Source: Thermohalobacter berrensis
Lineage (GTDB): Bacteria > Bacillota > Clostridia > Tissierellales > Thermohalobacteraceae
NCBI RefSeq assembly: GCF_003609645.1
Contig: NZ_MCIB01000023.1
Location: forward strand, 62,001 to 126,000
Length of the DNA: 64,000 nt
Reading direction: 5' to 3'
Shown here in pieces: positions 1 to 64,000 of this stretch. Position numbers and translations under genes: made by a program. The notes under the pieces were generated by a model. That model was not told the origin of the DNA, ran no database searches, and was given only the letters and a program-made list of their open reading frames with translations. Numbering within the stretch: position 1 is the first letter of the stretch; each line of letters opens with the position of its first letter.

Positions 1-31
1 TTTGTAAATGGATTGTGTTAGAAAAGGTGAA

Positions 32-84
32 GGACGGATCTGTTTCTGATAAATGGTAAAAACTGGTGAAAAACAGAACCGTCC
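32..84. repeat. intergenic inverted repeat
   Basis: Two 14-base arms (32-45 and 71-84) are reverse complements with one mismatch; the left arm starts GGACGG and the right arm ends CCGTCC. It lies just past the 3' end of the minus-strand phosphorylase gene, so the hairpin may end that transcript, but no good T-run follows. The GGGACGG-type wording resembles the palindromic intergenic repeats near 33.1-33.4 kb, so it may be a dispersed repeat. Confidence 0.5.
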
Positions 85-116
85 CCATTTGCATAAGTTG
101 AAAATAATGTCGAATG

Positions 117-1733
117 CTAGTCGATATACATTTTTTCATAATATTCTTCTAGCATTCTCTTTATGCTAAACATATCCTTTGTACTTAAAATACTGTTTTT
201 CATCATTTCTACCCATTTTTCTCTATTCTCATAATATGTTGGAATAACTTCATTTAATAATACATTATAAAGGGCCTTTAAATCATGAGAATCCTGTTTT
301 TCTACATTTTTGGTTTGGAAACCATCACCAAACTGCCAACCATTTACTCCATGTTCACAGGCTTCAGGCCACCAACCATCTAATATACTTAGGTTTAATA
401 CACCATTCATTGCAGCCTTCATACCTGAAGTACCACTTGCTTCCTTTGGTCTTCTAGGATTATTAAGCCATACATCACAACCTCTAGTAAGCATTTTACC
501 TATATTCATATCGTAGTTTTCTAAGAATACTACTGACTTAGGGTACTTTTTAGACATTTTTACTATGTTTTGGACTATTGTTTTCCCTACATCATCTAGT
601 GGATGGGCCTTACCAGAGAATATAATTTGAATTTTTCTTTCTTCTAATAGAGGAGTAATTATTTCCTTATTTTTAAATATAAAATCCCCTCTTTTATATG
701 GAGCAGCCCTCCTTGCAAAGCCTATTAATAACTTATTAGGCTCTAATCTAACACCAGTTTTTTCTCTTACAAATTCAATTAGTTCATTCTTATTTCTACA
801 GTGTGTTTCCCATATATTCTCGCCCTTTTCTGCAGCCTCAATCATCTTTTCATCTACCCAAGTTGGTAGATGCACACCATTTGTTATACCAATAATATCT
901 GATCTTTCATCTACATGTTTCCACATCTTATTTGCTGTATCACAATGAAGTTTAGAAACAGCATTTGATACTCTAGAAAGTCTAAGACCTGCAACTGTCA
1001 TATTAAATGGAGAACCACCTATTTTAATCATTTGTTCTAAAGTTAGACCATTATTTGCACCCATATACATAAGTCTATCCAAATAGTGGGATTCATTACC
1101 TTCAACAACCGGGGTATGGGTAGTAAAGACTATTTCTTTCTTAGTTTTTTCAAATGCCTCTTCAAAAGACATTCCATTATACATTTTTTCTCTTATAAGT
1201 TCAAAGCCAGCAAATACAGCATGGCCTTCATTAAAGTGATATACGTCAATATCTATTCCCAATGCCCTTAATGCTCTTATACCTCCAATTCCTAGAACCA
1301 TTTCTTGAGCAACCCTATCTTCACCAAAGCCACCATAAAGATTACTTGTAATACCTGTATCTTCATTTTCAGGTATGTCTGTATCAAGTAGATATAATTG
1401 GTTATTTCCAAACTTATCAACTTTCCAAACTTTACACATTACATCCCTTTGGCGAATTTTTACTGGTACTTTAATACCTGTGTCTTCTAAAAAATCATAA
1501 TCATAATTCCGATAGGTATCATATGGCTTTCCATCATTTCCGATTAATTGGTCTGTATAGCCTTGTCTCCATTTAATTCCAATACCAACTATAGGATAGT
1601 CATAGTCTTTAGCTCCTTTAAGGTAGTCACCAGCTAAAATTCCAAGACCACCAGCATAGATTTTAAAGGAAGATTCTAGGCCATACTCCATGCAGAAGTA
1701 TGCCACCTTAGGAAGTTTTTTTAACTTTTTCAC
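117..1733 (-). CDS. glgP: alpha-glucan phosphorylase, short form
   Basis: Glucan phosphorylase of 538 residues, the compact form that lacks the long N-terminal part of E. coli GlgP. It would release glucose-1-phosphate from cytosolic glucan or maltodextrin. The N-terminus carries the family stretch EYGLESSFKIYAGGLGILAGD. The PLP site is EASGTSGMKAAMNG, with the cofactor lysine near residue 439. The gene starts 23 bp after the stop of the GH65 phosphorylase gene on the same strand, so the two are probably one operon for storage-glucan and maltose breakdown. The start ATG has a purine-rich site (GGGG) upstream. Family assignment is firm; the exact chain-length preference cannot be read from sequence. 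Confidence 0.88.
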   Translation of the reverse strand: MKKLKKLPKVAYFCMEYGLESSFKIYAGGLGILAGDYLKGAKDYDYPIVGIGIKWRQGYTDQLIGNDGKPYDTYRNYDYDFLEDTGIKVPVKIRQRDVMCKVWKVDKFGNNQLYLLDTDIPENEDTGITSNLYGGFGEDRVAQEMVLGIGGIRALRALGIDIDVYHFNEGHAVFAGFELIREKMYNGMSFEEAFEKTKKEIVFTTHTPVVEGNESHYLDRLMYMGANNGLTLEQMIKIGGSPFNMTVAGLRLSRVSNAVSKLHCDTANKMWKHVDERSDIIGITNGVHLPTWVDEKMIEAAEKGENIWETHCRNKNELIEFVREKTGVRLEPNKLLIGFARRAAPYKRGDFIFKNKEIITPLLEERKIQIIFSGKAHPLDDVGKTIVQNIVKMSKKYPKSVVFLENYDMNIGKMLTRGCDVWLNNPRRPKEASGTSGMKAAMNGVLNLSILDGWWPEACEHGVNGWQFGDGFQTKNVEKQDSHDLKALYNVLLNEVIPTYYENREKWVEMMKNSILSTKDMFSIKRMLEEYYEKMYID

Positions 1734-1756
1734 ATATATCCCCCCATTTAATTAAT

Positions 1757-4060
1757 CTACTTATTAAGTTTTACTATTACTTTGCCGTCTTTAGGAAGTA
1801 AATAGTTTTCATCATAAACTCTTATATTAAAGTTTTGTCCTTTTTCTTGTTTTATAATAACTTCTTTTTTAGTAACCGTAATTTTTAACAGGTGACCCCT
1901 AAATAGGATTTTAAAGGAATATTTATTCCAGTTATCTGGTATAAAAGGCTTAAAGCTTAGTGTATTATTTTTTACTTTCATTCCACCGAAACCTTCAACT
2001 ATTGCCATCCATGTACCAGCCATACTTGTTATGTGAAGACCATCATCAGTATCCTTGTTTATATTATCTAGGTCTAGTCTTGCAGTTCTTAGGTATAATT
2101 CATATGCTTTATCTTTATAACCAATTTCAGAGGCTATAACTGAATGAACACAAGGTGATAGGGAAGATTCATGAACAGTCCTTGGTTCATAGAAATCAAA
2201 GTTTCTCTTTTTAGTCTCTATATCGAATCTATCACTTAAAAAGTATAGTCCTTGGATAACATCTGCCTGTTTTATGAAACATGAACGAAGAATCCTATCC
2301 CAAGACCAGTTTTGATTAAGGGGAAGTTCATCCTTCGGAATATCTTCTACAACCTTTAATTCTTTATCCATATATCCATCCTGTTGTTCAAAAACATCTA
2401 ATGATTCAACATATGGATAATACATTTTATTTATAATATCTTTCCATTTATTAAGTTCTTCTTCTGTTAAATTAAGCTTATTAACCAATTTATTGTATTT
2501 TTCTGGATATTCTGTCTCTAGCAATTCTTTTACTTTTAAAGTATATTCTAAATTCCATGAAGCCATTGTGTTAGTATACCAATTATTATTAACATTATTT
2601 TCATATTCATTTGGTCCAGTTACACCAAGGATCATGTATTTATCTTTACGGGGATTATATGTTACTCTATCAGCCCAATATCTACTAGTTTCTACTAATA
2701 CTTCAAAACCATAATCTGCTAGATAATTCTTATCACCTGTATATCTTACGTAGTTAAAAATAGCATAGGAAATAGCAGCATTTCTGTGTATTTCTTCAAA
2801 GGTTATTTCCCATTCATTATGACATTCTTCACCAGTCATGGTTACCATAGGGTATAGGGCACCCTTCATACCAAGTTTTTTAGCATTTTCCTTTGCTTTT
2901 TCTAGATGTTTGTATCTGTAAAGTAAAAGGTTTTTTGCAACTTGTTCTCCACGTGTACTTAAATAGAAATTAAAACAAAAAGCTTCTGTATCCCAATAGG
3001 TACTACCACCATATTTTTCACCGGTAAATCCCTTTGGTCCAATATTGAGCCTTGGGTCATCACCTAAGTAAGTTTGGTTTAATTGGAATATATTAAATCT
3101 TATGCCTTGCTGGGCTTTAGTATCACCTTCAATTACTATATCGCTCTCTTCCCATAGTTTATCCCATGCTTTAGAATGTTCATGGAATAATTTTTCAAAC
3201 CCTTTATTGTAGGCATTTTCTACTTTCTCTAATGCCTTATCCTTAATTTTATCAGTTGGATAATCCCTATTAGTTGTTACAGAAATATATTTATAAAGGG
3301 TAGTTGTTTTATCTTTTTTAGCTATAAGGGTTATTTTATTACCTACATATTTTTTCTTTTCAATAGTTTCAACATCAACTTCAGTTTTATCATCTTGTAT
3401 TACAGAATATTTCATTGCAGTTGAGACATAAAAATTAAGCTTTTTAGTTTTAACAGTTAAATATCCTTTATATTTTTCTACCCATTTATCTATTTCTACC
3501 CAAAATTTTTCATTATAATTAGAATCTTCATTAGATACATAACCATCTAGATAGGGAATAAAGGTAACTTTTGCATCATGTCCTATAGGGGTAACACTAT
3601 AGGATATAGCTGCAATCTCCTTATCTGCAATACTTAAAAATCTCTTTACTTCAATTTTCGTTTCACGATTTTTAGAGTCAATAATAGTAAAGGTACGTAA
3701 AAGGTATCCATGCTTCATATTAAGGATACGTTTAAAATCTTTAACCTTTGTTTTAGCAAGGTCTACCTTCTCACCATTTATATAAAGATCGATTCCAATA
3801 AAATTTGTTGCATTTATGACCTTTGCATAGTATTCTGGATAGCCTACCTTCCACCATCCAACCTTTGTTTTATCTGGATAATAAACTCCTGCAATATATG
3901 TTCCTTGAAGGGAGTTACCTGAATAGCTTTCTTCAAAATTTCCCCTAATTCCCATATGACCATTACCTAAACTCATAACACTTTCATAAATACGATTATC
4001 TTCTGGATGAAGGCCTTCTTCGATAATGTTCCATTCATCAACTTTAAAATACTGTTTCAT
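1757..4060 (-). CDS. mapA: glycoside hydrolase family 65 phosphorylase, probably maltose phosphorylase
   Basis: GH65 phosphorylase of 767 residues, the normal length of maltose phosphorylases. It has the beta-sandwich N-terminal domain and (alpha/alpha)6 barrel expected of the family. The barrel carries HNEWEITFEEIHRNAAI and GVTGPNEYENNVNNNWYTN; the glutamate in PNEYE, near residue 485, is the likely catalytic acid and matches the position known in Lactobacillus maltose phosphorylase. The HNEWEITFEEIH wording favours maltose over trehalose phosphorylase, where that segment differs. Product would be beta-glucose-1-phosphate plus glucose. It is first in an operon with glgP, and a LacI/CcpA-type operator lies about 50 bp upstream. 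Kojibiose or nigerose specificity cannot be excluded. Confidence 0.82.
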   Translation of the reverse strand: MKQYFKVDEWNIIEEGLHPEDNRIYESVMSLGNGHMGIRGNFEESYSGNSLQGTYIAGVYYPDKTKVGWWKVGYPEYYAKVINATNFIGIDLYINGEKVDLAKTKVKDFKRILNMKHGYLLRTFTIIDSKNRETKIEVKRFLSIADKEIAAISYSVTPIGHDAKVTFIPYLDGYVSNEDSNYNEKFWVEIDKWVEKYKGYLTVKTKKLNFYVSTAMKYSVIQDDKTEVDVETIEKKKYVGNKITLIAKKDKTTTLYKYISVTTNRDYPTDKIKDKALEKVENAYNKGFEKLFHEHSKAWDKLWEESDIVIEGDTKAQQGIRFNIFQLNQTYLGDDPRLNIGPKGFTGEKYGGSTYWDTEAFCFNFYLSTRGEQVAKNLLLYRYKHLEKAKENAKKLGMKGALYPMVTMTGEECHNEWEITFEEIHRNAAISYAIFNYVRYTGDKNYLADYGFEVLVETSRYWADRVTYNPRKDKYMILGVTGPNEYENNVNNNWYTNTMASWNLEYTLKVKELLETEYPEKYNKLVNKLNLTEEELNKWKDIINKMYYPYVESLDVFEQQDGYMDKELKVVEDIPKDELPLNQNWSWDRILRSCFIKQADVIQGLYFLSDRFDIETKKRNFDFYEPRTVHESSLSPCVHSVIASEIGYKDKAYELYLRTARLDLDNINKDTDDGLHITSMAGTWMAIVEGFGGMKVKNNTLSFKPFIPDNWNKYSFKILFRGHLLKITVTKKEVIIKQEKGQNFNIRVYDENYLLPKDGKVIVKLNK

Positions 4061-4108
4061 AGTAACACCTACCTTATAAATATTTGATATTATTTAATAC
4101 AACATGAA

Positions 4109-4122
4109 TGCAAACGGTTGCA
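4109..4122. promoter_or_regulatory. LacI/CcpA-type operator upstream of the phosphorylase operon
   Basis: TGCAAACGGTTGCA is a near-perfect palindrome with the central CG that LacI-family regulators recognise, and it fits the Gram-positive cre consensus (TGNNANCGNWWNCA). It lies 49-62 bp upstream of the GH65 start. Catabolite control by CcpA or a MalR-like repressor of maltose genes is inferred; no such regulator is encoded in the window. Confidence 0.6.
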
Positions 4123-4265
4123 CAACTAATAAAATAAAAATAATTATATACAAAAAATATTAACTCTTTTCTTATATTATAACAGAAAAGTTTGAAAATT
4201 TTGATAACAACTAGAAATTTAATGAAAAATTTGATTTTTTCTTCCAGAAGTATTACAATAAAAAG

Positions 4266-4279
4266 TGAGTAATCACTCA
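4266..4279. promoter_or_regulatory. putative TetR autoregulatory operator
   Basis: TGAGTAATCACTCA is an imperfect palindrome (12 of 14 bases symmetric) of the TGAGTGA-type used by many AcrR/TetR regulators. It sits about 22 bp upstream of the TetR start codon and ahead of its ribosome site, as expected for autorepression of the efflux operon. Confidence 0.55.
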
Positions 4280-4300
4280 ATTATCCCTGGAGGTGAAATT

Positions 4301-4924
4301 ATGGGACCGAGCAAGAAAGCACAAAAAACAAAGGAGCGTATTTTAAAGGCAGCCATTGAAATTTTTTCTGAGAAAGGATATTCGGCTGCAAGAACAAGTG
4401 AAATTGCTAAAAAAGCTGGTGTAGCTGAGGGGACAATCTTTAGGTATTTCCCGAAGAAAAAGGATTTACTCCATGAAATAGTTTTAGAAGCTATAGATAC
4501 TTTCGGTGAGATAATAGCTTTATCATCACTTAAAAAGGTGGTAGAAGAAAATAAAGAAAAATCACTTGAAGAGTTTCTAAAGGCTATAGTATTAGACAGG
4601 GTTAAAATTTTTAATAATTATTTTAATCTTGCTAAAGTAGTTTTTTATGAAATGCAGTTTCATGAAGATGTAAGAAAAATGTTTGTTGATAAAATAGCAA
4701 AAAAGGCTGTAAATCTAGGTAAGGAGATATTTGGTGAAAGACAAGAAATGGGTGATTTAAAGGATATTGACCTACTTATTGCTGCAAGGTCATTTATGGG
4801 AATGGTTTTTATTATGCTTATTCAAAAACAGTTTTTACCTGAAGTAAGTACAACGAATGATTTTGAAAAAGAAATTGAAACAGTAATAGATATATTTTTA
4901 AATGGGGTAAAGAAAAGGGATTGA
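4301..4924 (+). CDS. TetR/AcrR family transcriptional regulator
   Basis: Regulator of 207 residues. The N-terminal helix-turn-helix is clear (AAIEIFSEKGYSAARTSEIA followed by GVAEGTIFRYFPKKKDLL), and the remaining helical domain would bind ligand. I chose the ATG at 4301 because GGAGGTG lies 5-10 bases upstream; an in-frame GTG at 4265 would put the ribosome site and the operator inside the gene. The next gene starts 23 bp downstream and the whole set TetR-HlyD-ATPase-permease reads as one operon, resembling the cecR-ybhGFSR arrangement of E. coli. It probably represses the operon until an exported compound binds. Confidence 0.88.
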   Translation: MGPSKKAQKTKERILKAAIEIFSEKGYSAARTSEIAKKAGVAEGTIFRYFPKKKDLLHEIVLEAIDTFGEIIALSSLKKVVEENKEKSLEEFLKAIVLDRVKIFNNYFNLAKVVFYEMQFHEDVRKMFVDKIAKKAVNLGKEIFGERQEMGDLKDIDLLIAARSFMGMVFIMLIQKQFLPEVSTTNDFEKEIETVIDIFLNGVKKRD

Positions 4925-4947
4925 TTTATCACTTTGGAGGTGTTTTT

Positions 4948-5958
4948 ATGAATAAGAAAGGAATACTTTTAATTATTGTGACTATATTAATTTTAAGTGG
5001 ATGTACTAATACAGAAAATAAAAAGCTTGTTTATACAGGTTTTGTTGAAGCTGAAGAAATAAATATTCCCTCTGAAATTGGTGGAGTTATTAAAAGGGTT
5101 TTAGTGAAAGAAGGTCAGAATATAGAAAAGGGAACTACTATAGCAGAAATTGATACAACAAGTCTAGAAATACAGTTAAAACAGCTTAAGGCTCAATTAA
5201 AGTCTGCTAAAGCACAGCTTGAAGAACTAAAAGAGGGAACAAGAAGTGAAGAAATAGATTTAGCGAGGACAAACCTAGAAAATGCAAAAGTAGTTTTAGA
5301 TGGAGCTAAAAAGAATTATGAGTATAGATTAGAGAGGCTAGAAAAAATTGAAAAGATGTATAAAGAAAATGGTGCATCAGAACAACAGGTAAAGGATGCT
5401 AAGGCCCTAGTAGATGAAGCCTATACAAAAATGAAGAGTGCAGAGAAAAATTATTATTCTGCTAAATCAAGACTAGATTTACTACTAAAGGGACCAAGGG
5501 GTCAAAAAATAAAGGCAGCTGAAGGAAAGGTTGAAGGTATTATAGCTCAAATAGAGCTTTTAGAGTATCAAATATCTAAGGGAAAAATAAAGTCTCCTAT
5601 AAATGGGACTGTGGAAAATATAAATTTTAATAAGGGTGAACTCATACCTAAGGGAGGCAACATAGCAAGTGTTATAGATTTAGATAACCTATGGGTAAAG
5701 GTTTATATACCTGAAAAATATCTTCATAGGGTATCACTTGGAGATGAGTTAAATCTTTATTCTAATCATTTAAAAGATGAAGAAATTAAGGGAAAAATTA
5801 TATATATTTCTAATGAAGCTGAGTTTACTCCTAAAAATGTTGAATCTAAAGAAAATAAAGAGGAAATGGTATTTGAAGTAAAGGTAGAAATAAATGACAA
5901 AAAAAGAGTCTTAAAGCCTGGAATGTTAGTGGATGTAAGACTGGATGGTGGTAAGTAA
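4948..5958 (+). CDS. HlyD-like membrane fusion lipoprotein of an ABC efflux system
   Basis: Periplasmic-adaptor-type protein of 336 residues. It begins with a lipoprotein signal ending in ILSGC, so it should be anchored to the outer face of the membrane. Biotinyl-lipoyl halves flank a long coiled coil (about residues 65-200, rich in KAQLEELK-type heptads), followed by a beta-barrel section with SPINGTVENI. The start at ATG 4948 follows GGAGGTG; an upstream in-frame TTG at 4921 has no such site. The stop codon overlaps the ATPase start by one base (TAATG). In a Gram-positive cell such a protein probably helps hand substrate from the pump to the outside or through the wall. Confidence 0.85.
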   Translation: MNKKGILLIIVTILILSGCTNTENKKLVYTGFVEAEEINIPSEIGGVIKRVLVKEGQNIEKGTTIAEIDTTSLEIQLKQLKAQLKSAKAQLEELKEGTRSEEIDLARTNLENAKVVLDGAKKNYEYRLERLEKIEKMYKENGASEQQVKDAKALVDEAYTKMKSAEKNYYSAKSRLDLLLKGPRGQKIKAAEGKVEGIIAQIELLEYQISKGKIKSPINGTVENINFNKGELIPKGGNIASVIDLDNLWVKVYIPEKYLHRVSLGDELNLYSNHLKDEEIKGKIIYISNEAEFTPKNVESKENKEEMVFEVKVEINDKKRVLKPGMLVDVRLDGGK

Positions 5959-6761
5959 TGAAAACTGAATATTCAATCATAACCGAGAATTTAACAAAAA
6001 AGTTTGATGATTTTACTGCTGTTGATGGAATAAACCTAAAAATAAGAAAAGGTCAAATTTATGGATTATTGGGACCTAATGGTGCTGGAAAATCTACTAC
6101 CATAAGAATGATTTGTGGAGTTTTAACTCCAACAAAGGGTAAAGGAGAAGTACTAGGACTAGACCTTTATAGCCAAGCTGAGGATATAAGGCAAAATATA
6201 GGATATATGTCCCAACGTTTTAGTCTATATGAAGATTTAACTGTTTTAGAAAATTTATCATTTTATGCTAGTATATATTCATTAACTAGAGGAGAAAAGA
6301 AAGAGAGAATAGCAGAACTAATAAAAATGGCAGGTTTAGAGGGAAAAGAAAAGAGGTTAGCAGGGCAATTATCAGGGGGATGGAAGCAAAGACTAGCCTT
6401 AGGTTGTGCCCTAATTCATAAACCTAAATTACTTATACTTGATGAACCAACTGCTGGAGTAGACCCAGTATCAAGAAGAATTTTTTGGGAACTAATATAT
6501 CAACTGGCAAATCAAGGTATTACAATACTTGTTACAACCCATTATATGGATGAAGCTGAAAGCTGTGATGAGGTATCATTTATATTTAAAGGTAAGATTT
6601 TAGCAAAGGGAACACCAGAGGAACTTATAGAAAGTAAAAATGCAAATAATTTAGAAGATGTCTTTATAAGTTATGTTGAGGAACAAACAGGGCAGAAGGT
6701 TAAAACATCATTTAATGACATGCGATTTATCTGTAACAGGAAAGAAGGTAGAAAAAAATGA
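5958..6761 (+). CDS. ABC transporter ATP-binding protein (YbhF/DrrA-like)
   Basis: ATPase of 267 residues. Walker A is GPNGAGKSTT, the Q-loop region reads GYMSQRFSLYEDLTV, the signature is LSGGWKQR and Walker B is LLILDEPTAGVDPVSRR, followed by the switch histidine in VTTHYMDEAE. These are the marks of the DrrA/YbhF group that partners ABC-2 permeases. Starts one base inside the stop of the HlyD-like gene, and its own stop overlaps the permease start (ATGA). Only one ATPase domain is present, whereas E. coli YbhF has two. Substrate unknown, probably a drug or toxic lipid-like compound. Confidence 0.92.
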   Translation: MKTEYSIITENLTKKFDDFTAVDGINLKIRKGQIYGLLGPNGAGKSTTIRMICGVLTPTKGKGEVLGLDLYSQAEDIRQNIGYMSQRFSLYEDLTVLENLSFYASIYSLTRGEKKERIAELIKMAGLEGKEKRLAGQLSGGWKQRLALGCALIHKPKLLILDEPTAGVDPVSRRIFWELIYQLANQGITILVTTHYMDEAESCDEVSFIFKGKILAKGTPEELIESKNANNLEDVFISYVEEQTGQKVKTSFNDMRFICNRKEGRKK

Positions 6762-7891
6762 GTTTTGGAAGACTAATAACAATAGTCAAAAAAGAGTTTA
6801 TCCATATTAAAAGGGATAAATCAAGCCTTGGTATAGCAATTATGATGCCCTTAGTTTTTATATTAATATTTGGTTACGCTGTAAATACTGATGTAGAACA
6901 TATTAAGATGGCTATTCTAGATCAGGATAAAACTTTAGAAAGTAGGGAGCTTATTCAAAAATTTGCAAGCTCTAATTATTTCCAACCTAAAATTTATGTA
7001 GATAATATATCAGAAATTGAAAGACTTCTAGATAAGGGAAATGTAAAAACAGGACTTATAATTCCACCTAATTTTTCAAAGGATTTTAAAAGAGGGAAAT
7101 CCCCTATGGTTCAATTAATCGTAGATGGAACTGATCCTACAATTGCTAGAACTGCACTGCAAAGTGGTGTTTTAACTGGTAAAATGTACTCTATTAAAAA
7201 ACATGAAAGCATTGCAAATAAGAAGGGAAATATACTACAAGGTATTCAAGAAATAGATGTAAGAACTAGGGTATGGTATAACCCTAACTTAGAGAGTAAT
7301 AAATTTACTATTCCTGGTCTTATAGGACTTATTATGCAAAATGTAACTGTAATGCTTACGGCATTTGCATTAGTTAGGGAAAAGGAAAGGGGTACAATAG
7401 AACAGTTAATAGTAACTCCTATTAGATCAGTGGAGCTTATAATAGGAAAAATGATACCATATATAGTTATAGGTTCAGTAGACTTTCTCATAGCATTATT
7501 TTTAGGAACATATTGGTTTAATGTTCCCATAAGGGGAAATATATTACTTTTAATATTATTAGGTTTTGGTTTTGTTATCTGTGCCCTTGCAATAGGTATG
7601 CTTATATCTACTGTTGCTAGTAACCAACTTCAGGCAATGCAGATGACAATAATGATTATTCTTCCAAGTGTCTTACTTTCTGGATTTATCTTTCCAAGGG
7701 AGTCAATGCCCTTAATAATTCAAAAGGCAGGATACCTAATACCATTAACATATTTTCTTGAAATATTAAGGGGTATTATCCTAAAGGGAATAGGTATAGA
7801 TTATTTATTGAAAGAGATAATAATTCTTATAATTATGGGAACATTATTGCTTACTATAGCCTCAATAAGGTTTAAGAAAAAATTAGATTAG
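6758..7891 (+). CDS. ABC-2 type permease (YbhS/YbhR-like)
   Basis: Membrane component of 377 residues. One N-terminal transmembrane helix (about 28-45) is followed by a large extracytoplasmic domain (about 46-190) and then five or so helices in the C-terminal half. The sequence FALVREKERGTIEQLIVTPI is the conserved ABC-2 permease motif before the second helix, and LSGFIFPRESMP is typical of the last third. Only one permease gene is present, so the pump would be a homodimer. Last gene of the TetR-controlled operon; a terminator follows at 7916. Confidence 0.9.
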   Translation: MSFGRLITIVKKEFIHIKRDKSSLGIAIMMPLVFILIFGYAVNTDVEHIKMAILDQDKTLESRELIQKFASSNYFQPKIYVDNISEIERLLDKGNVKTGLIIPPNFSKDFKRGKSPMVQLIVDGTDPTIARTALQSGVLTGKMYSIKKHESIANKKGNILQGIQEIDVRTRVWYNPNLESNKFTIPGLIGLIMQNVTVMLTAFALVREKERGTIEQLIVTPIRSVELIIGKMIPYIVIGSVDFLIALFLGTYWFNVPIRGNILLLILLGFGFVICALAIGMLISTVASNQLQAMQMTIMIILPSVLLSGFIFPRESMPLIIQKAGYLIPLTYFLEILRGIILKGIGIDYLLKEIIILIIMGTLLLTIASIRFKKKLD

Positions 7892-7915
7892 ATAATATAA
7901 AATTGAAATTAAAAG

Positions 7916-7940
7916 AGGCACATTTTGATGTGCCTTTATT
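7916..7940 (+). terminator. intrinsic terminator of the efflux operon
   Basis: Stem AGGCACAT / ATGTGCCT with a four-base loop, followed by a T-rich tail, 25 bp after the permease stop. Confidence 0.8.
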
Positions 7941-8056
7941 TAGTTTCATAAAAAAGAAAACTTTTTGAAATGATTGAACATTATTCCATAATAAGATATA
8001 ATATTCGTGTGTCGAAATATTTTTCAGGTTATAGTGGTATTTAAAGGGGGAATTCC

Positions 8057-9796
8057 ATGCTCAGTAAATTTATTTCATATTATAAAAAGCATTCAAAGCT
8101 TTTTATAATAGATATAATTTGTGCCTTTTTTATAGCAGCCTTTGATTTAGTATTTCCTATAATGTCAAGGGAAGTTGTAGATAATGTAATACCAAGTGGA
8201 AAGATTAGAACCCTTTATATTTTTATAGTAGTTTTAGTAATTTTATATATTTTAAGGGCTATATTTAATTATGTAGTTGATTACTGGGGACATGTTATGG
8301 GAACCAGAATGGAATATGACATGAGAAGGGATTTATTCACACATTTACAAACACTTGATGTACATTATTTTGACAACACTAAAACTGGATACATAATGTC
8401 TAGGATAGTAAATGACCTTAGAGATATATCTGAGCTTGCTCACCATGGACCAGAAGATATCTTTTTATCCTCTATTATGTTAGTAGGTTCCTTTTTAATA
8501 CTAATAAGAATTGAATGGAGACTTACTCTAGTAATATTTGCCTTTGTGCCTATAATTATATGGTTTGCAATAAAGAAGAATAGAAAAATGCATAAGGCAT
8601 TTAGAAGTGTAAGAAAGAAGATTGCAAAGGTAAATGCACAGGTGGAAAACAGTATATCTGGAATAAGGGTAGCAAAATCCTTTACAAATGAAATATATGA
8701 GAGACAGAAATTTGATGAGGGAAATAGGGAGTTTAAAAATGCTAGGGAATTTGCATTTAAATCTATGGCAGAATTTTTTACAGGGGTTCATTTTTTACTA
8801 AATATACTAAATGTAGTTGTACTAGGCTTGGGAGGATATTTTGTATATAAGAATGTTATAAAGGTAGGAGAATTATTGGCATATATTTTATATGTAAACT
8901 TTTTTATGCAGCCTATTAGAAGACTTACCTTCTTTGCTCAACAGTATCAGGCTGGTATGACAGGTTTTGAAAGATTTTGTGAAATAATGAGTATAAAACC
9001 TAGAATAGTAGATAAGAAAGATGCAGTAGACCTAAAGGATGTAAAGGGTAGAATTGAATTTAAGAATGTTTCTTTCAGCTATAAGGATGATAAAAATACT
9101 GTTTTATCAAATATTAATCTTACTGTAGAGGAAGGAAAAACATTGGCCTTAGTTGGACCTTCCGGAGCTGGAAAGACTACCTTATGTCATTTACTACCAA
9201 GATTTTATGAGGTAGATGAAGGAGAAATTACAATAGATGACATAAATATTAAAGATATTACTATTAAATCATTGAGAAAAAATGTAGGATTGGTCCAACA
9301 GGATGTATTTTTATTTACTGGAACTGTTAAAGAAAATATTTTATATGGAAATCCTAATGCTACAGATGAGGAAATTATTGAAGCTGCTAAAAATGCAGAT
9401 ATACATGATTTTATAATGAGTCTTCCAAATGGATATGATACATATATTGGTGAAAAGGGAATAAAATTATCCGGTGGTCAAAAACAAAGAATTTCTATAG
9501 CAAGGGTTTTTCTAAAAAATCCACCTATTTTAATACTAGATGAAGCAACGTCAGCCTTAGATAATGAAACAGAAATTAAGATTCAAAAGGCTCTAGAAAG
9601 GCTTTCTAAGGGTAGAACAACTATTGTAATCGCCCATAGGCTATCTACAGTTAAAAATGCAGATGAAATTGTTGTATTAAGTAATAAGGGTATAATTGAA
9701 AGGGGTAACCATGAAAAATTAATTGAGGAAGATGGATTATATGCAAAACTGTATAAAGCCCAATTTAAAGGATATATTCCTGATGAAATAGATTAA
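8057..9796 (+). CDS. ABC exporter half-transporter, fused permease and ATPase
   Basis: Exporter of 579 residues with six transmembrane helices (about residues 15-300) and a C-terminal ATPase. Walker A is GPSGAGKTT, the Q-loop VGLVQQDVFLFTGTV, the signature LSGGQKQR and Walker B ILILDEATSALD, with the switch histidine in IVIAHRLSTV. The loop EYDMRRDLFTHLQTLDVHYF is the usual first intracellular coupling loop of MsbA/LmrA-type pumps. It works as a dimer; no partner half is adjacent, so a homodimer is likely. Single-gene unit with its own GGGGG ribosome site; drug, lipid or peptide export are all possible. Confidence 0.93.
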   Translation: MLSKFISYYKKHSKLFIIDIICAFFIAAFDLVFPIMSREVVDNVIPSGKIRTLYIFIVVLVILYILRAIFNYVVDYWGHVMGTRMEYDMRRDLFTHLQTLDVHYFDNTKTGYIMSRIVNDLRDISELAHHGPEDIFLSSIMLVGSFLILIRIEWRLTLVIFAFVPIIIWFAIKKNRKMHKAFRSVRKKIAKVNAQVENSISGIRVAKSFTNEIYERQKFDEGNREFKNAREFAFKSMAEFFTGVHFLLNILNVVVLGLGGYFVYKNVIKVGELLAYILYVNFFMQPIRRLTFFAQQYQAGMTGFERFCEIMSIKPRIVDKKDAVDLKDVKGRIEFKNVSFSYKDDKNTVLSNINLTVEEGKTLALVGPSGAGKTTLCHLLPRFYEVDEGEITIDDINIKDITIKSLRKNVGLVQQDVFLFTGTVKENILYGNPNATDEEIIEAAKNADIHDFIMSLPNGYDTYIGEKGIKLSGGQKQRISIARVFLKNPPILILDEATSALDNETEIKIQKALERLSKGRTTIVIAHRLSTVKNADEIVVLSNKGIIERGNHEKLIEEDGLYAKLYKAQFKGYIPDEID

Positions 9797-9865
9797 TTTT
9801 TGTGTCAAAATCCTCCCTCTTTCATAAGATGATATTGTAGGGAATTATATGAAAGGGGGATAAAG

Positions 9866-10240
9866 ATGTTAGAATATCCACAATTGTACTATGATGTTTA
9901 TCCTAGAGTTAGATCATGTGTAGATAGACATAATTACCCAGGTAATCCTGATATGTATCCATATCCCAATAGAGAACAATTAGATACAATGGTTAATGAA
10001 GTATATGATGAAATGATTGAAGAGTATCCAGAAATTGACAATGATCCAGGTGAAAGAAGACGCCCTAGATCACAGCAAAGACCATTTTTTGGTAGAAGAA
10101 GAATATTTAGAGATTTAATAGGTGTACTACTTATACAAGAGCTATTAAGAAGGAGAAGATATCCCTATGGATACTATAGAGGATATCCAGGCTATCCATA
10201 TGGTTACTTATATGATTATCCAGGATATGATTACTATTAA
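9866..10240 (+). CDS. Tyr-rich small protein, possible spore coat component
   Basis: Protein of 124 residues that I do not recognise as a named family. The N-terminal half is acidic with YPQLYYDVYPRVRSC and YPYPNREQLDTMV; the middle is Arg-rich (RRRPRSQQRPFFGRRR) with a short hydrophobic helix DLIGVLLIQELL; the last 30 residues are almost all Tyr, Gly, Pro and Arg. Such Tyr/Gly-rich tails are common in spore coat and surface proteins that become cross-linked, so a coat role is an inference. It has a good AAGGGGG ribosome site and its own terminator. Coding is very likely real. Confidence 0.72.
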   Translation: MLEYPQLYYDVYPRVRSCVDRHNYPGNPDMYPYPNREQLDTMVNEVYDEMIEEYPEIDNDPGERRRPRSQQRPFFGRRRIFRDLIGVLLIQELLRRRRYPYGYYRGYPGYPYGYLYDYPGYDYY

Positions 10241-10244
10241 AAAT

Positions 10245-10275
10245 ATGCCCACAAAAGGTGGGCATAAATTTTTTT
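10245..10275. terminator. bidirectional terminator between convergent genes
   Basis: Stem ATGCCCAC / GTGGGCAT with a short A-rich loop, and T-rich sequence to the right. It lies between the Tyr-rich gene (plus) and the Fe-S protein gene (minus). Confidence 0.8.
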
Positions 10276-10278
10276 ATA

Positions 10279-10854
10279 TTAACAATTATTTCCTTTACAA
10301 ACCTTAAGGCATTGGGCACATCCCTTTAAAGCATAGGGCATACATCTATAAAGATGGAATGTATTGTTTTCAAAGGCATTTGCCGGACATGATTTAATGC
10401 ACTCTTCACATTCTGTACAGTGTTTTTCAGAAGTTTGTAATATAAGAGTATTTTCTGTTTTAAAAGGTGCATTAGTAAATATGGCTGCATATAGAAGACC
10501 TGAACCGTATTTTTTGTTTACAACTAATCCATTTCTTCCCCATTCTCCTAAACCAGCTGATACTACAAGGGGTCTAAAATCACCATATATTGATAAAATA
10601 GTTTTATAATTAGTTATATATCCTTCTCGTTTTAATTCTTTAGCAATCATATCTTGTACATTTTTGCTAATAAAATAGACTTCTCCTAATTTTTTAGTTA
10701 GGGTAATAGGAAAATTAAAAAACCATTTATCTGAATATTCAAAACCCATTATTATTACAGGTTCTGTTCTTCTAATTTTAGTATATCCAACTAATAAAGC
10801 CCCATTATTTAGGGCCTTTTTTGTTATATATCTCTGTAAATCTGTAGTATCCAA
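10279..10854 (-). CDS. QueG-like 4Fe-4S protein (epoxyqueuosine reductase-related)
   Basis: Protein of 191 residues related to the COG1600 group that includes epoxyqueuosine reductase. The C-terminus holds a ferredoxin-like cluster motif (CTECEECIKSCPANAF) and a second group of cysteines (RCMPYALKGCAQCLKVCKG), enough for two 4Fe-4S clusters. The sequence YGSGLLYAAIFTNAPF resembles the cobalamin-proximal strand in QueG, but the protein is about half QueG length and lacks the N-terminal B12 domain, so it is probably a distinct redox protein. It starts at TTG (10854-10852) behind a strong GGAGGGG site. Confidence 0.7.
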   Translation of the reverse strand: MDTTDLQRYITKKALNNGALLVGYTKIRRTEPVIIMGFEYSDKWFFNFPITLTKKLGEVYFISKNVQDMIAKELKREGYITNYKTILSIYGDFRPLVVSAGLGEWGRNGLVVNKKYGSGLLYAAIFTNAPFKTENTLILQTSEKHCTECEECIKSCPANAFENNTFHLYRCMPYALKGCAQCLKVCKGNNC

Positions 10855-11032
10855 AAGAACCCCTCCAAAGCTGAAAGTATAAGATAAGTTTTTGTTAAAA
10901 TAATAAAAATATTCATATATTAATTTTTAGGCCTTTATAGTAAAAATTAAGTTAATTTCTCTATGACTATGGATTAATTGAAGAATTTTTAGTAAAATGT
11001 AAATAAGAAAACCTTTTTAAGGATGTGCTGCT

Positions 11033-11572
11033 ATGAAAAATATTGTAAAGTATTTTTCTTTTAGTGACAAAAAATTGTTTTATATTTTTAATGGTACTCT
11101 TAAATGTAAGCTTCTTGATATTATTATGCCCTATATAACAAAATTAGGTGGTGCATTTTTTACAATAGTTTCTGTTTTATTATTAATAGTACTTGGAAAA
11201 GATAAAGTAAGAATTATTGGTTTTGAGTCTTTAACTTCACTGACGGCAAGTCATCTATTAGTTCAAATTTTAAAACGTACTATTTCAAGGATTAGACCAT
11301 ACGATATCCTTAAGAATATAAATACCTTTAATATAACCCTAGAGGACTATTCATTCCCTTCAGGCCATACTACAGCAATATTTTCAATTGCCATTGTATT
11401 ATCACTTAATATTCCTAGTTTTATGATACCGGCAATTTTTATAGCAACTCTAGTAGGTTTTTCAAGGATATATCTAGGAGTTCACTATCCATCGGATGTT
11501 GTGGTGGGAATAATATTAGGTAGCATGACATCAATATTAACCCATTCTACTTTTGTTAATTATGTAATATAA
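11033..11572 (+). CDS. PAP2-family membrane phosphatase
   Basis: Integral membrane phosphatase of 179 residues. All three catalytic blocks are present: KRTISRIRP, YSFPSGHTT and SRIYLGVHYPSDV. The acid-phosphatase fold with four to five helices fits lipid phosphatases such as undecaprenyl-diphosphate phosphatase (BcrC-like) or phosphatidylglycerophosphatase. Single gene between convergent partners; a shared terminator follows its stop directly. Substrate cannot be fixed from sequence. Confidence 0.87.
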   Translation: MKNIVKYFSFSDKKLFYIFNGTLKCKLLDIIMPYITKLGGAFFTIVSVLLLIVLGKDKVRIIGFESLTSLTASHLLVQILKRTISRIRPYDILKNINTFNITLEDYSFPSGHTTAIFSIAIVLSLNIPSFMIPAIFIATLVGFSRIYLGVHYPSDVVVGIILGSMTSILTHSTFVNYVI

Positions 11573-11606
11573 AAACCAGACAGATAATCTGTCTGGTTTT
11601 TATATT
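11571..11606. terminator. bidirectional terminator
   Basis: Long stem AAACCAGACAGAT / ATCTGTCTGGTTT with T-runs on both strands, between the PAP2 gene and the convergent chemotaxis receptor. Confidence 0.88.
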
Positions 11607-11610
11607 ACAT

Positions 11611-12930
11611 TTATATTTTGAACCTAAACATTTTCTCTTTAGTTTCTTGGGCTATATTTAGTAATTTTTCAGATGTGGAATAAATTTCTCTAACTGATTC
11701 AGTAACTTCTTCAATTAAGGAAGTTGTTTGGCTTATAGAACTTTGAATTTTATTTGAAGTATCTGAGATTTCATCCATGGATGTAGAAGCTTCAGAAATA
11801 GATGATGCTTGCTCTTCATTAGAAGAGGATATCTCTTGTATCATATTATCAACTTTTTCAACCTCTTCTGTTACTTCCTCTAGTATTTCATAGGAGTTTT
11901 TAGAAATGCCTTCTATTTTATCTAAGACTTTATCAAAGCTTTCTATTTCTCCACTTAGGGTTGAAATTTCAGACTGTATTGAGCCAACAACTGCTTCAAT
12001 TTCATTTATTGATGATGCTGTATTTTCTGCTAGTTCTCTTATTTCTTCTGCTACAACTGCAAATCCCTTTCCATGTTCACCAGCACGGGAGCTCTCAATC
12101 ATAGCATTTAATGCTAAAATAGATGTCTGTTCTGCTATTTTGTTTATAGTGTCAACTATAATACCTATTTTATCAAATCTACCCTCAAGATTATTAAAAA
12201 CCTCTTCAATATTATCGAAGGATTTTTTTAGATTAACAATTTCACTTACTATATTATTAAATGCATTTTTACCTTTATGGGTTGTATCACTTGTATTATT
12301 GGAATATGCGGCTATTTCTTGGGAGGATGCTGTAATTTCTTGACCTATTTCATTTAATCTTGACAGTTTATTGTTTATATCTTCTATTAAATTGTTTGTA
12401 TTAGCCATATCCATATTAATATGCTCAGATTTTTCTGCAATCCCATCCATACTTTCAGTAATAGTATTAATATTTCTTTCTATACTATTTGCAATATTAT
12501 TTAAACTTTCAGTTGATTTAGTAGTATCTTTTACCATACTTGAGATACTATCTACCATTAAATTAATACCTTGACCTAATGCAGTAATTTCATCACCTTT
12601 TTCAATAGGAAGCCTTTTACTTAAATCCCCCTCTGCAATTTTTTCTGTAAATTGGATTAATTCTTTTATTCTACTTAATATTAATTTTCTTACTATTATA
12701 ACTGTTACAATCGTTAATACTATCATGTTCATAAATGAACTTAGATATATCCCAAGTTTTATACTAAAAAAGCTAAGTTTACTTATGTACTTGTTTATAA
12801 AATTTGCTATAAAAGGTGTAAAAAATTGAGCTATTACAATCCAGAAAATAAACTTATATACAATTGATTTTCCAAAGTTTAAATTAGTAAGTTGCTTAAA
12901 GCTTTTAATTTTACTTATTTCATCCTTCAT
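11611..12930 (-). CDS. methyl-accepting chemotaxis protein without a large sensor domain
   Basis: Receptor of 439 residues. Two transmembrane segments (about 23-45 and 57-82) are separated by only about a dozen residues, so there is no room for an extracellular ligand domain. A HAMP domain follows (about 83-135, with [17 protein letters not shown]) and then the long signalling coiled coil with the conserved hairpin tip containing [20 protein letters not shown]. It would signal to CheA/CheW, perhaps sensing membrane state or an internal cue. Single minus-strand gene. Confidence 0.88.
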
Positions 12931-13046
12931 TATTTGCCTCCTTTTCAGTAATAGTTAATTTTACCATGTTAACAGTTCCCATTTTATAACCAAAATATCT
13001 ATTTTTCAAGGGTTTTAGAGGATAATAACAAAAATTTTACATAAAA

Positions 13047-13073
13047 TTTCCCCTAGCATAACACTAGGGGAAA
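13047..13073 (-). terminator. intrinsic terminator of the ferritin-like gene
   Basis: Stem with arms TTTCCCCTAG and CTAGGGGAAA, seven-base loop, T-rich on the minus strand after the stem, 25 bp past the stop of the gene at 13098. Confidence 0.8.
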
Positions 13074-13097
13074 AAATTACATAATATTAAAGTATTT

Positions 13098-13610
13098 CTA
13101 TTTAGAAAAAAGGTATGAACTTATATCCTGCCAATTTCCTTTTAACATTTCTTGATATTTACCATAGAATAAATCCTTATGTTCTTCTTCCCACTCAGCA
13201 AGTCCTTCTAAGAAGCTTTTAACAGCTTCATTTTCTACTTCCTTAGCAGCATTTTTGTAGAATTCTGCAAAATCATTTTCTATTAAATAGGCTATACGCA
13301 TAACTGTTAAATCATATAAGTACTCATCATCTAATATTGAATTATCTGCAAATATTTTTGGACTTTTTACATAATGTTCTTCATCTATAACCCATGAAAT
13401 TACCTCTAAATCCTTTTTAGCATCTAACTCATTAAGTTTTTTCTCAAGTAAGTTGTAATGGTCCTGTTCAATATTAACCAATTCATCAAAAAGTTCTTTT
13501 ACTGATTCATTTTTTACCTTATCCCTGTAATGACTGTAAAAGTTAACCCCCTGTTTTTCCATCTTTTGAGCAAACTTGAGTATTTGAACTATCTTTTCAA
13601 CATTACCCAT
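13098..13610 (-). CDS. ferritin-like diiron domain protein (rubrerythrin-type)
   Basis: All-helical protein of 170 residues with two ExxH-type metal motifs, NIEQDHYNLL (about residue 47) and EWEEEHKDLF (about residue 145), plus matching glutamates in FAQKMEKQGVNFY and IENDFAEFYKNA. That spacing fits the four-helix diiron fold of rubrerythrin or the YciE/ferritin-like group. It has no C-terminal rubredoxin domain. In an anaerobe the likely role is peroxide removal or iron handling, consistent with perR about 1 kb away on the other strand. Strong GGGGG ribosome site. Confidence 0.8.
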   Translation of the reverse strand: MGNVEKIVQILKFAQKMEKQGVNFYSHYRDKVKNESVKELFDELVNIEQDHYNLLEKKLNELDAKKDLEVISWVIDEEHYVKSPKIFADNSILDDEYLYDLTVMRIAYLIENDFAEFYKNAAKEVENEAVKSFLEGLAEWEEEHKDLFYGKYQEMLKGNWQDISSYLFSK

Positions 13611-13740
13611 AAAAAACCCCCTTTTTATTATCTTAAGTTTTTTATACCCTAGTAAAACGATAATAAAAGTAAAAATAGATTAATTTTAAAAATAAGTGGT
13701 ATATATAAGATAAGTTAAAAATTAAAAAGGGGGCGTGGAT

Positions 13741-14610
13741 ATGCGTTATAATAAATTTTTAAAAGAAAGAATTTCTGTAAGGGAGTATAAGGATAAAAAA
13801 ATAGATGACAATTTAAAAGAAAACATAAAAGAAAATATTAATCTTATACACAAGAAATGCCGTGACAATAATATAAAATTAAGCTTTTTAGAAGATGGTA
13901 ATAAAATATATGAAAAATTAGAAGGTAAAGCAGGATATTCGGGAGTTATGATAAAAAGTCCCTATTATATTGGACTTGAAATAAAAGAAAAAGACTATAA
14001 GACACTAATAAGTTCAGCCTATTTTACAGAATCATTAATAACTGAAATAGAAAATTTAGGATTAGGAACATGTTGGATTGATGTTAATGATGTTTCTGAT
14101 GAAATAAAGAAAGAATTATTTTCATCTATCCATTTAAAATACTTAATTTCTATAGGATATCCTAAACATAAAATAAAACAGATGGACTCACCTAAGGAAT
14201 TTGATTACTTAGGTAAAAGGTGGATTGTAGGTAAAAGACCTGCAGGTTCTTCTCCAACTAGTAGTAGGCTTTCTGTAGAAGAAATTGTATATAAAGAAAA
14301 ATGGGGAAATAAAATTGGTACAAATGAACTAGAAAATAGGGGATTATTAGATTTATTCTATTATGTAAGATATACACCATCCCATCTAAATAAGCAACCA
14401 TGGAGATTTATTTTAGAAAATAATAAAATAGTTTTAAATACTATAGAACCTAAGGATAAGAAAAATTTTATAGACTTAGGGATTATGATGTATTATTTCG
14501 AGAATATAGCAAAGGAAATGGGGATTACAGGCAACTGGAAATTATTAGATATAAATAGTGAAAATGTAGAAGATAAGGATTATATTGCTATAGGAGAATT
14601 TAAAATTTAG
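13741..14610 (+). CDS. nitroreductase-like protein (TM1586-type)
   Basis: Protein of about 289 residues with a nitroreductase-fold layout repeated in two halves, as in the TM1586-type putative nitroreductases. The N-terminus has RISVREYKDKKI, the FMN-phosphate arginine signature of the family, and the mid region has ENLGLGTCWIDV, the usual GLGTCW motif. The second half begins with RYTPSHLNKQPWRFIL, resembling the SxxNxQPW flavin-binding motif. The ATG at 13741 was preferred over GTG 13735 because the GGGGG ribosome site would be too close to the GTG. Electron acceptor unknown. Confidence 0.8.
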   Translation: MRYNKFLKERISVREYKDKKIDDNLKENIKENINLIHKKCRDNNIKLSFLEDGNKIYEKLEGKAGYSGVMIKSPYYIGLEIKEKDYKTLISSAYFTESLITEIENLGLGTCWIDVNDVSDEIKKELFSSIHLKYLISIGYPKHKIKQMDSPKEFDYLGKRWIVGKRPAGSSPTSSRLSVEEIVYKEKWGNKIGTNELENRGLLDLFYYVRYTPSHLNKQPWRFILENNKIVLNTIEPKDKKNFIDLGIMMYYFENIAKEMGITGNWKLLDINSENVEDKDYIAIGEFKI

Positions 14611-14658
14611 TTTTAAAAGATAAATATGTATGATACAATATAAATTGTTTTAAATTAA

Positions 14659-14690
14659 CCTCAAGTAGGATACTACTTGGGGATTTTTTT
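14659..14690 (+). terminator. intrinsic terminator
   Basis: Stem CCTCAAGTAG / CTACTTGGGG (one G-T pair) with loop GATA, followed by seven T residues. Confidence 0.88.
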
Positions 14691-14776
14691 GTGTTATTTA
14701 TCTAATTTAATGGTATAATAAATTTATAATTATTTTAAATGGATAATTATTTTCTTTTAAGAATGGAGTGATTTTA

Positions 14777-15190
14777 ATGGAAACTTTATTAAAGGTTTTA
14801 AAAGAGAAGGGATACAAGATAACTCCACAACGTATAGCTATTTACAGGGTATTAAATAACACTAAAGAACATCCAAGTGCAGAAATTATATATAAGAAAC
14901 TTGAAAAGGAATTTCCAACAATGAGTTTAGCAACTATATATAAAACACTTGAAATATTTAAAAAGTCTGGTTTAGTACAGGAATTAAATGTTGGAGAAAA
15001 TAGCTTTAGATATGATGCAAATGTAAAGGACCATCCTCATATAATATGTTTAAAATGTAATAAAGTTGATGACTTACCAGAGAATTTATTTACCCATCTT
15101 AAAGATGAAGTAGGGAAAGTTTCTGACTATAAGGTCCTTAGTAAGCAATTATATTTTTATGGCTATTGTCCTGTCTGTAAAGGTGAGTAA
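14777..15190 (+). CDS. perR: Fur-family peroxide-type regulator
   Basis: Fur-family repressor of 137 residues. It has the winged-helix part (TPQRIAIYRVL, MSLATIYKTLEIF), two CxxC zinc pairs (CLKC and CPVC) and the regulatory metal ligands expected in PerR: HPSAE, RYDA, HPH and VDD. The DHPHIICLKC arrangement and retained aspartate favour PerR over Fur or Zur. The ATG at 14777 follows GGAG; an in-frame GTG nine bases upstream is part of that site. Nearby ferritin-like and Fe-S genes are plausible targets. Confidence 0.82.
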   Translation: METLLKVLKEKGYKITPQRIAIYRVLNNTKEHPSAEIIYKKLEKEFPTMSLATIYKTLEIFKKSGLVQELNVGENSFRYDANVKDHPHIICLKCNKVDDLPENLFTHLKDEVGKVSDYKVLSKQLYFYGYCPVCKGE

Positions 15191-15311
15191 GGTTTCACTT
15201 GTAATAATAAATAAATATATAGTACTTGCTACCTAATTTAATCTTATTTAGTAATATAATGTCGAAACTGGTTGCATAAGATTAGTAACTAATTTAAAAT
15301 AATAATAGTCA

Positions 15312-15332
15312 CTATACAATATATATGTATAG
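15312..15332. promoter_or_regulatory. inverted repeat upstream of nrdD
   Basis: Seven-base arms CTATACA and TGTATAG are separated by seven bases of alternating A and T. It lies about 40 bp before the preferred nrdD start and overlaps the alternative ATG at 15325. It may be an operator; it does not match the NrdR-box consensus well enough to name it. Confidence 0.35.
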
Positions 15333-15369
15333 AAAAAGGGATACACCACAACATGAAGGGGTTGATAGC

Positions 15370-17484
15370 TTGGTAACTAGAGTGCAAAAGAGAAATGGAA
15401 CCATCGTTGATTTTGACATCAAAAAGATAGCAGAAGCTATTTTTGCAGCAGCAAAGGCAGTAGGGGGAGATAATAGGGAAGAAGCAGAAAGACTTGCTAA
15501 TATTGTTAAGGGAATATTAGACGAGTTGTATGGAGCTAGTATTCCTACGGTAGAAGAAATACAAGATGTAGTTGAGAAGGTACTTATAGAAGAGGGACAT
15601 GCCAAAACTGCTAAGGCTTACATACTTTATAGGCAAAAGCATGAGGAATTAAGGGATGTAAAAAATCTATTTATGGATGCAGAACGAATGATTGAAGAGT
15701 ATGTATCATTTGAAGATTGGAGAGTTAATGAAAATGCTAATATGGGATTCAGTCTTCAAGGGTTAAATAATCATATTGTTGAGTCTATAACAAAGAAATA
15801 TTGGTTAAATAAGATATATAGAAAAGAATTAAGGGATGCACATATAAATGGAGATTTACATATACACGATTTAGGACTTTTAGCGCCCTATTGCTGTGGT
15901 TGGGATTTAGAGGCCTTACTTCTTCATGGATTTAAAGGAGCAGAAGGTAAAATAGAATCATCACCTGCAAAACATTTTCAATCTTTTCTAGGACAAATAG
16001 TAAATTGGCTTTATACACTACAGGGTGAGGCAGCTGGGGCACAGGCTGTAAGTTCCCTTGATACATATGCCGCACCTTTTATTTATTATGATGGTTTAAA
16101 TTATGAAGAAGTTAAGAGGATAGTTCAAAGCTTTGTATTTAATCTTAATATACCTACAAGGGTTGGTTTCCAAACGCCTTTTACAAATATAACATTAGAT
16201 ATAGCTCCACATCCAATGCTTAAAAATATGCCAGTTATTATTGGTGGTAAGAGAATGGATAAGACATACGGAGAATTCCAAAAAGAGATGGATATGTTTA
16301 ATAAAGCCTTCTGTGAAGTAATGATGGAAGGTGATGGAGCTGGAAGAAGCTTTAGTTTCCCAATTCCTACAATTAATATAACTAAAGATTTTCCATGGGA
16401 TTCTAAAATTGCAAACAAGATTATGGAGATGACAAGAAAGTTTGGTACACCTTATTTTGCTAATTTTATTAACAGTGACCTAAATCCAGAAGATATTCGA
16501 TCAATGTGTTGTAGACTTCGTCTAGATAACAGAGAATTAAGAAAAAGAGGTGGAGGTCTATTTGGTGCTAATCCACTAACAGGGTCAATTAATGTTGTAA
16601 CACTAAATATGGCTAGAATAGGCTATCTTGCCAAAGATAAAGAGGATTTCAAGAGAAGAGTTAGAAAGCTTATGGAGCTTGCTAAAGAAATATGTGAGGC
16701 AAAGCGTACAGTTCTTGAAAGATACATGGAAGCAGGCCTTTATCCATATTCAAAATTCTATCTTCAAGGAATTAAGGATGCAGAGGGAGAATATTTCAAG
16801 AATCACTTTAGTACTATAGGATTAAATGGTATGAATGAAGCATGTGTAAATTTAATTGGTAAAGATATTACTACTGAAGAAGGAAATGAATTTGCAGTTG
16901 AAATAATGGAATTTATGAATAAAGTTATTCAAATATTCCAAGAGGAAACAGGAAGCCTATGGAACTTAGAAGCATCGCCAGCAGAAGGAGCAGCCTATAG
17001 ATTTGCAAGATTAGATAAAAGAATGTATCCTAAGATCTACACTCAAGGAGATAAGGAACCATACTATACAAACTCAACTCAACTTCCAGTAGGACATACA
17101 AAGGATGTGTTTGAAGCAGTAGAACTACAAGAAAGATTGCAGACACTATATACAGGAGGTACAGTACTTCACGGATTTATTGGAGAAGAGATAGATAGTG
17201 TTGAAATAGTAAAACAATTAATTAAGAAAGTATTTGAAAAAAGCCAAATACCATACTTTACTGTAACTCCAACCTATAGTATATGTCCTGATCATGGATA
17301 CTTAAGGGGTGAACAGTTTAACTGTCCTGAATGTGGTAAAGATACTGAAGTTTGGACGAGAGTTGTAGGGTTCCATAGACCAGTTCAATCATGGAATAAG
17401 GGTAAAAAAGAGGAATATAAAGATAGATTAGAGTTTGATGTAAACCATAGTTTAGAAGGCAAAAAGAAAAGACATACTGCTTAA
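15370..17484 (+). CDS. nrdD: anaerobic (class III) ribonucleoside-triphosphate reductase
   Basis: Oxygen-sensitive glycyl-radical enzyme that makes deoxyribonucleotides. The N-terminal ATP-cone (VQKRNGTIVDFDIKKI) is followed by the barrel with PYCCGWDLEALL. The C-terminus has the zinc cysteines (CPDH and CPECG) and the radical loop RVVGFHRPVQSWNKGK, in which the glycine after RVV carries the radical. I prefer the TTG at 15370 (704 residues) because AAGGGG lies about 10 bases upstream and family proteins start near this point. An ATG at 15325 gives 719 residues but has no ribosome site and overlaps an inverted repeat. nrdG follows after 29 bp. Confidence 0.93.
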   Translation: MVTRVQKRNGTIVDFDIKKIAEAIFAAAKAVGGDNREEAERLANIVKGILDELYGASIPTVEEIQDVVEKVLIEEGHAKTAKAYILYRQKHEELRDVKNLFMDAERMIEEYVSFEDWRVNENANMGFSLQGLNNHIVESITKKYWLNKIYRKELRDAHINGDLHIHDLGLLAPYCCGWDLEALLLHGFKGAEGKIESSPAKHFQSFLGQIVNWLYTLQGEAAGAQAVSSLDTYAAPFIYYDGLNYEEVKRIVQSFVFNLNIPTRVGFQTPFTNITLDIAPHPMLKNMPVIIGGKRMDKTYGEFQKEMDMFNKAFCEVMMEGDGAGRSFSFPIPTINITKDFPWDSKIANKIMEMTRKFGTPYFANFINSDLNPEDIRSMCCRLRLDNRELRKRGGGLFGANPLTGSINVVTLNMARIGYLAKDKEDFKRRVRKLMELAKEICEAKRTVLERYMEAGLYPYSKFYLQGIKDAEGEYFKNHFSTIGLNGMNEACVNLIGKDITTEEGNEFAVEIMEFMNKVIQIFQEETGSLWNLEASPAEGAAYRFARLDKRMYPKIYTQGDKEPYYTNSTQLPVGHTKDVFEAVELQERLQTLYTGGTVLHGFIGEEIDSVEIVKQLIKKVFEKSQIPYFTVTPTYSICPDHGYLRGEQFNCPECGKDTEVWTRVVGFHRPVQSWNKGKKEEYKDRLEFDVNHSLEGKKKRHTA

Positions 17485-17513
17485 AATATGATAATTACTA
17501 ATGAGGTGTATAT

Positions 17514-18200
17514 ATGTATTTTAAAGGTCACCAAAAATCCTCTTTTATAGATTATCCTGATAAAATAAGCACAGTTTTATTTACTGGTGGGTGTAATTTT
17601 AAATGTCCCTATTGTCATAATTCTGATTTAGTTTATAACAAAGGAGAAAAGATAGAGGCTGAATATATATTTAGCTTTTTAGAAAAGAGAAAAAAGTTTA
17701 TAGACGCTGTCTGTATATCCGGTGGAGAGGCAACCCTTAATAAAGGATTATATGACTTTGTTAAAGAGTTAAAAGATAAAGGCTTTTTAGTAAAACTAGA
17801 TACAAATGGAACAAATCCTAGATTATTAAAAAGTTTTATAAAAGATAAACTCCTAGATTACATTGCAATGGATATAAAGGCACCATTTAACAAATATAAT
17901 AAGGTTACAGGGGTTATGGTTGAAATAAATAAAATAAAAGAAAGTATAAGTCTAATAAGGGAATCTGATATAGACTATGAATTTAGAACTACTGTATGTA
18001 AAGAGCTTATAACTGAAGATGATATAATAAATATTGCAGAAGAACTAAAAGGCTCAAAACGATATATTATTCAAAACTTTAGAGATGGTGATACGATTTT
18101 AGCAGGAAAGGGAAGGTTAACACCCTATAAAAAAGAAGAATTAAAGGATATTGAAAGAAAAATAAAGGATAATTTTATAGAGTTTAAGGTTAGATCATAA
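17514..18200 (+). CDS. nrdG: anaerobic ribonucleotide reductase activating protein (radical SAM)
   Basis: Radical SAM protein of 228 residues that would install the glycyl radical in NrdD. The cluster motif is GCNFKCPYCHN (C27, C31, C34), followed by the glycine-rich ISGGEATLN. Length and start fit the longer NrdG2-like form found in Clostridia. Gene follows nrdD at 29 bp with a GAGGTG ribosome site, and a strong terminator starts right after its stop, so nrdDG is one unit. Confidence 0.88.
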   Translation: MYFKGHQKSSFIDYPDKISTVLFTGGCNFKCPYCHNSDLVYNKGEKIEAEYIFSFLEKRKKFIDAVCISGGEATLNKGLYDFVKELKDKGFLVKLDTNGTNPRLLKSFIKDKLLDYIAMDIKAPFNKYNKVTGVMVEINKIKESISLIRESDIDYEFRTTVCKELITEDDIINIAEELKGSKRYIIQNFRDGDTILAGKGRLTPYKKEELKDIERKIKDNFIEFKVRS

Positions 18201-18235
18201 AACGCAATTCTAATATATGAATTGCGTTTTTATTA
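18201..18235 (+). terminator. intrinsic terminator of nrdDG
   Basis: Perfect 10-bp stem AACGCAATTC / GAATTGCGTT, eight-base loop, then a T-run. It starts at the first base after the nrdG stop. Confidence 0.9.
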
Positions 18236-18293
18236 TTAATAATATAATTAATATGTTAAACTAATAGGGAAACTAATTATAGAGGTGAAGACT

Positions 18294-19217
18294 GTGAAAA
18301 AGCTAACTAAAGCAGATAAAAGAAATAATTATCTTATACTTGCTAAAAAGTTTCAAGAAGATGGTAATGAAATAAAGGCCTTAAACTTCTACAAAAAGGC
18401 ATTGGAGTTTGATATTAATGATATTGAAAGATTAAATATTTTATTTAATATAGCCCTTTTACATGATAAGTTAGGCAATAAGAAGGAGGGAATAAAAACA
18501 TATAAAGAAATACTTAAAATAGATTCAAAACAAGCTGGAGCATATTATGGTATAGCTATAATTTATGATGAGTTGGGTAATAAGGATACTGCTCTAGACT
18601 ATTATTCTAAAGCAGCAGAAATAGATCCAGAATATGATAGGGCATATTTTTACATGGCTAATATATACGATGAAAGGGAAGATAAACAAAGGGCTATAAA
18701 GTATTATAAAAAGGTTATTTCACTGGTACCTGAAGATTATATAGCATATAACAATTTAGGTTCTATATATGAAGAAATAGGAAAATATGATAAGGCATTA
18801 GAAATGGTAAAAGAAAGTATAAATATAAATCCTAATTATTATAAAGCATTATTTAATATGGGGGTTATATTAAAACACTTGAAAGATTTAGATGGAGCCC
18901 TTAATTATTATACACTAGCTATTAATGCTAATAAAAATTATCCCTATTCATATTTAAATAAGGCTGTTATTTATATAGAGAGTAAAAGATTTGACGAAGC
19001 TATAGATGTATTAACAGAGGGGATAAAACACAACCCAGAAGTTGGATTCCTCTATTACAACAGGGCATGTTGTTTTGCTAGAAAGGAAATGAAAAGAAAA
19101 GCTATAGATGACCTAAAAATGGCGATAAAATTATACCCTAGATTTAGAGAAAAAATAAAAAAAGACAAAGATTTAAAAGGATTACAAAGTGAAGAAGAAT
19201 TTAAGAAATTATTATAG
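18294..19217 (+). CDS. tetratricopeptide repeat protein
   Basis: Cytosolic protein of 307 residues made almost wholly of TPR units: at least seven 34-residue repeats can be read, for example AYYGIAIIYDELGNKDTALDY, AYNNLGSIYEEIGKYDKALE and LFNMGVILKHLKDLDGALNY. There is no signal peptide or catalytic domain, so it is probably a scaffold or adaptor. The GTG at 18294 follows GAGGTG; an upstream GTG at 18285 is part of that site. Single-gene unit. Confidence 0.83.
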   Translation: MKKLTKADKRNNYLILAKKFQEDGNEIKALNFYKKALEFDINDIERLNILFNIALLHDKLGNKKEGIKTYKEILKIDSKQAGAYYGIAIIYDELGNKDTALDYYSKAAEIDPEYDRAYFYMANIYDEREDKQRAIKYYKKVISLVPEDYIAYNNLGSIYEEIGKYDKALEMVKESININPNYYKALFNMGVILKHLKDLDGALNYYTLAINANKNYPYSYLNKAVIYIESKRFDEAIDVLTEGIKHNPEVGFLYYNRACCFARKEMKRKAIDDLKMAIKLYPRFREKIKKDKDLKGLQSEEEFKKLL

Positions 19218-19397
19218 GGAGATATATCTCACTGTAATAACCAATGGTTAACAAGAAAAAATAATTTTTTGTAAAATAAAGAAGGAATCTATATAAAAAA
19301 ATCGAATAATGTAAGATATATGTTAAATTAATTAATAAATTAAAAATATAAAAAATACGAGTTATTATGTAACGGCATTATTTAAAGGGGGGCGTAT

Positions 19398-21509
19398 ATG
19401 AAGGACGAAAATAATAAAGATAAAAAAGTAGTAAAGGCTAAAAAAGCCTCTAAAGGAAAATCTAAATTAAGGACAAAACTTTTAGTAATTAGTATGCTAT
19501 CTATTTTAGTTCCACTTATTGTTTTAGGATATTTATCTTACCAAAAATCCTTTGAGATTTTGGAAAATAAATTTCAAGTTACAAATGAGCAAAGAATAAC
19601 AGAGATTAATAGTGGAATTAATAAATTTTTAGAAGGCTTAGAACAACAGGCATATGTTTTAGCGGACAACTCATCATTCCCTAAAATGTTAGAAGAAACA
19701 GATAGCATTGAAGATAACGTTTTACCAAATTCAGAAAATGAAGAATTAAAAGAAGATAATCTAAAAGTCGAATATAATAAACTAGCTATGGAATTATTAA
19801 AAAATACTAATGAAAGCAGTAAAATAATACTAAATACATATTTTGGAACAGAAGGGGGACAAATGCACCTATACCCCGAAACAGAACTACCAGATGATTT
19901 TGACCCAAGAACAAGACCTTGGTATAAAAAGGCTTTGGAAAACAAGGGACAAGTTATATGGACTGAACCATATGCTGATGCTTCTTCTGGAAATACAACT
20001 ATTACTGCTGCTAAAGCAGTTGAACATAATGGAAAAATAGTAGGAGTTATAGGTATAGATGTCCTTTTAAATGAGCTTTCTAATGAGGTATCTAAGAAAG
20101 TAATAGGTAAAGAAGGTTATGTTTATATTACTAGTAGAGATGGAATTATTTTAGCTCATCCTGATAATAAATTAATAGGAACTAATGATGTAACTAACTA
20201 TAGCTTCTGGGAAGATATTAAATCTAATAAAAATGGATTTATTGAGTATTTACATGAAAACACTAAAAAATTTGCAAGCTTTGTAACTAATGAAAAGACA
20301 GGTTGGAAATTAGTTGCAGCAATGAATGAAGATGAATTACTAAAGGATACAAATGTAATCAAAAACTTTGTTTTAACAGCTATAATTATTGCAATAGTCT
20401 TAGCTATTATAATGGCTACAATTGTTGCAAGAAGTATAGCAACACCTTTAAATAGGCTTAAGGAGGCATTTAATCAAGCAGCCTCTGGAGATTTAACTAC
20501 TAGGGTAAATATAAATAGAAAAGACGAGTTTGGAGAGGTAGCTGAAAGCTTTAACAAGATGGTAGAAGATATTAGTAAACTTATTAAGGATGTTAAAGAA
20601 GCTTCAAGAACAGTACTAGATTCTTCAAGTTCTTTAGCAGATACAACAGAACAGACAACAACTGCAACCAATGAAGTTGCAACTACTATAGAAGAAATTG
20701 CTAGAGGTGCAAATGACCAAGCAAAGGATACAGAAATAGGGGCAGGTAAAGTTACTGAATTAGCTAGTAATATAGAAAGTGTTGCAAATTCTACAGAAGA
20801 TATGAGTAAATTATCAGATGAGACTAATAATTTAGTTGATAGTGGATTAAATACAGTTGAATTATTGACTAAAAAGTCTCAAGAAAATAAAGATGCATCA
20901 GCTAAAGTAAATAGTATTGTAAAAGAAGTTGACAAAAGGGCTGATGAAATAGGAAAAATAACTGAAACAATAGGTGAAATAGCAGAACAAACTAACTTGT
21001 TAGCTCTTAATGCAGCTATTGAGGCTGCAAGGGCAGGAGAAGCAGGAAGCGGTTTTGCAGTAGTGGCAGAAGAGGTTAGAAAACTTGCTGAACAATCTTC
21101 AGCTGCTGCAAATGATATAAAAGTACTTATAGAGGGAATACAAGGACAATCTAAAACAGCTGTTGAGGCAATGGGTAAAGCTGGTGTAATAGTTGAAGAG
21201 CAAAATGAGGCTGTAGGTGAAACAGAAAGTATATTTAATCAAATATCAAATACTATAAAGATGCTTACTCAAAAGTTTGATGAAGTGAAAAACTATAGTG
21301 AAGTTATGACTAATAAAAAGGATGAAATTGTTAAAGTTATTGAAAATATATCAGCTGCATCACAACAAACTTCGGCAGCAACTCAGCAGGTTTCTGCATC
21401 AGCAGAAGAACAGTTGGCAGCTATTGAAGAAGTAGATAGATATGCTAATGAGTTAGAGGGACTTGCTAAGAGGCTTCAGGAATCAACAGAAAAGTTTAAA
21501 GTAAATTAA
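19398..21509 (+). CDS. methyl-accepting chemotaxis protein with dCache sensor
   Basis: Chemoreceptor of 703 residues. After a Lys-rich cytoplasmic start comes a transmembrane helix (about 29-48), then a large extracellular dCache-type domain (about 50-310) containing [17 protein letters not shown], the classic Cache motif, and [17 protein letters not shown] second helix (about 318-342) leads to HAMP ([19 protein letters not shown]) and the signalling domain with [20 protein letters not shown]. Ligand is likely an amino acid or small organic acid, as for other dCache receptors. Good GGGGGG ribosome site. Confidence 0.92.
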
Positions 21510-21528
21510 AAAGGATATAAATATTAAA

Positions 21529-21560
21529 ACTCCTTCCCATTTATATGGAAGGAGTCTTTT
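21529..21560 (+). terminator. intrinsic terminator of the dCache receptor gene
   Basis: Stem ACTCCTTCC / GGAAGGAGT, then a T-run. Confidence 0.85.
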
Positions 21561-21604
21561 TCATTCTTTAAATTTTCAAGAAAACAAACAAGTTTCTACA
21601 AAAT

Positions 21605-21631
21605 TTGACAGACCTTTTTTTATAATATTAT
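21605..21631 (+). promoter_or_regulatory. candidate promoter of the histidine kinase gene
   Basis: Exact TTGACA at 21605-21610 with TATTAT at 21626-21631, a 15-base spacer that is shorter than usual; overlapping A/T hexamers could give 17. Moderate support only. Confidence 0.35.
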
Positions 21632-21684
21632 AAGTGGTAATGTTGTGGACTGACCAGTTGTTTTTCACTGGAAGGGGGAGAATA

Positions 21685-23574
21685 ATGAAATATAGATTGG
21701 AAAATCTGATTGATATAGAGAAATTTAGAAAGCTAATGGAAGAATTTTACAATATATCTAATATTCCCTATGGTCTTATTGACTTAGAAGGAAATGTTGT
21801 ATGTGGTGCTGGTTGGCAGGATATTTGCACCAAATTCCATAGAGTTAATCCTAAAAGTGCAAAAAGATGTGAGGAAAGTGATGCTTCAATAAAAAATAGA
21901 ACTAAAAAGCTAGATCTAAATAAAAAATATGGCTTCTATAAATGTAAAAATGGCTTGATAGAGGGTTTTATTCCGATTATCGTTAGAGAAAAGCATATAG
22001 GTACTTTATGCTTCGGACAATTCTTTTTTGAAAAGCCTGATGTTGAGCATTTTAAAAAGCAAGCAGAGGAAATGGGATATGATAAAGAAGCTTATCTTAA
22101 AGCCCTGTCAAAAGTACCTGTATTAGACAAGGAACAAGTAGAAGGTTACATGAGATATTTTGTCAGATTAGCAGAGATGTTATCTGATATTGGACTCCAG
22201 CAATTTAAATTAAAAGATTCAGAGAAATTACTATTACAGTATAATAAAGCCTTAGAGGATTTAGTTGCTGATAAAACAGAAAAATTAGAAGAATTAAGTG
22301 AAAAACTTCAGAATGATGAATCTCAACGAAAAACTATTGAAGAAAATCTTAAAGAAACTAATAAGCGTTATGAAAAACTAATGGAAGTTTTACCAGGAGG
22401 TATAGTTATTCATAAGGAAGGAGAGATTATTTTTGCTAACTCTTCCTTTGCTAAACTCTTAGGAGAAGAAGATTCAGAAAAATTTAAGGGAAAAAGTGTA
22501 TTTAGCTTTATACATCCAGATCATTATGGAAAAGCAAAAAATAGAATAAGTAGAAGTAAAAAAGGAGAACCTTTATCATTAAGGGAATACAAATTTGTGA
22601 AAGTTAATGGAAAAGTTATAGAAGTTGATGCAATCAGTACTTCATTTCCGTATGATGGAGAAACAGCTATACTGTCTGTTATTAGAGATATCTCATATCG
22701 TAAGCAGGTTGAGAAGCTTAAACAAAAGGTTGAAGAAAAAATGAAACTTCTTAAAGAAGTACAGGAATATGATAAAATTAGGACAGAATTTTTTGCTAAT
22801 TTGTCCCATGAGATACGAACTCCTTTAAATTTAATATATAGTACCTTACAATTACTTGAGTATGATCTAAAAAGGGTTTCTAATGATTTAGAGAAAACAA
22901 AGTTTAATAAACGCTTAGGAATAATTAAGCAAAATTGTAACAGGCTTTTAAGATTAACTAATAATATTTTAGATATGACTAAAATAGATTCTGGATATTT
23001 TAAATTAAAATTTCAAAATTGTAATATAGTAAAGATTATAGAAGATATAACATTGTCAGTTGCAGAGTTTGGACAAAATAATAACATAGAAATTATTTTT
23101 GATACAGATGTTGAGGAAAAAATTATTGCACTTGATACTAATGCAATTGAAAGGATTATGTTAAACTTATTATCAAATGCTGTAAAGTTTACTGGAACTG
23201 GTGGTAAAGTTTTAGTTAAAATAACCACTACTGACGATACAGTAATTATATCTGTAAAAGATACAGGAATAGGCATACCAAAGGAAAGGATTAATACTAT
23301 ATTTGACCGTTTTACCCAAGTAGACAAATCCTTTGTAAGGAGTCATGAAGGTAGTGGTATAGGTCTATCTATTGTAAAAGCCTTAGTAGATATGCATGAT
23401 GGAGAAATAAGTGTAGAAAGTGAATATGGAAAGGGAAGTGAATTTATTGTTAAGCTTCCTGCTAGACAAATAGAGAATGAAAATGGAGAATTAGAAAACT
23501 GTAAATCAGATAAAGATTACAAGGATTATATGGAAGTAATTGATGTAGAATTTTCAGATATATATGCATCTTAA
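21685..23574 (+). CDS. PocR-PAS sensor histidine kinase (soluble)
   Basis: Kinase of 629 residues without transmembrane helices. The N-terminal third is a PocR-type ligand domain (DICTKFHRVNPKSAKRCEES, YKCKNGLIEGFIPI), then a coiled coil, a PAS domain (about 230-350), a HisKA dimerisation domain with phosphoacceptor FFANLSHEIRTPLN, and a HATPase with N (LLSNAVKFTG), G1 (DTGIGIP) and G2 (GSGIGLSIV) boxes. No response regulator gene adjoins it. The ATG at 21685 follows GGGGGAG and removes 17 poorly supported N-terminal residues. PocR domains often sense hydrocarbon derivatives; the ligand here is unknown. Confidence 0.9.
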   Translation: MKYRLENLIDIEKFRKLMEEFYNISNIPYGLIDLEGNVVCGAGWQDICTKFHRVNPKSAKRCEESDASIKNRTKKLDLNKKYGFYKCKNGLIEGFIPIIVREKHIGTLCFGQFFFEKPDVEHFKKQAEEMGYDKEAYLKALSKVPVLDKEQVEGYMRYFVRLAEMLSDIGLQQFKLKDSEKLLLQYNKALEDLVADKTEKLEELSEKLQNDESQRKTIEENLKETNKRYEKLMEVLPGGIVIHKEGEIIFANSSFAKLLGEEDSEKFKGKSVFSFIHPDHYGKAKNRISRSKKGEPLSLREYKFVKVNGKVIEVDAISTSFPYDGETAILSVIRDISYRKQVEKLKQKVEEKMKLLKEVQEYDKIRTEFFANLSHEIRTPLNLIYSTLQLLEYDLKRVSNDLEKTKFNKRLGIIKQNCNRLLRLTNNILDMTKIDSGYFKLKFQNCNIVKIIEDITLSVAEFGQNNNIEIIFDTDVEEKIIALDTNAIERIMLNLLSNAVKFTGTGGKVLVKITTTDDTVIISVKDTGIGIPKERINTIFDRFTQVDKSFVRSHEGSGIGLSIVKALVDMHDGEISVESEYGKGSEFIVKLPARQIENENGELENCKSDKDYKDYMEVIDVEFSDIYAS

Positions 23575-23586
23575 ATGGCACTTTTT

Positions 23587-23616
23587 ATCGAGGGACATAT
23601 ACGCCCCTCGATTGTT
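23587..23616. terminator. hairpin between convergent genes
   Basis: Stem ATCGAGGG / CCCTCGAT between the kinase gene and the convergent permease gene. The T-run is weak on both strands, so termination is likely but not certain. Confidence 0.5.
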
Positions 23617-24431
23617 TATTGTCTCCATTTCATAAATTTATTTTCAATAATAGCTACTCCCTGATACATTACTGCTGCTAATATTGCAAGGATAAATACA
23701 CTCATCATTACTAGATCAAGCCTAAATACCTGTCCACCATACATGATTAAATAGCCTATCCCTGCCTTTGAAACTAAGAACTCTCCAACTATAACTCCAA
23801 CCCATGAAAGTCCTATATTTATCTTAAGGGAACTTATCATGGAAGGTACACTTGCTGGAAGAATTACTTTCTTTAGAATTTGAACCTTGTTAGCTCCAAA
23901 GGTTTTTAACATCTTTATCTTATCTTCATCTACTTCCTTAAAACTATTATATACATTCATTATAGTTACTACTATTGAAACTGCAATGGCCGTAGCAATA
24001 ATTCCAGTATATCCTGCACCAACCCAAAGGATAATTATTGGTGCAAGGGCTGTTTTAGGCAAACTATTTAAGACAACTAGATAAGGGTCTAATACCTTTG
24101 ATATAAACTCTGACCACCAAAGTAATATGGCAATTAGTATACCTAAGAGGGTTCCTAAGGTAAAACCAAATATGTTTTCCATTAGAGATATGCCTACATG
24201 GTGAAATAAGGAACCATTTGATATATAATTTACAAATAAGTTCCATATCTCGCTTGGATAACTAGTAAGGAAAGTATCTACCCAGTTTAACCTTGCAGCA
24301 ATTTCCCACAGGGCTAATGCAACAACAAATACTGCTACTTGAGTTATTTTAATATTTCTTTTTCTTCTTTGAAGCCTTTGTATATATTGCTGGTGTTCAT
24401 ATGATACTTTATTATTATTTGACATGGACAT
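23616..24431 (-). CDS. SsuC-type ABC permease (nitrate/sulfonate/taurine family)
   Basis: Permease of 271 residues with about six transmembrane helices. The coupling-loop motif is present (KMLKTFGANKVQILKKVILPASVP), and LNSLPKTALAPIIILWVGAG is the usual start of the core. Partner of an SsuB-type ATPase whose 3' end overlaps this gene's start by a few codons, as in ytlCD-type operons, but that ATPase gene is broken, so this transporter is probably non-functional unless another ATPase serves it. The substrate-binding protein gene is not in the window. Start chosen at ATG 24431 behind AGGAG; an ATG at 24425 is possible. Confidence 0.85.
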   Translation of the reverse strand: MSMSNNNKVSYEHQQYIQRLQRRKRNIKITQVAVFVVALALWEIAARLNWVDTFLTSYPSEIWNLFVNYISNGSLFHHVGISLMENIFGFTLGTLLGILIAILLWWSEFISKVLDPYLVVLNSLPKTALAPIIILWVGAGYTGIIATAIAVSIVVTIMNVYNSFKEVDEDKIKMLKTFGANKVQILKKVILPASVPSMISSLKINIGLSWVGVIVGEFLVSKAGIGYLIMYGGQVFRLDLVMMSVFILAILAAVMYQGVAIIENKFMKWRQ

Positions 24432-24621
24432 CAAGCTCCTTCCATATTTTATTGAAATAGTGTCTAAATTCAGGGGCTTCTCTACACTTCATAGGTGTTC
24501 TTACTCCATTAGGACATGTTAATTTAATATCTATAATATCCTTTACAACAGCAGGTCTGTTAGACAATACAACAACCCTATCTGCCATAGATATAGCTTC
24601 TGCTATATGCACAAAAGGCAT
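24415..24621 (-). pseudogene. 3' fragment of SsuB-type ABC ATPase gene
   Basis: This stretch encodes the end of an ABC ATPase: AEAISMADRVVVLSNRPAVV follows what should be the switch histidine VTHD, and the rest is the family's C-terminal tail. It lacks Walker A, signature and Walker B. Those lie on the same strand at 30319-30879. Joined together the two parts make a normal SsuB-like protein except for about 15 missing codons at the break. The ATG at the fragment's start is not native and probably not used. Confidence 0.8.
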
Positions 24622-24816
24622 AAAAGTTTATTTTCTTATGAATAGGTAGAGAAATTTTCTAACATAGTAATTTACACTTTAATATTTTTATGTATAATAT
24701 ACATAAACAATTTAGTTTTCTACTATAAATAAAGGAAATTTATAAAAATGGTAGAATTAATTCAAATAGTTTTATTGTAAAATGTAGTTAAGATGATACA
24801 AACTAGAGGTGATATT

Positions 24817-25887
24817 ATGTACGATATTACAATAGTTGGAGCAGGACCTGCAGGTTCTACCTTGGCAAAGTTATTAGGTAGTAAATATAAGATACTTGTT
24901 ATTGAAAAGAGAAATTTAGAATACTACAGTAAAGGTAATAATAGAGAAAAATGTTGTGGAGGGCTTCTTGCTCCTGATGCCCAATATATGATTGCTAAAA
25001 TGGGATTAGGAATTCCTAAGGATATACTTGTAGATCCTCAACTTTTTGCAGTTAGGACTATTGATCTTAACAATAATATTGAAAGATATTATCAAAGATT
25101 TTATTTTAATATGGATAGGGAAAAATTTGACCGATGGTTGGTATCACAGATTCCAAAGGAAGTAGATTTAAGGTTTAATTCAGTATTTAAATCATTTACA
25201 CCTATAGATAATGGGTATGAAATAAGATTTTCTCATAATAAACAGGAATATGTTGAGAGGACAAAGGTTCTAATTGGGGCAGATGGAGGGAATTCATTAA
25301 TAAGGGGACAGGCTTTCAGTAATCATTTGTTTCCTAAAAATTACATTTCAATTCAGGAGTGGTATGAAACTAAATCAGAAATGCCCTATTTTACAGCAAT
25401 TTTTGATAAGAATATTACCGATTTTTACTCTTGGATAATACCTAAAAATGGGTATATTCTCTTAGGTGGTGCATTTGATATAGGAAAGGAAGCTAATGAA
25501 AAATTTCAGTTACTTAAAATGAAACTTCAAAAGCGTGAGTTCCAATTTGGAAAAAGAATAAAAAGGGAAGGGGCCTTCATATATAGACCTACATCGTTAA
25601 AAGCCTTACTTCATGGTAAAGATAACATTGCATTAGTAGGAGAGGCAGCAGGTTCTATAAGTCCAAGCTCTGCAGAAGGATTCAGTTATGCATTAAAAAG
25701 TGCATTATATCTTGCTCAGAGTTTGGAGTCTGGAATTGACGGTTTTCTCAATAGATATAAAAATAAACTGAGAAAATTAAAAGCAAATATTTTATTAAAA
25801 AACCTTAAATCCCCTGCAATGTATAATACTTTTTTAAGAAGATTAGCAATGAAGTCGGGTATACAGAGTATAAAAGTTGAGAACTAA
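24817..25887 (+). CDS. FAD-dependent oxidoreductase, geranylgeranyl reductase-like
   Basis: Flavoprotein of 356 residues. The N-terminal Rossmann motif DITIVGAGPAGSTLAKLL binds FAD; EKCCGGLLAPDAQ resembles the second conserved block of the geranylgeranyl-reductase/FixC group, VLIGADGGNSLIRGQ is the DG motif, and NIALVGEAAGSISPSSAEGF is the ribityl-binding GD-type motif. It is likely to reduce an isoprenoid or act as a quinone-linked dehydrogenase. The ATG at 24817 follows GAGGTG. It lies within the segment that splits the ABC ATPase gene, so it may be transferred cargo. Confidence 0.83.
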   Translation: MYDITIVGAGPAGSTLAKLLGSKYKILVIEKRNLEYYSKGNNREKCCGGLLAPDAQYMIAKMGLGIPKDILVDPQLFAVRTIDLNNNIERYYQRFYFNMDREKFDRWLVSQIPKEVDLRFNSVFKSFTPIDNGYEIRFSHNKQEYVERTKVLIGADGGNSLIRGQAFSNHLFPKNYISIQEWYETKSEMPYFTAIFDKNITDFYSWIIPKNGYILLGGAFDIGKEANEKFQLLKMKLQKREFQFGKRIKREGAFIYRPTSLKALLHGKDNIALVGEAAGSISPSSAEGFSYALKSALYLAQSLESGIDGFLNRYKNKLRKLKANILLKNLKSPAMYNTFLRRLAMKSGIQSIKVEN

Positions 25888-25973
25888 AAAGTAAGAAAAT
25901 ATTAAAGGATATTAAGATAAATATTTAGGAGATTAGGTGAAGTATTATAGACTTAGAAAAGAGTTCTATTATA

Positions 25974-26011
25974 AATTAAAGGCATGGTTCATATTATGCC
26001 TTTAATTAAAA
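25974..26011. terminator. bidirectional terminator
   Basis: Stem AATTAAAGGCAT / ATGCCTTTAATT with a ten-base loop, between the FAD enzyme gene and the convergent recombinase gene. Confidence 0.75.
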
Positions 26012-26012
26012 T

Positions 26013-27632
26013 TTACTTTCTGTTATAACTTAATATATCTATTTCTAATTTTTCACCATCCCACCAAATCTTATCTATTATCTGATTAAGCAGTCTCTTT
26101 TTTTCTTCAAATTCTAATTTATCTACATTACTAGAAAAATTCCTTATTAGCTTTAATAATATTTCAATATTGTATTTTTCTAGTTTGTTTATTTCATTAT
26201 TTTCATCAAGATTCCCTAACTTTTTTTTAATGGCTGTAATTTTGCTATCAAATTCTTCAATTTGCTTAACTATGTATTTTGTAGCTTTAGAATTTTGACT
26301 TTGGGATAATTGTAGTGTTAAATTGTTGATTGCCTTTTCATACTCATGTAATTCCTTTTTGAGCCTATTTTTGATTAATACTTGACCATCTGATTCATTT
26401 TTTAAGTTTTCCTTCATTTCATGAAGATACTTAAAAACATCACTTTCTTTATAATTAATCTTTTTTATTTCATTAATTACAAACTTATCAGCTAATTTAC
26501 CATTTAAATTTTTTATCTTACACTTAGCTCCCCTAGATCTTTCCTTTAATAAACACTTGTAGTAGTAATAAATTTTATTTTTCTTCCTAGAAACAGTTAT
26601 TCTCATTTTTGAACTACAATTTTTACATCTTAATAAATTTGTTATAAGACCTATTTTACTTGTTCCTGTTCTAGGTGCTTTTTTACTGTTTTTTTCTAAT
26701 AGGTTTTGTACCCTTATCCAGTCTTTAGAGGGTATTATTCCCCTATGCTTTCCAACAGCAACTATCCATTTAGATTCATCATTTCTAATGATTTTATTTC
26801 TTTTTTCATCGTGTTTATTGTAAACCATTAATCCATGGATACCGTCAAACTCTTCTTTATAACTGGCTATATCAGAGCTATTTTCCTGAAAATATTCATA
26901 TATTAGTTCATCAGCTATAACATAAACTGGATTTGTTAATATTATCTTCAGTACACTTTTATCAAAATACTTATTCCGTTTAGTCCTTATATTATTTTCT
27001 AAGGTCCAGCTTTCCAATCGGGTTAGGGAACCAAGCTCAAGGAACTTATAATAAAGGGTTTTAACTACATCTAATTGTTCTGGTATAGGGGATAACTTAT
27101 ACATCTTCTTTTTGCCTTTTCCCTTATCATCTACATATATAGGCTCACTTTTATATCCAGTAGGGGTTTTACCTCCTAACCACCTTCCTGTTCTTGCTAA
27201 CTGGTGCATATTATCTTTAATCCTCTGTGCTATGGTTTCCCTTTCAAGCTGTGCAAAAACAGAGGTTATATACATCATTGCTCTGCCCATAGGGGTTGAA
27301 GTATCAAACTGTTCACGGATAGACACAAAGTCTATGTTGTTTTCGTGAAGCAGTTCAACAAGGTTAGAAAAGTCTGTAATATTTCTGCTTATACGGTCAA
27401 GACGATAACATATTAAAATATTAAATTTTTTCTTTGAAATATCCTTAAGCATCTTTTGAAATTTAGGGCGGTCTGCATGTCCTCCAGAATATCCCTCATC
27501 TTCATATATTAAAAACCTATCTACATTAAAATGTTTCTCAGCATATTCTTTACACAGTTCTACTTGGTTTTTAATAGATTCACCTTTATCAGTATATTTA
27601 GATTTTCTTGAATATATGGCAACAATAGACAA
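26013..27632 (-). CDS. large serine recombinase
   Basis: Site-specific recombinase of 539 residues. The resolvase domain (about 1-150) starts VAIYSRKS with the nucleophile serine, and has DEGYSGGHADRPKFQKML and YRLDRISRN, all catalytic hallmarks. The recombinase domain carries GKTPTGYKSEP, and a zinc ribbon (CKNCSSKM and a downstream cysteine pair) is followed by a long coiled coil, as in phage integrases and SpoIVCA-type enzymes. I chose TTG 27632 because GAGGTG is eight bases upstream; GTG 27641 is part of that site. It may have moved the segment between the two ATPase fragments, although it is not at either end of it. Confidence 0.92.
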   Translation of the reverse strand: MSIVAIYSRKSKYTDKGESIKNQVELCKEYAEKHFNVDRFLIYEDEGYSGGHADRPKFQKMLKDISKKKFNILICYRLDRISRNITDFSNLVELLHENNIDFVSIREQFDTSTPMGRAMMYITSVFAQLERETIAQRIKDNMHQLARTGRWLGGKTPTGYKSEPIYVDDKGKGKKKMYKLSPIPEQLDVVKTLYYKFLELGSLTRLESWTLENNIRTKRNKYFDKSVLKIILTNPVYVIADELIYEYFQENSSDIASYKEEFDGIHGLMVYNKHDEKRNKIIRNDESKWIVAVGKHRGIIPSKDWIRVQNLLEKNSKKAPRTGTSKIGLITNLLRCKNCSSKMRITVSRKKNKIYYYYKCLLKERSRGAKCKIKNLNGKLADKFVINEIKKINYKESDVFKYLHEMKENLKNESDGQVLIKNRLKKELHEYEKAINNLTLQLSQSQNSKATKYIVKQIEEFDSKITAIKKKLGNLDENNEINKLEKYNIEILLKLIRNFSSNVDKLEFEEKKRLLNQIIDKIWWDGEKLEIDILSYNRK

Positions 27633-27828
27633 TAATTTCACCTCGATATATATGTTTTCATAATTATGATATGGAAATTGAAAGGTAATTATTTAAGGTG
27701 TTTTTTTTAACTTAATACATACAATGGATTCTATTACATTTAATGCCAAGTATCTTAAATATATGACAAAATCAAAAGGAATAGGACAAACAAACCCTCT
27801 AATATGATTTAGCAGAGGGGGAGATGGA

Positions 27829-28002
27829 ATGAAAAAGAAGGATATTAAGGTTATTGTTAATTTACCCAATGAAGATATAGTTGAGGATATAATGGCAAGG
27901 ATAATAGCTGAGATAGTTATGGGAAGGGTTAATAGATTTAAAGGAGATAGAACTTCAATAGTTGAGAAGATATTAAAGGAAGGTAAATGTGAAGGGGAGT
28001 AA
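27829..28002 (+). CDS. small protein divergent from the serine recombinase
   Basis: Open frame of 57 codons with a strong AGAGGGGGAG ribosome site just before the ATG. The product begins MKKKDIKVIVNLPNEDI, is charged and probably helical, and ends KEGKCEGE. No family recognised. It is transcribed away from the recombinase with a 196 bp shared upstream region. A regulator or directionality factor for the recombinase is a guess based only on position and size. Confidence 0.55.
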   Translation: MKKKDIKVIVNLPNEDIVEDIMARIIAEIVMGRVNRFKGDRTSIVEKILKEGKCEGE

Positions 28003-28226
28003 GTGTGATAGTTGGACGTTTGAATTTATGATAAAATATGTATAACTAAAACTGGAAATAAGTAATATTAATGTTTTCAATAGAACAATTAGAAGTAATT
28101 AAAGAGTTATATACAAGATTTTTCCTTAATAACATCATTAGTAACCAAGTCTATGAGCAAGATTACAATAGCATTATATTCAACTCTTAATAAGTGTCGA
28201 TGGCTAAAATTATTGGAGGTAATTCT
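28003..28226. other. intergenic stretch with a weak 39-codon frame
   Basis: No clear gene. An open frame at 28071-28190 (product starts MFSIEQLEVIKEL) has only a poor ribosome site, so it may be a decayed remnant. No repeat or RNA structure was seen. Confidence 0.3.
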
Positions 28227-28595
28227 ATGGGATGTACATTTTGTAATATAGAAAGTTTAAATATTATATTAGAAAATAATTTAGCATTTGCGATATATGA
28301 CAAATATCCTGTAAGTAAAGGACATATGTTGATAATTACTAAAAGACATATTGAAAATTATTTTCAGACTAAGGATGAAGAAAAAATAGCTATAATGGAA
28401 TTATTAGAGGAATGTAAAAGATACTTGGATAAAAAGTATAAACCTGATGGATATAACATAGGTATAAATTGTGGTAAAGAAGCAGGACAAACTATAATGC
28501 ATTTGCATGTACATTTAATACCAAGATATAAAGGGGATATAGATGATCCAACTGGAGGAGTTAGGGGAGTTATACCTAGCAAAAGAATATACTAA
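28227..28595 (+). CDS. HIT family hydrolase
   Basis: Histidine-triad protein of 122 residues. The catalytic triad is HLHVHLIPRYKGD near the C-terminus, and GMGCTFCNIE-like wording at the start (MGCTFCNIES) retains a CxxC pair typical of bacterial HIT proteins. They hydrolyse nucleotide phosphoramidates or adenylylated small molecules. The ATG at 28227 follows GGAGG. It is in the accessory segment between the two ATPase fragments, and stands alone. Confidence 0.87.
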   Translation: MGCTFCNIESLNIILENNLAFAIYDKYPVSKGHMLIITKRHIENYFQTKDEEKIAIMELLEECKRYLDKKYKPDGYNIGINCGKEAGQTIMHLHVHLIPRYKGDIDDPTGGVRGVIPSKRIY

Positions 28596-28634
28596 AACTG
28601 TATAATATCTTTTAGATTTAAATTATGAATAAAA

Positions 28635-28999
28635 TTAATCTTCTTTGGAACTATACTCATTAAGTACATTTATTATATTATCAATTAATTTTGAAGTTTT
28701 TTCTTTTTGTTTTTCTCTTTCTTCTCTTAACAATTTAAGTTCTTAATTTAATTTACTAATACTATTTTCTAGCTTGTTTATTTTGAAGAATAAACCTTTA
28801 ATATTTTCATTTAATTCATTTAAGTTTGGTTTAGTTGATTTATGATTAGAAACAACTTTTTCATTTGCAATATTTTTACCAGCATTTGAAGCTAAAGAAT
28901 TTACAAATTTTTTTCCCTTGCTCAACTTTGCTTTCCTTTTCCTTCATTAAGCATATCAAGGGTAATTTTAGTAGCCTCACGATTCAATTCAGTTTTCAT
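28635..28999 (-). pseudogene. broken coiled-coil protein gene
   Basis: Read on the minus strand from ATG 28999, the frame gives MKTELNREATKITLDMLNEG and stops after 25 codons. A frame shift joins it to KKFVNSLASNAGKN and a coiled coil (NELNENIKGLFFKINKLEN). An in-frame TAA near 28743 then interrupts it, after which the same frame goes on as ELKLLREEREKQ to a stop at 28635. One frameshift and one nonsense codon mark a decayed gene of about 120 codons. Family not recognised. Confidence 0.5.
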
Positions 29000-29141
29000 T
29001 ATTACCACTAACCTTTTACAAGAATTTTCAATACAAAAATACTAGAAAAAGGTTGAATTTATTACTCAAATTCAAAGGAATTAATAAATTTATACAGAAG
29101 ATTGGAAAGAGGATGAATAAAAAGGGGAATTAGACAAGTAG

Positions 29142-29468
29142 GCAGATAGTCTGTCACGGTATAAAAGTAATTTATATGTATTTTACCATGAAACAGGTAG
29201 ATTGGAAAAAATTGAAAAAGATAAGGATATTCTATCAATGGCACTAGTTAATGATAAAATTATTATTTCATTTTTTAATGACTTGAATAATTTTTCAAAC
29301 ATTTATTACTATGATCTGGATAAGAATGAAAAAATTAATTTAACTAATAATGATAATGAACACCTATATTATACATTGTTTAGAAAGAGTATAAAAAATG
29401 AGTGTATTTTTAGAGTTATAAATAAAAATGAAATTAAATATTTGGTAATTGAATTTTATCATCAATGA
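29142..29468 (+). pseudogene. fragment of a larger gene, possible beta-propeller-like protein
   Basis: The frame is open from 29142 without a convincing start codon or ribosome site; the first start-type codon is TTG 29202. The product alternates short strands and polar turns (SNLYVFYHETGRLEKI, NIYYYDLDKNEKINL), which resembles beta-propeller or TolB-like repeats. It is probably the 3' part of a truncated gene, but a short intact protein from the TTG cannot be excluded. Confidence 0.4.
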
Positions 29469-29611
29469 AATTTTAAAATTAAAATCTAAACTTTAGTATA
29501 CTATATAATTAATAGCATATTAAATATAAAAAAACTGAATAATATTGTTAAAAATAAATATGTTAATTAACAAAATATTTTATACTATCCAAAATACAAG
29601 GGGGTAAAAAT

Positions 29612-30304
29612 ATGAAAAAATTATATCTTTATATGCTAATTTTATTATTTAATATTGTATTGTTTACTGGTTGTGATAATCTTAACTCAAAAGTAGTTAC
29701 AGAAGAATCTACAATTCAAACAACTACAGATAATAAAACTAATGAAGAAGTGGATAAGCTCAAAAAAGAAATTTCAAAATTAGAAGAAAATTTAAGAAAA
29801 AAACAAGTATTTATTAAACGGTTAGAAGAGGAGAGAGATTACTATGTAAAATCTATTGATTTTATGTTAGAAAAACTAAGTGAAGATGAAATAAAGGAAA
29901 TTATTGAAAAAGAGTGGTGGTATACACTATCAATAGTATATAGTGAAAATGATGATAAAAAAGACAAAAGACTTTCTGTTCCTAAAAATGGTAAAATTAC
30001 ATTGAATAATTCAAATTTTAATGTAGTATTTAGCGAACATAATAAGCTTTATCATGTAGTAAAAGCGACAGATAAATATGAGAAAATATTTGAAGAAGTT
30101 TTAATAGGGAACTGGAGTGATAATATAAAAGTAAAAAATTATGATGACTATTTTGAAGCAGCGGCTTCAGGTACAGTTGTAGACTCAATGTCATATCAAT
30201 TTAAAAATGTGCCTAAGGGAACGGAAATTAAAATAGAAATTTCAGAGAAATTAAGAAAAAGACTTGAATTAGAAAGTAATATTCTATCAATATCGATTAA
30301 ATAA
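29612..30304 (+). CDS. lipoprotein with coiled coil, unknown function
   Basis: Protein of 230 residues. A hydrophobic signal ending in LFTGC marks a lipoprotein. A Thr/Asn-rich linker leads to a coiled coil (KLKKEISKLEENLRKKQ, about 47-90) and a C-terminal beta-rich domain (about 95-230). Good AAGGGGG ribosome site. It sits at the right edge of the segment that splits the ABC ATPase gene, ending 15 bp before the ATPase 5' fragment begins. Function unknown. Confidence 0.72.
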   Translation: MKKLYLYMLILLFNIVLFTGCDNLNSKVVTEESTIQTTTDNKTNEEVDKLKKEISKLEENLRKKQVFIKRLEEERDYYVKSIDFMLEKLSEDEIKEIIEKEWWYTLSIVYSENDDKKDKRLSVPKNGKITLNNSNFNVVFSEHNKLYHVVKATDKYEKIFEEVLIGNWSDNIKVKNYDDYFEAAASGTVVDSMSYQFKNVPKGTEIKIEISEKLRKRLELESNILSISIK

Positions 30305-30318
30305 AAATAAGGTAAATC

Positions 30319-30879
30319 CTATTGTGAACGGCAAGTACCTATTTCATCAGCGATTGTCAGTCTAGTTTGATAGTCTAGGGCAGAAAAGGATTCATCTAGT
30401 AGTAGAATTTCAGGCTTTAAAGCTAGAGTCCTTATAAGAGCTGCCCTTTGTCTCATACCACCTGATAACTGTCTGGGATAATGATCCTTAAATTCTCCCA
30501 AACCATAGGTGTCTAATAGACTTTCAACAAACTTTTTCTTTTCATCGGTTAATTTATTTTGTATCTCTAAACCTATAATGGAATTTTGATAAATGGTTCT
30601 CCACTCAAATAAGTGGTCCCTTTGAAACATATATCCTATATCTCCACTAGTTCCTTTTACTTCATTACCATTGACAAATACTTTTCCTTTAGATGGCTTA
30701 AGAAGCCCAGCTACTATAGATAATAAGGTAGATTTACCGCAACCACTAGGCCCTATCAAAGCAACTATTTCTCCGTGATATATATCTAAAGATAAGTCTT
30801 TTATAGCTTCAGTTTCACCATCAAGGGTATGGTATATCATACTTACATTTTTGATTTCAACAGCTTTCCCTGGGTTCAT
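30319..30879 (-). pseudogene. 5' fragment of SsuB-type ABC ATPase gene
   Basis: It starts with a good AAGGAGG site and ATG, and encodes Walker A (GPSGCGKSTLL), the Q-loop (GYMFQRDHLFEWRTI), signature (LSGGMRQR) and Walker B (ILLLDESFSALD). It runs on through YQTRLTIADEIGT and then leaves the family alignment and stops (CRSQ). The missing end, from the switch histidine onward, is at 24415-24621 on the same strand. The nitrate/sulfonate/taurine ABC family is clear. Without the H-loop and tail this half cannot be a working ATPase. Confidence 0.85.
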
Positions 30880-31174
30880 CGCTATGCCTCCTTAAGGAGA
30901 TAGTCAGCCTAACTGCATATATTATATTATTCAGGAAGCATGTAAGGTGTGATAGGTGTATGAAAATAAAATTTGTTTTAAAGATTACTTACTAAAATTT
31001 ATAAAATAGGAAAACGGACCCAAAAATTTATAATATTGCGAAAAGTAATTTACAAATATATCCATAAATAGTATGATTAAGTTAACTGAAGTGAACCTAA
31101 CAACAACGTTATTCACATAAAGTTAAAAAATTTTATAATTATTATATTTATTTAATTGGAAGGAGGGGAAAAAG

Positions 31175-31249
31175 ATGTTATATCCAAGACCACCAAATGA
31201 AAATAATCTCCTATTAAAAAATTACAAATTTTCAAATAGGAAGTTATAA
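31175..31249 (+). CDS. short ORF of the MxYPRxPNE type, copy 1
   Basis: A 24-codon frame behind a strong GGAAGGAGGGG site. The product begins MLYPRPPNENNLL and then differs from the related ORF at 33728, which begins MIYPRAPNEKNLL. The shared N-terminus in two places suggests a small-protein family or the 5' remnant of a larger gene; this copy may be truncated. Confidence 0.4.
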   Translation: MLYPRPPNENNLLLKNYKFSNRKL

Positions 31250-31312
31250 ACATGTTGCGTAGAAATATATAGTGATGATAATTTTTAAAATATGAAAGGA
31301 GAGGATAAAAAG

Positions 31313-32544
31313 ATGAAAAAATATTAATATTTACATTAATAACAGTTTTACTATTAGGATGTTTTCAAAGTTCATATGCTATTTCAAACAAAAATGAATC
31401 TAAACTGGAAAAAGTTCATGGTAAGTCAATTTCAATAGAAAATATAAAACGGAATCTTGGTATCAAAGTTAAATCTACAGAAAAATCAGAAACTAAAGTA
31501 TCTTATGATTATTTTACCGAATTTAAAAAAGGGGAAAAAATAGGAATTGCTGTTGTAAAAGGTCAACTTGAAATTGAAGGAAATAAATATGATTTTAAAG
31601 CTGAGGGAGAAGTGGAAAAAATTCAACTTAAATCAGGTGAATTAATAGAAGGATCACTTGAAGGGAATATAGTAATTGAAGATAGTGAATATAAATTATT
31701 AATTGGATTTGCTAATAAAAATAATAAAGTGAGTCTATCTATGAATATATATAATGAGTCTGATTCATCCGTAATGATATTTGGAAAACCTGTTATTTCA
31801 GAAAATGATATGAAAGAGATAGAAGAAAAAAGACTTAAAGTAACAGAAAAGAAAAAATCAAATATATCAGAATTTAATTTAATAAATAATGAAGAAACTG
31901 TTAATTTGATGTCAACAACACGTACTTTCGATTATGTAAAATCTGAAACAGCATATATGGATAGTTCTAAGATTGATGATGTGTATGGAGTAAGGGTAAA
32001 ATTGTATCAAGAAGAAAATAATGGGGAATTATTACTTTTAAAGGGTAGATCCTATGCAGAAGATATAGAAGTAGCTTTAAATAATTATGATGGTTTTAGT
32101 GAAGCAGTAGAATTGTATGAGGTTAGGGCTGGATTTTATTTTGAAGAAGGACACTCTACTGGTACTCACCCAGCCGAGGATGATGATGGTTCAGATGTAT
32201 TTGTCTATAGAATACTGTACGATGTTTTAAGTTTATTTGGTATACCAACTAGCACACTTGATGCTGCGCTTAATGATGGTAAAGGTTCTTTAAACGTTGT
32301 TGATAGTGTTTTGCAACCTAGTATAGAAATTCAGGCAGGGACAGACTTAGAAATGGATTATGATGATAAAGACGTTGAAATTTTTATAGTTGGGTTAAAT
32401 GCACATCAAGGAAAAGTTGAAGGTGATTTCTATGCTGAAATGCAATATAAAGAAAGATATCACGTTCCATTGGGAGGTTATGTTTATAACTATTATGAAA
32501 GTGAAAGGGCACAAGATTATTTTAATTTAACAGTTGTAGATTAA
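31313..32544 (+). pseudogene. secreted protein gene with a frameshift in a poly-A tract after the start
   Basis: ATG 31313 follows AAAGGAGAGG, but with only six A residues after it the frame closes at the fifth codon. One extra A would give MKKILIFTLITVLLLGCFQSS, a clean signal peptide, and continue unbroken through the rest of the gene to 32544 (about 410 residues). The long open part from 31612 has no signal of its own. The mature protein is beta-rich with no recognised domain; the central part has VRVKLYQEENNGELLLLKGR, and the C-terminus has NAHQGKVEGDFYAEMQYKER. It could be a phase-variable gene, a true pseudogene or a base-calling error in the homopolymer. Confidence 0.65.
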
Positions 32545-32558
32545 AAAGAGGGGAAATT

Positions 32559-33119
32559 ATGAGAAAAAATGAAATTTTAATTATAATACTAATTTCTATA
32601 ATAATCGTATTAAGCATTTTTAACATTTATCAATATAAGAAAAATCTAGAAATTAAAATAGAATATGGTCAACGTATTCGTCATATCGAACAAATTGCTT
32701 TAGTAATAGTTCCCAGAAGAGTGTTGGGTGAACTACAAGATAGCAATAATATAGATGAGGTAGGTTTAGCTGAAACAATTGAACATGTAATTACTGCTAA
32801 AAGCTTTGCTTATAGTGGAGTAAGAGGTTTTTCTCAAGTAACATCTTTTCTTGATAATACAGAGAAAGACCTAAAAGAACTCAGAAAACTTATTAAGCAA
32901 AATGGAAAAGAAAAAGAGATAGATATTTTGATCCAGAAGATAAAGAAGAATCAGGAAAAAAGCTTAAAAACCTATGAAGAAATTGAAAAGTTTTTTGAAG
33001 GATATATGAATCCAATACATGAAGAAAAAGAAGAAGAGAAAAAGAATTTGCTATGGTATAAAAATAGTGCAGGGGAGTCAAATGAATTAATCAAAATAAT
33101 AGAAGAAGGGTTAAAATAG
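32559..33119 (+). CDS. membrane-anchored coiled-coil protein
   Basis: Protein of 186 residues with one N-terminal transmembrane helix (about 6-25) and a largely helical, charged remainder, including coiled coil around KDLKELRKLIKQNGKEKEI and KKNQEKSLKTYEEIEKFFEG. It starts 14 bp after the frameshifted surface-protein gene with a GAGGGG ribosome site, so the two are probably co-transcribed. No known domain seen. Confidence 0.65.
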   Translation: MRKNEILIIILISIIIVLSIFNIYQYKKNLEIKIEYGQRIRHIEQIALVIVPRRVLGELQDSNNIDEVGLAETIEHVITAKSFAYSGVRGFSQVTSFLDNTEKDLKELRKLIKQNGKEKEIDILIQKIKKNQEKSLKTYEEIEKFFEGYMNPIHEEKEEEKKNLLWYKNSAGESNELIKIIEEGLK

Positions 33120-33132
33120 TAGAAAAATACAA

Positions 33133-33215
33133 GGGGACAGTAACACAAGGGGACTGTCCCTTTGTGTTATTATATGACAAAGGGACGTATGACAAAGGGA
33201 CGTTTCATTTGTCAC
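33133..33215. repeat. palindromic intergenic repeats with GGGAC cores
   Basis: GGGGACAGT pairs with ACTGTCCC, and AACACAAGGG pairs with CCCTTTGTGTT, in overlapping fashion (33133-33169). This is followed by two copies of ATGACAAAGGGACGT (about 33175 and 33189), the second inside the palindrome TGACAAA...TTTGTCA. Related copies lie at 33409-33434 and 36663-36689. They look like small dispersed hairpin repeats. Confidence 0.6.
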
Positions 33216-33407
33216 ATTAAAATTGAATAAATCCAAGCTCAAAAGCCAGAGGATACCAATATTCCTCTGACTTTTTTTAGTTTAGACAGAGACCTTACTT
33301 TCAAAAGTATCAAGGTTTTTAATAAAGTATAGTTCTTCAAGTATATGATTGGTAATATACTCTATAATCTCTGGGTTATAGTCAAATTTTGCTAAGGCAG
33401 CTAAATA
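33189..33407. repeat. 219-bp direct repeat, copy 1
   Basis: About 98-99% identical to 36663-36881 (three differences noticed). It includes the palindrome TGACAAA...TTTGTCA, a terminator-like hairpin (CCAGAGGA / TCCTCTGA) and the last 40 or so codons of the XRE gene, cut off where the homology ends. This copy is therefore a gene fragment; the intact gene is in copy 2. Confidence 0.8.
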
Positions 33408-33727
33408 TATGACAATGGGACGTTTCATTTGTCATATTTTTTACTTTCAATTTTTATGTAGTCGTATAAAACACTCTAGTAATGTGAGTAGCACTATTTT
33501 TTAAAAACAATTTTAAAAGAAAATTAATTGAAAAAATTTATAGTGTTGTACAATAACTAAAATTCTAAAGAAAAATTATTAAATAAGCCAACTTTTACAC
33601 ATTTAATGATTAAAATATGGCTAAATATGCCTAAATATGCCTTGAATATGGTTAAATAAACTTTTAGACAGGAAATTACAGCTTAATCATGTAATTTTAG
33701 TATAAGAATCAAAAAGGAGGTGATTAT

Positions 33728-33940
33728 GTGATATATCCAAGAGCACCAAATGAAAAAAACCTACTAACTCAATTGAATGCTACAAGCATGTTTAATAGCA
33801 GATTTATAGGGGAGTCAATTAAATTTTATTTTAAATTGGTGCGAATATCAAGATTAGAGTGCAAGAATTACTCTATACCTTTAACACTACGGTGTAAATA
33901 TAAGTCCTACGGTAATATGTTAAGGGAGAAAACAAAATAA
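33728..33940 (+). CDS. short ORF of the MxYPRxPNE type, copy 2
   Basis: A 70-codon frame from GTG 33728 behind AAAAAGGAGGTG. The product begins MIYPRAPNEKNLLTQLNATS, shares its first 13 residues with the ORF at 31175, and becomes basic and less regular further on, so the 3' part may be decayed. No family recognised. Confidence 0.42.
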   Translation: MIYPRAPNEKNLLTQLNATSMFNSRFIGESIKFYFKLVRISRLECKNYSIPLTLRCKYKSYGNMLREKTK

Positions 33941-35195
33941 ATATTGATCTTTTAGCTGTTAGCCAGCAAAAAAGACATCACGAAACTAGCTCAGTCCAAA
34001 TCGGTAAAAACTGGGTGTGAGTAAAGGAAATTGTGCAGGCGTCAGCCTATCTATTCACCTTCCTTTTTGGCGAATAGATTTGGTCGTTGCGTAGCAGCGC
34101 ATCAACCAATCGCACTAATTTTCTTGCAGTTAACACGAGGGCTCTTTTGTGCTGATGTTTTGGTACTTCATGATACTTTTTATGGTAATAAGCATTAAAT
34201 CCAGATTCATGATTTTTTACCGAAATGGCAGCCTTAACAAGGTAATATCGAAGATATCTGTTACCATAACGTATCATGTTAATTTCATTGGCTTTAAATT
34301 TGCCAGATTGATGCTTCTTAGACCAAGTAAGGCCAGCATATTTGGCTATTGAAGCTTGACTTTTAAAACGATGAATATCACCGATTTCGGCTAAAATACC
34401 AGAACAGTAAACAGGTCCAATACCTGGTATTGTTTGAATTGTATTTGGTATACCATCAAGAAGTTTAGCTATAGATTTATCTAGTTGCTTGATTTGAGAT
34501 TTAATACTACGAATTGACTCTATTGAAGTAGCTAAAAGCACATCTATAGAGTTCTCAACACATTTAGATAGCCTATAGGAAGAACGAGCAGCTTTTTGAA
34601 TGCAATTTGCTACTTTTTCTGAGTCAGAGAATCGATTTTTGCCTTTTTCTTTTAAATAATCTGCAAGAACTTTAATGTCCATGGAACTAATTTCATCAAG
34701 GCTATATTTTTCCATAAGTAGTTCCATAATGGCATTGCCCAATGCTGAAGTTTCAACTTCAGTTTTAAATGCACTGCATTTAAAGAACAAATTTTGAAGG
34801 AAATATTGCTTTTCTCTAGTAAGATTTTGAACGAGACGAAATCTCATTCTAATGAGCCTTTGAAGAGCAATATATTGTTCTTGCATGATTACAGTTAAAG
34901 GTAATTTACCAAAGCGTAGACGGTCAGCTATGATAAAAGCATCAATCTTATCTGTCTTATCCAAATCCACATAAGACTCTTTAAATTTTTTAATAAGTTT
35001 TGGATTGATTGTATAAACTTTGGTATCTAGTTTATTTAGTTCAGGGAAAGTGTCTGTGTAGCCAAATAGCTTAACATGAGAACCACTCTCTGTAAAGGGT
35101 AAAATGAATGGACTACATTGTTATGAAAAATCAGTTTTGTGTTATTAAAGTTGGAGATTTATATCTCTAAACATATTATACGAGGAGGTATTAAA
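33941..35195 (-). mobile_element. IS110-family element remnant
   Basis: It contains the truncated transposase plus 106 bp on its 3' side (33941-34046), GC-richer than its surroundings and possibly the old non-coding end. No terminal inverted repeats or target duplications are seen, as expected for this family. Limits are approximate. Confidence 0.5.
34047..35120 (-). pseudogene. N-terminally truncated IS110-family transposase
   Basis: The frame is open for 357 codons from 35120. It has the DKTDKIDAFIIADRLR motif that holds the last acidic residues of the DEDD (RuvC-like) catalytic domain, and the C-terminal Tnp_20 domain with IQTIPGIGPVYCSGILAEIG and the KHQSG segment carrying the IS110 serine. 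The N-terminal part with the first catalytic aspartate (normally VGIDVS-like) is absent because a TAA closes the frame at 35121. A GTG at 34970 gives 307 residues, but the full family length is about 400. The upstream end that holds the guide-RNA region in many IS110 elements is also gone. Confidence 0.75.
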
Positions 35196-35990
35196 ATGAA
35201 AAAAATATCATTGCTTTTAATTGTATTTTTTATTTATACATGTAGTAGTTCACCTTTATCTTTTGCTATAAATGATGATTATACAATAAATATACCAAAA
35301 GAAACAAGAGATAGACTTGAAAAAGAAGATACTTATATCCTAAATACAGTAAGAATTATTCCTTCTAAATTAACTGGAAAAATACTTAAAACTGAAAATA
35401 CAAACTTAAATCGTGATACTACTGATTTAGGAGATATTGAAACTTCTACTTATGCACCAGTACCCACGTATGGAACAGTAAATATTATAGATACTTTAGG
35501 GGATGAAAGTGGTTACACTACAACTACAGATAAATCTTTTACTAGCTTCAAAACGTTTAAATATGCTTCAATTAAAATAATAGAGAAAATACCCGGAATA
35601 GGCGATGTTTATAAGATAGGTTCAGATATTTACAGTGCACTTAAAGCAATTTATTCTGATTTAAGTACAATAAATAGAAGTAAACAAGTAGATGTTGAAA
35701 CAAGATATGCTTATAGATACTTTTGGCATGATCTGTATGTGTATGATTATAGCGATTCATGGAAGTGGGTAGGAGAGAGTTTAAGTAAGTATTATTATAA
35801 ACATTATGCAATGTTTGCTTATTTGGATTCAGTAGGAGAGTTTAGATGGAAAGCATATAGTTTTTCACATAACAATGGTTTTCCTCCTGAAGAAATAGCT
35901 AAAGCTCCTAATTATATGGATTACTCTAGTTTAGCAGATATAGCTTATGAATGTTGGATATATGACAAAACTTATAGAGAAAGTTATTAA
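35196..35990 (+). CDS. secreted protein of unknown function
   Basis: Protein of 264 residues with an N-terminal signal peptide (MKKISLLLIVFFIYTCSSSP, cleavage probably near SFA). The middle has GTVNIIDTLGDESGYTTTT and a glycine-rich amphipathic patch IPGIGDVYKIGSDIYSALKA; the C-terminus is rich in Tyr and Trp (YFWHDLYVYDYSDSWKW). No recognised domain. The ATG at 35196 follows GAGGAGG. A surface or toxin-like role is possible but not supported by a motif. Confidence 0.72.
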   Translation: MKKISLLLIVFFIYTCSSSPLSFAINDDYTINIPKETRDRLEKEDTYILNTVRIIPSKLTGKILKTENTNLNRDTTDLGDIETSTYAPVPTYGTVNIIDTLGDESGYTTTTDKSFTSFKTFKYASIKIIEKIPGIGDVYKIGSDIYSALKAIYSDLSTINRSKQVDVETRYAYRYFWHDLYVYDYSDSWKWVGESLSKYYYKHYAMFAYLDSVGEFRWKAYSFSHNNGFPPEEIAKAPNYMDYSSLADIAYECWIYDKTYRESY

Positions 35991-36094
35991 GTCTAAAGGA
36001 ATATTAGTTTATAAAGGTTAAAAAATAGATATAACAGCATAATAAATTTTAGAAATTTATTATGCTGTTATATTATAAAAGAGGAGAAGATAAT

Positions 36095-36652
36095 ATGGAA
36101 AAGAGAAATTTAAGTTATGGCAGTTCAGTAATAATATTAGCGTTTCTATTTGTTGTTATAAACACTATTAGTGGTTGTGAACAAGCTCCTAGTTTTTCTA
36201 AGAATGTTAAAGATATTAAATTTATGCTAAAAGAGAAAAAGTCTGAAATAGATTATGAGAATTATGTAAATGTTAAAATGAAACCAAGTAAGATTTTATT
36301 TAATAAAACAACAGAAGAACAGGTTCTTGATAATAAACTATGTAACATTGTTTATACGGTAATAGTTGAAAATATTAGTAGTGAAAATATAAAAATAAAC
36401 CTTAAATTGTTTATACCTGACGAGTTATCTTCTACAATAGTATACGGTGCAACTACTTTAGGTCCAAGGAAGAAAGATGTTATTTTGAAACCAGGTGAAA
36501 GAATAAACATTGGTATGGGAACGCTTATAAAGCATTTAAATAATTTAAGTGAAAAAGAAAAAGAATTATTTGATGATTATAAAGATATTCTATATATAGA
36601 ATTATTAATTAATGATAAAAAATCATATGCTAAGATAAGTGCATTAAAGTGA
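36095..36652 (+). CDS. lipoprotein of unknown function
   Basis: Protein of 185 residues. The signal ends in TISGC, so it is a lipoprotein. The mature part looks like an Ig-like beta-sandwich: alternating strands CNIVYTVIVENISSENIKIN and DVILKPGERINIGMG resemble DUF4352/telomeric-type domains found in Gram-positive lipoproteins. ATG 36095 is preceded by AGAGGAG. It is separated by 104 bp from the secreted-protein gene upstream, with which it may be transcribed. Confidence 0.7.
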   Translation: MEKRNLSYGSSVIILAFLFVVINTISGCEQAPSFSKNVKDIKFMLKEKKSEIDYENYVNVKMKPSKILFNKTTEEQVLDNKLCNIVYTVIVENISSENIKINLKLFIPDELSSTIVYGATTLGPRKKDVILKPGERINIGMGTLIKHLNNLSEKEKELFDDYKDILYIELLINDKKSYAKISALK

Positions 36653-36662
36653 TGTCAATATA

Positions 36663-36881
36663 GATGACAAAGGGACGTTTCATTTGTCACATTAAAATTG
36701 AATAAATTCAAGCTCAAAAGCCAGAGGATACCAATATTCCTCTGACTTTTTTTAGTTTAGACAGAGACCTTACTTTCAAAAGTATCAAGGTTTTTAATAA
36801 AGTATAGTTCTTCAAGTATATGATTAGTAATATACTCTATAATCTCTGGGTTATAGTCAAATTTTGCTATGGCAGCTAAAT
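36663..36881. repeat. 219-bp direct repeat, copy 2
   Basis: Partner of 33189-33407. Here the homology continues into the intact XRE gene, so this is the original copy. The repeat pair flanks the IS110 remnant and two secreted-protein genes. Confidence 0.8.
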
Positions 36882-37218
36882 AGGAGGAAAAAATATCATT
36901 AAGTTTTTTATTTATGTACTTTATATTGGTACTATTTGATTGAATTTGACTTTTATACATTTTTATTAAATCTTCTTGTAAACTTAAATCTCGAATATCA
37001 AAAGAATTTGATTGTAATAGCTCTCCTAAAGAAACATTTAATTCTTTACAGATTCTCAGCAATAATTCTAACTTAAAAACATCATTTCTCCCATTTTCAA
37101 TATTATTAACAAGCCCTGTTGATACATCAAGACGTTTTGCTAATTCAGGTGTGGATAGTTTTTTTGCTTTTCTATATTTTCTGATTTTTTTACCCATTTC
37201 TACATATACATTAAGCAT
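36757..37218 (-). CDS. XRE-family transcriptional regulator
   Basis: Regulator of 153 residues. The N-terminal helix-turn-helix (GKKIRKYRKAKKLSTPELAK, then VSTGLVNNIENGRNDV) is the Cro/C1 type. The C-terminal half is helical (LQEDLIKMYKSQIQSN) and likely mediates dimerisation. ATG 37218 follows GGAGGTGAAGG; the GTG at 37227 lies within that site. Its last 40 or so codons are duplicated at 33.3 kb. Its divergent neighbour is CRISPR leader 1. Confidence 0.82.
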   Translation of the reverse strand: MLNVYVEMGKKIRKYRKAKKLSTPELAKRLDVSTGLVNNIENGRNDVFKLELLLRICKELNVSLGELLQSNSFDIRDLSLQEDLIKMYKSQIQSNSTNIKYINKKLNDIFSSYLAAIAKFDYNPEIIEYITNHILEELYFIKNLDTFESKVSV

Positions 37219-37456
37219 GTCCTTCACCTCCTTGATAAAAATTATTGACAGGAATAAGGTTTTTATACGGGAGATTTAGGTAGGTTAGATAAATACAATT
37301 AATATCTGTTTGAATTTTATTGAATAAAAATTTAAAAAAGCTCTGATATACTAGTAGTATTAAAAGATTTTATATTAAATTTAGTAAAAAATTCTCCTAA
37401 ACAAAATATGTAAATATTTATAACGAATAATAGCATAAAAATAGTTAGGTCAAAAA

Positions 37457-37645
37457 GTCGTCGACCTCCAGTAGTGCAAAAAGCCTTGGGGATCGACGAC
37501 TTTTTGTTTTTGAAGATAAAAGTAGCTGTAATATAGTGTTTTGAAGGGATTAAAGGGTATTTATAAGGAAGAAAGTTATAGAAAAAAGTGGAAAAAACTA
37601 AATTGACAAAAAATAGTAAACCTGATAAAATCAATATATGTAATG
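37457..37645 (+). promoter_or_regulatory. CRISPR leader 1
   Basis: Conserved leader next to array 1. It starts with a hairpin (37457-37500; arms GTCGTCGA...TCGACGAC) followed by T-runs, and ends with TTGACA-N17-TAAAAT. It is about 90% or more identical to the leaders at 46574, 56863 and 62371. Leader-proximal sequence is where new spacers are inserted. Confidence 0.85.
37603..37631 (+). promoter_or_regulatory. pre-crRNA promoter, array 1
   Basis: TTGACA at 37603-37608, 17-base spacer, TAAAAT at 37626-37631. Transcription should begin within about 10 bases of the first repeat. The same promoter is kept in all four leaders. Confidence 0.75.
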
Positions 37646-39288
37646 GTTACTAGACTACCTATAAGGAATTGAAACAATACAGGATATAGGACAATGTATC
37701 AGTTTGATAGTGAGTTACTAGACTACCTATAAGGAATTGAAACTCAACACTATTCGCAGGAATATTGCTGTGTTTTCTACCTGTTACTAGACTACCTATA
37801 AGGAATTGAAACTATCACTAAAAAACCAAAAACCTCCTAGGTCTATTTTGGTTACTAGACTACCTATAAGGAATTGAAACTAACCTGTCTTTCATCTTCG
37901 TCTAGTCTAGATATTGCGTTACTAGACTACCTATAAGGAATTGAAACCTCTACATGCTAAATCTTCGAAACTAATTCCCAACGTTACTAGACTACCTATA
38001 AGGAATTGAAACTGTTCCTTCAACAATAAATGTGAATGTTGAGGTGAGTTACTAGACTACCTATAAGGAATTGAAACCATCTTTTAAATACTTACATAAA
38101 TTAATTACTTTTTGGTTACTAGACTACCTATAAGGAATTGAAACGAAAGAAGTTTCACAAGCTAGCCGAACATTGTAGTTTCGTTACTAGACTACCTATA
38201 AGGAATTGAAACTCCCTTTGTGTTTTTATCCATGTAGAAATTGTTGTTGGTTACTAGACTACCTATAAGGAATTGAAACCGATATTTCAGAGTTGGAGGA
38301 CTCCGAGATTTACAAGGTTACTAGACTACCTATAAGGAATTGAAACTTAAAATTGATGAATTACCTTTTATAAATTACACTATGTTACTAGACTACCTAT
38401 AAGGAATTGAAACTCATAGATTGCTTTTTCTTCATCAGGTAACATATCAGTTACTAGACTACCTATAAGGAATTGAAACTGGCTAAGATATATGCTCCAA
38501 ATAAAGATTACACCGGCGTTACTAGACTACCTATAAGGAATTGAAACTGAACAGTTCGCAAAATTAGTAAGTAAAGCTGTCTTAGTTACTAGACTACCTA
38601 TAAGGAATTGAAACATAAAAAAATAGATGAAGTGTTCGATATATATAGTAATGTTACTAGACTACCTATAAGGAATTGAAACCATCTTCCCAGTGAGTCA
38701 TAACTTTCCTAAATCCCTCTGTTACTAGACTACCTATAAGGAATTGAAACAATCCATATTTTTCTACCAAATAATCAGCTGTTACATCTGTTACTAGACT
38801 ACCTATAAGGAATTGAAACTAATAAATAATAGGCTTGTAAATATGAAAATATAGCAGTTACTAGACTACCTATAAGGAATTGAAACCTTTCAAACTGGAA
38901 TATGCTATCCGTTTTACCTTCCGTTACTAGACTACCTATAAGGAATTGAAACTCATCACTCAACCCCCTCTGTTTTTTCTAATAAGTCATGTTACTAGAC
39001 TACCTATAAGGAATTGAAACTCATATAGCTCTAAATTATCAATAGCAACACCAACAAGTTACTAGACTACCTATAAGGAATTGAAACATCAAAGAAAAAT
39101 TGAAGTAAGGAGGTTTTATATGTATGTTACTAGACTACCTATAAGGAATTGAAACGATGAAGCTTTTGAAGGATGGGATCAACTGGATCCTGCGTTACTA
39201 GACTACCTATGAGGAATTGAAACATAAAGATGGGTAAACTACCCCTCAATTTTTATAATGTTACTAGAGTACCTATGAGAAACGTAAG
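37646..39288 (+). CRISPR. CRISPR array 1: 24 intact repeats plus a degenerate end repeat
   Basis: Repeats of 30 bp starting GTTACTAGACTACC and ending GGAATTGAAAC, the type I-B form whose last eight bases (ATTGAAAC) make the crRNA 5' tag. There are 24 spacers, mostly 35-39 bp. Repeat 24 (39194) has TATGAGG instead of TATAAGG, and the final copy (39260) is degraded and switches to GAGTACC. The leader is at the left, so the left end is newest. Confidence 0.97.
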
Positions 39289-39583
39289 TAATTGAAAATT
39301 GAAAATATAAAATGAAAAATAGGACAAAAAATGTGAAATATAAAGAAAGGAGAATAGGTACAAAAAAATATTTTAAGAAGTAATTTTAAATTCTAAATTT
39401 TAAACTTTAAATTTTACATTCCAGTAGGACTGACTATAAGGAACGTAAAATCAATTTTAAGTTCTGAATTGTGAATTTTAAATTTAAAGATGAAGGAAAG
39501 AGTATGTTTTAGTTAAAAAGCACTTCACGTAAGGAATTGAAAATCTAGAATAAAAACTAAAAAAAGTTTAGAAAGAAATATGG
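39289..39583. other. array 1 trailer with relic repeats
   Basis: No gene. Low-complexity AT-rich sequence. Bases 39434-39483 nearly repeat the trailer of array 2 (48252-48301), starting with CTATAAGGAACGTAAAATC, and 39529-39543 reads GTAAGGAATTGAAAA, the end of a repeat. These are scars of other array ends. Confidence 0.6.
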
Positions 39584-39637
39584 GCTACTCAAACTATAAT
39601 AACCATTAAGTGTTGTATAGTTTGAGTAGTTTTTTTA
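39584..39637 (+). terminator. terminator after array 1
   Basis: Perfect 14-bp stem CTACTCAAACTATA / TATAGTTTGAGTAG, then eight T residues. Confidence 0.88.
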
Positions 39638-39753
39638 TTTAATAATTAATATTTTTACACTAATAATAAGGGTATTTAATCGAATATAGATAAAATAAAA
39701 GGTTGCTTGTTTAATTAAAGTTAAGTTAATATTGAATAAATTGGGGGAGGAAA

Positions 39754-41637
39754 ATGAATGAGAATATTCAAATTATAGCTCCTTATAAAGAACTAAAACA
39801 TATATCAGATGAAGTACTTCAAGAGTTAAATATTAATATTGATACTACTATTGGAGATTTATGGAATGGTGTGAAAGAGGCAAAGCTGGCTAGAAAAAAC
39901 AAAAAAGAAATTGTAATTAGTCGTGGTGGTACTGCACAATTAATAAAGGAAAATGTTGATATATCAGTAGTAGAAATAAAAGTTACAGGGTATGATCTTT
40001 TAAGAGTTTTAAGTAAATATATAGGGAGCAGGAAACGTATAGCAGTAGTAGGATATAGTAATGTTATAAGTGGTGCCAGAACAATAGGAGATATTTTAGG
40101 TTTAAATATTTATTATTTTGTTATTGAAAAGAAAGAAGATGCTTATAGCAAAATAAGAAAAGCGGCTCAGCTAGGAATAGATGTAGTCATTGGAGATACA
40201 ATTTCAGTTAAAACAGCTAAAAAATTAGGTTTAAACTATGACTTAATAGTTTCAGGAAAAGAAGCTGTGATTAATGCTATTAGTGAAGCAATAGAATTGT
40301 ACAAATTTACAATAAAAGAAAGAAGAAAAAAGAAGCAGCTACAAACTATATTAAATTTTGCACATGAAGGAATTATTGCAGTAGATAAAAAAGGGATTAT
40401 TGGTGTTTATAATGCAGCAGCTGAAAAAATTCTTGGTATCCCTGCATCTGAAGTTATAGGAAAAAAGATTAATGAAGCCATTCCTAATACCAAACTACCT
40501 TATATATTAAAAACAGGAAAAATGGAGTTAGGCAGCATTCAGAAAATCGATAAAACCTATATAGCAACTAATCGCGTACCAATTATAATAGAAAATAAAA
40601 TCCTTGGAGCAGTAGCTACCTTTCAAGATATAACCAAAATACAGGAATTAGAACAGAAGATTAGACAACAACTTTCTGAACGTGGACTAATTGCTAAACA
40701 TACATTTAAAGACATTAAAGGTAAAAGTAAAATAATTAAAGATACTATAAAGTTAGCTAAAAAGTATAGTCTAATCAATTCAACTGTACTTATACAGGGT
40801 GAAAGCGGTACAGGAAAAGAATTGTTTGCCCAAGCAATTCATAATGAAAGTGATAGAAAAAATGGCCCTTTTGTTGCAATTAACTGTGCTGCACTTCCAA
40901 GTAATCTATTAGAAAGTGAACTTTTTGGTTATCAGGAAGGAGCTTTTACAGGAGCTAGAAAAGGAGGAAAACAGGGTCTATTTGAATTAGCCCATAATGG
41001 AACAATATTTCTTGATGAAATAAGTGAAATGGATATTAGGTTGCAGTCTAGAATATTAAGAGTTATTCAAGAAAAAGAAGTAATGCGAATAGGTGATGAC
41101 AAGGTAATACCTGTTGATGTTCGTATAATTGCGGCAACTAATAAGGATTTAAGGCAGGAGGTTATAAATGATAACTTTAGAGAAGACTTATACTATAGAC
41201 TTAATGTACTTAATTTAAAAATACCTCCATTAAGAGAGAGAAAAGAGGATATAAGATTATTAGTAAAAGTTTTTTTGGAGAAATTTAAGAAAAAATATAA
41301 TTCAAAGATTGAAAGAATAGATTCTGAAGTATTGACAATTTTAGAAAATTATGACTGGCCCGGAAATGTTAGAGAACTGCAGAATGTAATTGAGAAAATA
41401 GTTGTAATTTGTGAATCTAAGCTAGCTAAAAAAGATAATGTAAATATGGCTTTAAGAGAATTAAATTCACATAGGAAAATCTCACAAAATATTGAAAAGG
41501 AATTATTAAGAGGCACATTAAGAGAGATTGAAAAAAGAATAATTGAAAGGATTTTAAAGGAAGAGGGATATAATAAAACTAAAACTGCTAAAAGGTTGGG
41601 AATAGATAGAGGAACTATAAACCGAAAATTAAAATAG
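39754..41637 (+). CDS. PrpR-type sigma-54-dependent activator
   Basis: Activator of 627 residues. The N-terminal PrpR_N domain (about 1-185, [15 protein letters not shown]) would bind the catabolite. A PAS domain follows (about 200-310), then the AAA+ domain with Walker A GESGTGKE, the sigma-54 contact loop as GAFTGA, and Walker [12 protein letters not shown] Fis-type helix-turn-helix ends the protein ([18 protein letters not shown]). It lies directly upstream of the acid-sugar operon, which has a -24/-12 promoter, so it is the likely local activator. Confidence 0.92.
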
Positions 41638-41638
41638 A

Positions 41639-41687
41639 CTGCTGTATAATGCATCGAAGGTGATGTATTATACAGCAGTTTTTTTAT
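41639..41687 (+). terminator. terminator of the activator gene
   Basis: Stem CTGCTGTATAATGCATC / GATGTATTATACAGCAG, then a T-run. The 17-bp palindrome lies 50-90 bp upstream of the -24/-12 promoter and may also bind the activator. Confidence 0.82.
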
Positions 41688-41728
41688 TTGAGAAAATAAA
41701 AAATTAAGAAAAATACAGATTTAATAAG

Positions 41729-41745
41729 TTGGCATATTATTTGCT
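41729..41745 (+). promoter_or_regulatory. sigma-54 (-24/-12) promoter of the acid-sugar operon
   Basis: TTGGCATATTATTTGCT has GG at 41731 and GC at 41743 with exactly ten bases between, matching the TGGCAC-N5-TTGCW consensus with one change. It is 40 bp upstream of the first structural gene. Confidence 0.82.
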
Positions 41746-41784
41746 GATTTATATAAGTAGAATGAATCTAAAGGGGGGATTTTA

Positions 41785-42078
41785 TTGAAGTTTAAAGCAG
41801 TTATAGCAAACTTCAAAGACAATGTAGCTACTGCAATATCCAATATTAAAAAAGGAGAAACAGTATCAGTAAAGATAGACAAAGAATTATTAGAAATAAC
41901 TTCAAATGAAAATATTCCTTTTGGACATAAGCTATCTTTAACTGATATTCCAAAGGGAGAAGATGTAATAAAGTATGGAGAAGTAATAGGAAGAGCAACT
42001 AGGAATATTAGAAAAGGTGACTATGTACATATTCACAATGTAGAAAGTAAAAGAGGAAGAGGAGATTTAGTTAGATAA
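41785..42078 (+). CDS. UxaA-family dehydratase, small (SAF-domain) part
   Basis: Protein of 97 residues forming the SAF domain found at the N-terminus of altronate and galactarate dehydratases (IPFGHKLSLTDIPKGEDVIKYG). TTG 41785 follows AAGGGGGG. It is paired with the large part, 18 bp downstream. Small and large parts together make an acid-sugar dehydratase. Substrate unknown, probably a C4 to C6 aldonate matched to the rest of the operon. Confidence 0.87.
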   Translation: MKFKAVIANFKDNVATAISNIKKGETVSVKIDKELLEITSNENIPFGHKLSLTDIPKGEDVIKYGEVIGRATRNIRKGDYVHIHNVESKRGRGDLVR

Positions 42079-42096
42079 GGAAAAGGGGGATTGATT

Positions 42097-43254
42097 ATGA
42101 AAATTATGGGCTATAGACGACCAAATGGAAAAATAGGTATAAGAAATCACATCGTTGTTCTTCCAACATCGGTTTGTGCTAGTGAGACAGCTACAAGAAT
42201 TAGCAATCTTGTAGAAGGTACAGTGGCGTTAACACATCAACATGGTTGTTGTCAGGTTGGGGCTGATCATCAACAGACCGTGCGTACTCTAATAGGTTTA
42301 GGAAATAACCCAAATGTTGGTGCTGTTTTAGTTGTAGGATTAGGTTGTGAAGGTGTTGAGCCAACATTTATAGCTGAAGAGATAGGAAAAACTGGAAAAC
42401 CTGTAGAGATGATAACTATACAAGGATGTGGTGGAACATTAAAAACAATTGAGAAGGGTACACGCATTCTTAAGAATATGGCTCAAAAGATACTAAATAT
42501 GCCTAGAGAAGAAGTAGATATTAGTGAAATAACATTGGGAATAGAATGCGGTGGCACAGATACAACTTCAGGTATAGCAGCTAATCCTGCGGCAGGTACA
42601 GCTTCTGATATGCTTTTAAACTATGGAGGAACAGCTATGCTTTCAGAAACTACAGAATTAATTGGTGCAGAACACATTTTGGCCAAAAGAGCAGTTAATG
42701 ATAAGGTAGCTCAGAAACTATTAGATATAGTTAAAAAAACTGAGGAAAGAGCTATGAGTTTAGGTGTGGATATTAGAGGAAGTCAACCAACACCAGGTAA
42801 TATAGAGGGTGGTGTAACGACGATAGAAGAAAAATCCCTAGGGTGTATATATAAAGCAGGTTCAGCCCCAATACAAGGGGTTCTTAAATACGGAGAACCA
42901 CCAGAGGATAAAGGTTTTTATGTAATGGATACACCTGGTCAAGATATAGAGTCAATTACTGGAATGTTAGCAGGTGGAGCACAAGTTATTATATTTACAA
43001 CAGGAAGAGGTACACCTACAGGGGCACCTATTGCTCCGGTTATCAAAATTACAGGTAATAGTAATACCTTTAAGAACATGATTGATAATATTGATATTAA
43101 TGCAGGTAAGGTTATAGATCAAGGTGTATCTATTAAACAAGTAGGAAAAGAAATATTTAATGAAATAGTAAGTGTATGTAATGGGAAATTAACAAAAGCT
43201 GAAATACTTAAACATAGAGAGTTTGGCATTTATAAAATTGCTCCAACATTTTAA
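42097..43254 (+). CDS. UxaA-family dehydratase, large part
   Basis: Catalytic part of 385 residues. The metal-binding region reads THQHGCCQVGAD, and GLGCEGVEP and ECGGTDTTSGIAANPA are family landmarks of altronate/galactarate dehydratases; an Fe or Mn site is expected. ATG 42097 follows GGGGG at a proper distance (TTG 42091 would be too close). The operon lacks the uronate isomerase and reductase of a classical altronate route, so a shorter acid sugar is more likely. Confidence 0.87.
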   Translation: MKIMGYRRPNGKIGIRNHIVVLPTSVCASETATRISNLVEGTVALTHQHGCCQVGADHQQTVRTLIGLGNNPNVGAVLVVGLGCEGVEPTFIAEEIGKTGKPVEMITIQGCGGTLKTIEKGTRILKNMAQKILNMPREEVDISEITLGIECGGTDTTSGIAANPAAGTASDMLLNYGGTAMLSETTELIGAEHILAKRAVNDKVAQKLLDIVKKTEERAMSLGVDIRGSQPTPGNIEGGVTTIEEKSLGCIYKAGSAPIQGVLKYGEPPEDKGFYVMDTPGQDIESITGMLAGGAQVIIFTTGRGTPTGAPIAPVIKITGNSNTFKNMIDNIDINAGKVIDQGVSIKQVGKEIFNEIVSVCNGKLTKAEILKHREFGIYKIAPTF

Positions 43255-43305
43255 ATTAATATAATTCTATCTTTAACTTAATTAATTACTAGGGAGGTTA
43301 TTTAT

Positions 43306-44253
43306 ATGAAAATTAAAGAGTCTATTGAAAGAATTCCAGGGGGAATGATGGTTATACCGTTAGTATTGGGAGCATTTATGAATACTTTCTTTCCTCAAGT
43401 TCTAGAAATTGGAGGCTTTACAACTGCAATATCAAAAGGAGCAGGTGCTCTAATAGGGGTTTTCTTAGTATGTATGGGAGCAGGAATTACTTTTAAAGCT
43501 GCACCAAAGGCCTTAAAGAAAGGGGCAGTTATAACACTTTCAAAGTTTTTAGTTGGTGTTGCTATTGGTTTAATGGTAGCCAAATTATTTGGTGAAAACG
43601 GGTTGTTTGGACTTTCAGCTTTAGCTATAATTTCAGCAATGACTAATACAAATGGGGGACTTTATGCAGCTTTAACAGGAGAATTTGGTGATGAGACAGA
43701 TATTGGAGCTATTGCGGTAATTTCTGTAAATGATGGTCCGTTCTTAACAATGATAGCATTGGGAACTGCTGGAATAGCAAGTATTCCTTTAAAAGCTTTA
43801 ATTGCTGTAATATTACCAATTATTGTAGGAATGATTCTGGGAAATTTAGACCCTAAAATGAAAGAGTTTTTAACTAAAGGAGGTCCTGTATTAATTCCTT
43901 TCTTTGCTTTTGCATTAGGGGCAGGTATTAATTTCCAAATGCTTATTAAAGCAGGATTACCTGGAGTATTATTAGGTGTAATGACAACAGTAGTAGGAGG
44001 AATATTTAATGTATTAGCAGATAAGGCAACTGGTGGATCTGGAATTGCAGGAGCTGCAGCCTCTAGTACAGCAGGGAATGCAGTTGCTACACCTGCTGCA
44101 GTAGCTATGGCAGATCCATCATTAAAAGCTATAGCAGCTATAGCTACTCCACAAGTAGCAGCATCTACGATTACTACTGCATTTCTAACTCCAATCCTAA
44201 CAACTTATGTAGTAAAACGAAGACAGAAAAAATTACAAAAACAACCACAATAA
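43306..44253 (+). CDS. kdgT: 2-keto-3-deoxygluconate permease family transporter
   Basis: Membrane carrier of 315 residues with about ten hydrophobic segments. The start [20 protein letters not shown] and the stretch [13 protein letters not shown] are KdgT hallmarks, and [20 protein letters not shown] is the conserved central loop. It likely imports the acid sugar used by this operon. KdgT homologs also appear in D-threonate/D-erythronate gene clusters. It has an AGGGAGG ribosome site, and the kinase gene follows after 24 bp. Confidence 0.88.
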
Positions 44254-44277
44254 ATTAAATAGGGAGGAGTTTACAAT

Positions 44278-45558
44278 ATGAGTGTTAAAATAGCTGTAAT
44301 AGCAGATGATCTTACAGGTTCAAACGATACAGGAGTTCAATTTGCTAAAAAAGGTTTAAAAACGGGAGTAATAATAGATATTAATAGTCTTAGTAAAGGA
44401 TTAAAAAAAATAGATGTTCTTGTAATTGATACAGAAAGTCGTTTTGATTCTAGAGATGTAGCTTATGAAAAAGTATCAAAGGCTGCCAGTATCTTAAAGA
44501 AAAATAATGTTAGCTATATATACAAAAAATTAGATTCTACTCTAAGGGGAAATATTGGAGGTGAGATAGAAGCAACATTAAAAGCAAGTAATAGTAAACT
44601 AGCCATTGTTGTACCTGCTTTACCTCAAAACGGTAGAACTACAATAGGTTCAATACATATGGTTAATAATATACCACTAGAAAAAACAGAAATAGCAAAA
44701 GATCCTATAACACCAGTAAAACACTCATATATACCAGAAATTATCTCACAACAAACAAATAAAAAAATAGGTACAATAAATCTTCAAACCGTATTAAAAG
44801 GTCCTAAATATATAAAAAATGAAATAAGAAGTTTAAGGAAAAGGGGAATAGAAATTGTTGTAATTGATGCTATAAATGATAACAATTTAGTAGATATAGC
44901 TAAATCTATTAAGTTATTAGATGAAAAAGTAGTAATAGTTGGTTCTGCAGGATTAGCTGAATTTCTTCCTGAAGTTCTACAACTGTCAGATAACAGAAAA
45001 GAAAGGGAAGGTAGTGTAATAATTATTGCAGGTAGTGTTAGTGATATTACAAGAAAACAGATTAATTACGCTACAAAAGAACTAGATATAGATGTTATAG
45101 ATATAAATATTGATAAAGTTTTTGAAGATTGGAGTAGTGAAAAGATAAGAATATTAGAATTAGTTAAAGAGTCTATTAAAAGTAACAAAGACGTTATAAT
45201 CAGATCAGCTAAAAGTAGAAAACAGGTAGAATATGCAAGAAAAATTGGATTAAAAAAAGGATTAAACAATTATGAAGTTAGTGAAAAAATAGCACAGTTT
45301 CTAGGTGAAATTGGTAAAGAAATTTGTAAAAGCTTAGAAATTAAGGGGCTTATGTTAACAGGAGGAGATATTGCAATAAAAACTGCAAAACTTATGGAAG
45401 CAACAGGAACGATAATAGGAGATGAAATATTGCCAGCAATTCCCTATGGTTATTTTATAAGCAAACAATTTGGTGATATTCCAATTGTTACGAAGGCTGG
45501 AGCCTTTGGACCAGAAAATACAATAATAAAAGTTATTGAATTTTTAAAGAAAGGTTGA
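44278..45558 (+). CDS. dtnK: DUF1537 four-carbon acid sugar kinase (D-threonate kinase-like)
   Basis: Kinase of 426 residues of the DUF1537 family, known to phosphorylate D-threonate or D-erythronate (DtnK/DenK). The N-terminus has IADDLTGSNDTGVQFAKKG, and the C-terminal nucleotide domain has LMLTGGDIAIKTAKLM and TKAGAFGPENTI. Pairing with a PdxA2-type dehydrogenase gene seven bases downstream matches the published D-threonate pathway, in which the 4-phosphate is oxidised to dihydroxyacetone phosphate. Substrate choice between D-threonate and D-erythronate is not settled by sequence. Confidence 0.85.
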   Translation: MSVKIAVIADDLTGSNDTGVQFAKKGLKTGVIIDINSLSKGLKKIDVLVIDTESRFDSRDVAYEKVSKAASILKKNNVSYIYKKLDSTLRGNIGGEIEATLKASNSKLAIVVPALPQNGRTTIGSIHMVNNIPLEKTEIAKDPITPVKHSYIPEIISQQTNKKIGTINLQTVLKGPKYIKNEIRSLRKRGIEIVVIDAINDNNLVDIAKSIKLLDEKVVIVGSAGLAEFLPEVLQLSDNRKEREGSVIIIAGSVSDITRKQINYATKELDIDVIDINIDKVFEDWSSEKIRILELVKESIKSNKDVIIRSAKSRKQVEYARKIGLKKGLNNYEVSEKIAQFLGEIGKEICKSLEIKGLMLTGGDIAIKTAKLMEATGTIIGDEILPAIPYGYFISKQFGDIPIVTKAGAFGPENTIIKVIEFLKKG

Positions 45559-45564
45559 TATAAA

Positions 45565-46566
45565 ATGTCTGCTGATAATTCTATTATAGGTGTAACAATG
45601 GGGGATCCAGCTGGTATAGGACCTGAAATTATATTAAAGAGCTACAAGAATAAATATTTAAAAACTTATAATTTAGTTATAATAGGTAATGTAGATGTAA
45701 TGGAAAAAGTAAAAAATAAAATAGGAATTAAAGGTATTGATGTCAATAAAATTAATAATATTTCTAAAGCAAAATTCAAGAAGAATACTGTAAATGTATT
45801 ACATCTAAATAATGTCGAAATTAAAGAATTAGTCCCAGGCAAAGTTCAAAGTATGGCAGGGAATGCAGCTTATGAATATGTAGTTAAAGCAGTGGAACTG
45901 GCAACAAATAATAAAATAGATGCTATTGCAACAGCACCTCTTAACAAAGAAGCTATGCATAAGGCAGGTCATAAATACCCTGGTCATACAGAAATCCTTG
46001 CTACATTGACGAATACTAAAGACTATGCAATGCTTTTATACGATAAAAAATTAAAGGTTATACATGTTTCAACACATATTTCTTTAAGAGAAGCAATTTA
46101 TACGTTAAACAAGGATAGAATTGTAAAGGTTATAAAAGTTGCTCACAATACAATGGAAAGGTTAGGATATAAAAACCCTAGAATAGGAGTAGCAGGTATT
46201 AATCCCCATGCAGGAGAAAATGGTCTGTTTGGAAATGAAGAAAAGAGAGAAATAATACCTGCTATAGATATGGCTAGGGAAGATGGAATTAATGTAGATG
46301 GTCCAGTTTCTCCTGATACTATATTTGTGAAAGCTAAAAATGGTGAGTATGATATTGTTGTTGCAATGTATCATGATCAAGGACATATACCACTCAAATT
46401 ATTAGGATTTAATACAGGAGTTAATATAACGGCAGGTCTTCCAATTATACGCACTTCAGTAGACCATGGAACAGCATTTGGGAAAGCTTGGAAGGGAACA
46501 GCTAATGAATTTAGTATGGTGCAAGCTATTAATTTAGCCTATAAATTAGCTTCTTCATGTAAGTAA
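45565..46566 (+). CDS. pdxA2: PdxA2-type 4-phospho-threonate dehydrogenase
   Basis: Protein of 333 residues of the PdxA family. It has GVTMGDPAGIGPEIILK at the N-terminus, ATAPLNKEAMHKAGHKYPGHTE, and the metal-binding histidines in VAMYHDQGHIPLK and TSVDHGTAFGKAW. In this context it should oxidise 4-phospho-D-threonate or -erythronate and lose CO2 to give dihydroxyacetone phosphate, rather than make pyridoxal phosphate. It is last in the operon; the leader 2 hairpin begins seven bases after its stop and can act as its terminator. Confidence 0.87.
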   Translation: MSADNSIIGVTMGDPAGIGPEIILKSYKNKYLKTYNLVIIGNVDVMEKVKNKIGIKGIDVNKINNISKAKFKKNTVNVLHLNNVEIKELVPGKVQSMAGNAAYEYVVKAVELATNNKIDAIATAPLNKEAMHKAGHKYPGHTEILATLTNTKDYAMLLYDKKLKVIHVSTHISLREAIYTLNKDRIVKVIKVAHNTMERLGYKNPRIGVAGINPHAGENGLFGNEEKREIIPAIDMAREDGINVDGPVSPDTIFVKAKNGEYDIVVAMYHDQGHIPLKLLGFNTGVNITAGLPIIRTSVDHGTAFGKAWKGTANEFSMVQAINLAYKLASSCK

Positions 46567-46573
46567 ATTAACA

Positions 46574-46763
46574 GTCGTCGACCTCCAGTAGTGCAAAAGC
46601 CCCTGGAGATCGACGACTCTTTGTTTTTGAAGGTAAAAATAGCTGTAATATAGTGTTTTGAAGGGATTAAAGGGTATTTATAAGGAAGAAAGTTATAGAA
46701 AAAAGTGGTAAAAACCAAATTGACAAAAAATAGTAAACCTGATAAAATCAATATATGTAATGG
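46574..46763 (+). promoter_or_regulatory. CRISPR leader 2
   Basis: Near copy of leader 1. The hairpin is at 46574-46617 with the right arm changed to CTGGAGATCGACGAC, which turns a G-T pair into an A-T pair. The promoter and the leader end match the others. It immediately follows pdxA2. Confidence 0.85.
46720..46748 (+). promoter_or_regulatory. pre-crRNA promoter, array 2
   Basis: TTGACA at 46720 and TAAAAT at 46743 with a 17-base spacer, identical to leader 1. Confidence 0.75.
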
Positions 46764-48268
46764 GTTACTAGAGTACCTATAAGGAATTGAAACAGGTATT
46801 AAAATCAGTATTTAAGTAAGAAAGAGAGAAGTTACTAGAGTACCTATAAGGAATTGAAACTCTTTAGTTGCTTTGTTACCAAAATAATATCCTATCACGT
46901 TACTAGAGTACCTATAAGGAATTGAAACGTTTCTATCCGTACCACCCTTTCAAGTAGTTCATCAAGGTTACTAGAGTACCTATAAGGAATTGAAACCTTT
47001 AAATTCGTTTTCTTCAAGTTTTGAATCTAACTGTTACTAGAGTACCTATAAGGAATTGAAACCTGGTAAGTTGTTTGCTCCCTTAATATACTCAAAACTG
47101 TTACTAGAGTACCTATAAGGAATTGAAACCCCACTATTTTAATTAAAGAAGTAAGTATTTTTCCTGGTTACTAGAGTACCTATAAGGAATTGAAACTTTA
47201 AAAATTCTGTACTACTTGATGTTTTACTACCATGGTTACTAGAGTACCTATAAGGAATTGAAACCATCAATAGACTAATTGAAAAAATGCCAGAAATAGA
47301 AGTTACTAGAGTACCTATAAGGAATTGAAACTATGATACTTGTTCTGCTAAAACACTAATAAGTAACTGTTACTAGAGTACCTATAAGGAATTGAAACCA
47401 GTACCCGGAAGTGATATAACCATTAAACAAGAAAAAGTTACTAGAGTACCTATAAGGAATTGAAACACAAAGATTTTTCAGACAAAATACTATGGGAATT
47501 AAGGTTACTAGAGTACCTATAAGGAATTGAAACACTCTACTTGCTGTTGTAATTCTTTTTTCTGTTCGTTACTAGAGTACCTATAAGGAATTGAAACTGA
47601 TGTAGATAATAGAGATGCTACAAATATGTATTTATGTTACTAGAGTACCTATAAGGAATTGAAACATACATTCTATTTCTTTAATCGGTAATATTTCAGT
47701 ACCGTTACTAGAGTACCTATAAGGAATTGAAACATGTAATACCAGTAATGAAAGAAGGAGATAAGGTAGGGTTACTAGAGTACCTATAAGGAATTGAAAC
47801 TCTTGCAACCTCTTTCATTTTCTCACAATTTAAACAGTTACTAGAGTACCTATAAGGAATTGAAACTTGCCCCTGCCCTTTTTAGAATTAATAATGTTTT
47901 GTAAGTTACTAGAGTACCTATAAGGAATTGAAACGAAAATGTAAATCAATAAATTCTTTTAGTAGAACAGCGTTACTAGAGTACCTATAAGGAATTGAAA
48001 CGATTTCGTTTACATGGGCGACTGGTTAGTAATCGACAGTTACTAGACTACCTATAAGGAATTGAAACTATAGAAAAGTCAAAAGAAAAACTAAAAACCA
48101 GTAATGTTACTAGACTACCTATAAGGAATTGAAACTACTAGAGCTGTTGTCTGAACTGCTTGAGAAGCTGTAGTTACTAGACTACCTATGAGGAATTGAA
48201 ACTGTTCATCTAAATAAGGTATTTGTCCTGTCTTTAGCGTTACTAGAGTACCTATAAGGAACGTAAAA
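46764..48268 (+). CRISPR. CRISPR array 2: 22 intact repeats plus a degenerate end repeat
   Basis: Repeats 1-19 read GTTACTAGAGTACCTATAAG at their start; repeats 20-22 (48039, 48106, 48173) read GACTACC instead of GAGTACC, and repeat 22 also has TATGAGG. The end copy at 48239 is GAGTACC with a degraded tail (AAGGAACGTAAAA). There are 22 spacers, about 36-39 bp. The change in repeat type toward the right marks the older end. Confidence 0.97.
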
Positions 48269-48326
48269 TCAATTTTAAGTTGTGAATTGTAAATTTTAAA
48301 TTGAAAATACATATCGAAGTTTTTAC

Positions 48327-48360
48327 TGTTGAGGAATTACAACTTCCTCAACTTTTTTTG
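48327..48360 (+). terminator. terminator after array 2
   Basis: Stem GTTGAGGAA / TTCCTCAAC, then seven T residues; about 70 bp before cas6. Confidence 0.85.
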
Positions 48361-48431
48361 TCTTAAAAAGAGGAATTTTAAGGATATAAATAGAAAATAT
48401 AGTAATATCAGCAAAAGCTTGGAGGGGAAAT

Positions 48432-49187
48432 ATGAGATTAGAAGTTGATTTTACATTTAAGGATAAATTAATTTTACCAATCCATTATAATCACATAGTA
48501 CAAGGATTTATTTACAATAACATTTCTGATGCTGCATTTCGTAAATTTCTCCATGATAAAGGATACAAATATGAAAAGAGAAATTTCAAATTATTTACAT
48601 TCTCCAGAATAATGGGAAAATTTAAAATGAATAAAAAGGAATCTACCATTACTTTCTTTTCACCAATAAAACTTGTCGTTTCTTCAATTTTAGATGATTT
48701 TGTTAATGACTTTGTTACTACTCTAATGAAAAAGGAAGATCTTAGACTAAGAAATACACCCATCAATTTTGATAAGATGGAAGTTCATGATTATAATAAT
48801 CAATCAGATGAAGTACATATTAGTATGCTTTCACCTATGACAACCTATAGTACCGTTGAAATACACAGAAAGAAAAAAACTATTTATCATAAACCAGGTG
48901 ATGATATCTTTTCTGATTTAATTTATAAAAATCTTAAGAAGAAATATAAATCTATATATGGAGGGGAAGCACCAGAAGGAGAGTTTTTAATAAAACCTGT
49001 AGATGAGAATAAAATGAAGCTTATATCAGCTAAATACAGAGGTTTTATCATAAAAGGTTGGCTAGGTGAATACATATTAAAGGGTGATCCAGAGTTAATA
49101 AAACTTGCATACGATACAGGACTAGGTAGCAAAAATGCCCAAGGTTTTGGGTGTTTTAAAATTAAAAATAGAAGGGAGGGAAGTTGA
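48432..49187 (+). CDS. cas6: Cas6 crRNA-processing endoribonuclease
   Basis: RAMP-fold nuclease of 251 residues that should cut the pre-crRNA eight bases before each spacer. The N-terminal strand MRLEVDFTFKDKLILPIHYN includes a candidate catalytic histidine, and the C-terminal glycine-rich loop GLGSKNAQGFGCFKI is diagnostic of Cas6. First gene of the type I-B operon, with GGAGGGG before its ATG. The stop overlaps the cas8b start. Confidence 0.92.
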   Translation: MRLEVDFTFKDKLILPIHYNHIVQGFIYNNISDAAFRKFLHDKGYKYEKRNFKLFTFSRIMGKFKMNKKESTITFFSPIKLVVSSILDDFVNDFVTTLMKKEDLRLRNTPINFDKMEVHDYNNQSDEVHISMLSPMTTYSTVEIHRKKKTIYHKPGDDIFSDLIYKNLKKKYKSIYGGEAPEGEFLIKPVDENKMKLISAKYRGFIIKGWLGEYILKGDPELIKLAYDTGLGSKNAQGFGCFKIKNRREGS

Positions 49188-51088
49188 TGCAAGAAGGTAT
49201 TTTACAAATAGGAAAAGCAGTATATGATAAAGAAAATTTTTTAAATAACATTGTCGAAAAAATTGATATAAAAGATAAAAAGGGTAATCCCAAATATATA
49301 ATACAGATAAATTTTGACACAAAAAGTCAGAAAATTGAAATAAAACTACGTGAAGAAGCAAATACAAAATCACCTCAAAATCTCCTTTGGATAGGCACAG
49401 CAGATGGGCCTAGTTCTCCTCAGTGGTACACAACAGGAAATAAACCTACTTATTTAATATCCCAAGTAATACCTAACTTAGTAAATATGGAAATAGAGGG
49501 TTTAAGTAACGATTTAAAAAGTATCTTTGATAATTTTTTCTACGATATGGGAGAACTAGATAAAAGAAAAAAAAGATATAGATATGTAATCGATTTAAGT
49601 AAACTATCTACTGATTTAAAGTCTAATGAAGAAATTCTAAAAGAATGTGATGGAGATGTAAAAAAGGCTATAAAAAAGGTAGAAAAAGAGATAAATGATT
49701 ATATCAAGAAAGAACTAGGAATTAAGCCAAAAGAAGTAGCTCTTTATTTCTTATCAATAGATAATGTACCTATAAGTGATAATAAGGAATATAGAAAAAG
49801 GGTAAAAAAAGAGAAACTTAAGGCGTTTGAACAGGGAGAAAAAGGGGTTTGCTCTATATGTAGCAGTAAAGAAGGATTAAGTTCTGATACCAGTAAATTA
49901 CAACTTAAATTTTATACCACTACTAATCTTAACTTTCCATCAGGGTTTTCAAAGAAAAACTATTCAAAAAATATGCTCTTATGTAAAGAATGTATGTTAC
50001 AGTTGATAGCTGGAGAACAATTTATAATGGATAAGCTAAAAACTAATATAGGTGGCCTGCAGATATATTTAATTCCCCATTTCTTATATGATTCTAGTTT
50101 AACAAGAAATGATATGGAACTAATTTCAGAAAGAATTATGGATACCTTTACTACTTCAAAAAAAGTAGAGGGAATAGTAGAACTAGAAGGGGAAATATGG
50201 GATACTATTGATTTAAGTGGTAAAGAAAACTATTATCTTTTAAATATTTTATTTTATAAAAGTTCACAACAGGCTGTTAAAGTACAAAAACTAATAAAAG
50301 ATGTACATCCATCTAGATTTAGTACAATTATTAATAATTCTCATATAGTTAGAAATGACTTTAAAAAATTAATATCAAACAAACTATCTATTCCTTTTGG
50401 TTTAGAGAGTGTTTATTATCTAATACCAGTAAAAATTAAACAGGGTGAGATAAAAGAATATAGGAAGCTTTTAACTATTTATGAAGCAATATTTAAAAAG
50501 CTTCCAATTAAAAAAGATATGCTTCTTAAATCTCAAATTAAATTAATGAGAATTCATTACTTTGAAAATCAAAGACAATATAATGTAAAAAAAGCTAAAC
50601 TACATAATGCAATGATACAGTCAAACATGTTTTTTAAATTCTTAGAAAATATAGGATGTTTAGAAAGGGGGAGAGTGATGGATACAGATAAGTTAAACAT
50701 TGAAGATGATATGAAAAATTACATAGAAGAAATGAGATATAACGAAGAAGAAGCTGCTATGTTTTTATTAGGTTGTTTGGTAGGTAAGGTAGGTAATAAG
50801 CAATATACTGATAGAAGTGGTAAGAAACCAATTCTTAATAAACTAAATTTTAATGGTATGGATATATCTAAAACAAAGAGATTATCCTCTGAAATAGTAA
50901 GTAAATTAAGACAAAATAAAATATTAAAATATAACGAAAAACTATATGCAGCCCATAAACAGTTATTTGATAAGAATATAAAAAATTGGAGTTTAAACAA
51001 GCATGACAATTTGTATTATATACTTTCAGGATATTCTTATGTTACTTCAAAAACAATGTTAAGAGAAGGGGGAAGCAAAGATGAATAA
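49187..51088 (+). CDS. cas8b: Cas8b large subunit of type I-B Cascade
   Basis: Large subunit of 633 residues, Csh1/TM1802-like. It has a zinc-finger-like pair of CxxC motifs (CSIC near 221 and CKEC near 266) seen in this group. Cas8b recognises the PAM and recruits Cas3. The ATG at 49187 overlaps the cas6 stop (TGATG) and follows GGGAGGG. The last 136 codons appear to have a separate internal start (see cas11b). Confidence 0.9.
   Translation: MQEGILQIGKAVYDKENFLNNIVEKIDIKDKKGNPKYIIQINFDTKSQKIEIKLREEANTKSPQNLLWIGTADGPSSPQWYTTGNKPTYLISQVIPNLVNMEIEGLSNDLKSIFDNFFYDMGELDKRKKRYRYVIDLSKLSTDLKSNEEILKECDGDVKKAIKKVEKEINDYIKKELGIKPKEVALYFLSIDNVPISDNKEYRKRVKKEKLKAFEQGEKGVCSICSSKEGLSSDTSKLQLKFYTTTNLNFPSGFSKKNYSKNMLLCKECMLQLIAGEQFIMDKLKTNIGGLQIYLIPHFLYDSSLTRNDMELISERIMDTFTTSKKVEGIVELEGEIWDTIDLSGKENYYLLNILFYKSSQQAVKVQKLIKDVHPSRFSTIINNSHIVRNDFKKLISNKLSIPFGLESVYYLIPVKIKQGEIKEYRKLLTIYEAIFKKLPIKKDMLLKSQIKLMRIHYFENQRQYNVKKAKLHNAMIQSNMFFKFLENIGCLERGRVMDTDKLNIEDDMKNYIEEMRYNEEEAAMFLLGCLVGKVGNKQYTDRSGKKPILNKLNFNGMDISKTKRLSSEIVSKLRQNKILKYNEKLYAAHKQLFDKNIKNWSLNKHDNLYYILSGYSYVTSKTMLREGGSKDE
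50678..51088 (+). CDS. cas11b: Cas11b small subunit from an internal start inside cas8b
   Basis: In frame with cas8b, an ATG at 50678 is preceded by AAAGGGGGAG, an excellent ribosome site that is out of place inside a gene. Translation from it gives 136 residues (MDTDKLNIEDDMKNYIEEMR onward), about the size of the helical Cascade small subunit. Internal translation of Cas11 from cas8b is established for other type I-B, I-C and I-D systems. No separate cas11 gene is in the operon, which supports this reading. Not proven without protein data. Confidence 0.65.
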   Translation: MDTDKLNIEDDMKNYIEEMRYNEEEAAMFLLGCLVGKVGNKQYTDRSGKKPILNKLNFNGMDISKTKRLSSEIVSKLRQNKILKYNEKLYAAHKQLFDKNIKNWSLNKHDNLYYILSGYSYVTSKTMLREGGSKDE

Positions 51089-51974
51089 TAGTGAAATACT
51101 ATTTTTGTATGATGCCAAAATGACTAATCCAAATGGGGACCCTGATGAGGAAAATAGACCAAGGATGGATTATGAAAGGGACATAAATTTAGTTTCAGAT
51201 TTAAGACTTAAAAGATATATAAGAGATTACTTAGAAATGCAAGGAGAAAGGATATTTGTAACAAAGCTTGAGGATAAATCTGTAAAACCTGAAAAAATAA
51301 TAGATAAGCTAAAGAAGGATTTAGGTAAGAAAAAATTGACAAAGGAAGAAATATTAAAGGAGCTTATAGATGTAAGATTATTTGGTGCAACAATGCCAAT
51401 AGAAAGGGATACTAAGACATTTACAGGACCAGTTCAATTTAATTGGGGGTACTCTTTAAATAAGGTTGAGCTTATTGAAGCTGCAATTACTTCACATTTT
51501 TCTACAGATAGTAAAAACCAGCAAGGGGCCATGGGTAGAGATTATAGAGTGAAATATTCTTTTATAGCTTTTTCAGGAGTTATTAGCGGAAATAGGGCAA
51601 AACATACACTATTGACTGAAGATGATGTTAATAAATTAGATAAAGCCATGGTTAAATCTATACCTTTACTATCCACTAGAAGTAAGGTTGGACAATATCC
51701 AAGATTATATATGAGAGTAGAGTATAAGGATAATGAAACAATATTGGGAGATATGAGAAGTACAATTGAATTAATTGAGAAAAATGAAAGCCCTAGGGAT
51801 ATTTCAGAGATAAAAATTGATGTTACTAAATTAGTAAAACATCTTGAAGATAATAAAGATAGAATAGAGTCTATATATTATTTTGCAGATCCTAATTTAG
51901 AAATATATCAAGAAGGGGAAGAAAAAGAATTTAAAGATATATTTAATAGTTTTAACCTTGTGGAAGTTAGGTGA
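51081..51974 (+). CDS. cas7: Cas7 (Csh2-type) Cascade backbone subunit
   Basis: Backbone protein of 297 residues that would coat the crRNA in several copies. The opening MNNSEILFLYDAKMTNPNGD with ENRPRMDYERDINLVSDLRL is the Csh2/Cas7b signature, followed by LIDVRLFGATMPI and the FTGPVQFNWGYSLN stretch. The start overlaps the cas8b end by eight bases and the stop overlaps a GTG that precedes cas5. Confidence 0.93.
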   Translation: MNNSEILFLYDAKMTNPNGDPDEENRPRMDYERDINLVSDLRLKRYIRDYLEMQGERIFVTKLEDKSVKPEKIIDKLKKDLGKKKLTKEEILKELIDVRLFGATMPIERDTKTFTGPVQFNWGYSLNKVELIEAAITSHFSTDSKNQQGAMGRDYRVKYSFIAFSGVISGNRAKHTLLTEDDVNKLDKAMVKSIPLLSTRSKVGQYPRLYMRVEYKDNETILGDMRSTIELIEKNESPRDISEIKIDVTKLVKHLEDNKDRIESIYYFADPNLEIYQEGEEKEFKDIFNSFNLVEVR

Positions 51975-51979
51975 TAAAC

Positions 51980-52729
51980 ATGAAAAAGGATATTCTAATA
52001 TTTGATGTAGAAGGATATGCAGCCCATTTTAGAAAGTTTTATACAAATTCATCTTCACTATCATATAGTGTTCCTCCAAGAACAGTAATATCTGGTATAA
52101 TAGCAGCTATTATGGGAATTGAAAGGGATACTTACTATGATGATTTTAGTAAAGCAAATCTAGAAATAGCAGTAAGAAAAAATAAAAAAACTAGAAAAAT
52201 TATGCAGACAGTTAACTACATGAAAATCACATCAAACAAGCATTTTCAAATACCTGAAGAACATACACAAATACCTTTTGAAATTATATTAGGTGAAAAG
52301 GGATGTGTAAGCTATAGGTTTTATGTTTCTCATCATGATAAAACTTTTTTAGACCAATTAGAAAAAAGAATAAAAGAGAAGAGATATTATTACTCTCCCT
52401 ATCTAGGTACAGCTTCCTTTTCTTGTAGTTTTAAATATATAGACAGAGTTAAGGGAGATGAAAAACAAACAGATTCTGAAATTTATATTGCTACAGTAGT
52501 TCCATTTAATTCTATTATCGAAAGGGGTATAAAATTAAGTAAAATAAATACTACACAAGTATTATTAATGAAAGAAAAAATGCCTTCAGAATTTACAGGA
52601 GATAGAGAAATAAAATCTGTAGAATCCTATGTATATGACGAAAATACTAATCCATTACCAGTTATCTTAAAAGAAAATTATATAAACCTTAATTATAATG
52701 GAGAAAGTGAAAATATAGTTTTTATGTAG
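51980..52729 (+). CDS. cas5: Cas5 (type I-B)
   Basis: RAMP protein of 249 residues that holds the 5' end of the crRNA in Cascade. The N-terminus has DILIFDVEGYAAHFRKFYTN and YSVPPRTVISGIIAAIMGIE, the Cas5h motif. ATG 51980 was preferred to GTG 51971, which lies within the preceding stop overlap and lacks spacing to the TAGGTG site. cas3 follows directly. Confidence 0.9.
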   Translation: MKKDILIFDVEGYAAHFRKFYTNSSSLSYSVPPRTVISGIIAAIMGIERDTYYDDFSKANLEIAVRKNKKTRKIMQTVNYMKITSNKHFQIPEEHTQIPFEIILGEKGCVSYRFYVSHHDKTFLDQLEKRIKEKRYYYSPYLGTASFSCSFKYIDRVKGDEKQTDSEIYIATVVPFNSIIERGIKLSKINTTQVLLMKEKMPSEFTGDREIKSVESYVYDENTNPLPVILKENYINLNYNGESENIVFM

Positions 52730-52740
52730 AGGTGTTTAAT

Positions 52741-55041
52741 ATGGAATTTAAATCCCATCCAAATAAAAAATTGATAAGACACCTAAAGGAAGTAGAAGAT
52801 TATGCTAGTAAATTTTTAAAAGATAATGAACAAAGAATAAAAACATCTTTAAGCATTATATGTAAGTGTCATGATTTTGGAAAATATACTACATATTTTC
52901 AAGAACACTTATTTGAAAATTACAGTGGTGATTTATCAAACCATGGATTTATTTCAGCACTTTTTGGGGGATTTGTGGGATTAAAAGTATTTGGGGAGGA
53001 TAATTATCTTCCCCTTATCTTATATAGTGTAATACTCCATCATCACGGTAACTTAGATGATATATATGCTGATTTACCAAATAGATTAAGGTTTAACAGA
53101 CAATCATTAAAGGTAGAATTAAAAATTAAACTTGATGCTGTAGATAAACAATTGGATAACATGAATGAAAACTTTCAGATTATTTATTCAGAATTAGAAG
53201 AACTAGGTATACATGAGTATTTTAAAGAGTTTATTAAAAATAGACCTTATGAAGAAATATTAAGGAGTTTATTAAAAATTGCTAAATTAATAGAAAGAAA
53301 CAAAATAAATAAAGATAAATTATATTCAACACATCAATTATTATATTCTTGTCTTATAGATGCAGACAAACTTAGTGCGTCCCAAACACCGTTACCAGAA
53401 ACAAAGGAACTTACATATTCTAGTTTACTTGAAAAATATAAAAGAATGTTTAAAAAGAAAACCTATGGAAAGCTAGATGAAATGAGGACAGATATTTTCA
53501 ACAGGATACAAAAAAACCTTGTATCTAGTTATGAGGATAATAAATACTTTTCCATTACTGCTCCTACAGGTTCAGGAAAAACTTTAGCTGGATTTTATGC
53601 AGCCAAAAAACTTAGAGAACTTTTAGGAGGAAATCGTAAAATAATCTATGCCCTTCCATTTACTTCAATAATTGACCAAAACTATTCTGTTATAACAAAT
53701 TTACATGAAGATAATGAAGATTTTAAAAATAACCCCAGTCAATATATATTAAAACACCATCACTTATCAGATATAGATTATAGAACTGAAGAGAAAGATT
53801 ATAATATTGATGCTTCAAATTTGCTTCTAGAAGGTTGGAAAAGTTCAATAATTGTAACTACTTTTGTACAATTATTTGAAACCTTGATTGGATATAGGAA
53901 CAAAATGTTAAAGAAATACCATAACCTTAGGGGTGCTGTAATACTATTAGATGAGCTTCAGACAATAGACATTAGATATTGGAAACTAATAGATTATGTA
54001 TTAAAAAAGTGTTGTGAAGAATTAGACTGTAGAATAATTACCATGACAGCTACTAAACCCATAATATTAAAGGATAGCAAGGAATTGCTAGATAACTACA
54101 AGGATTATTTCAAGAAATTAAACAGAGTAAAACTATATTTTGATGATAAAGAGAAAACTATAGACGAGTTTTGTAATGATTTTAGAAGTACTATTGAAGA
54201 TAAATCATATTTGATAATATGCAACACTATAGGACAATCCATAGAAGTATATGAAAGATTAAAGGATTTAGATAGGGAAGTAATATATTTATCAACAAAT
54301 ATAATTCCAAAAATGAGAAGGAAACGTATAGAAAAAATAAAGGATATAATGGATTCAAAGCCAATAGTTGTATCAACACAGGTTGTAGAGGCAGGTGTTG
54401 ATTTAGATTTTGATGTGGTATATAGGGATTTAGCTCCATTAGATAGCATAATACAGGCAGCTGGAAGATGTAATAGAAATGCAGAAAAAAAGGGAGAAGT
54501 TAAGGTAATAAAATTAGTTAAAGATGATATGTTAACTGGCAAATACATATATGGTTCTATACTTTTAATCTTAACGAATGAAATTTTAAAAAAGGGAGAG
54601 TTTGAAGAGTCGGAGTTTTTAACTTTAATTCAAACATATTTTAGAAAAGCTATTGAAAAGGTAAATTCAACAGATGAATCTGATAAATTAATTAAATGGA
54701 TAGAAAACATTAAGTTTGGAGATATAAAGAGTTTTTCTTTAATAAAAAATAGACCAGATTATGTGGATGTGTACTTTGAAATAGATGATTTTGCAAAAAA
54801 ATTGTTTCAAAAATATAAAGACGAAGTTATTGGTGAAACTGATTATAAAAAAAGGAATAAAGCAATATTAAGGCTGAAACCTAAACTTAGAGATTATATT
54901 ATATCCTTGCCTGTTAAATTCTGTAAAGAATTTATAGATGAGAAAACTTTTTTAAGGATGCCTATTGAAGATAAACAAAGGGTATATAGGGATGATATAG
55001 GATTCAACAGAGATAAAATAGACGAAACAATAATATTTTAA
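52741..55041 (+). CDS. cas3: Cas3 HD nuclease-helicase
   Basis: Effector of 766 residues. The N-terminal HD nuclease has CHDFGK (H44, D45) and a HHHGN metal motif. The superfamily 2 helicase has Walker A APTGSGKT (about 277-284), the DEAD-like LLDELQT (about 404), SAT-like TATKP, and the C-terminal QAAGRCNRN motif. HD and helicase are in one chain, as usual. It would unwind and degrade target DNA recruited by Cascade. ATG 52741 follows GAGGTG; GTG 52732 is in that site. Confidence 0.95.
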   Translation: MEFKSHPNKKLIRHLKEVEDYASKFLKDNEQRIKTSLSIICKCHDFGKYTTYFQEHLFENYSGDLSNHGFISALFGGFVGLKVFGEDNYLPLILYSVILHHHGNLDDIYADLPNRLRFNRQSLKVELKIKLDAVDKQLDNMNENFQIIYSELEELGIHEYFKEFIKNRPYEEILRSLLKIAKLIERNKINKDKLYSTHQLLYSCLIDADKLSASQTPLPETKELTYSSLLEKYKRMFKKKTYGKLDEMRTDIFNRIQKNLVSSYEDNKYFSITAPTGSGKTLAGFYAAKKLRELLGGNRKIIYALPFTSIIDQNYSVITNLHEDNEDFKNNPSQYILKHHHLSDIDYRTEEKDYNIDASNLLLEGWKSSIIVTTFVQLFETLIGYRNKMLKKYHNLRGAVILLDELQTIDIRYWKLIDYVLKKCCEELDCRIITMTATKPIILKDSKELLDNYKDYFKKLNRVKLYFDDKEKTIDEFCNDFRSTIEDKSYLIICNTIGQSIEVYERLKDLDREVIYLSTNIIPKMRRKRIEKIKDIMDSKPIVVSTQVVEAGVDLDFDVVYRDLAPLDSIIQAAGRCNRNAEKKGEVKVIKLVKDDMLTGKYIYGSILLILTNEILKKGEFEESEFLTLIQTYFRKAIEKVNSTDESDKLIKWIENIKFGDIKSFSLIKNRPDYVDVYFEIDDFAKKLFQKYKDEVIGETDYKKRNKAILRLKPKLRDYIISLPVKFCKEFIDEKTFLRMPIEDKQRVYRDDIGFNRDKIDETIIF

Positions 55042-55063
55042 CTTTTAAATTAGGAGGAGTTTT

Positions 55064-55564
55064 GTGGAAGATATAAGGGTTAATGGTACTCTTATTTGGT
55101 ACTACCATATATGCAAAAGGGAAGTATGGCTTATGGCACATGGAATAGTAGCTGATCAAGAAAATACTTACATGGATTTAGGCAGGTTTATACATGATAA
55201 TTCTTATTCTAGAAAAAAGAAAGAGGTATCAATAGGAAATATAAAAATAGATGTAATAAGTAAAGGGGATGGACAAGTAGTTGTAGGAGAAGTTAAAAAG
55301 AGTTCAAGGTTTAAGGAAAGTTCTAGGATGCAGCTTGCATATTATTTGTGGCAGCTTAAAAAACAAGGTGTTGAGGGAGCAGGGATTTTGATGTTTCCAA
55401 AGGAGAGAAAAAGAGAAGAAATAAATTTAACTGATGAGCTAATAAATGAGCTTAAAGCTATTGAAAAAGATATTTTAAAGATAATATATAGAACTTATCC
55501 TGAGAAACCTAAAAAAATTCCTTTTTGTAAAAAGTGTGCATATAGTGAATTTTGTTGGTCTTGA
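55064..55564 (+). CDS. cas4: Cas4 Fe-S exonuclease
   Basis: Adaptation nuclease of 166 residues. The RecB-type core has GDGQVVVGEVKKSS and the QLAYYLWQL (QxxxY) motif. Fe-S cysteines are one near the N-terminus (HICKREVW) and three near the C-terminus (PFCKKCAYSEFCW). Cas4 trims prespacers and fixes PAM and orientation with Cas1-Cas2. GTG start 55064 behind AGGAGGAG. Confidence 0.93.
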   Translation: MEDIRVNGTLIWYYHICKREVWLMAHGIVADQENTYMDLGRFIHDNSYSRKKKEVSIGNIKIDVISKGDGQVVVGEVKKSSRFKESSRMQLAYYLWQLKKQGVEGAGILMFPKERKREEINLTDELINELKAIEKDILKIIYRTYPEKPKKIPFCKKCAYSEFCWS

Positions 55565-55576
55565 TGAGGTGATTTA

Positions 55577-56569
55577 GTGAAAAAAACCATTTATATTTTT
55601 AATGATGGACGATTAAAAAGAAAAGATAATACTTTATATTTTGAAACTGAAAAAGGTAGAAAGTTTGTACCTGTAGAAGATGTAAGCGATTTTTATATAT
55701 TTGGTGAAGTTGACTTAAATAAAAGACTTTTAGATTTTCTTACAAAGAAAAAAATAATTCTTCACTTTTTCAATTACTATGGGTACTATATAGGATCATA
55801 TTATCCTAGGGAGTATCTAAATTCAGGCTATATGATATTAAAACAAACAGAACATTATATTGATGAAAATAAAAGACTTAAAATAGCAAGAGAAATAGTA
55901 AAGGGTAGCAGTAAAAATATGCTTAATGTAATAAAATATTATATAAATCGTGGTAAAGAGCTTGAAAATATTAATAATAGTATAGAAAGTCTTTACAATC
56001 AAATTAATGAATGTAAAAACACATCTGAATTAATGGGGATAGAGGGGAATATAAGAGATGTTTATTATAAGGGATTCGACGAAATAATTGATGATAATAA
56101 TTTTGAATTTAATCAAAGAACGAAACGTCCACCAGAAAATAAATTAAATGCTTTAATAAGTTTTGGTAATTCAATGTTGTATGTACTTGTATTAGGAGAA
56201 ATATATAAAACCCACTTAGACCCTAGAATAGGATATTTGCATACTACTAATTTTAGACGTTTCACCCTAAATTTAGATATAGCTGAAATTTTTAAACCAA
56301 TTATAGTTGATAGGATTATATTTTCACTTATATCAAAAAAAATGATTACTAAGAAGGATTTTGAAAAGGATATGGGAGGAATCCTTTTAAATGAAAAGGG
56401 AAAGAAAACATTTATACAAGAATTTGATAAAAGATTAAAGACTACCATAAAGCACCGAAAGTTAGGAAGAAAAGTATCCTACAGAAGACTTATAAGAATG
56501 GAGCTATATAAATTAGAAAAACATCTGATAGGTGAAAAGGAATATACACCTTATGTTTCCAAATGGTAA
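55577..56569 (+). CDS. cas1: Cas1 integrase (type I-B)
   Basis: Integrase of 330 residues. The C-terminal helical domain has LISFGNSMLYVLVLGEI, the histidine in GYLHTTNF and the acidic LDIAEIFKPIIVDR, which hold the catalytic Glu-His-Glu/Asp set. It joins new spacers next to the leader. GTG 55577 follows GAGGTG, 12 bases after the cas4 stop. One cas1 must serve all four arrays. Confidence 0.95.
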   Translation: MKKTIYIFNDGRLKRKDNTLYFETEKGRKFVPVEDVSDFYIFGEVDLNKRLLDFLTKKKIILHFFNYYGYYIGSYYPREYLNSGYMILKQTEHYIDENKRLKIAREIVKGSSKNMLNVIKYYINRGKELENINNSIESLYNQINECKNTSELMGIEGNIRDVYYKGFDEIIDDNNFEFNQRTKRPPENKLNALISFGNSMLYVLVLGEIYKTHLDPRIGYLHTTNFRRFTLNLDIAEIFKPIIVDRIIFSLISKKMITKKDFEKDMGGILLNEKGKKTFIQEFDKRLKTTIKHRKLGRKVSYRRLIRMELYKLEKHLIGEKEYTPYVSKW

Positions 56570-56581
56570 TGAGGTGGTATT

Positions 56582-56845
56582 TTGTTTGTTATTTTGGTAT
56601 ATGATGTAGGTGTTAAAAGGGTAAATAAAGTATTAAAAACATGTAGAAGGTACTTACATTGGGTACAAAATTCAGTTCTAGAAGGAGACATTACTGAAGC
56701 AAACCTGATAAAACTAAAAACTGAACTTAAAAGTATTATAAATGATAATGAAGATTCAGTAATAATATATAAGTTTAGAACTAAGAAATATCACAACATA
56801 GAGACATTAGGGATAAAAAAAGGTGGGGAAGAAAATATTTTATAA
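56582..56845 (+). CDS. cas2: Cas2
   Basis: Adaptation subunit of 87 residues with the ferredoxin-like Cas2 fold (FVILVYDVGVKRVNKVLKTC, WVQNSVLEGDI). It starts at TTG 56582 behind GAGGTGG. It ends the cas operon; the leader 3 hairpin starts 17 bases after its stop and may end the transcript. Confidence 0.95.
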   Translation: MFVILVYDVGVKRVNKVLKTCRRYLHWVQNSVLEGDITEANLIKLKTELKSIINDNEDSVIIYKFRTKKYHNIETLGIKKGGEENIL

Positions 56846-56862
56846 ACTTTAATAAACAAAAA

Positions 56863-57052
56863 GTCGTCGACCTCCAGTAGTGCAAAAACCCCTGGGGATC
56901 GACGACTTTTTGTTTTTGAAGATAAAAGTAGATGTAATATAGTGTTTTGAAGGGATTAAAGGGTATTTATATGGGAGAAGGTAATAGAAAAAAGTGGTAA
57001 AAATCAAATTGACAAAAAATAGTAAACCTGATAAAATCAATATATGTAATGG
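56863..57052 (+). promoter_or_regulatory. CRISPR leader 3
   Basis: Same layout as leaders 1 and 2: hairpin 56863-56906, T-runs, then the promoter. It directly follows cas2. A few substitutions (GATGTAATATAG, GGGAGAAGG) set it apart from the others. Confidence 0.85.
57009..57037 (+). promoter_or_regulatory. pre-crRNA promoter, array 3
   Basis: TTGACA at 57009 and TAAAAT at 57032, 17-base spacer. Confidence 0.75.
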
Positions 57053-60000
57053 GTTACTAGAGTACCTATGAGGAATTGAAACCTTATGTCAAGAGTTACT
57101 GTATTTGAAAGCGTATTACCAGTTACTAGAGTACCTATGAGGAATTGAAACTATAAAAAAACTTTCTAATACAGTAATAATCTAATGTGTTACTAGAGTA
57201 CCTATGAGGAATTGAAACAAAGAAGTAGATAAAAGATACAATTTGTTTTATGAAAAGTTACTAGAGTACCTATGAGGAATTGAAACTCAAATTGTCATAA
57301 TTGATGAATTTGCAGACCTTCAAGTTACTAGAGTACCTATGAGGAATTGAAACCTCCATTGTATTCTATGATATGTGTTTTAGTTTCTGCGTTACTAGAG
57401 TACCTATGAGGAATTGAAACATAATCTTCCTAATAATCTTCATCATCTTCTAAATCTGTTACTAGAGTACCTATGAGGAATTGAAACGTGAAAAAGCTAA
57501 GCAAGATATATTAAAATACTTAGAAAGTTACTAGAGTACCTATGAGGAATTGAAACTATTGATATTTAAAAATTGTTAATGCTTCAGCTATAAGTTACTA
57601 GAGTACCTATGAGGAATTGAAACAGCGTTTTCTATTATATATATAGTGGTTTATTCCGGGTTACTAGAGTACCTATGAGGAATTGAAACCCATCTCTATC
57701 TTTGCCTAAATATCTTAATTGTCCAAGTTACTAGAGTACCTATGAGGAATTGAAACTTGACGAGAAACTAGTAATAGAATAAGGAGGCGACACAGTTACT
57801 AGAGTACCTATGAGGAATTGAAACTATATTGGTGTTTTTCTGGCCCGTATTTGCTGCAAGTTACTAGAGTACCTATGAGGAATTGAAACCATAATTTATC
57901 AATTTCAGTTGTCATATCCTTACCATAGTTACTAGAGTACCTATGAGGAATTGAAACTCTAACTACAACACAAGTATAATTTTGCTAAAACTAAGTTACT
58001 AGAGTACCTATGAGGAATTGAAACTCTAATTTTTTAAGTTTCTTTTGGGCTTTTTCTTCATTGTTACTAGAGTACCTATGAGGAATTGAAACAATTAAGT
58101 GTTTCTAACGCCCTATCTATTTTTCTTAGTTACTAGAGTACCTATGAGGAATTGAAACACTTGTTCTTCTGCAATACTTGAAGGCAATGTAACTGTGTTA
58201 CTAGAGTACCTATGAGGAATTGAAACTGTTATTAGCAACGTCTACTGTTACTCTATACTTCCTTTGTTACTAGAGTACCTATGAGGAATTGAAACTATAA
58301 CTCTCTTTGTATATCTTCATCTGGATGTTCAGTTACTAGAGTACCTATGAGGAATTGAAACAATTCTATAGATATTGAAGGTAAACCCATTTAAAACTCG
58401 TTACTAGAGTACCTATGAGGAATTGAAACATAGAAAAAAACAAAAAGACAGGAAAAGAACCGAGCAGTTACTAGAGTACCTATGAGGAATTGAAACGCAA
58501 CTGTATAGCTGATACTGCATGAAAATCCTGTAACGTTACTAGAGTACCTATGAGGAATTGAAACCCAATCCATTTGTGCCTTCTGCCATTCCACTACTAT
58601 TGTTACTAGAGTACCTATGAGGAATTGAAACTGGACATAACAATTTTCTTCATTGCCATATCCACTCCAAAAGTTACTAGAGTACCTATGAGGAATTGAA
58701 ACTCGATAGTGAGAGGTTTTTCATATTGATATATTTTAGGCGTTACTAGAGTACCTATGAGGAATTGAAACATCTTCCTTTTAATTCTTTCTTAGTCGGA
58801 TATTTACGTTACTAGAGTACCTATGAGGAATTGAAACTATCCTTTCTCTCTCAAATATTGCACTTGGTTTCCAAGCGTTACTAGAGTACCTATGAGGAAT
58901 TGAAACAACAATATAAAACAGACTGCCACTCAAATTTAAAAGTGTTACTAGAGTACCTATGAGGAATTGAAACATCTTCCTTTTAATTCTTTCTTAGTCG
59001 GATATTTACGTTACTAGAGTACCTATGAGGAATTGAAACCTTTTCCCATAATTTGTAACAACCTGAAATGCTCCTTGGTTACTAGAGTACCTATGAGGAA
59101 TTGAAACTGTATAAAAAATATACATAAATGTATAAATAAGGTACGTTACTAGAGTACCTATGAGGAATTGAAACTCGTGATGAAAATGGTTGGAGGTATG
59201 ATGTTGCATATGGTTACTAGAGTACCTATGAGGAATTGAAACTTGCACATGGAAATATAGTGAAAAAGACTTATGTAAAAGTTACTAGAGTACCTATGAG
59301 GAATTGAAACCATTGGAGACTTTTTCTAAGACGTGGACGGCTGAGGAAGTTACTAGAGTACCTATGAGGAATTGAAACGCGACCGTAACCTCTGTACGTG
59401 TATGGAGATTTTTTACAGTTACTAGAGTACCTATGAGGAATTGAAACAAGGTCTATTTCAGACCGATAATAGCGCCGTAAATGGTTACTAGAGTACCTAT
59501 GAGGAATTGAAACAAAATATACTAAGAGGACACCCGCCGAATAGATTAAGTTACTAGAGTACCTATGAGGAATTGAAACGTTTTACAAGCTACTAAGCAA
59601 TAGTAAAAGGAGGTGGTTACTAGAGTACCTATGAGGAATTGAAACATGCTCTACAACCTACAATTCTACCTTGTTCATCTCGTTACTAGAGTACCTATGA
59701 GGAATTGAAACTAACTACTTTTTCCCTTGTTTTCTGCCATCCTTCTATGTTACTAGAGTACCTATGAGGAATTGAAACTTGTATCAAATTTTGCTGTGAC
59801 TGTCAAGTGTTTTTTTGTTACTAGAGTACCTATGAGGAATTGAAACAAATCACAGTGTCACAGCGTCACAGCGTCACAGTGTAGTTACTAGAGTACCTAT
59901 GAGGAATTGAAACAAATGTTTACACCTCCTTTTACTATTGCTTAGTAGCTTGTTACTAGAGTACCTATGAGGAATTGAAACCTATTTGTTTTGAATCTTT

Positions 60001-60450
60001 ATATAGTTTATCTAGTGTGTTACTAGAGTACCTATGAGGAATTGAAACTTGCACATGGAAATATAGTGAAAAAGACTTATGTAAAAGTTACTAGAGTACC
60101 TATGAGGAATTGAAACCATTGGAGACTTTTTCTAAGACGTGGACGGCTGAGGAAGTTACTAGAGTACCTATGAGGAATTGAAACGCGACCGTAACCTCTG
60201 TACGTGTATGGAAATTTTTTACAGTTACTAGAGTACCTATGAGGAATTGAAACAAGGTCTATTTCAGACCGATAATAGCGCCGTAAATGGTTACTAGAGT
60301 ACCTATGAGGAATTGAAACAAATGATGAACAAACGTTCACTGGAAAACAGAAAAACGTTACTAGAGTACCTATGAGGAATTGAAACTTTCTTGTCTTTAT
60401 TTTCATCTTATTTACCTCCCTTGTTACTAGAGTACCTATGAGGAACAAAA
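57053..60450 (+). CRISPR. CRISPR array 3: 50 intact repeats plus a degenerate end repeat
   Basis: The longest array. All repeats begin GTTACTAGAGTACCTATGAG and end GGAATTGAAAC, so they carry both variant bases. The last copy (60423) is cut short with GAGGAACAAAA. There are 50 spacers of about 35-39 bp. Four consecutive spacers are duplicated (59243-59483 and 60049-60289), one single spacer is repeated (58772 and 58974), and one pair are reverse complements. Confidence 0.97.
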
Positions 60451-60514
60451 GAAGTTGAAAATTGAAAATATTAAATAGGCAATAGAAAAGGATTTAAGTT
60501 ACAGAGGTGGAAAA

Positions 60515-60706
60515 ATGGACTTAAAGGGAGTCTTAAATATTTTAATAAAAATAAGTATCACATTTTTGTATAGTGCAGGTATTATAGGAATGATTTATGA
60601 TTATGCTTATACTTCAGAAAGAGGATTTACCTTTTATTTATTAATTTTTATAATCGCAGTACAAGCAACTATGTTGCATAAAAAGAAGAAATTTTCTAAT
60701 GACTAG
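60515..60706 (+). CDS. small membrane protein
   Basis: Protein of 63 residues with two hydrophobic helices (about 8-28 and 38-54), a short loop (YDYAYTSERGF) and a basic C-terminus (HKKKKFSND). AGAGGTGG lies ahead of its ATG. It sits between array 3 and the CARF gene, 167 bp from the latter, with a terminator between. No family recognised; a role in defence is only suggested by position. Confidence 0.6.
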   Translation: MDLKGVLNILIKISITFLYSAGIIGMIYDYAYTSERGFTFYLLIFIIAVQATMLHKKKKFSND

Positions 60707-60757
60707 ATATTTTGTAAAATAAACAATAAAGAACTAATAGGTGTAATAGATTGGATT

Positions 60758-60783
60758 GTTAGTATACCTATGGGTAATTAAAA
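60758..60783 (+). repeat. probable relic of a CRISPR repeat
   Basis: GTTAGTATACCTATGGGTAA followed by TTAAAA resembles the array 3 repeat with a four-base deletion and a few substitutions. It stands alone about 300 bp beyond the array. Confidence 0.4.
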
Positions 60784-60787
60784 TTTA

Positions 60788-60830
60788 TTAAATCCCTTCA
60801 AAAATGTTTTTGAAGGGATTTAATTTTTTT
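60788..60830 (+). terminator. terminator ahead of the CARF gene
   Basis: Near-perfect stem TTAAATCCCTTCAAAA / TTTTGAAGGGATTTAA, then eight T residues. Confidence 0.88.
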
Positions 60831-60872
60831 TGCAGAAAAATATATTATTAGATAGAAAAGGGGGATAACAGG

Positions 60873-62222
60873 ATGGAATTTGATGCAAAAAAATTAGCCA
60901 AATTAAGAGATAAACCTAAAGAGTTAATTAAGCTTATTAATAATAGAGACCAAGACTTTATGAACTATCTAAAGACATTCGAGAATAAGAAAGAAATCCA
61001 AGAAGTGCTTAAAGAAGAATATGACATAGCTATCTATACTGTAGGTTTTTCAATTTATCCGTTACTTTTCAGTCTTAAAGTAGCAAATCCTAAAGAAAAA
61101 GCAATTTTTTTCTATACTAAAGCAAGCTCAAAGTTTAAAGAGGTTTTTGATGAGTTCAAAAAAGAATTTAATTTAGACTTTGAAATAAAACATAGGACGA
61201 CTGAAAGTTCATCTGACACAGCAGAAATATACCATGAGATTGAAAGGGTATTAAGAAAGCACAGAAATAAAAAAATTGCTATAGATATTACTGGAGGTAA
61301 GAAACCAACTATTGCAGCAGGTTTTTTTGGAGCTTCTTTACATAGTGATGAAAATGATATAGATATATTATATATGGATTTTTCAGAATATAAAAATGAT
61401 ATACCTGTTTATGGTTCAGAATTTATAACTATTTTGTTAAACCCTAATGATATATTTAGTGCAGTTGAGAGAAAAGAACTTGAAGAGCTATTTGATTCTG
61501 GACAATACAGGGCAGCAAGAAGATTTTCTAAAAGAATAAGGGACAGACTTAAGGCTATATTAAAAAAAATGAAATCTTATGATTTAGATGAACAATTGGC
61601 TGAAATTAAAAAGATCTACTATTTTTCAAAGTTATACGAATTAAGAAATGACTTTAATTATGAAGAATGTATAATAAGAGAAGAATATTTAACAAAAGCT
61701 GAGATAAAGGGAATATCTAAATTAAAAAAGGCATATAGTAAGATAACAGATTTAGAAGATGAATTATTAAGTAAAGGGTATAGGGGAATAGATGTAAGCA
61801 CTCAACTTACAAGAAGATTACATAACAGATTTAAAGACGATGATTCATGTTTATATCTAGCTTTAGATAGATATATAAGTGCATTAAGATATAAAAACAT
61901 AGACTATCAAAGTTATATTTTAAGACTTGTAAGTGTATTAGAACTAGCTGGTACTATTTATACTAAAGGCAGAAGTGAATTATTAAAGGATAAGTTAAAA
62001 ATAGTGCCTGATTATGAGTTGAGATATAAACTCAATGAATTAAAAAATACAAGAAATAATCTAAGTTTAATACATGGATTTAGAGTTGTAAGTGCACCAA
62101 AGCTTGATTATGAGGTAGCAGTACTTAATTATATTTGTTTAGCATTTGATGTTGATAAGCAAATGGTAGAAAATATTATAGAAAAAGAATTAAAGTTTAG
62201 AAACTTCAATGAAATAATTTGA
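60873..62222 (+). CDS. Cas02710-type CARF-HEPN CRISPR-associated protein
   Basis: Protein of 449 residues. The first half is a CARF-like Rossmann fold: IYTVGFSIYPLLFSL, then AIDITGGKKPTIAAGFFG (about 136-153), the ligand loop seen in the Cas02710/Csm6 group. The second half is helical and ends with RNNLSLIH (R394 to H401), a HEPN RNase motif (R, six residues, H). Such proteins are RNases switched on by cyclic oligoadenylate from type III systems. No cas10 is in the window, so the signal would have to come from elsewhere or be different. It has its own AAAGGGGGA ribosome site and stands alone between arrays 3 and 4. Confidence 0.82.
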   Translation: MEFDAKKLAKLRDKPKELIKLINNRDQDFMNYLKTFENKKEIQEVLKEEYDIAIYTVGFSIYPLLFSLKVANPKEKAIFFYTKASSKFKEVFDEFKKEFNLDFEIKHRTTESSSDTAEIYHEIERVLRKHRNKKIAIDITGGKKPTIAAGFFGASLHSDENDIDILYMDFSEYKNDIPVYGSEFITILLNPNDIFSAVERKELEELFDSGQYRAARRFSKRIRDRLKAILKKMKSYDLDEQLAEIKKIYYFSKLYELRNDFNYEECIIREEYLTKAEIKGISKLKKAYSKITDLEDELLSKGYRGIDVSTQLTRRLHNRFKDDDSCLYLALDRYISALRYKNIDYQSYILRLVSVLELAGTIYTKGRSELLKDKLKIVPDYELRYKLNELKNTRNNLSLIHGFRVVSAPKLDYEVAVLNYICLAFDVDKQMVENIIEKELKFRNFNEII

Positions 62223-62370
62223 TAAAATAATTAATATCTAATAGTAAAGTATACACAATTGAACTTGCTAGCAAAAATGTCTCATAAGATATTCAATCAA
62301 ACAATTAATCATATAAAAGTTGGCATGTTAAATTTCGAAGATACAAAAAGTTCAAAATTGGCTAATAATA

Positions 62371-62560
62371 GTCGTCGACCTCCAGTAGTGCAAAAACCCC
62401 TGGGGATCGACGACTTTTTGTTTTTGGAGGTAAAAGTAACTGTAATATAGTGTTTTGAAGGGATTGAAGGGTATTCATATGGAAGAATATTATAGAAAAA
62501 AGTGGTAAAAACTAAATTGACAAAAAATAGTAAACCTGATAAAATCAATATATGTAATGG
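62371..62560 (+). promoter_or_regulatory. CRISPR leader 4
   Basis: Fourth copy of the leader: hairpin 62371-62414 with T-runs and the promoter. It starts 148 bp after the CARF gene. Small differences (TTTTTGGAGG, GTATTCATATGG) distinguish it from the others. Confidence 0.85.
62517..62545 (+). promoter_or_regulatory. pre-crRNA promoter, array 4
   Basis: TTGACA at 62517 and TAAAAT at 62540, 17-base spacer. Confidence 0.75.
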
Positions 62561-64000
62561 GTTACTAGACTACCTATAAGGAATTGAAACAAAATTAAGT
62601 GAGGTTATATTATGGAATTGATAATTGCGTTACTAGACTACCTATAAGGAATTGAAACTAGCTTCTCCATGCGATTGTGTTTCTGCTTTGTGGTTGGTTA
62701 CTAGACTACCTATAAGGAATTGAAACCAGTCGCATGCAACCACAAAGCAGAAACACAATCGCATGTTACTAGACTACCTATAAGGAATTGAAACTTACAT
62801 ACGAGAGAGGGTGTATTGGATGGAAAGAGGGAGTTACTAGACTACCTATAAGGAATTGAAACTCTATATCTAAGGCTGTATTGCTTATTTGTACCTCTAT
62901 GTTACTAGACTACCTATAAGGAATTGAAACTGACATTGGGGGGTAATAAATATGATTGAATTTGATAGTTACTAGACTACCTATAAGGAATTGAAACTAG
63001 ACAACCTCTAACTCATTTAGTTGTTGAGGGCTAAGTTACTAGACTACCTATAAGGAATTGAAACAGCAAATCCCTTGCGTGTTTTGGTGTCAAATTCATT
63101 GTTACTAGACTACCTATAAGGAATTGAAACTTTCATCAAATTCATAATCGTCTATAACTTGTAATAACGTTACTAGACTACCTATAAGGAATTGAAACCT
63201 ATCTCAACATCATTATGACTACTAAATTTTATTACGTTACTAGACTACCTATAAGGAATTGAAACTCTAGCCTCATTCATTCTTCTAAAAGCTCTTAAAT
63301 AAGTTACTAGACTACCTATAAGGAATTGAAACTCAACAGGAAGGAATAATCCTTCCTAAACTTGTGCTAGTTACTAGACTACCTATAAGGAATTGAAACA
63401 ACCACAAAGGAACACAAGTAACTCAAGATCATTATAGTTACTAGACTACCTATAAGGAATTGAAACGAGATAAAGATGATGCAAATTTAACCTTTAATGT
63501 TGAGTTACTAGACTACCTATAAGGAATTGAAACTTCGCAGGTTGTAGAATGGGCTTCTTGTTCAGGAAGGGTTACTAGACTACCTATAAGGAATTGAAAC
63601 CCATCTAAAACTAAAGTATAAGATACTGCTCCTCCCCAGTTACTAGACTACCTATAAGGAATTGAAACAGGATTTCGACGGAGTACCGACTGACCCTGAC
63701 GACGTTAGTTACTAGACTACCTATAAGGAATTGAAACGCCCTCTCAAGTACATCTTTTGAAGGAGAGGATAGGGTTACTAGACTACCTATAAGGAATTGA
63801 AACGATGGGGGAGTAATGAAGAGATACAAGAATTAATTGAGTTACTAGACTACCTATAAGGAATTGAAACTCTTATATGGACTGCTGGAAACGATGGGGC
63901 AGGCAGTGGGTTACTAGACTACCTATAAGGAATTGAAACTAACAAAGTATTACTGATTGACCTTGACAAACAAAGGTTACTAGACTACCTATAAGGAATT
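62561..64000 (+). CRISPR. CRISPR array 4: 21 complete repeats, runs off the window
   Basis: Repeats are the GACTACC/TATAAGG type of array 1, without variants in the part seen. There are 21 spacers, and a 22nd repeat (63976) is cut by the window end. Spacers 2 and 3 are partly reverse complements of each other. Confidence 0.97.

Follow-up and report, generated by a model that had tools for sequence, protein, structure and literature searches.

A CARF-HEPN RNase gene between CRISPR arrays of Thermohalobacter berrensis: an ordinary Csx1-type effector of the adjoining type III-A system

The CARF-HEPN RNase gene that lies among type I-B CRISPR arrays in Thermohalobacter berrensis is an ordinary Csx1-type effector of the type III-A system next to it; neither a type I-B partner nor a different signal is supported. 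More precisely, we are confident that it encodes the ancillary RNase (Csx1, or cA4-type Csm6) of a III-A system that begins 3.1 kb downstream, and we propose that Csx20 resets its cA4 alarm. The data on which this reading is built are the gene itself, its predicted fold, its conserved residues, the adjoining III-A operon with intact Cas10 motifs and csx20, and the type III linkage of its relatives.

The window, that is, the whole stretch of 64,000 nucleotides that was analysed, covers bases 62001-126000 of the 137969 bases of contig 23. A second stretch of the same contig, L003, runs beyond it (window position = L003 position + 55999), and features past the window end are given below in window-equivalent positions.

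Results

The gene and its family

The open reading frame (449 aa, ATG start) occupies 60873-62222 on the plus strand, exactly where the preliminary description had placed it, and the two motifs on which that description relied are indeed there: the CARF core DITGGKKP at residues 138-145 and the HEPN motif RNNLSLIH at residues 394-401. CARF motif II (DITGGKK, residues 138-144; 61284-61304, plus strand) is invariant in an alignment of 25 sequences. The HEPN active-site motif, R394-x6-H401 (62052-62075, plus strand), has a spacing that falls inside the R-X4-6-H rule; R394, N395, S398 and H401 are invariant in an alignment of three sequences. All 25 homologs have an RN...H motif near the C-terminus, as R-x4-H or R-x6-H; in the 25-row alignment, where the R-H spacing varies between 4 and 6, the column of H401 is not listed as invariant.

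Two PADLOC profiles match the protein, CARF1--CARF_HEPN (PDLC01818, E 7.3e-34, residues 25-439) and Csx1/Csm6 (PDLC01031, E 2.3e-32), and the single matches from Pfam and from NCBIfam (HFX_2341_N, Csa3) are below threshold. With phmmer, four Csm6 sequences of solved structures are matched at E <= 1, the best at E 1.4e-9 over the CARF part, while a further aligned segment, across the HEPN motif, is non-significant alone. The family assignment is far beyond chance.

An AlphaFold2 monomer model made from the 25 sequences (mean pLDDT 91.2, pTM 0.80) points the same way. The eight best Foldseek matches are all chains of Thermus thermophilus Csm6 (TtCsm6), with a best E of 7.4e-14, and VIA-align places TtCsm6 Y161A with cA4 (8jh1) at Z 21.1, with an rmsd of 5.4 over 374 residues spanning 1-449 of the model; after the TtCsm6 entries come Csm6' of S. 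thermophilus (Z 17.6, 311 residues) and Csm6 of E. italicus (Z 16.1, 320 residues). Many CARF chains match the model at about residues 49-192, and the helical part is covered in the VIA table only by Csm6 rows. As CARF-only chains mostly fit at 2-3 Angstrom, we take the large rmsd of the model to reflect a different angle between the domains. The HEPN fold, which had been called from a motif, is borne out in the model by a whole-length match to Csm6 structures. An N-terminal CARF domain (PADLOC, phmmer, the model and the structure matches) is followed by a C-terminal HEPN domain with the R-X4-6-H motif (whole-length Csm6 match and 25 of 25 homologs), and the earlier call of a CARF-HEPN RNase was right; the cyclic-oligoadenylate trigger and the RNase activity are predicted from sequence and model. 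This is a familiar kind of alarm-triggered RNA-cutting enzyme, and the find is an ordinary one.

A type III-A operon just past the window edge

The preliminary description saw no cas10 and no other type III gene in the window. This is correct, and it is an artefact of the window edge, which falls short of the III-A operon. In the whole genome the Cas10 palm profile has one match, on the same contig (contig bases 128933-129379, E 1.9e-37), and the three RAMP matches of the genome all lie inside the same operon, beyond the window end. The gene cas10 (785 aa, window-equivalent 65364-67721, NCBIfam Csm1 E 1.1e-192) starts 1,364 bp past the window end and 3,141 bp from the stop codon of the CARF-HEPN gene, a gap that contains a leader and the 39 repeats of an array. 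It is followed on the same plus strand by csm2 (67724-68173), csm3 (68194-68907), csm4 (68918-69907) and csm5 (69913-71025), so that the five genes by which type III-A is recognised are all present and all above their NCBIfam cut-offs. Then come the second cas6 of the region (71027-71800; PADLOC only, E 4e-18) and, as last gene of the operon, csx20 (71790-72164; NF040559, E 2e-46; ATG start chosen by eye). Cas10 has both its HD (VHDIGK) and its GGDD motif, and the CARF-HEPN gene is encoded with a type III locus whose Cas10 keeps the cyclase motif. It is also the sole Csx1/Csm6 match of the genome, on the same contig and strand as the sole Cas10 match.

Two explanations had been offered. That a type III system supplies the signal was the right one, except that this system is not elsewhere in the genome but next door. 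The other, an RNase that responds to some different signal in the service of type I-B, finds no support, with a complete III-A operon adjoining the gene and its closest homologs standing beside cas10.

The arrays and their similar leaders

The complete type I-B operon reported in the window was recovered by Pfam, NCBIfam and PADLOC profiles upstream of the CARF-HEPN gene, as cas6-cas8b-cas7-cas5-cas3-cas4-cas1-cas2 (48432-56845, plus strand). The gene does lie between two arrays, both read on the plus strand. Array A (57053-60452, 51 repeats) follows leader 1 (56843-57082, an interval whose end includes the first repeat); array B (39 repeats) starts at 62561 and continues past the window end at 64000 to window-equivalent 65148. 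Between the CARF-HEPN gene and array B stands leader 2 (62351-62590, plus strand), 89% identical to leader 1. Five arrays are found in the window and L003 together, with leaders 90-94% identical over 200 bases (simple global alignment) and main repeat types 1-2 bases apart. The leaders have a conserved 44-bp hairpin, with copies in the window at 37457-37500, 46574-46617, 56863-56906 (leader 1) and 62371-62414 and a fifth at L003:16176-16219; four copies within 3 mismatches occur in the window versus none in 100 shuffles, and the fold of one copy has a z of -8.0. The only cas1 and cas2 matches in L003 are the I-B copies. From these sequences it is likely that the I-B and III-A systems draw on the same arrays.

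Some further observations concern this region. In array A a 300-nt block of four spacers is duplicated almost unchanged (L003:3214-3513 and 4020-4319; window 59213-59512 and 60019-60318), and in array B, at about 62660-62765 of the window, two adjacent spacers read, by eye, as reverse complements along some 29 nt, as would be expected had the two strands of a single target each supplied one. One spacer is nearly common to L003:7365 and 18907. The minus strand has an IS110-type transposase at 34047-34970. Between the first two arrays, at 39754-46566, come a sigma-54 regulator and catabolic genes of sugar-acid/D-threonate-like type. The contig ends (L003:19674-19970) inside a group II intron (RF02001 and RF01998), the likely cause of the assembly break.

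The immediate surroundings of the gene

A small two-helix membrane protein had been noticed beside the gene. A 63-aa hydrophobic frame does lie upstream (60515-60706, plus strand), its two-helix nature being a reading of the sequence. The family libraries give it weak matches (best E 0.019, to TMEM138, below the cut-off of that profile), and the relatives' loci examined give nothing related to it below E 0.5; as a partner of the CARF-HEPN gene it was dropped. A terminator-like hairpin of 17 pairs (60787-60824, plus strand) stands between the two, about 50 bp ahead of the CARF-HEPN start codon, which suggests that they are probably separate transcription units. The promoter region of its own that had been attributed to the gene could not be substantiated: the 13 promoter-like matches in 60400-62600 are no more than chance would give (mean of 14.4 in shuffles), that hairpin stands just upstream, and we claim no promoter.

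Relatives and their neighbourhoods

A search of genome contigs with the single protein gave no relative; an alignment of three sequences gave 66 loci, many of them CARF-only matches. At E <= 1e-15, 3 of the 391 class genomes sampled have a relative, T. berrensis among them; of 398 sampled from the phylum and, at E <= 1e-10, of 4 from the family, T. berrensis alone does. A search of plasmids gave 10 records, all of them Thermus csm6 and all partial. Counts out of 33 refer to loci L008-L040 (L010 is the same as L007, genome G025, and L009 the same as L006, genome G217); the Cas10 count covers 29 genomes, L035 being left out.

Comparison of these neighbourhoods, which the preliminary description had proposed as a check along with a genome-wide search for cas10, shows linkage to type III. 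Cas10 exceeds the cut-off in 24 of the 29 genomes. A type III locus directly past the window edge, with this gene as a usual partner, is just what the preliminary description had said would refute it, and it is what we see. The other five genomes are those of L017 (with cas1 and cas2), L018 (although its contig has csm3-csm4-csm5), L034/L038, L039 and L040. Type III genes are found in 22 of the 33 stretches (21 by phmmer, L028 by its Cas10) and in none of the remaining 11 (L015, L017, L025, L027, L029, L032, L034, L035, L038, L039, L040), although the genomes of L015, L025, L027, L029 and L032 do have a Cas10. In 11 of the 33 loci the relative directly follows csm5 (L010, L012, L013, L014, L018, L019, L020, L021, L022, L026 and L033); three of these frames are short (L018, 348 aa at a contig end; L019, 265 aa; L033, 342 aa).

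The two closest homologs, L008 (46% identity) and L009 (43-45%), stand directly upstream of cas10, ending 14 and 45 bp before it. The window has the same order with a leader and an array in between, and these may be later insertions. The neighbourhood of type I genes is met again in L010, where III-A is combined with type I cas3-cas4-cas1-cas2, and in L028, both of which have type III as well. The latter (L028:1961-20661), with an I-B operon (cas6 to cas4), then the CARF-HEPN gene, then a cluster whose GGDD Cas10 is about 3.8 kb past that gene, then cas1-cas2, reads as a merged I-B/III arrangement.

Discussion

Which signal, and from which system

Residues were mapped through a phmmer alignment with TtCsm6, the numbering of 8jbb agreeing with the residue names in PMC10897365. 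According to the mutants described in the passages of that paper on the cA4 site, T81 and K137 serve mainly for cA4 binding and Y161 and N164 for its cleavage; the double mutant T59A/S60A loses cleavage and RNase activity, whereas with T59A alone cleavage is not significantly affected. Both binding residues are found in our protein, as T82 and K144. Also kept are T133 and G135 (T140 and G142), Y161 (Y167), Y167 (Y173), E179 (E183) and S60, while T59 and N164 are replaced by phenylalanine (F59, F170) and R172/R173 fall in a gap. By sequence, then, the 449-aa protein likely binds cA4 in a pocket that differs from that of TtCsm6 at the changed and missing positions, and its self-cleavage of cA4 may be weak; if so, this would fit a dedicated csx20.

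The neighbouring genes bear on the same question. In the experiments reported in the ring-nuclease passages of PMC12409355, the Csx20 tested degraded cA4 fully, left cA6 untouched and had only very minor activity on cA3; the same passages have ring nucleases that occur with an effector accompany cA4 effectors, and Csm6 and Csm6-2 (cA6) not found with known ring nucleases. As the term is used in the relevant part of Hoikkala et al. 2024 (PMC11229360), Csx1 is the cA4-activated CARF-HEPN effector, some cA4-type Csm6 included, and the commonest of all (411 of 1113 loci). By what these two papers set out, the window gene is a Csx1: the lack of a stand-alone ring nuclease, which PMC12409355 associates with cA6-type Csm6, is not what we see, csx20 being the end of the III-A operon.

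The mechanism that we propose would run as follows. The III-A Csm complex with its crRNA would bind phage RNA, upon which Cas10 would make cyclic tetra-adenylate; this would enter the pocket formed by a CARF dimer, and the HEPN dimer would then cut RNA non-specifically, slowing phage and cell alike, until Csx20 destroys the cA4 and resets the system. In this scheme we infer cA4 as the ring size, dimerisation, RNase activity and the role of Csx20 as main off-switch.

The same III-A effector could instead be activated by cyclic hexa-adenylate, as a Csm6 in the strict sense, or by another ring size. The loss of T59 and N164 would suit this, and the cA6-type Csm6 entries 6tug and 8pe3 are among the structural matches (Foldseek and VIA), more weakly. 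We nevertheless think it improbable: the best matches are cA4-type TtCsm6 chains, with a Z of 21.1 where the next Csm6 reaches 17.6, the equivalents of T81 and K137 are retained, and the ring nuclease family to which the operon's own csx20 belongs acts on cA4 and is, in the passages of PMC12409355 already cited, absent with cA6 effectors.

A departure that we consider very improbable indeed is that the RNase serves type I-B under a signal from a source other than Cas10. One may point to its place between the I-B cas genes and arrays, to L028, where a distant relative directly follows I-B cas4, and to relatives that adjoin Mokosh-like helicases where the genome gives no match to Cas10. Yet a complete III-A operon is next door and the closest homologs adjoin cas10; L028, alone among the 66 loci in having I-B cas8b/cas7/cas5 matches within the stretch covered, has a GGDD Cas10 there too; and the helicase-side relatives are only partial matches to the window protein, 23-32% identical. 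No relative with I-B genes and without type III was seen in the locus stretches, which were screened for I-B as stretches and not as whole genomes. A refinement compatible with III-A control, to which we give somewhat less than even chances, is that the III-A complex uses spacers acquired by I-B, and perhaps crRNAs processed by I-B, through the common arrays. The five leaders, 90-94% identical, the near-identical repeats and the exclusively I-B cas1 and cas2 of L003 favour this, against which each operon has a cas6 of its own, so that processing need not be common, and the cas1 search was confined to L003. Shared arrays would in any case leave the signal unchanged, and we retain the reading of a cA4-triggered effector of III-A.

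Related loci with Mokosh-like helicases

The wider comparison gave two side leads. In L009 (L009:3365-12629; genome G217, Clostridiaceae MAG contig DUNT01000042.1) the 45%-identical homolog is followed by Cas10, a Csm4-like protein, a helicase, a 382-aa protein and a CARF-HEPN-Csx20 fusion (E 5.3e-119). This Cas10 (395 aa, with GGDD) is too short for an HD part and is matched by PADLOC at E 2.4e-26 and by hhalign at probability 99.4 against a set of 16 Cas10 rows that includes duplicates. The Csm4-like protein (279 aa; PADLOC E 1e-5) has an hhalign probability of 83.7 over 85 columns versus Csm4 and of 0.4 versus Csm3 and Csm5. The helicase (938 aa) is MkoA-like, that is, a Mokosh-like SF1 helicase (E 2.6e-116), and the 382-aa protein is without a family match. 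In G290, a genome of the same genus (L077:6397-14221), Cas10, Csm4-like protein, helicase, a 401-aa protein and CARF-HEPN-Csx20 are bounded by the flanking genes known from L009, some further genes being present as well; Cas10 is 70% and the Csm4-like protein 76% identical to those of L009, and the first CARF-HEPN gene is absent. The cassette is thus known from two genomes of one genus, out of 391 in the class draw. Cas1 is found in none of three genome entries, two of which (G217 and G778) are apparently one assembly. RAMP matches (Pfam PF03787) are likewise absent from G778 and from both G217 and G290, the latter two being 99% complete. The two cassette contigs (contigs, not whole genomes) have no CRISPR array, and a search of viral contigs with the short Cas10 gave none.

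We offer tentatively, and with slightly more doubt than belief, that the RNase lineage also serves a CRISPR-free alarm, in which infection would be sensed by the helicase, not by a crRNA complex, and Cas10 switched on in consequence, the CARF RNases reading the cyclic oligoadenylate that it makes; in L009 and G290 a crRNA-independent Cas10 alarm is possible. Against this, the assignment to Csm4 is weak; even the Csm4-like protein escaped the RAMP profile, as a diverged Cas7 could also have done; and the array search covered two contigs, the cassette being known from only two genomes of one genus. The cassette may also be a decayed type III system, although the two Cas10 proteins, 70% identical, both retain GGDD. 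None of this alters how we read the window gene.

The second lead is that 26 of the 66 loci (L035, L039, L041-L043, L045-L055, L057-L062, L069-L071 and L073) combine a CARF match with a helicase related to that of L009. Except in L041, those mostly of Bacteroidota have, in this order, the helicase, a 423-457 aa protein, a PLD-type protein, a stand-alone CARF protein (about 192 aa) and a protein of 357-373 aa, and in the actinobacterial ones the order is CARF-HEPN, helicase, a 391-493 aa protein and a PLD-type protein; domain names were tested in L042 (MkoA, PLD, CARF, Card1-like nuclease) and L039 (CARF-HEPN, PLD/MkoB), the others being placed by order and length. Cas10 exceeds the cut-off in none of the 24 helicase-locus genomes searched (23 plus that of L039; L035 and L052 are not covered), and one match is sub-threshold (G818, 22.7 bits). 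The 382-aa protein of L009 resembles the 440-aa protein of the Bacteroidota loci (hhalign probability 88.9), and this ties the cassette to them; versus the actinobacterial protein it scores 0.2, and Bacteroidota versus actinobacterial is weak (41.6). In the literature searched, mostly by title and opening of the abstract and without the main CARF survey (Makarova 2020), nothing was on point for a Cas10-helicase or Mokosh cassette with CARF. CoCoNuT loci, as presented in passages of PMC11090510, include CARF genes, some with UPF1-like helicases, but are built on McrB GTPases, and those passages have no Cas10-helicase cassette. We make no claim of first description for either kind of locus.

What the comparison means

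For the CARF-HEPN gene itself the lesson is small: a familiar arrangement was cut by a window boundary. An array and a leader between the effector and the cas10 operon do mean that a scan of single operons can miss such a pairing. The wider comparison weighs more than the gene, and the side leads are more novel than it is. Relatives occur in three settings: with full type III operons, in a Cas10-helicase cassette without detectable crRNA machinery, and in Mokosh-like loci of genomes with no Cas10 match. In these last loci the signal that activates the CARF effectors would lend itself to direct testing.

Comparison with known systems

The two closest loci, of Schnuerera sp. xch1 (L008) and the Clostridiaceae MAG (L009), have full-length homologs in the same order, CARF-HEPN then cas10, and each also carries a CARF-HEPN-Csx20 fusion gene. 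Their cas10 operons are unlike the III-A operon beside the window: that of L008 is a multi-Cas7 type III operon (Cas10 of 511 aa with GDD), and that of L009 is the short Cas10-Csm4-helicase cassette, with no Cas7 match.

The cA4-activated CARF-HEPN RNase TtCsm6 (PDB 5fsh, 8jbb, 8jh1) differs by its low identity (about 17%), by the two phenylalanines at T59 and N164 and by the gap at R172/R173. The window gene has an array between it and cas10 and csx20 in the operon, two points on which the Thermus loci were not compared. The likeness extends over the whole length of the fold (Z 21.1) and includes the HEPN RN...H motif, the cA4-binding T81 and K137 and the cleavage residue Y161; on Thermus plasmids csm6 is annotated as type III-A, and our gene is likewise III-A-linked. 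From its sequence, nothing that we found would set the window protein apart from the Csx1 family as characterised in the relevant part of Hoikkala et al. 2024 (PMC11229360), with which it appears to share domain make-up, type III linkage and predicted use of cA4.
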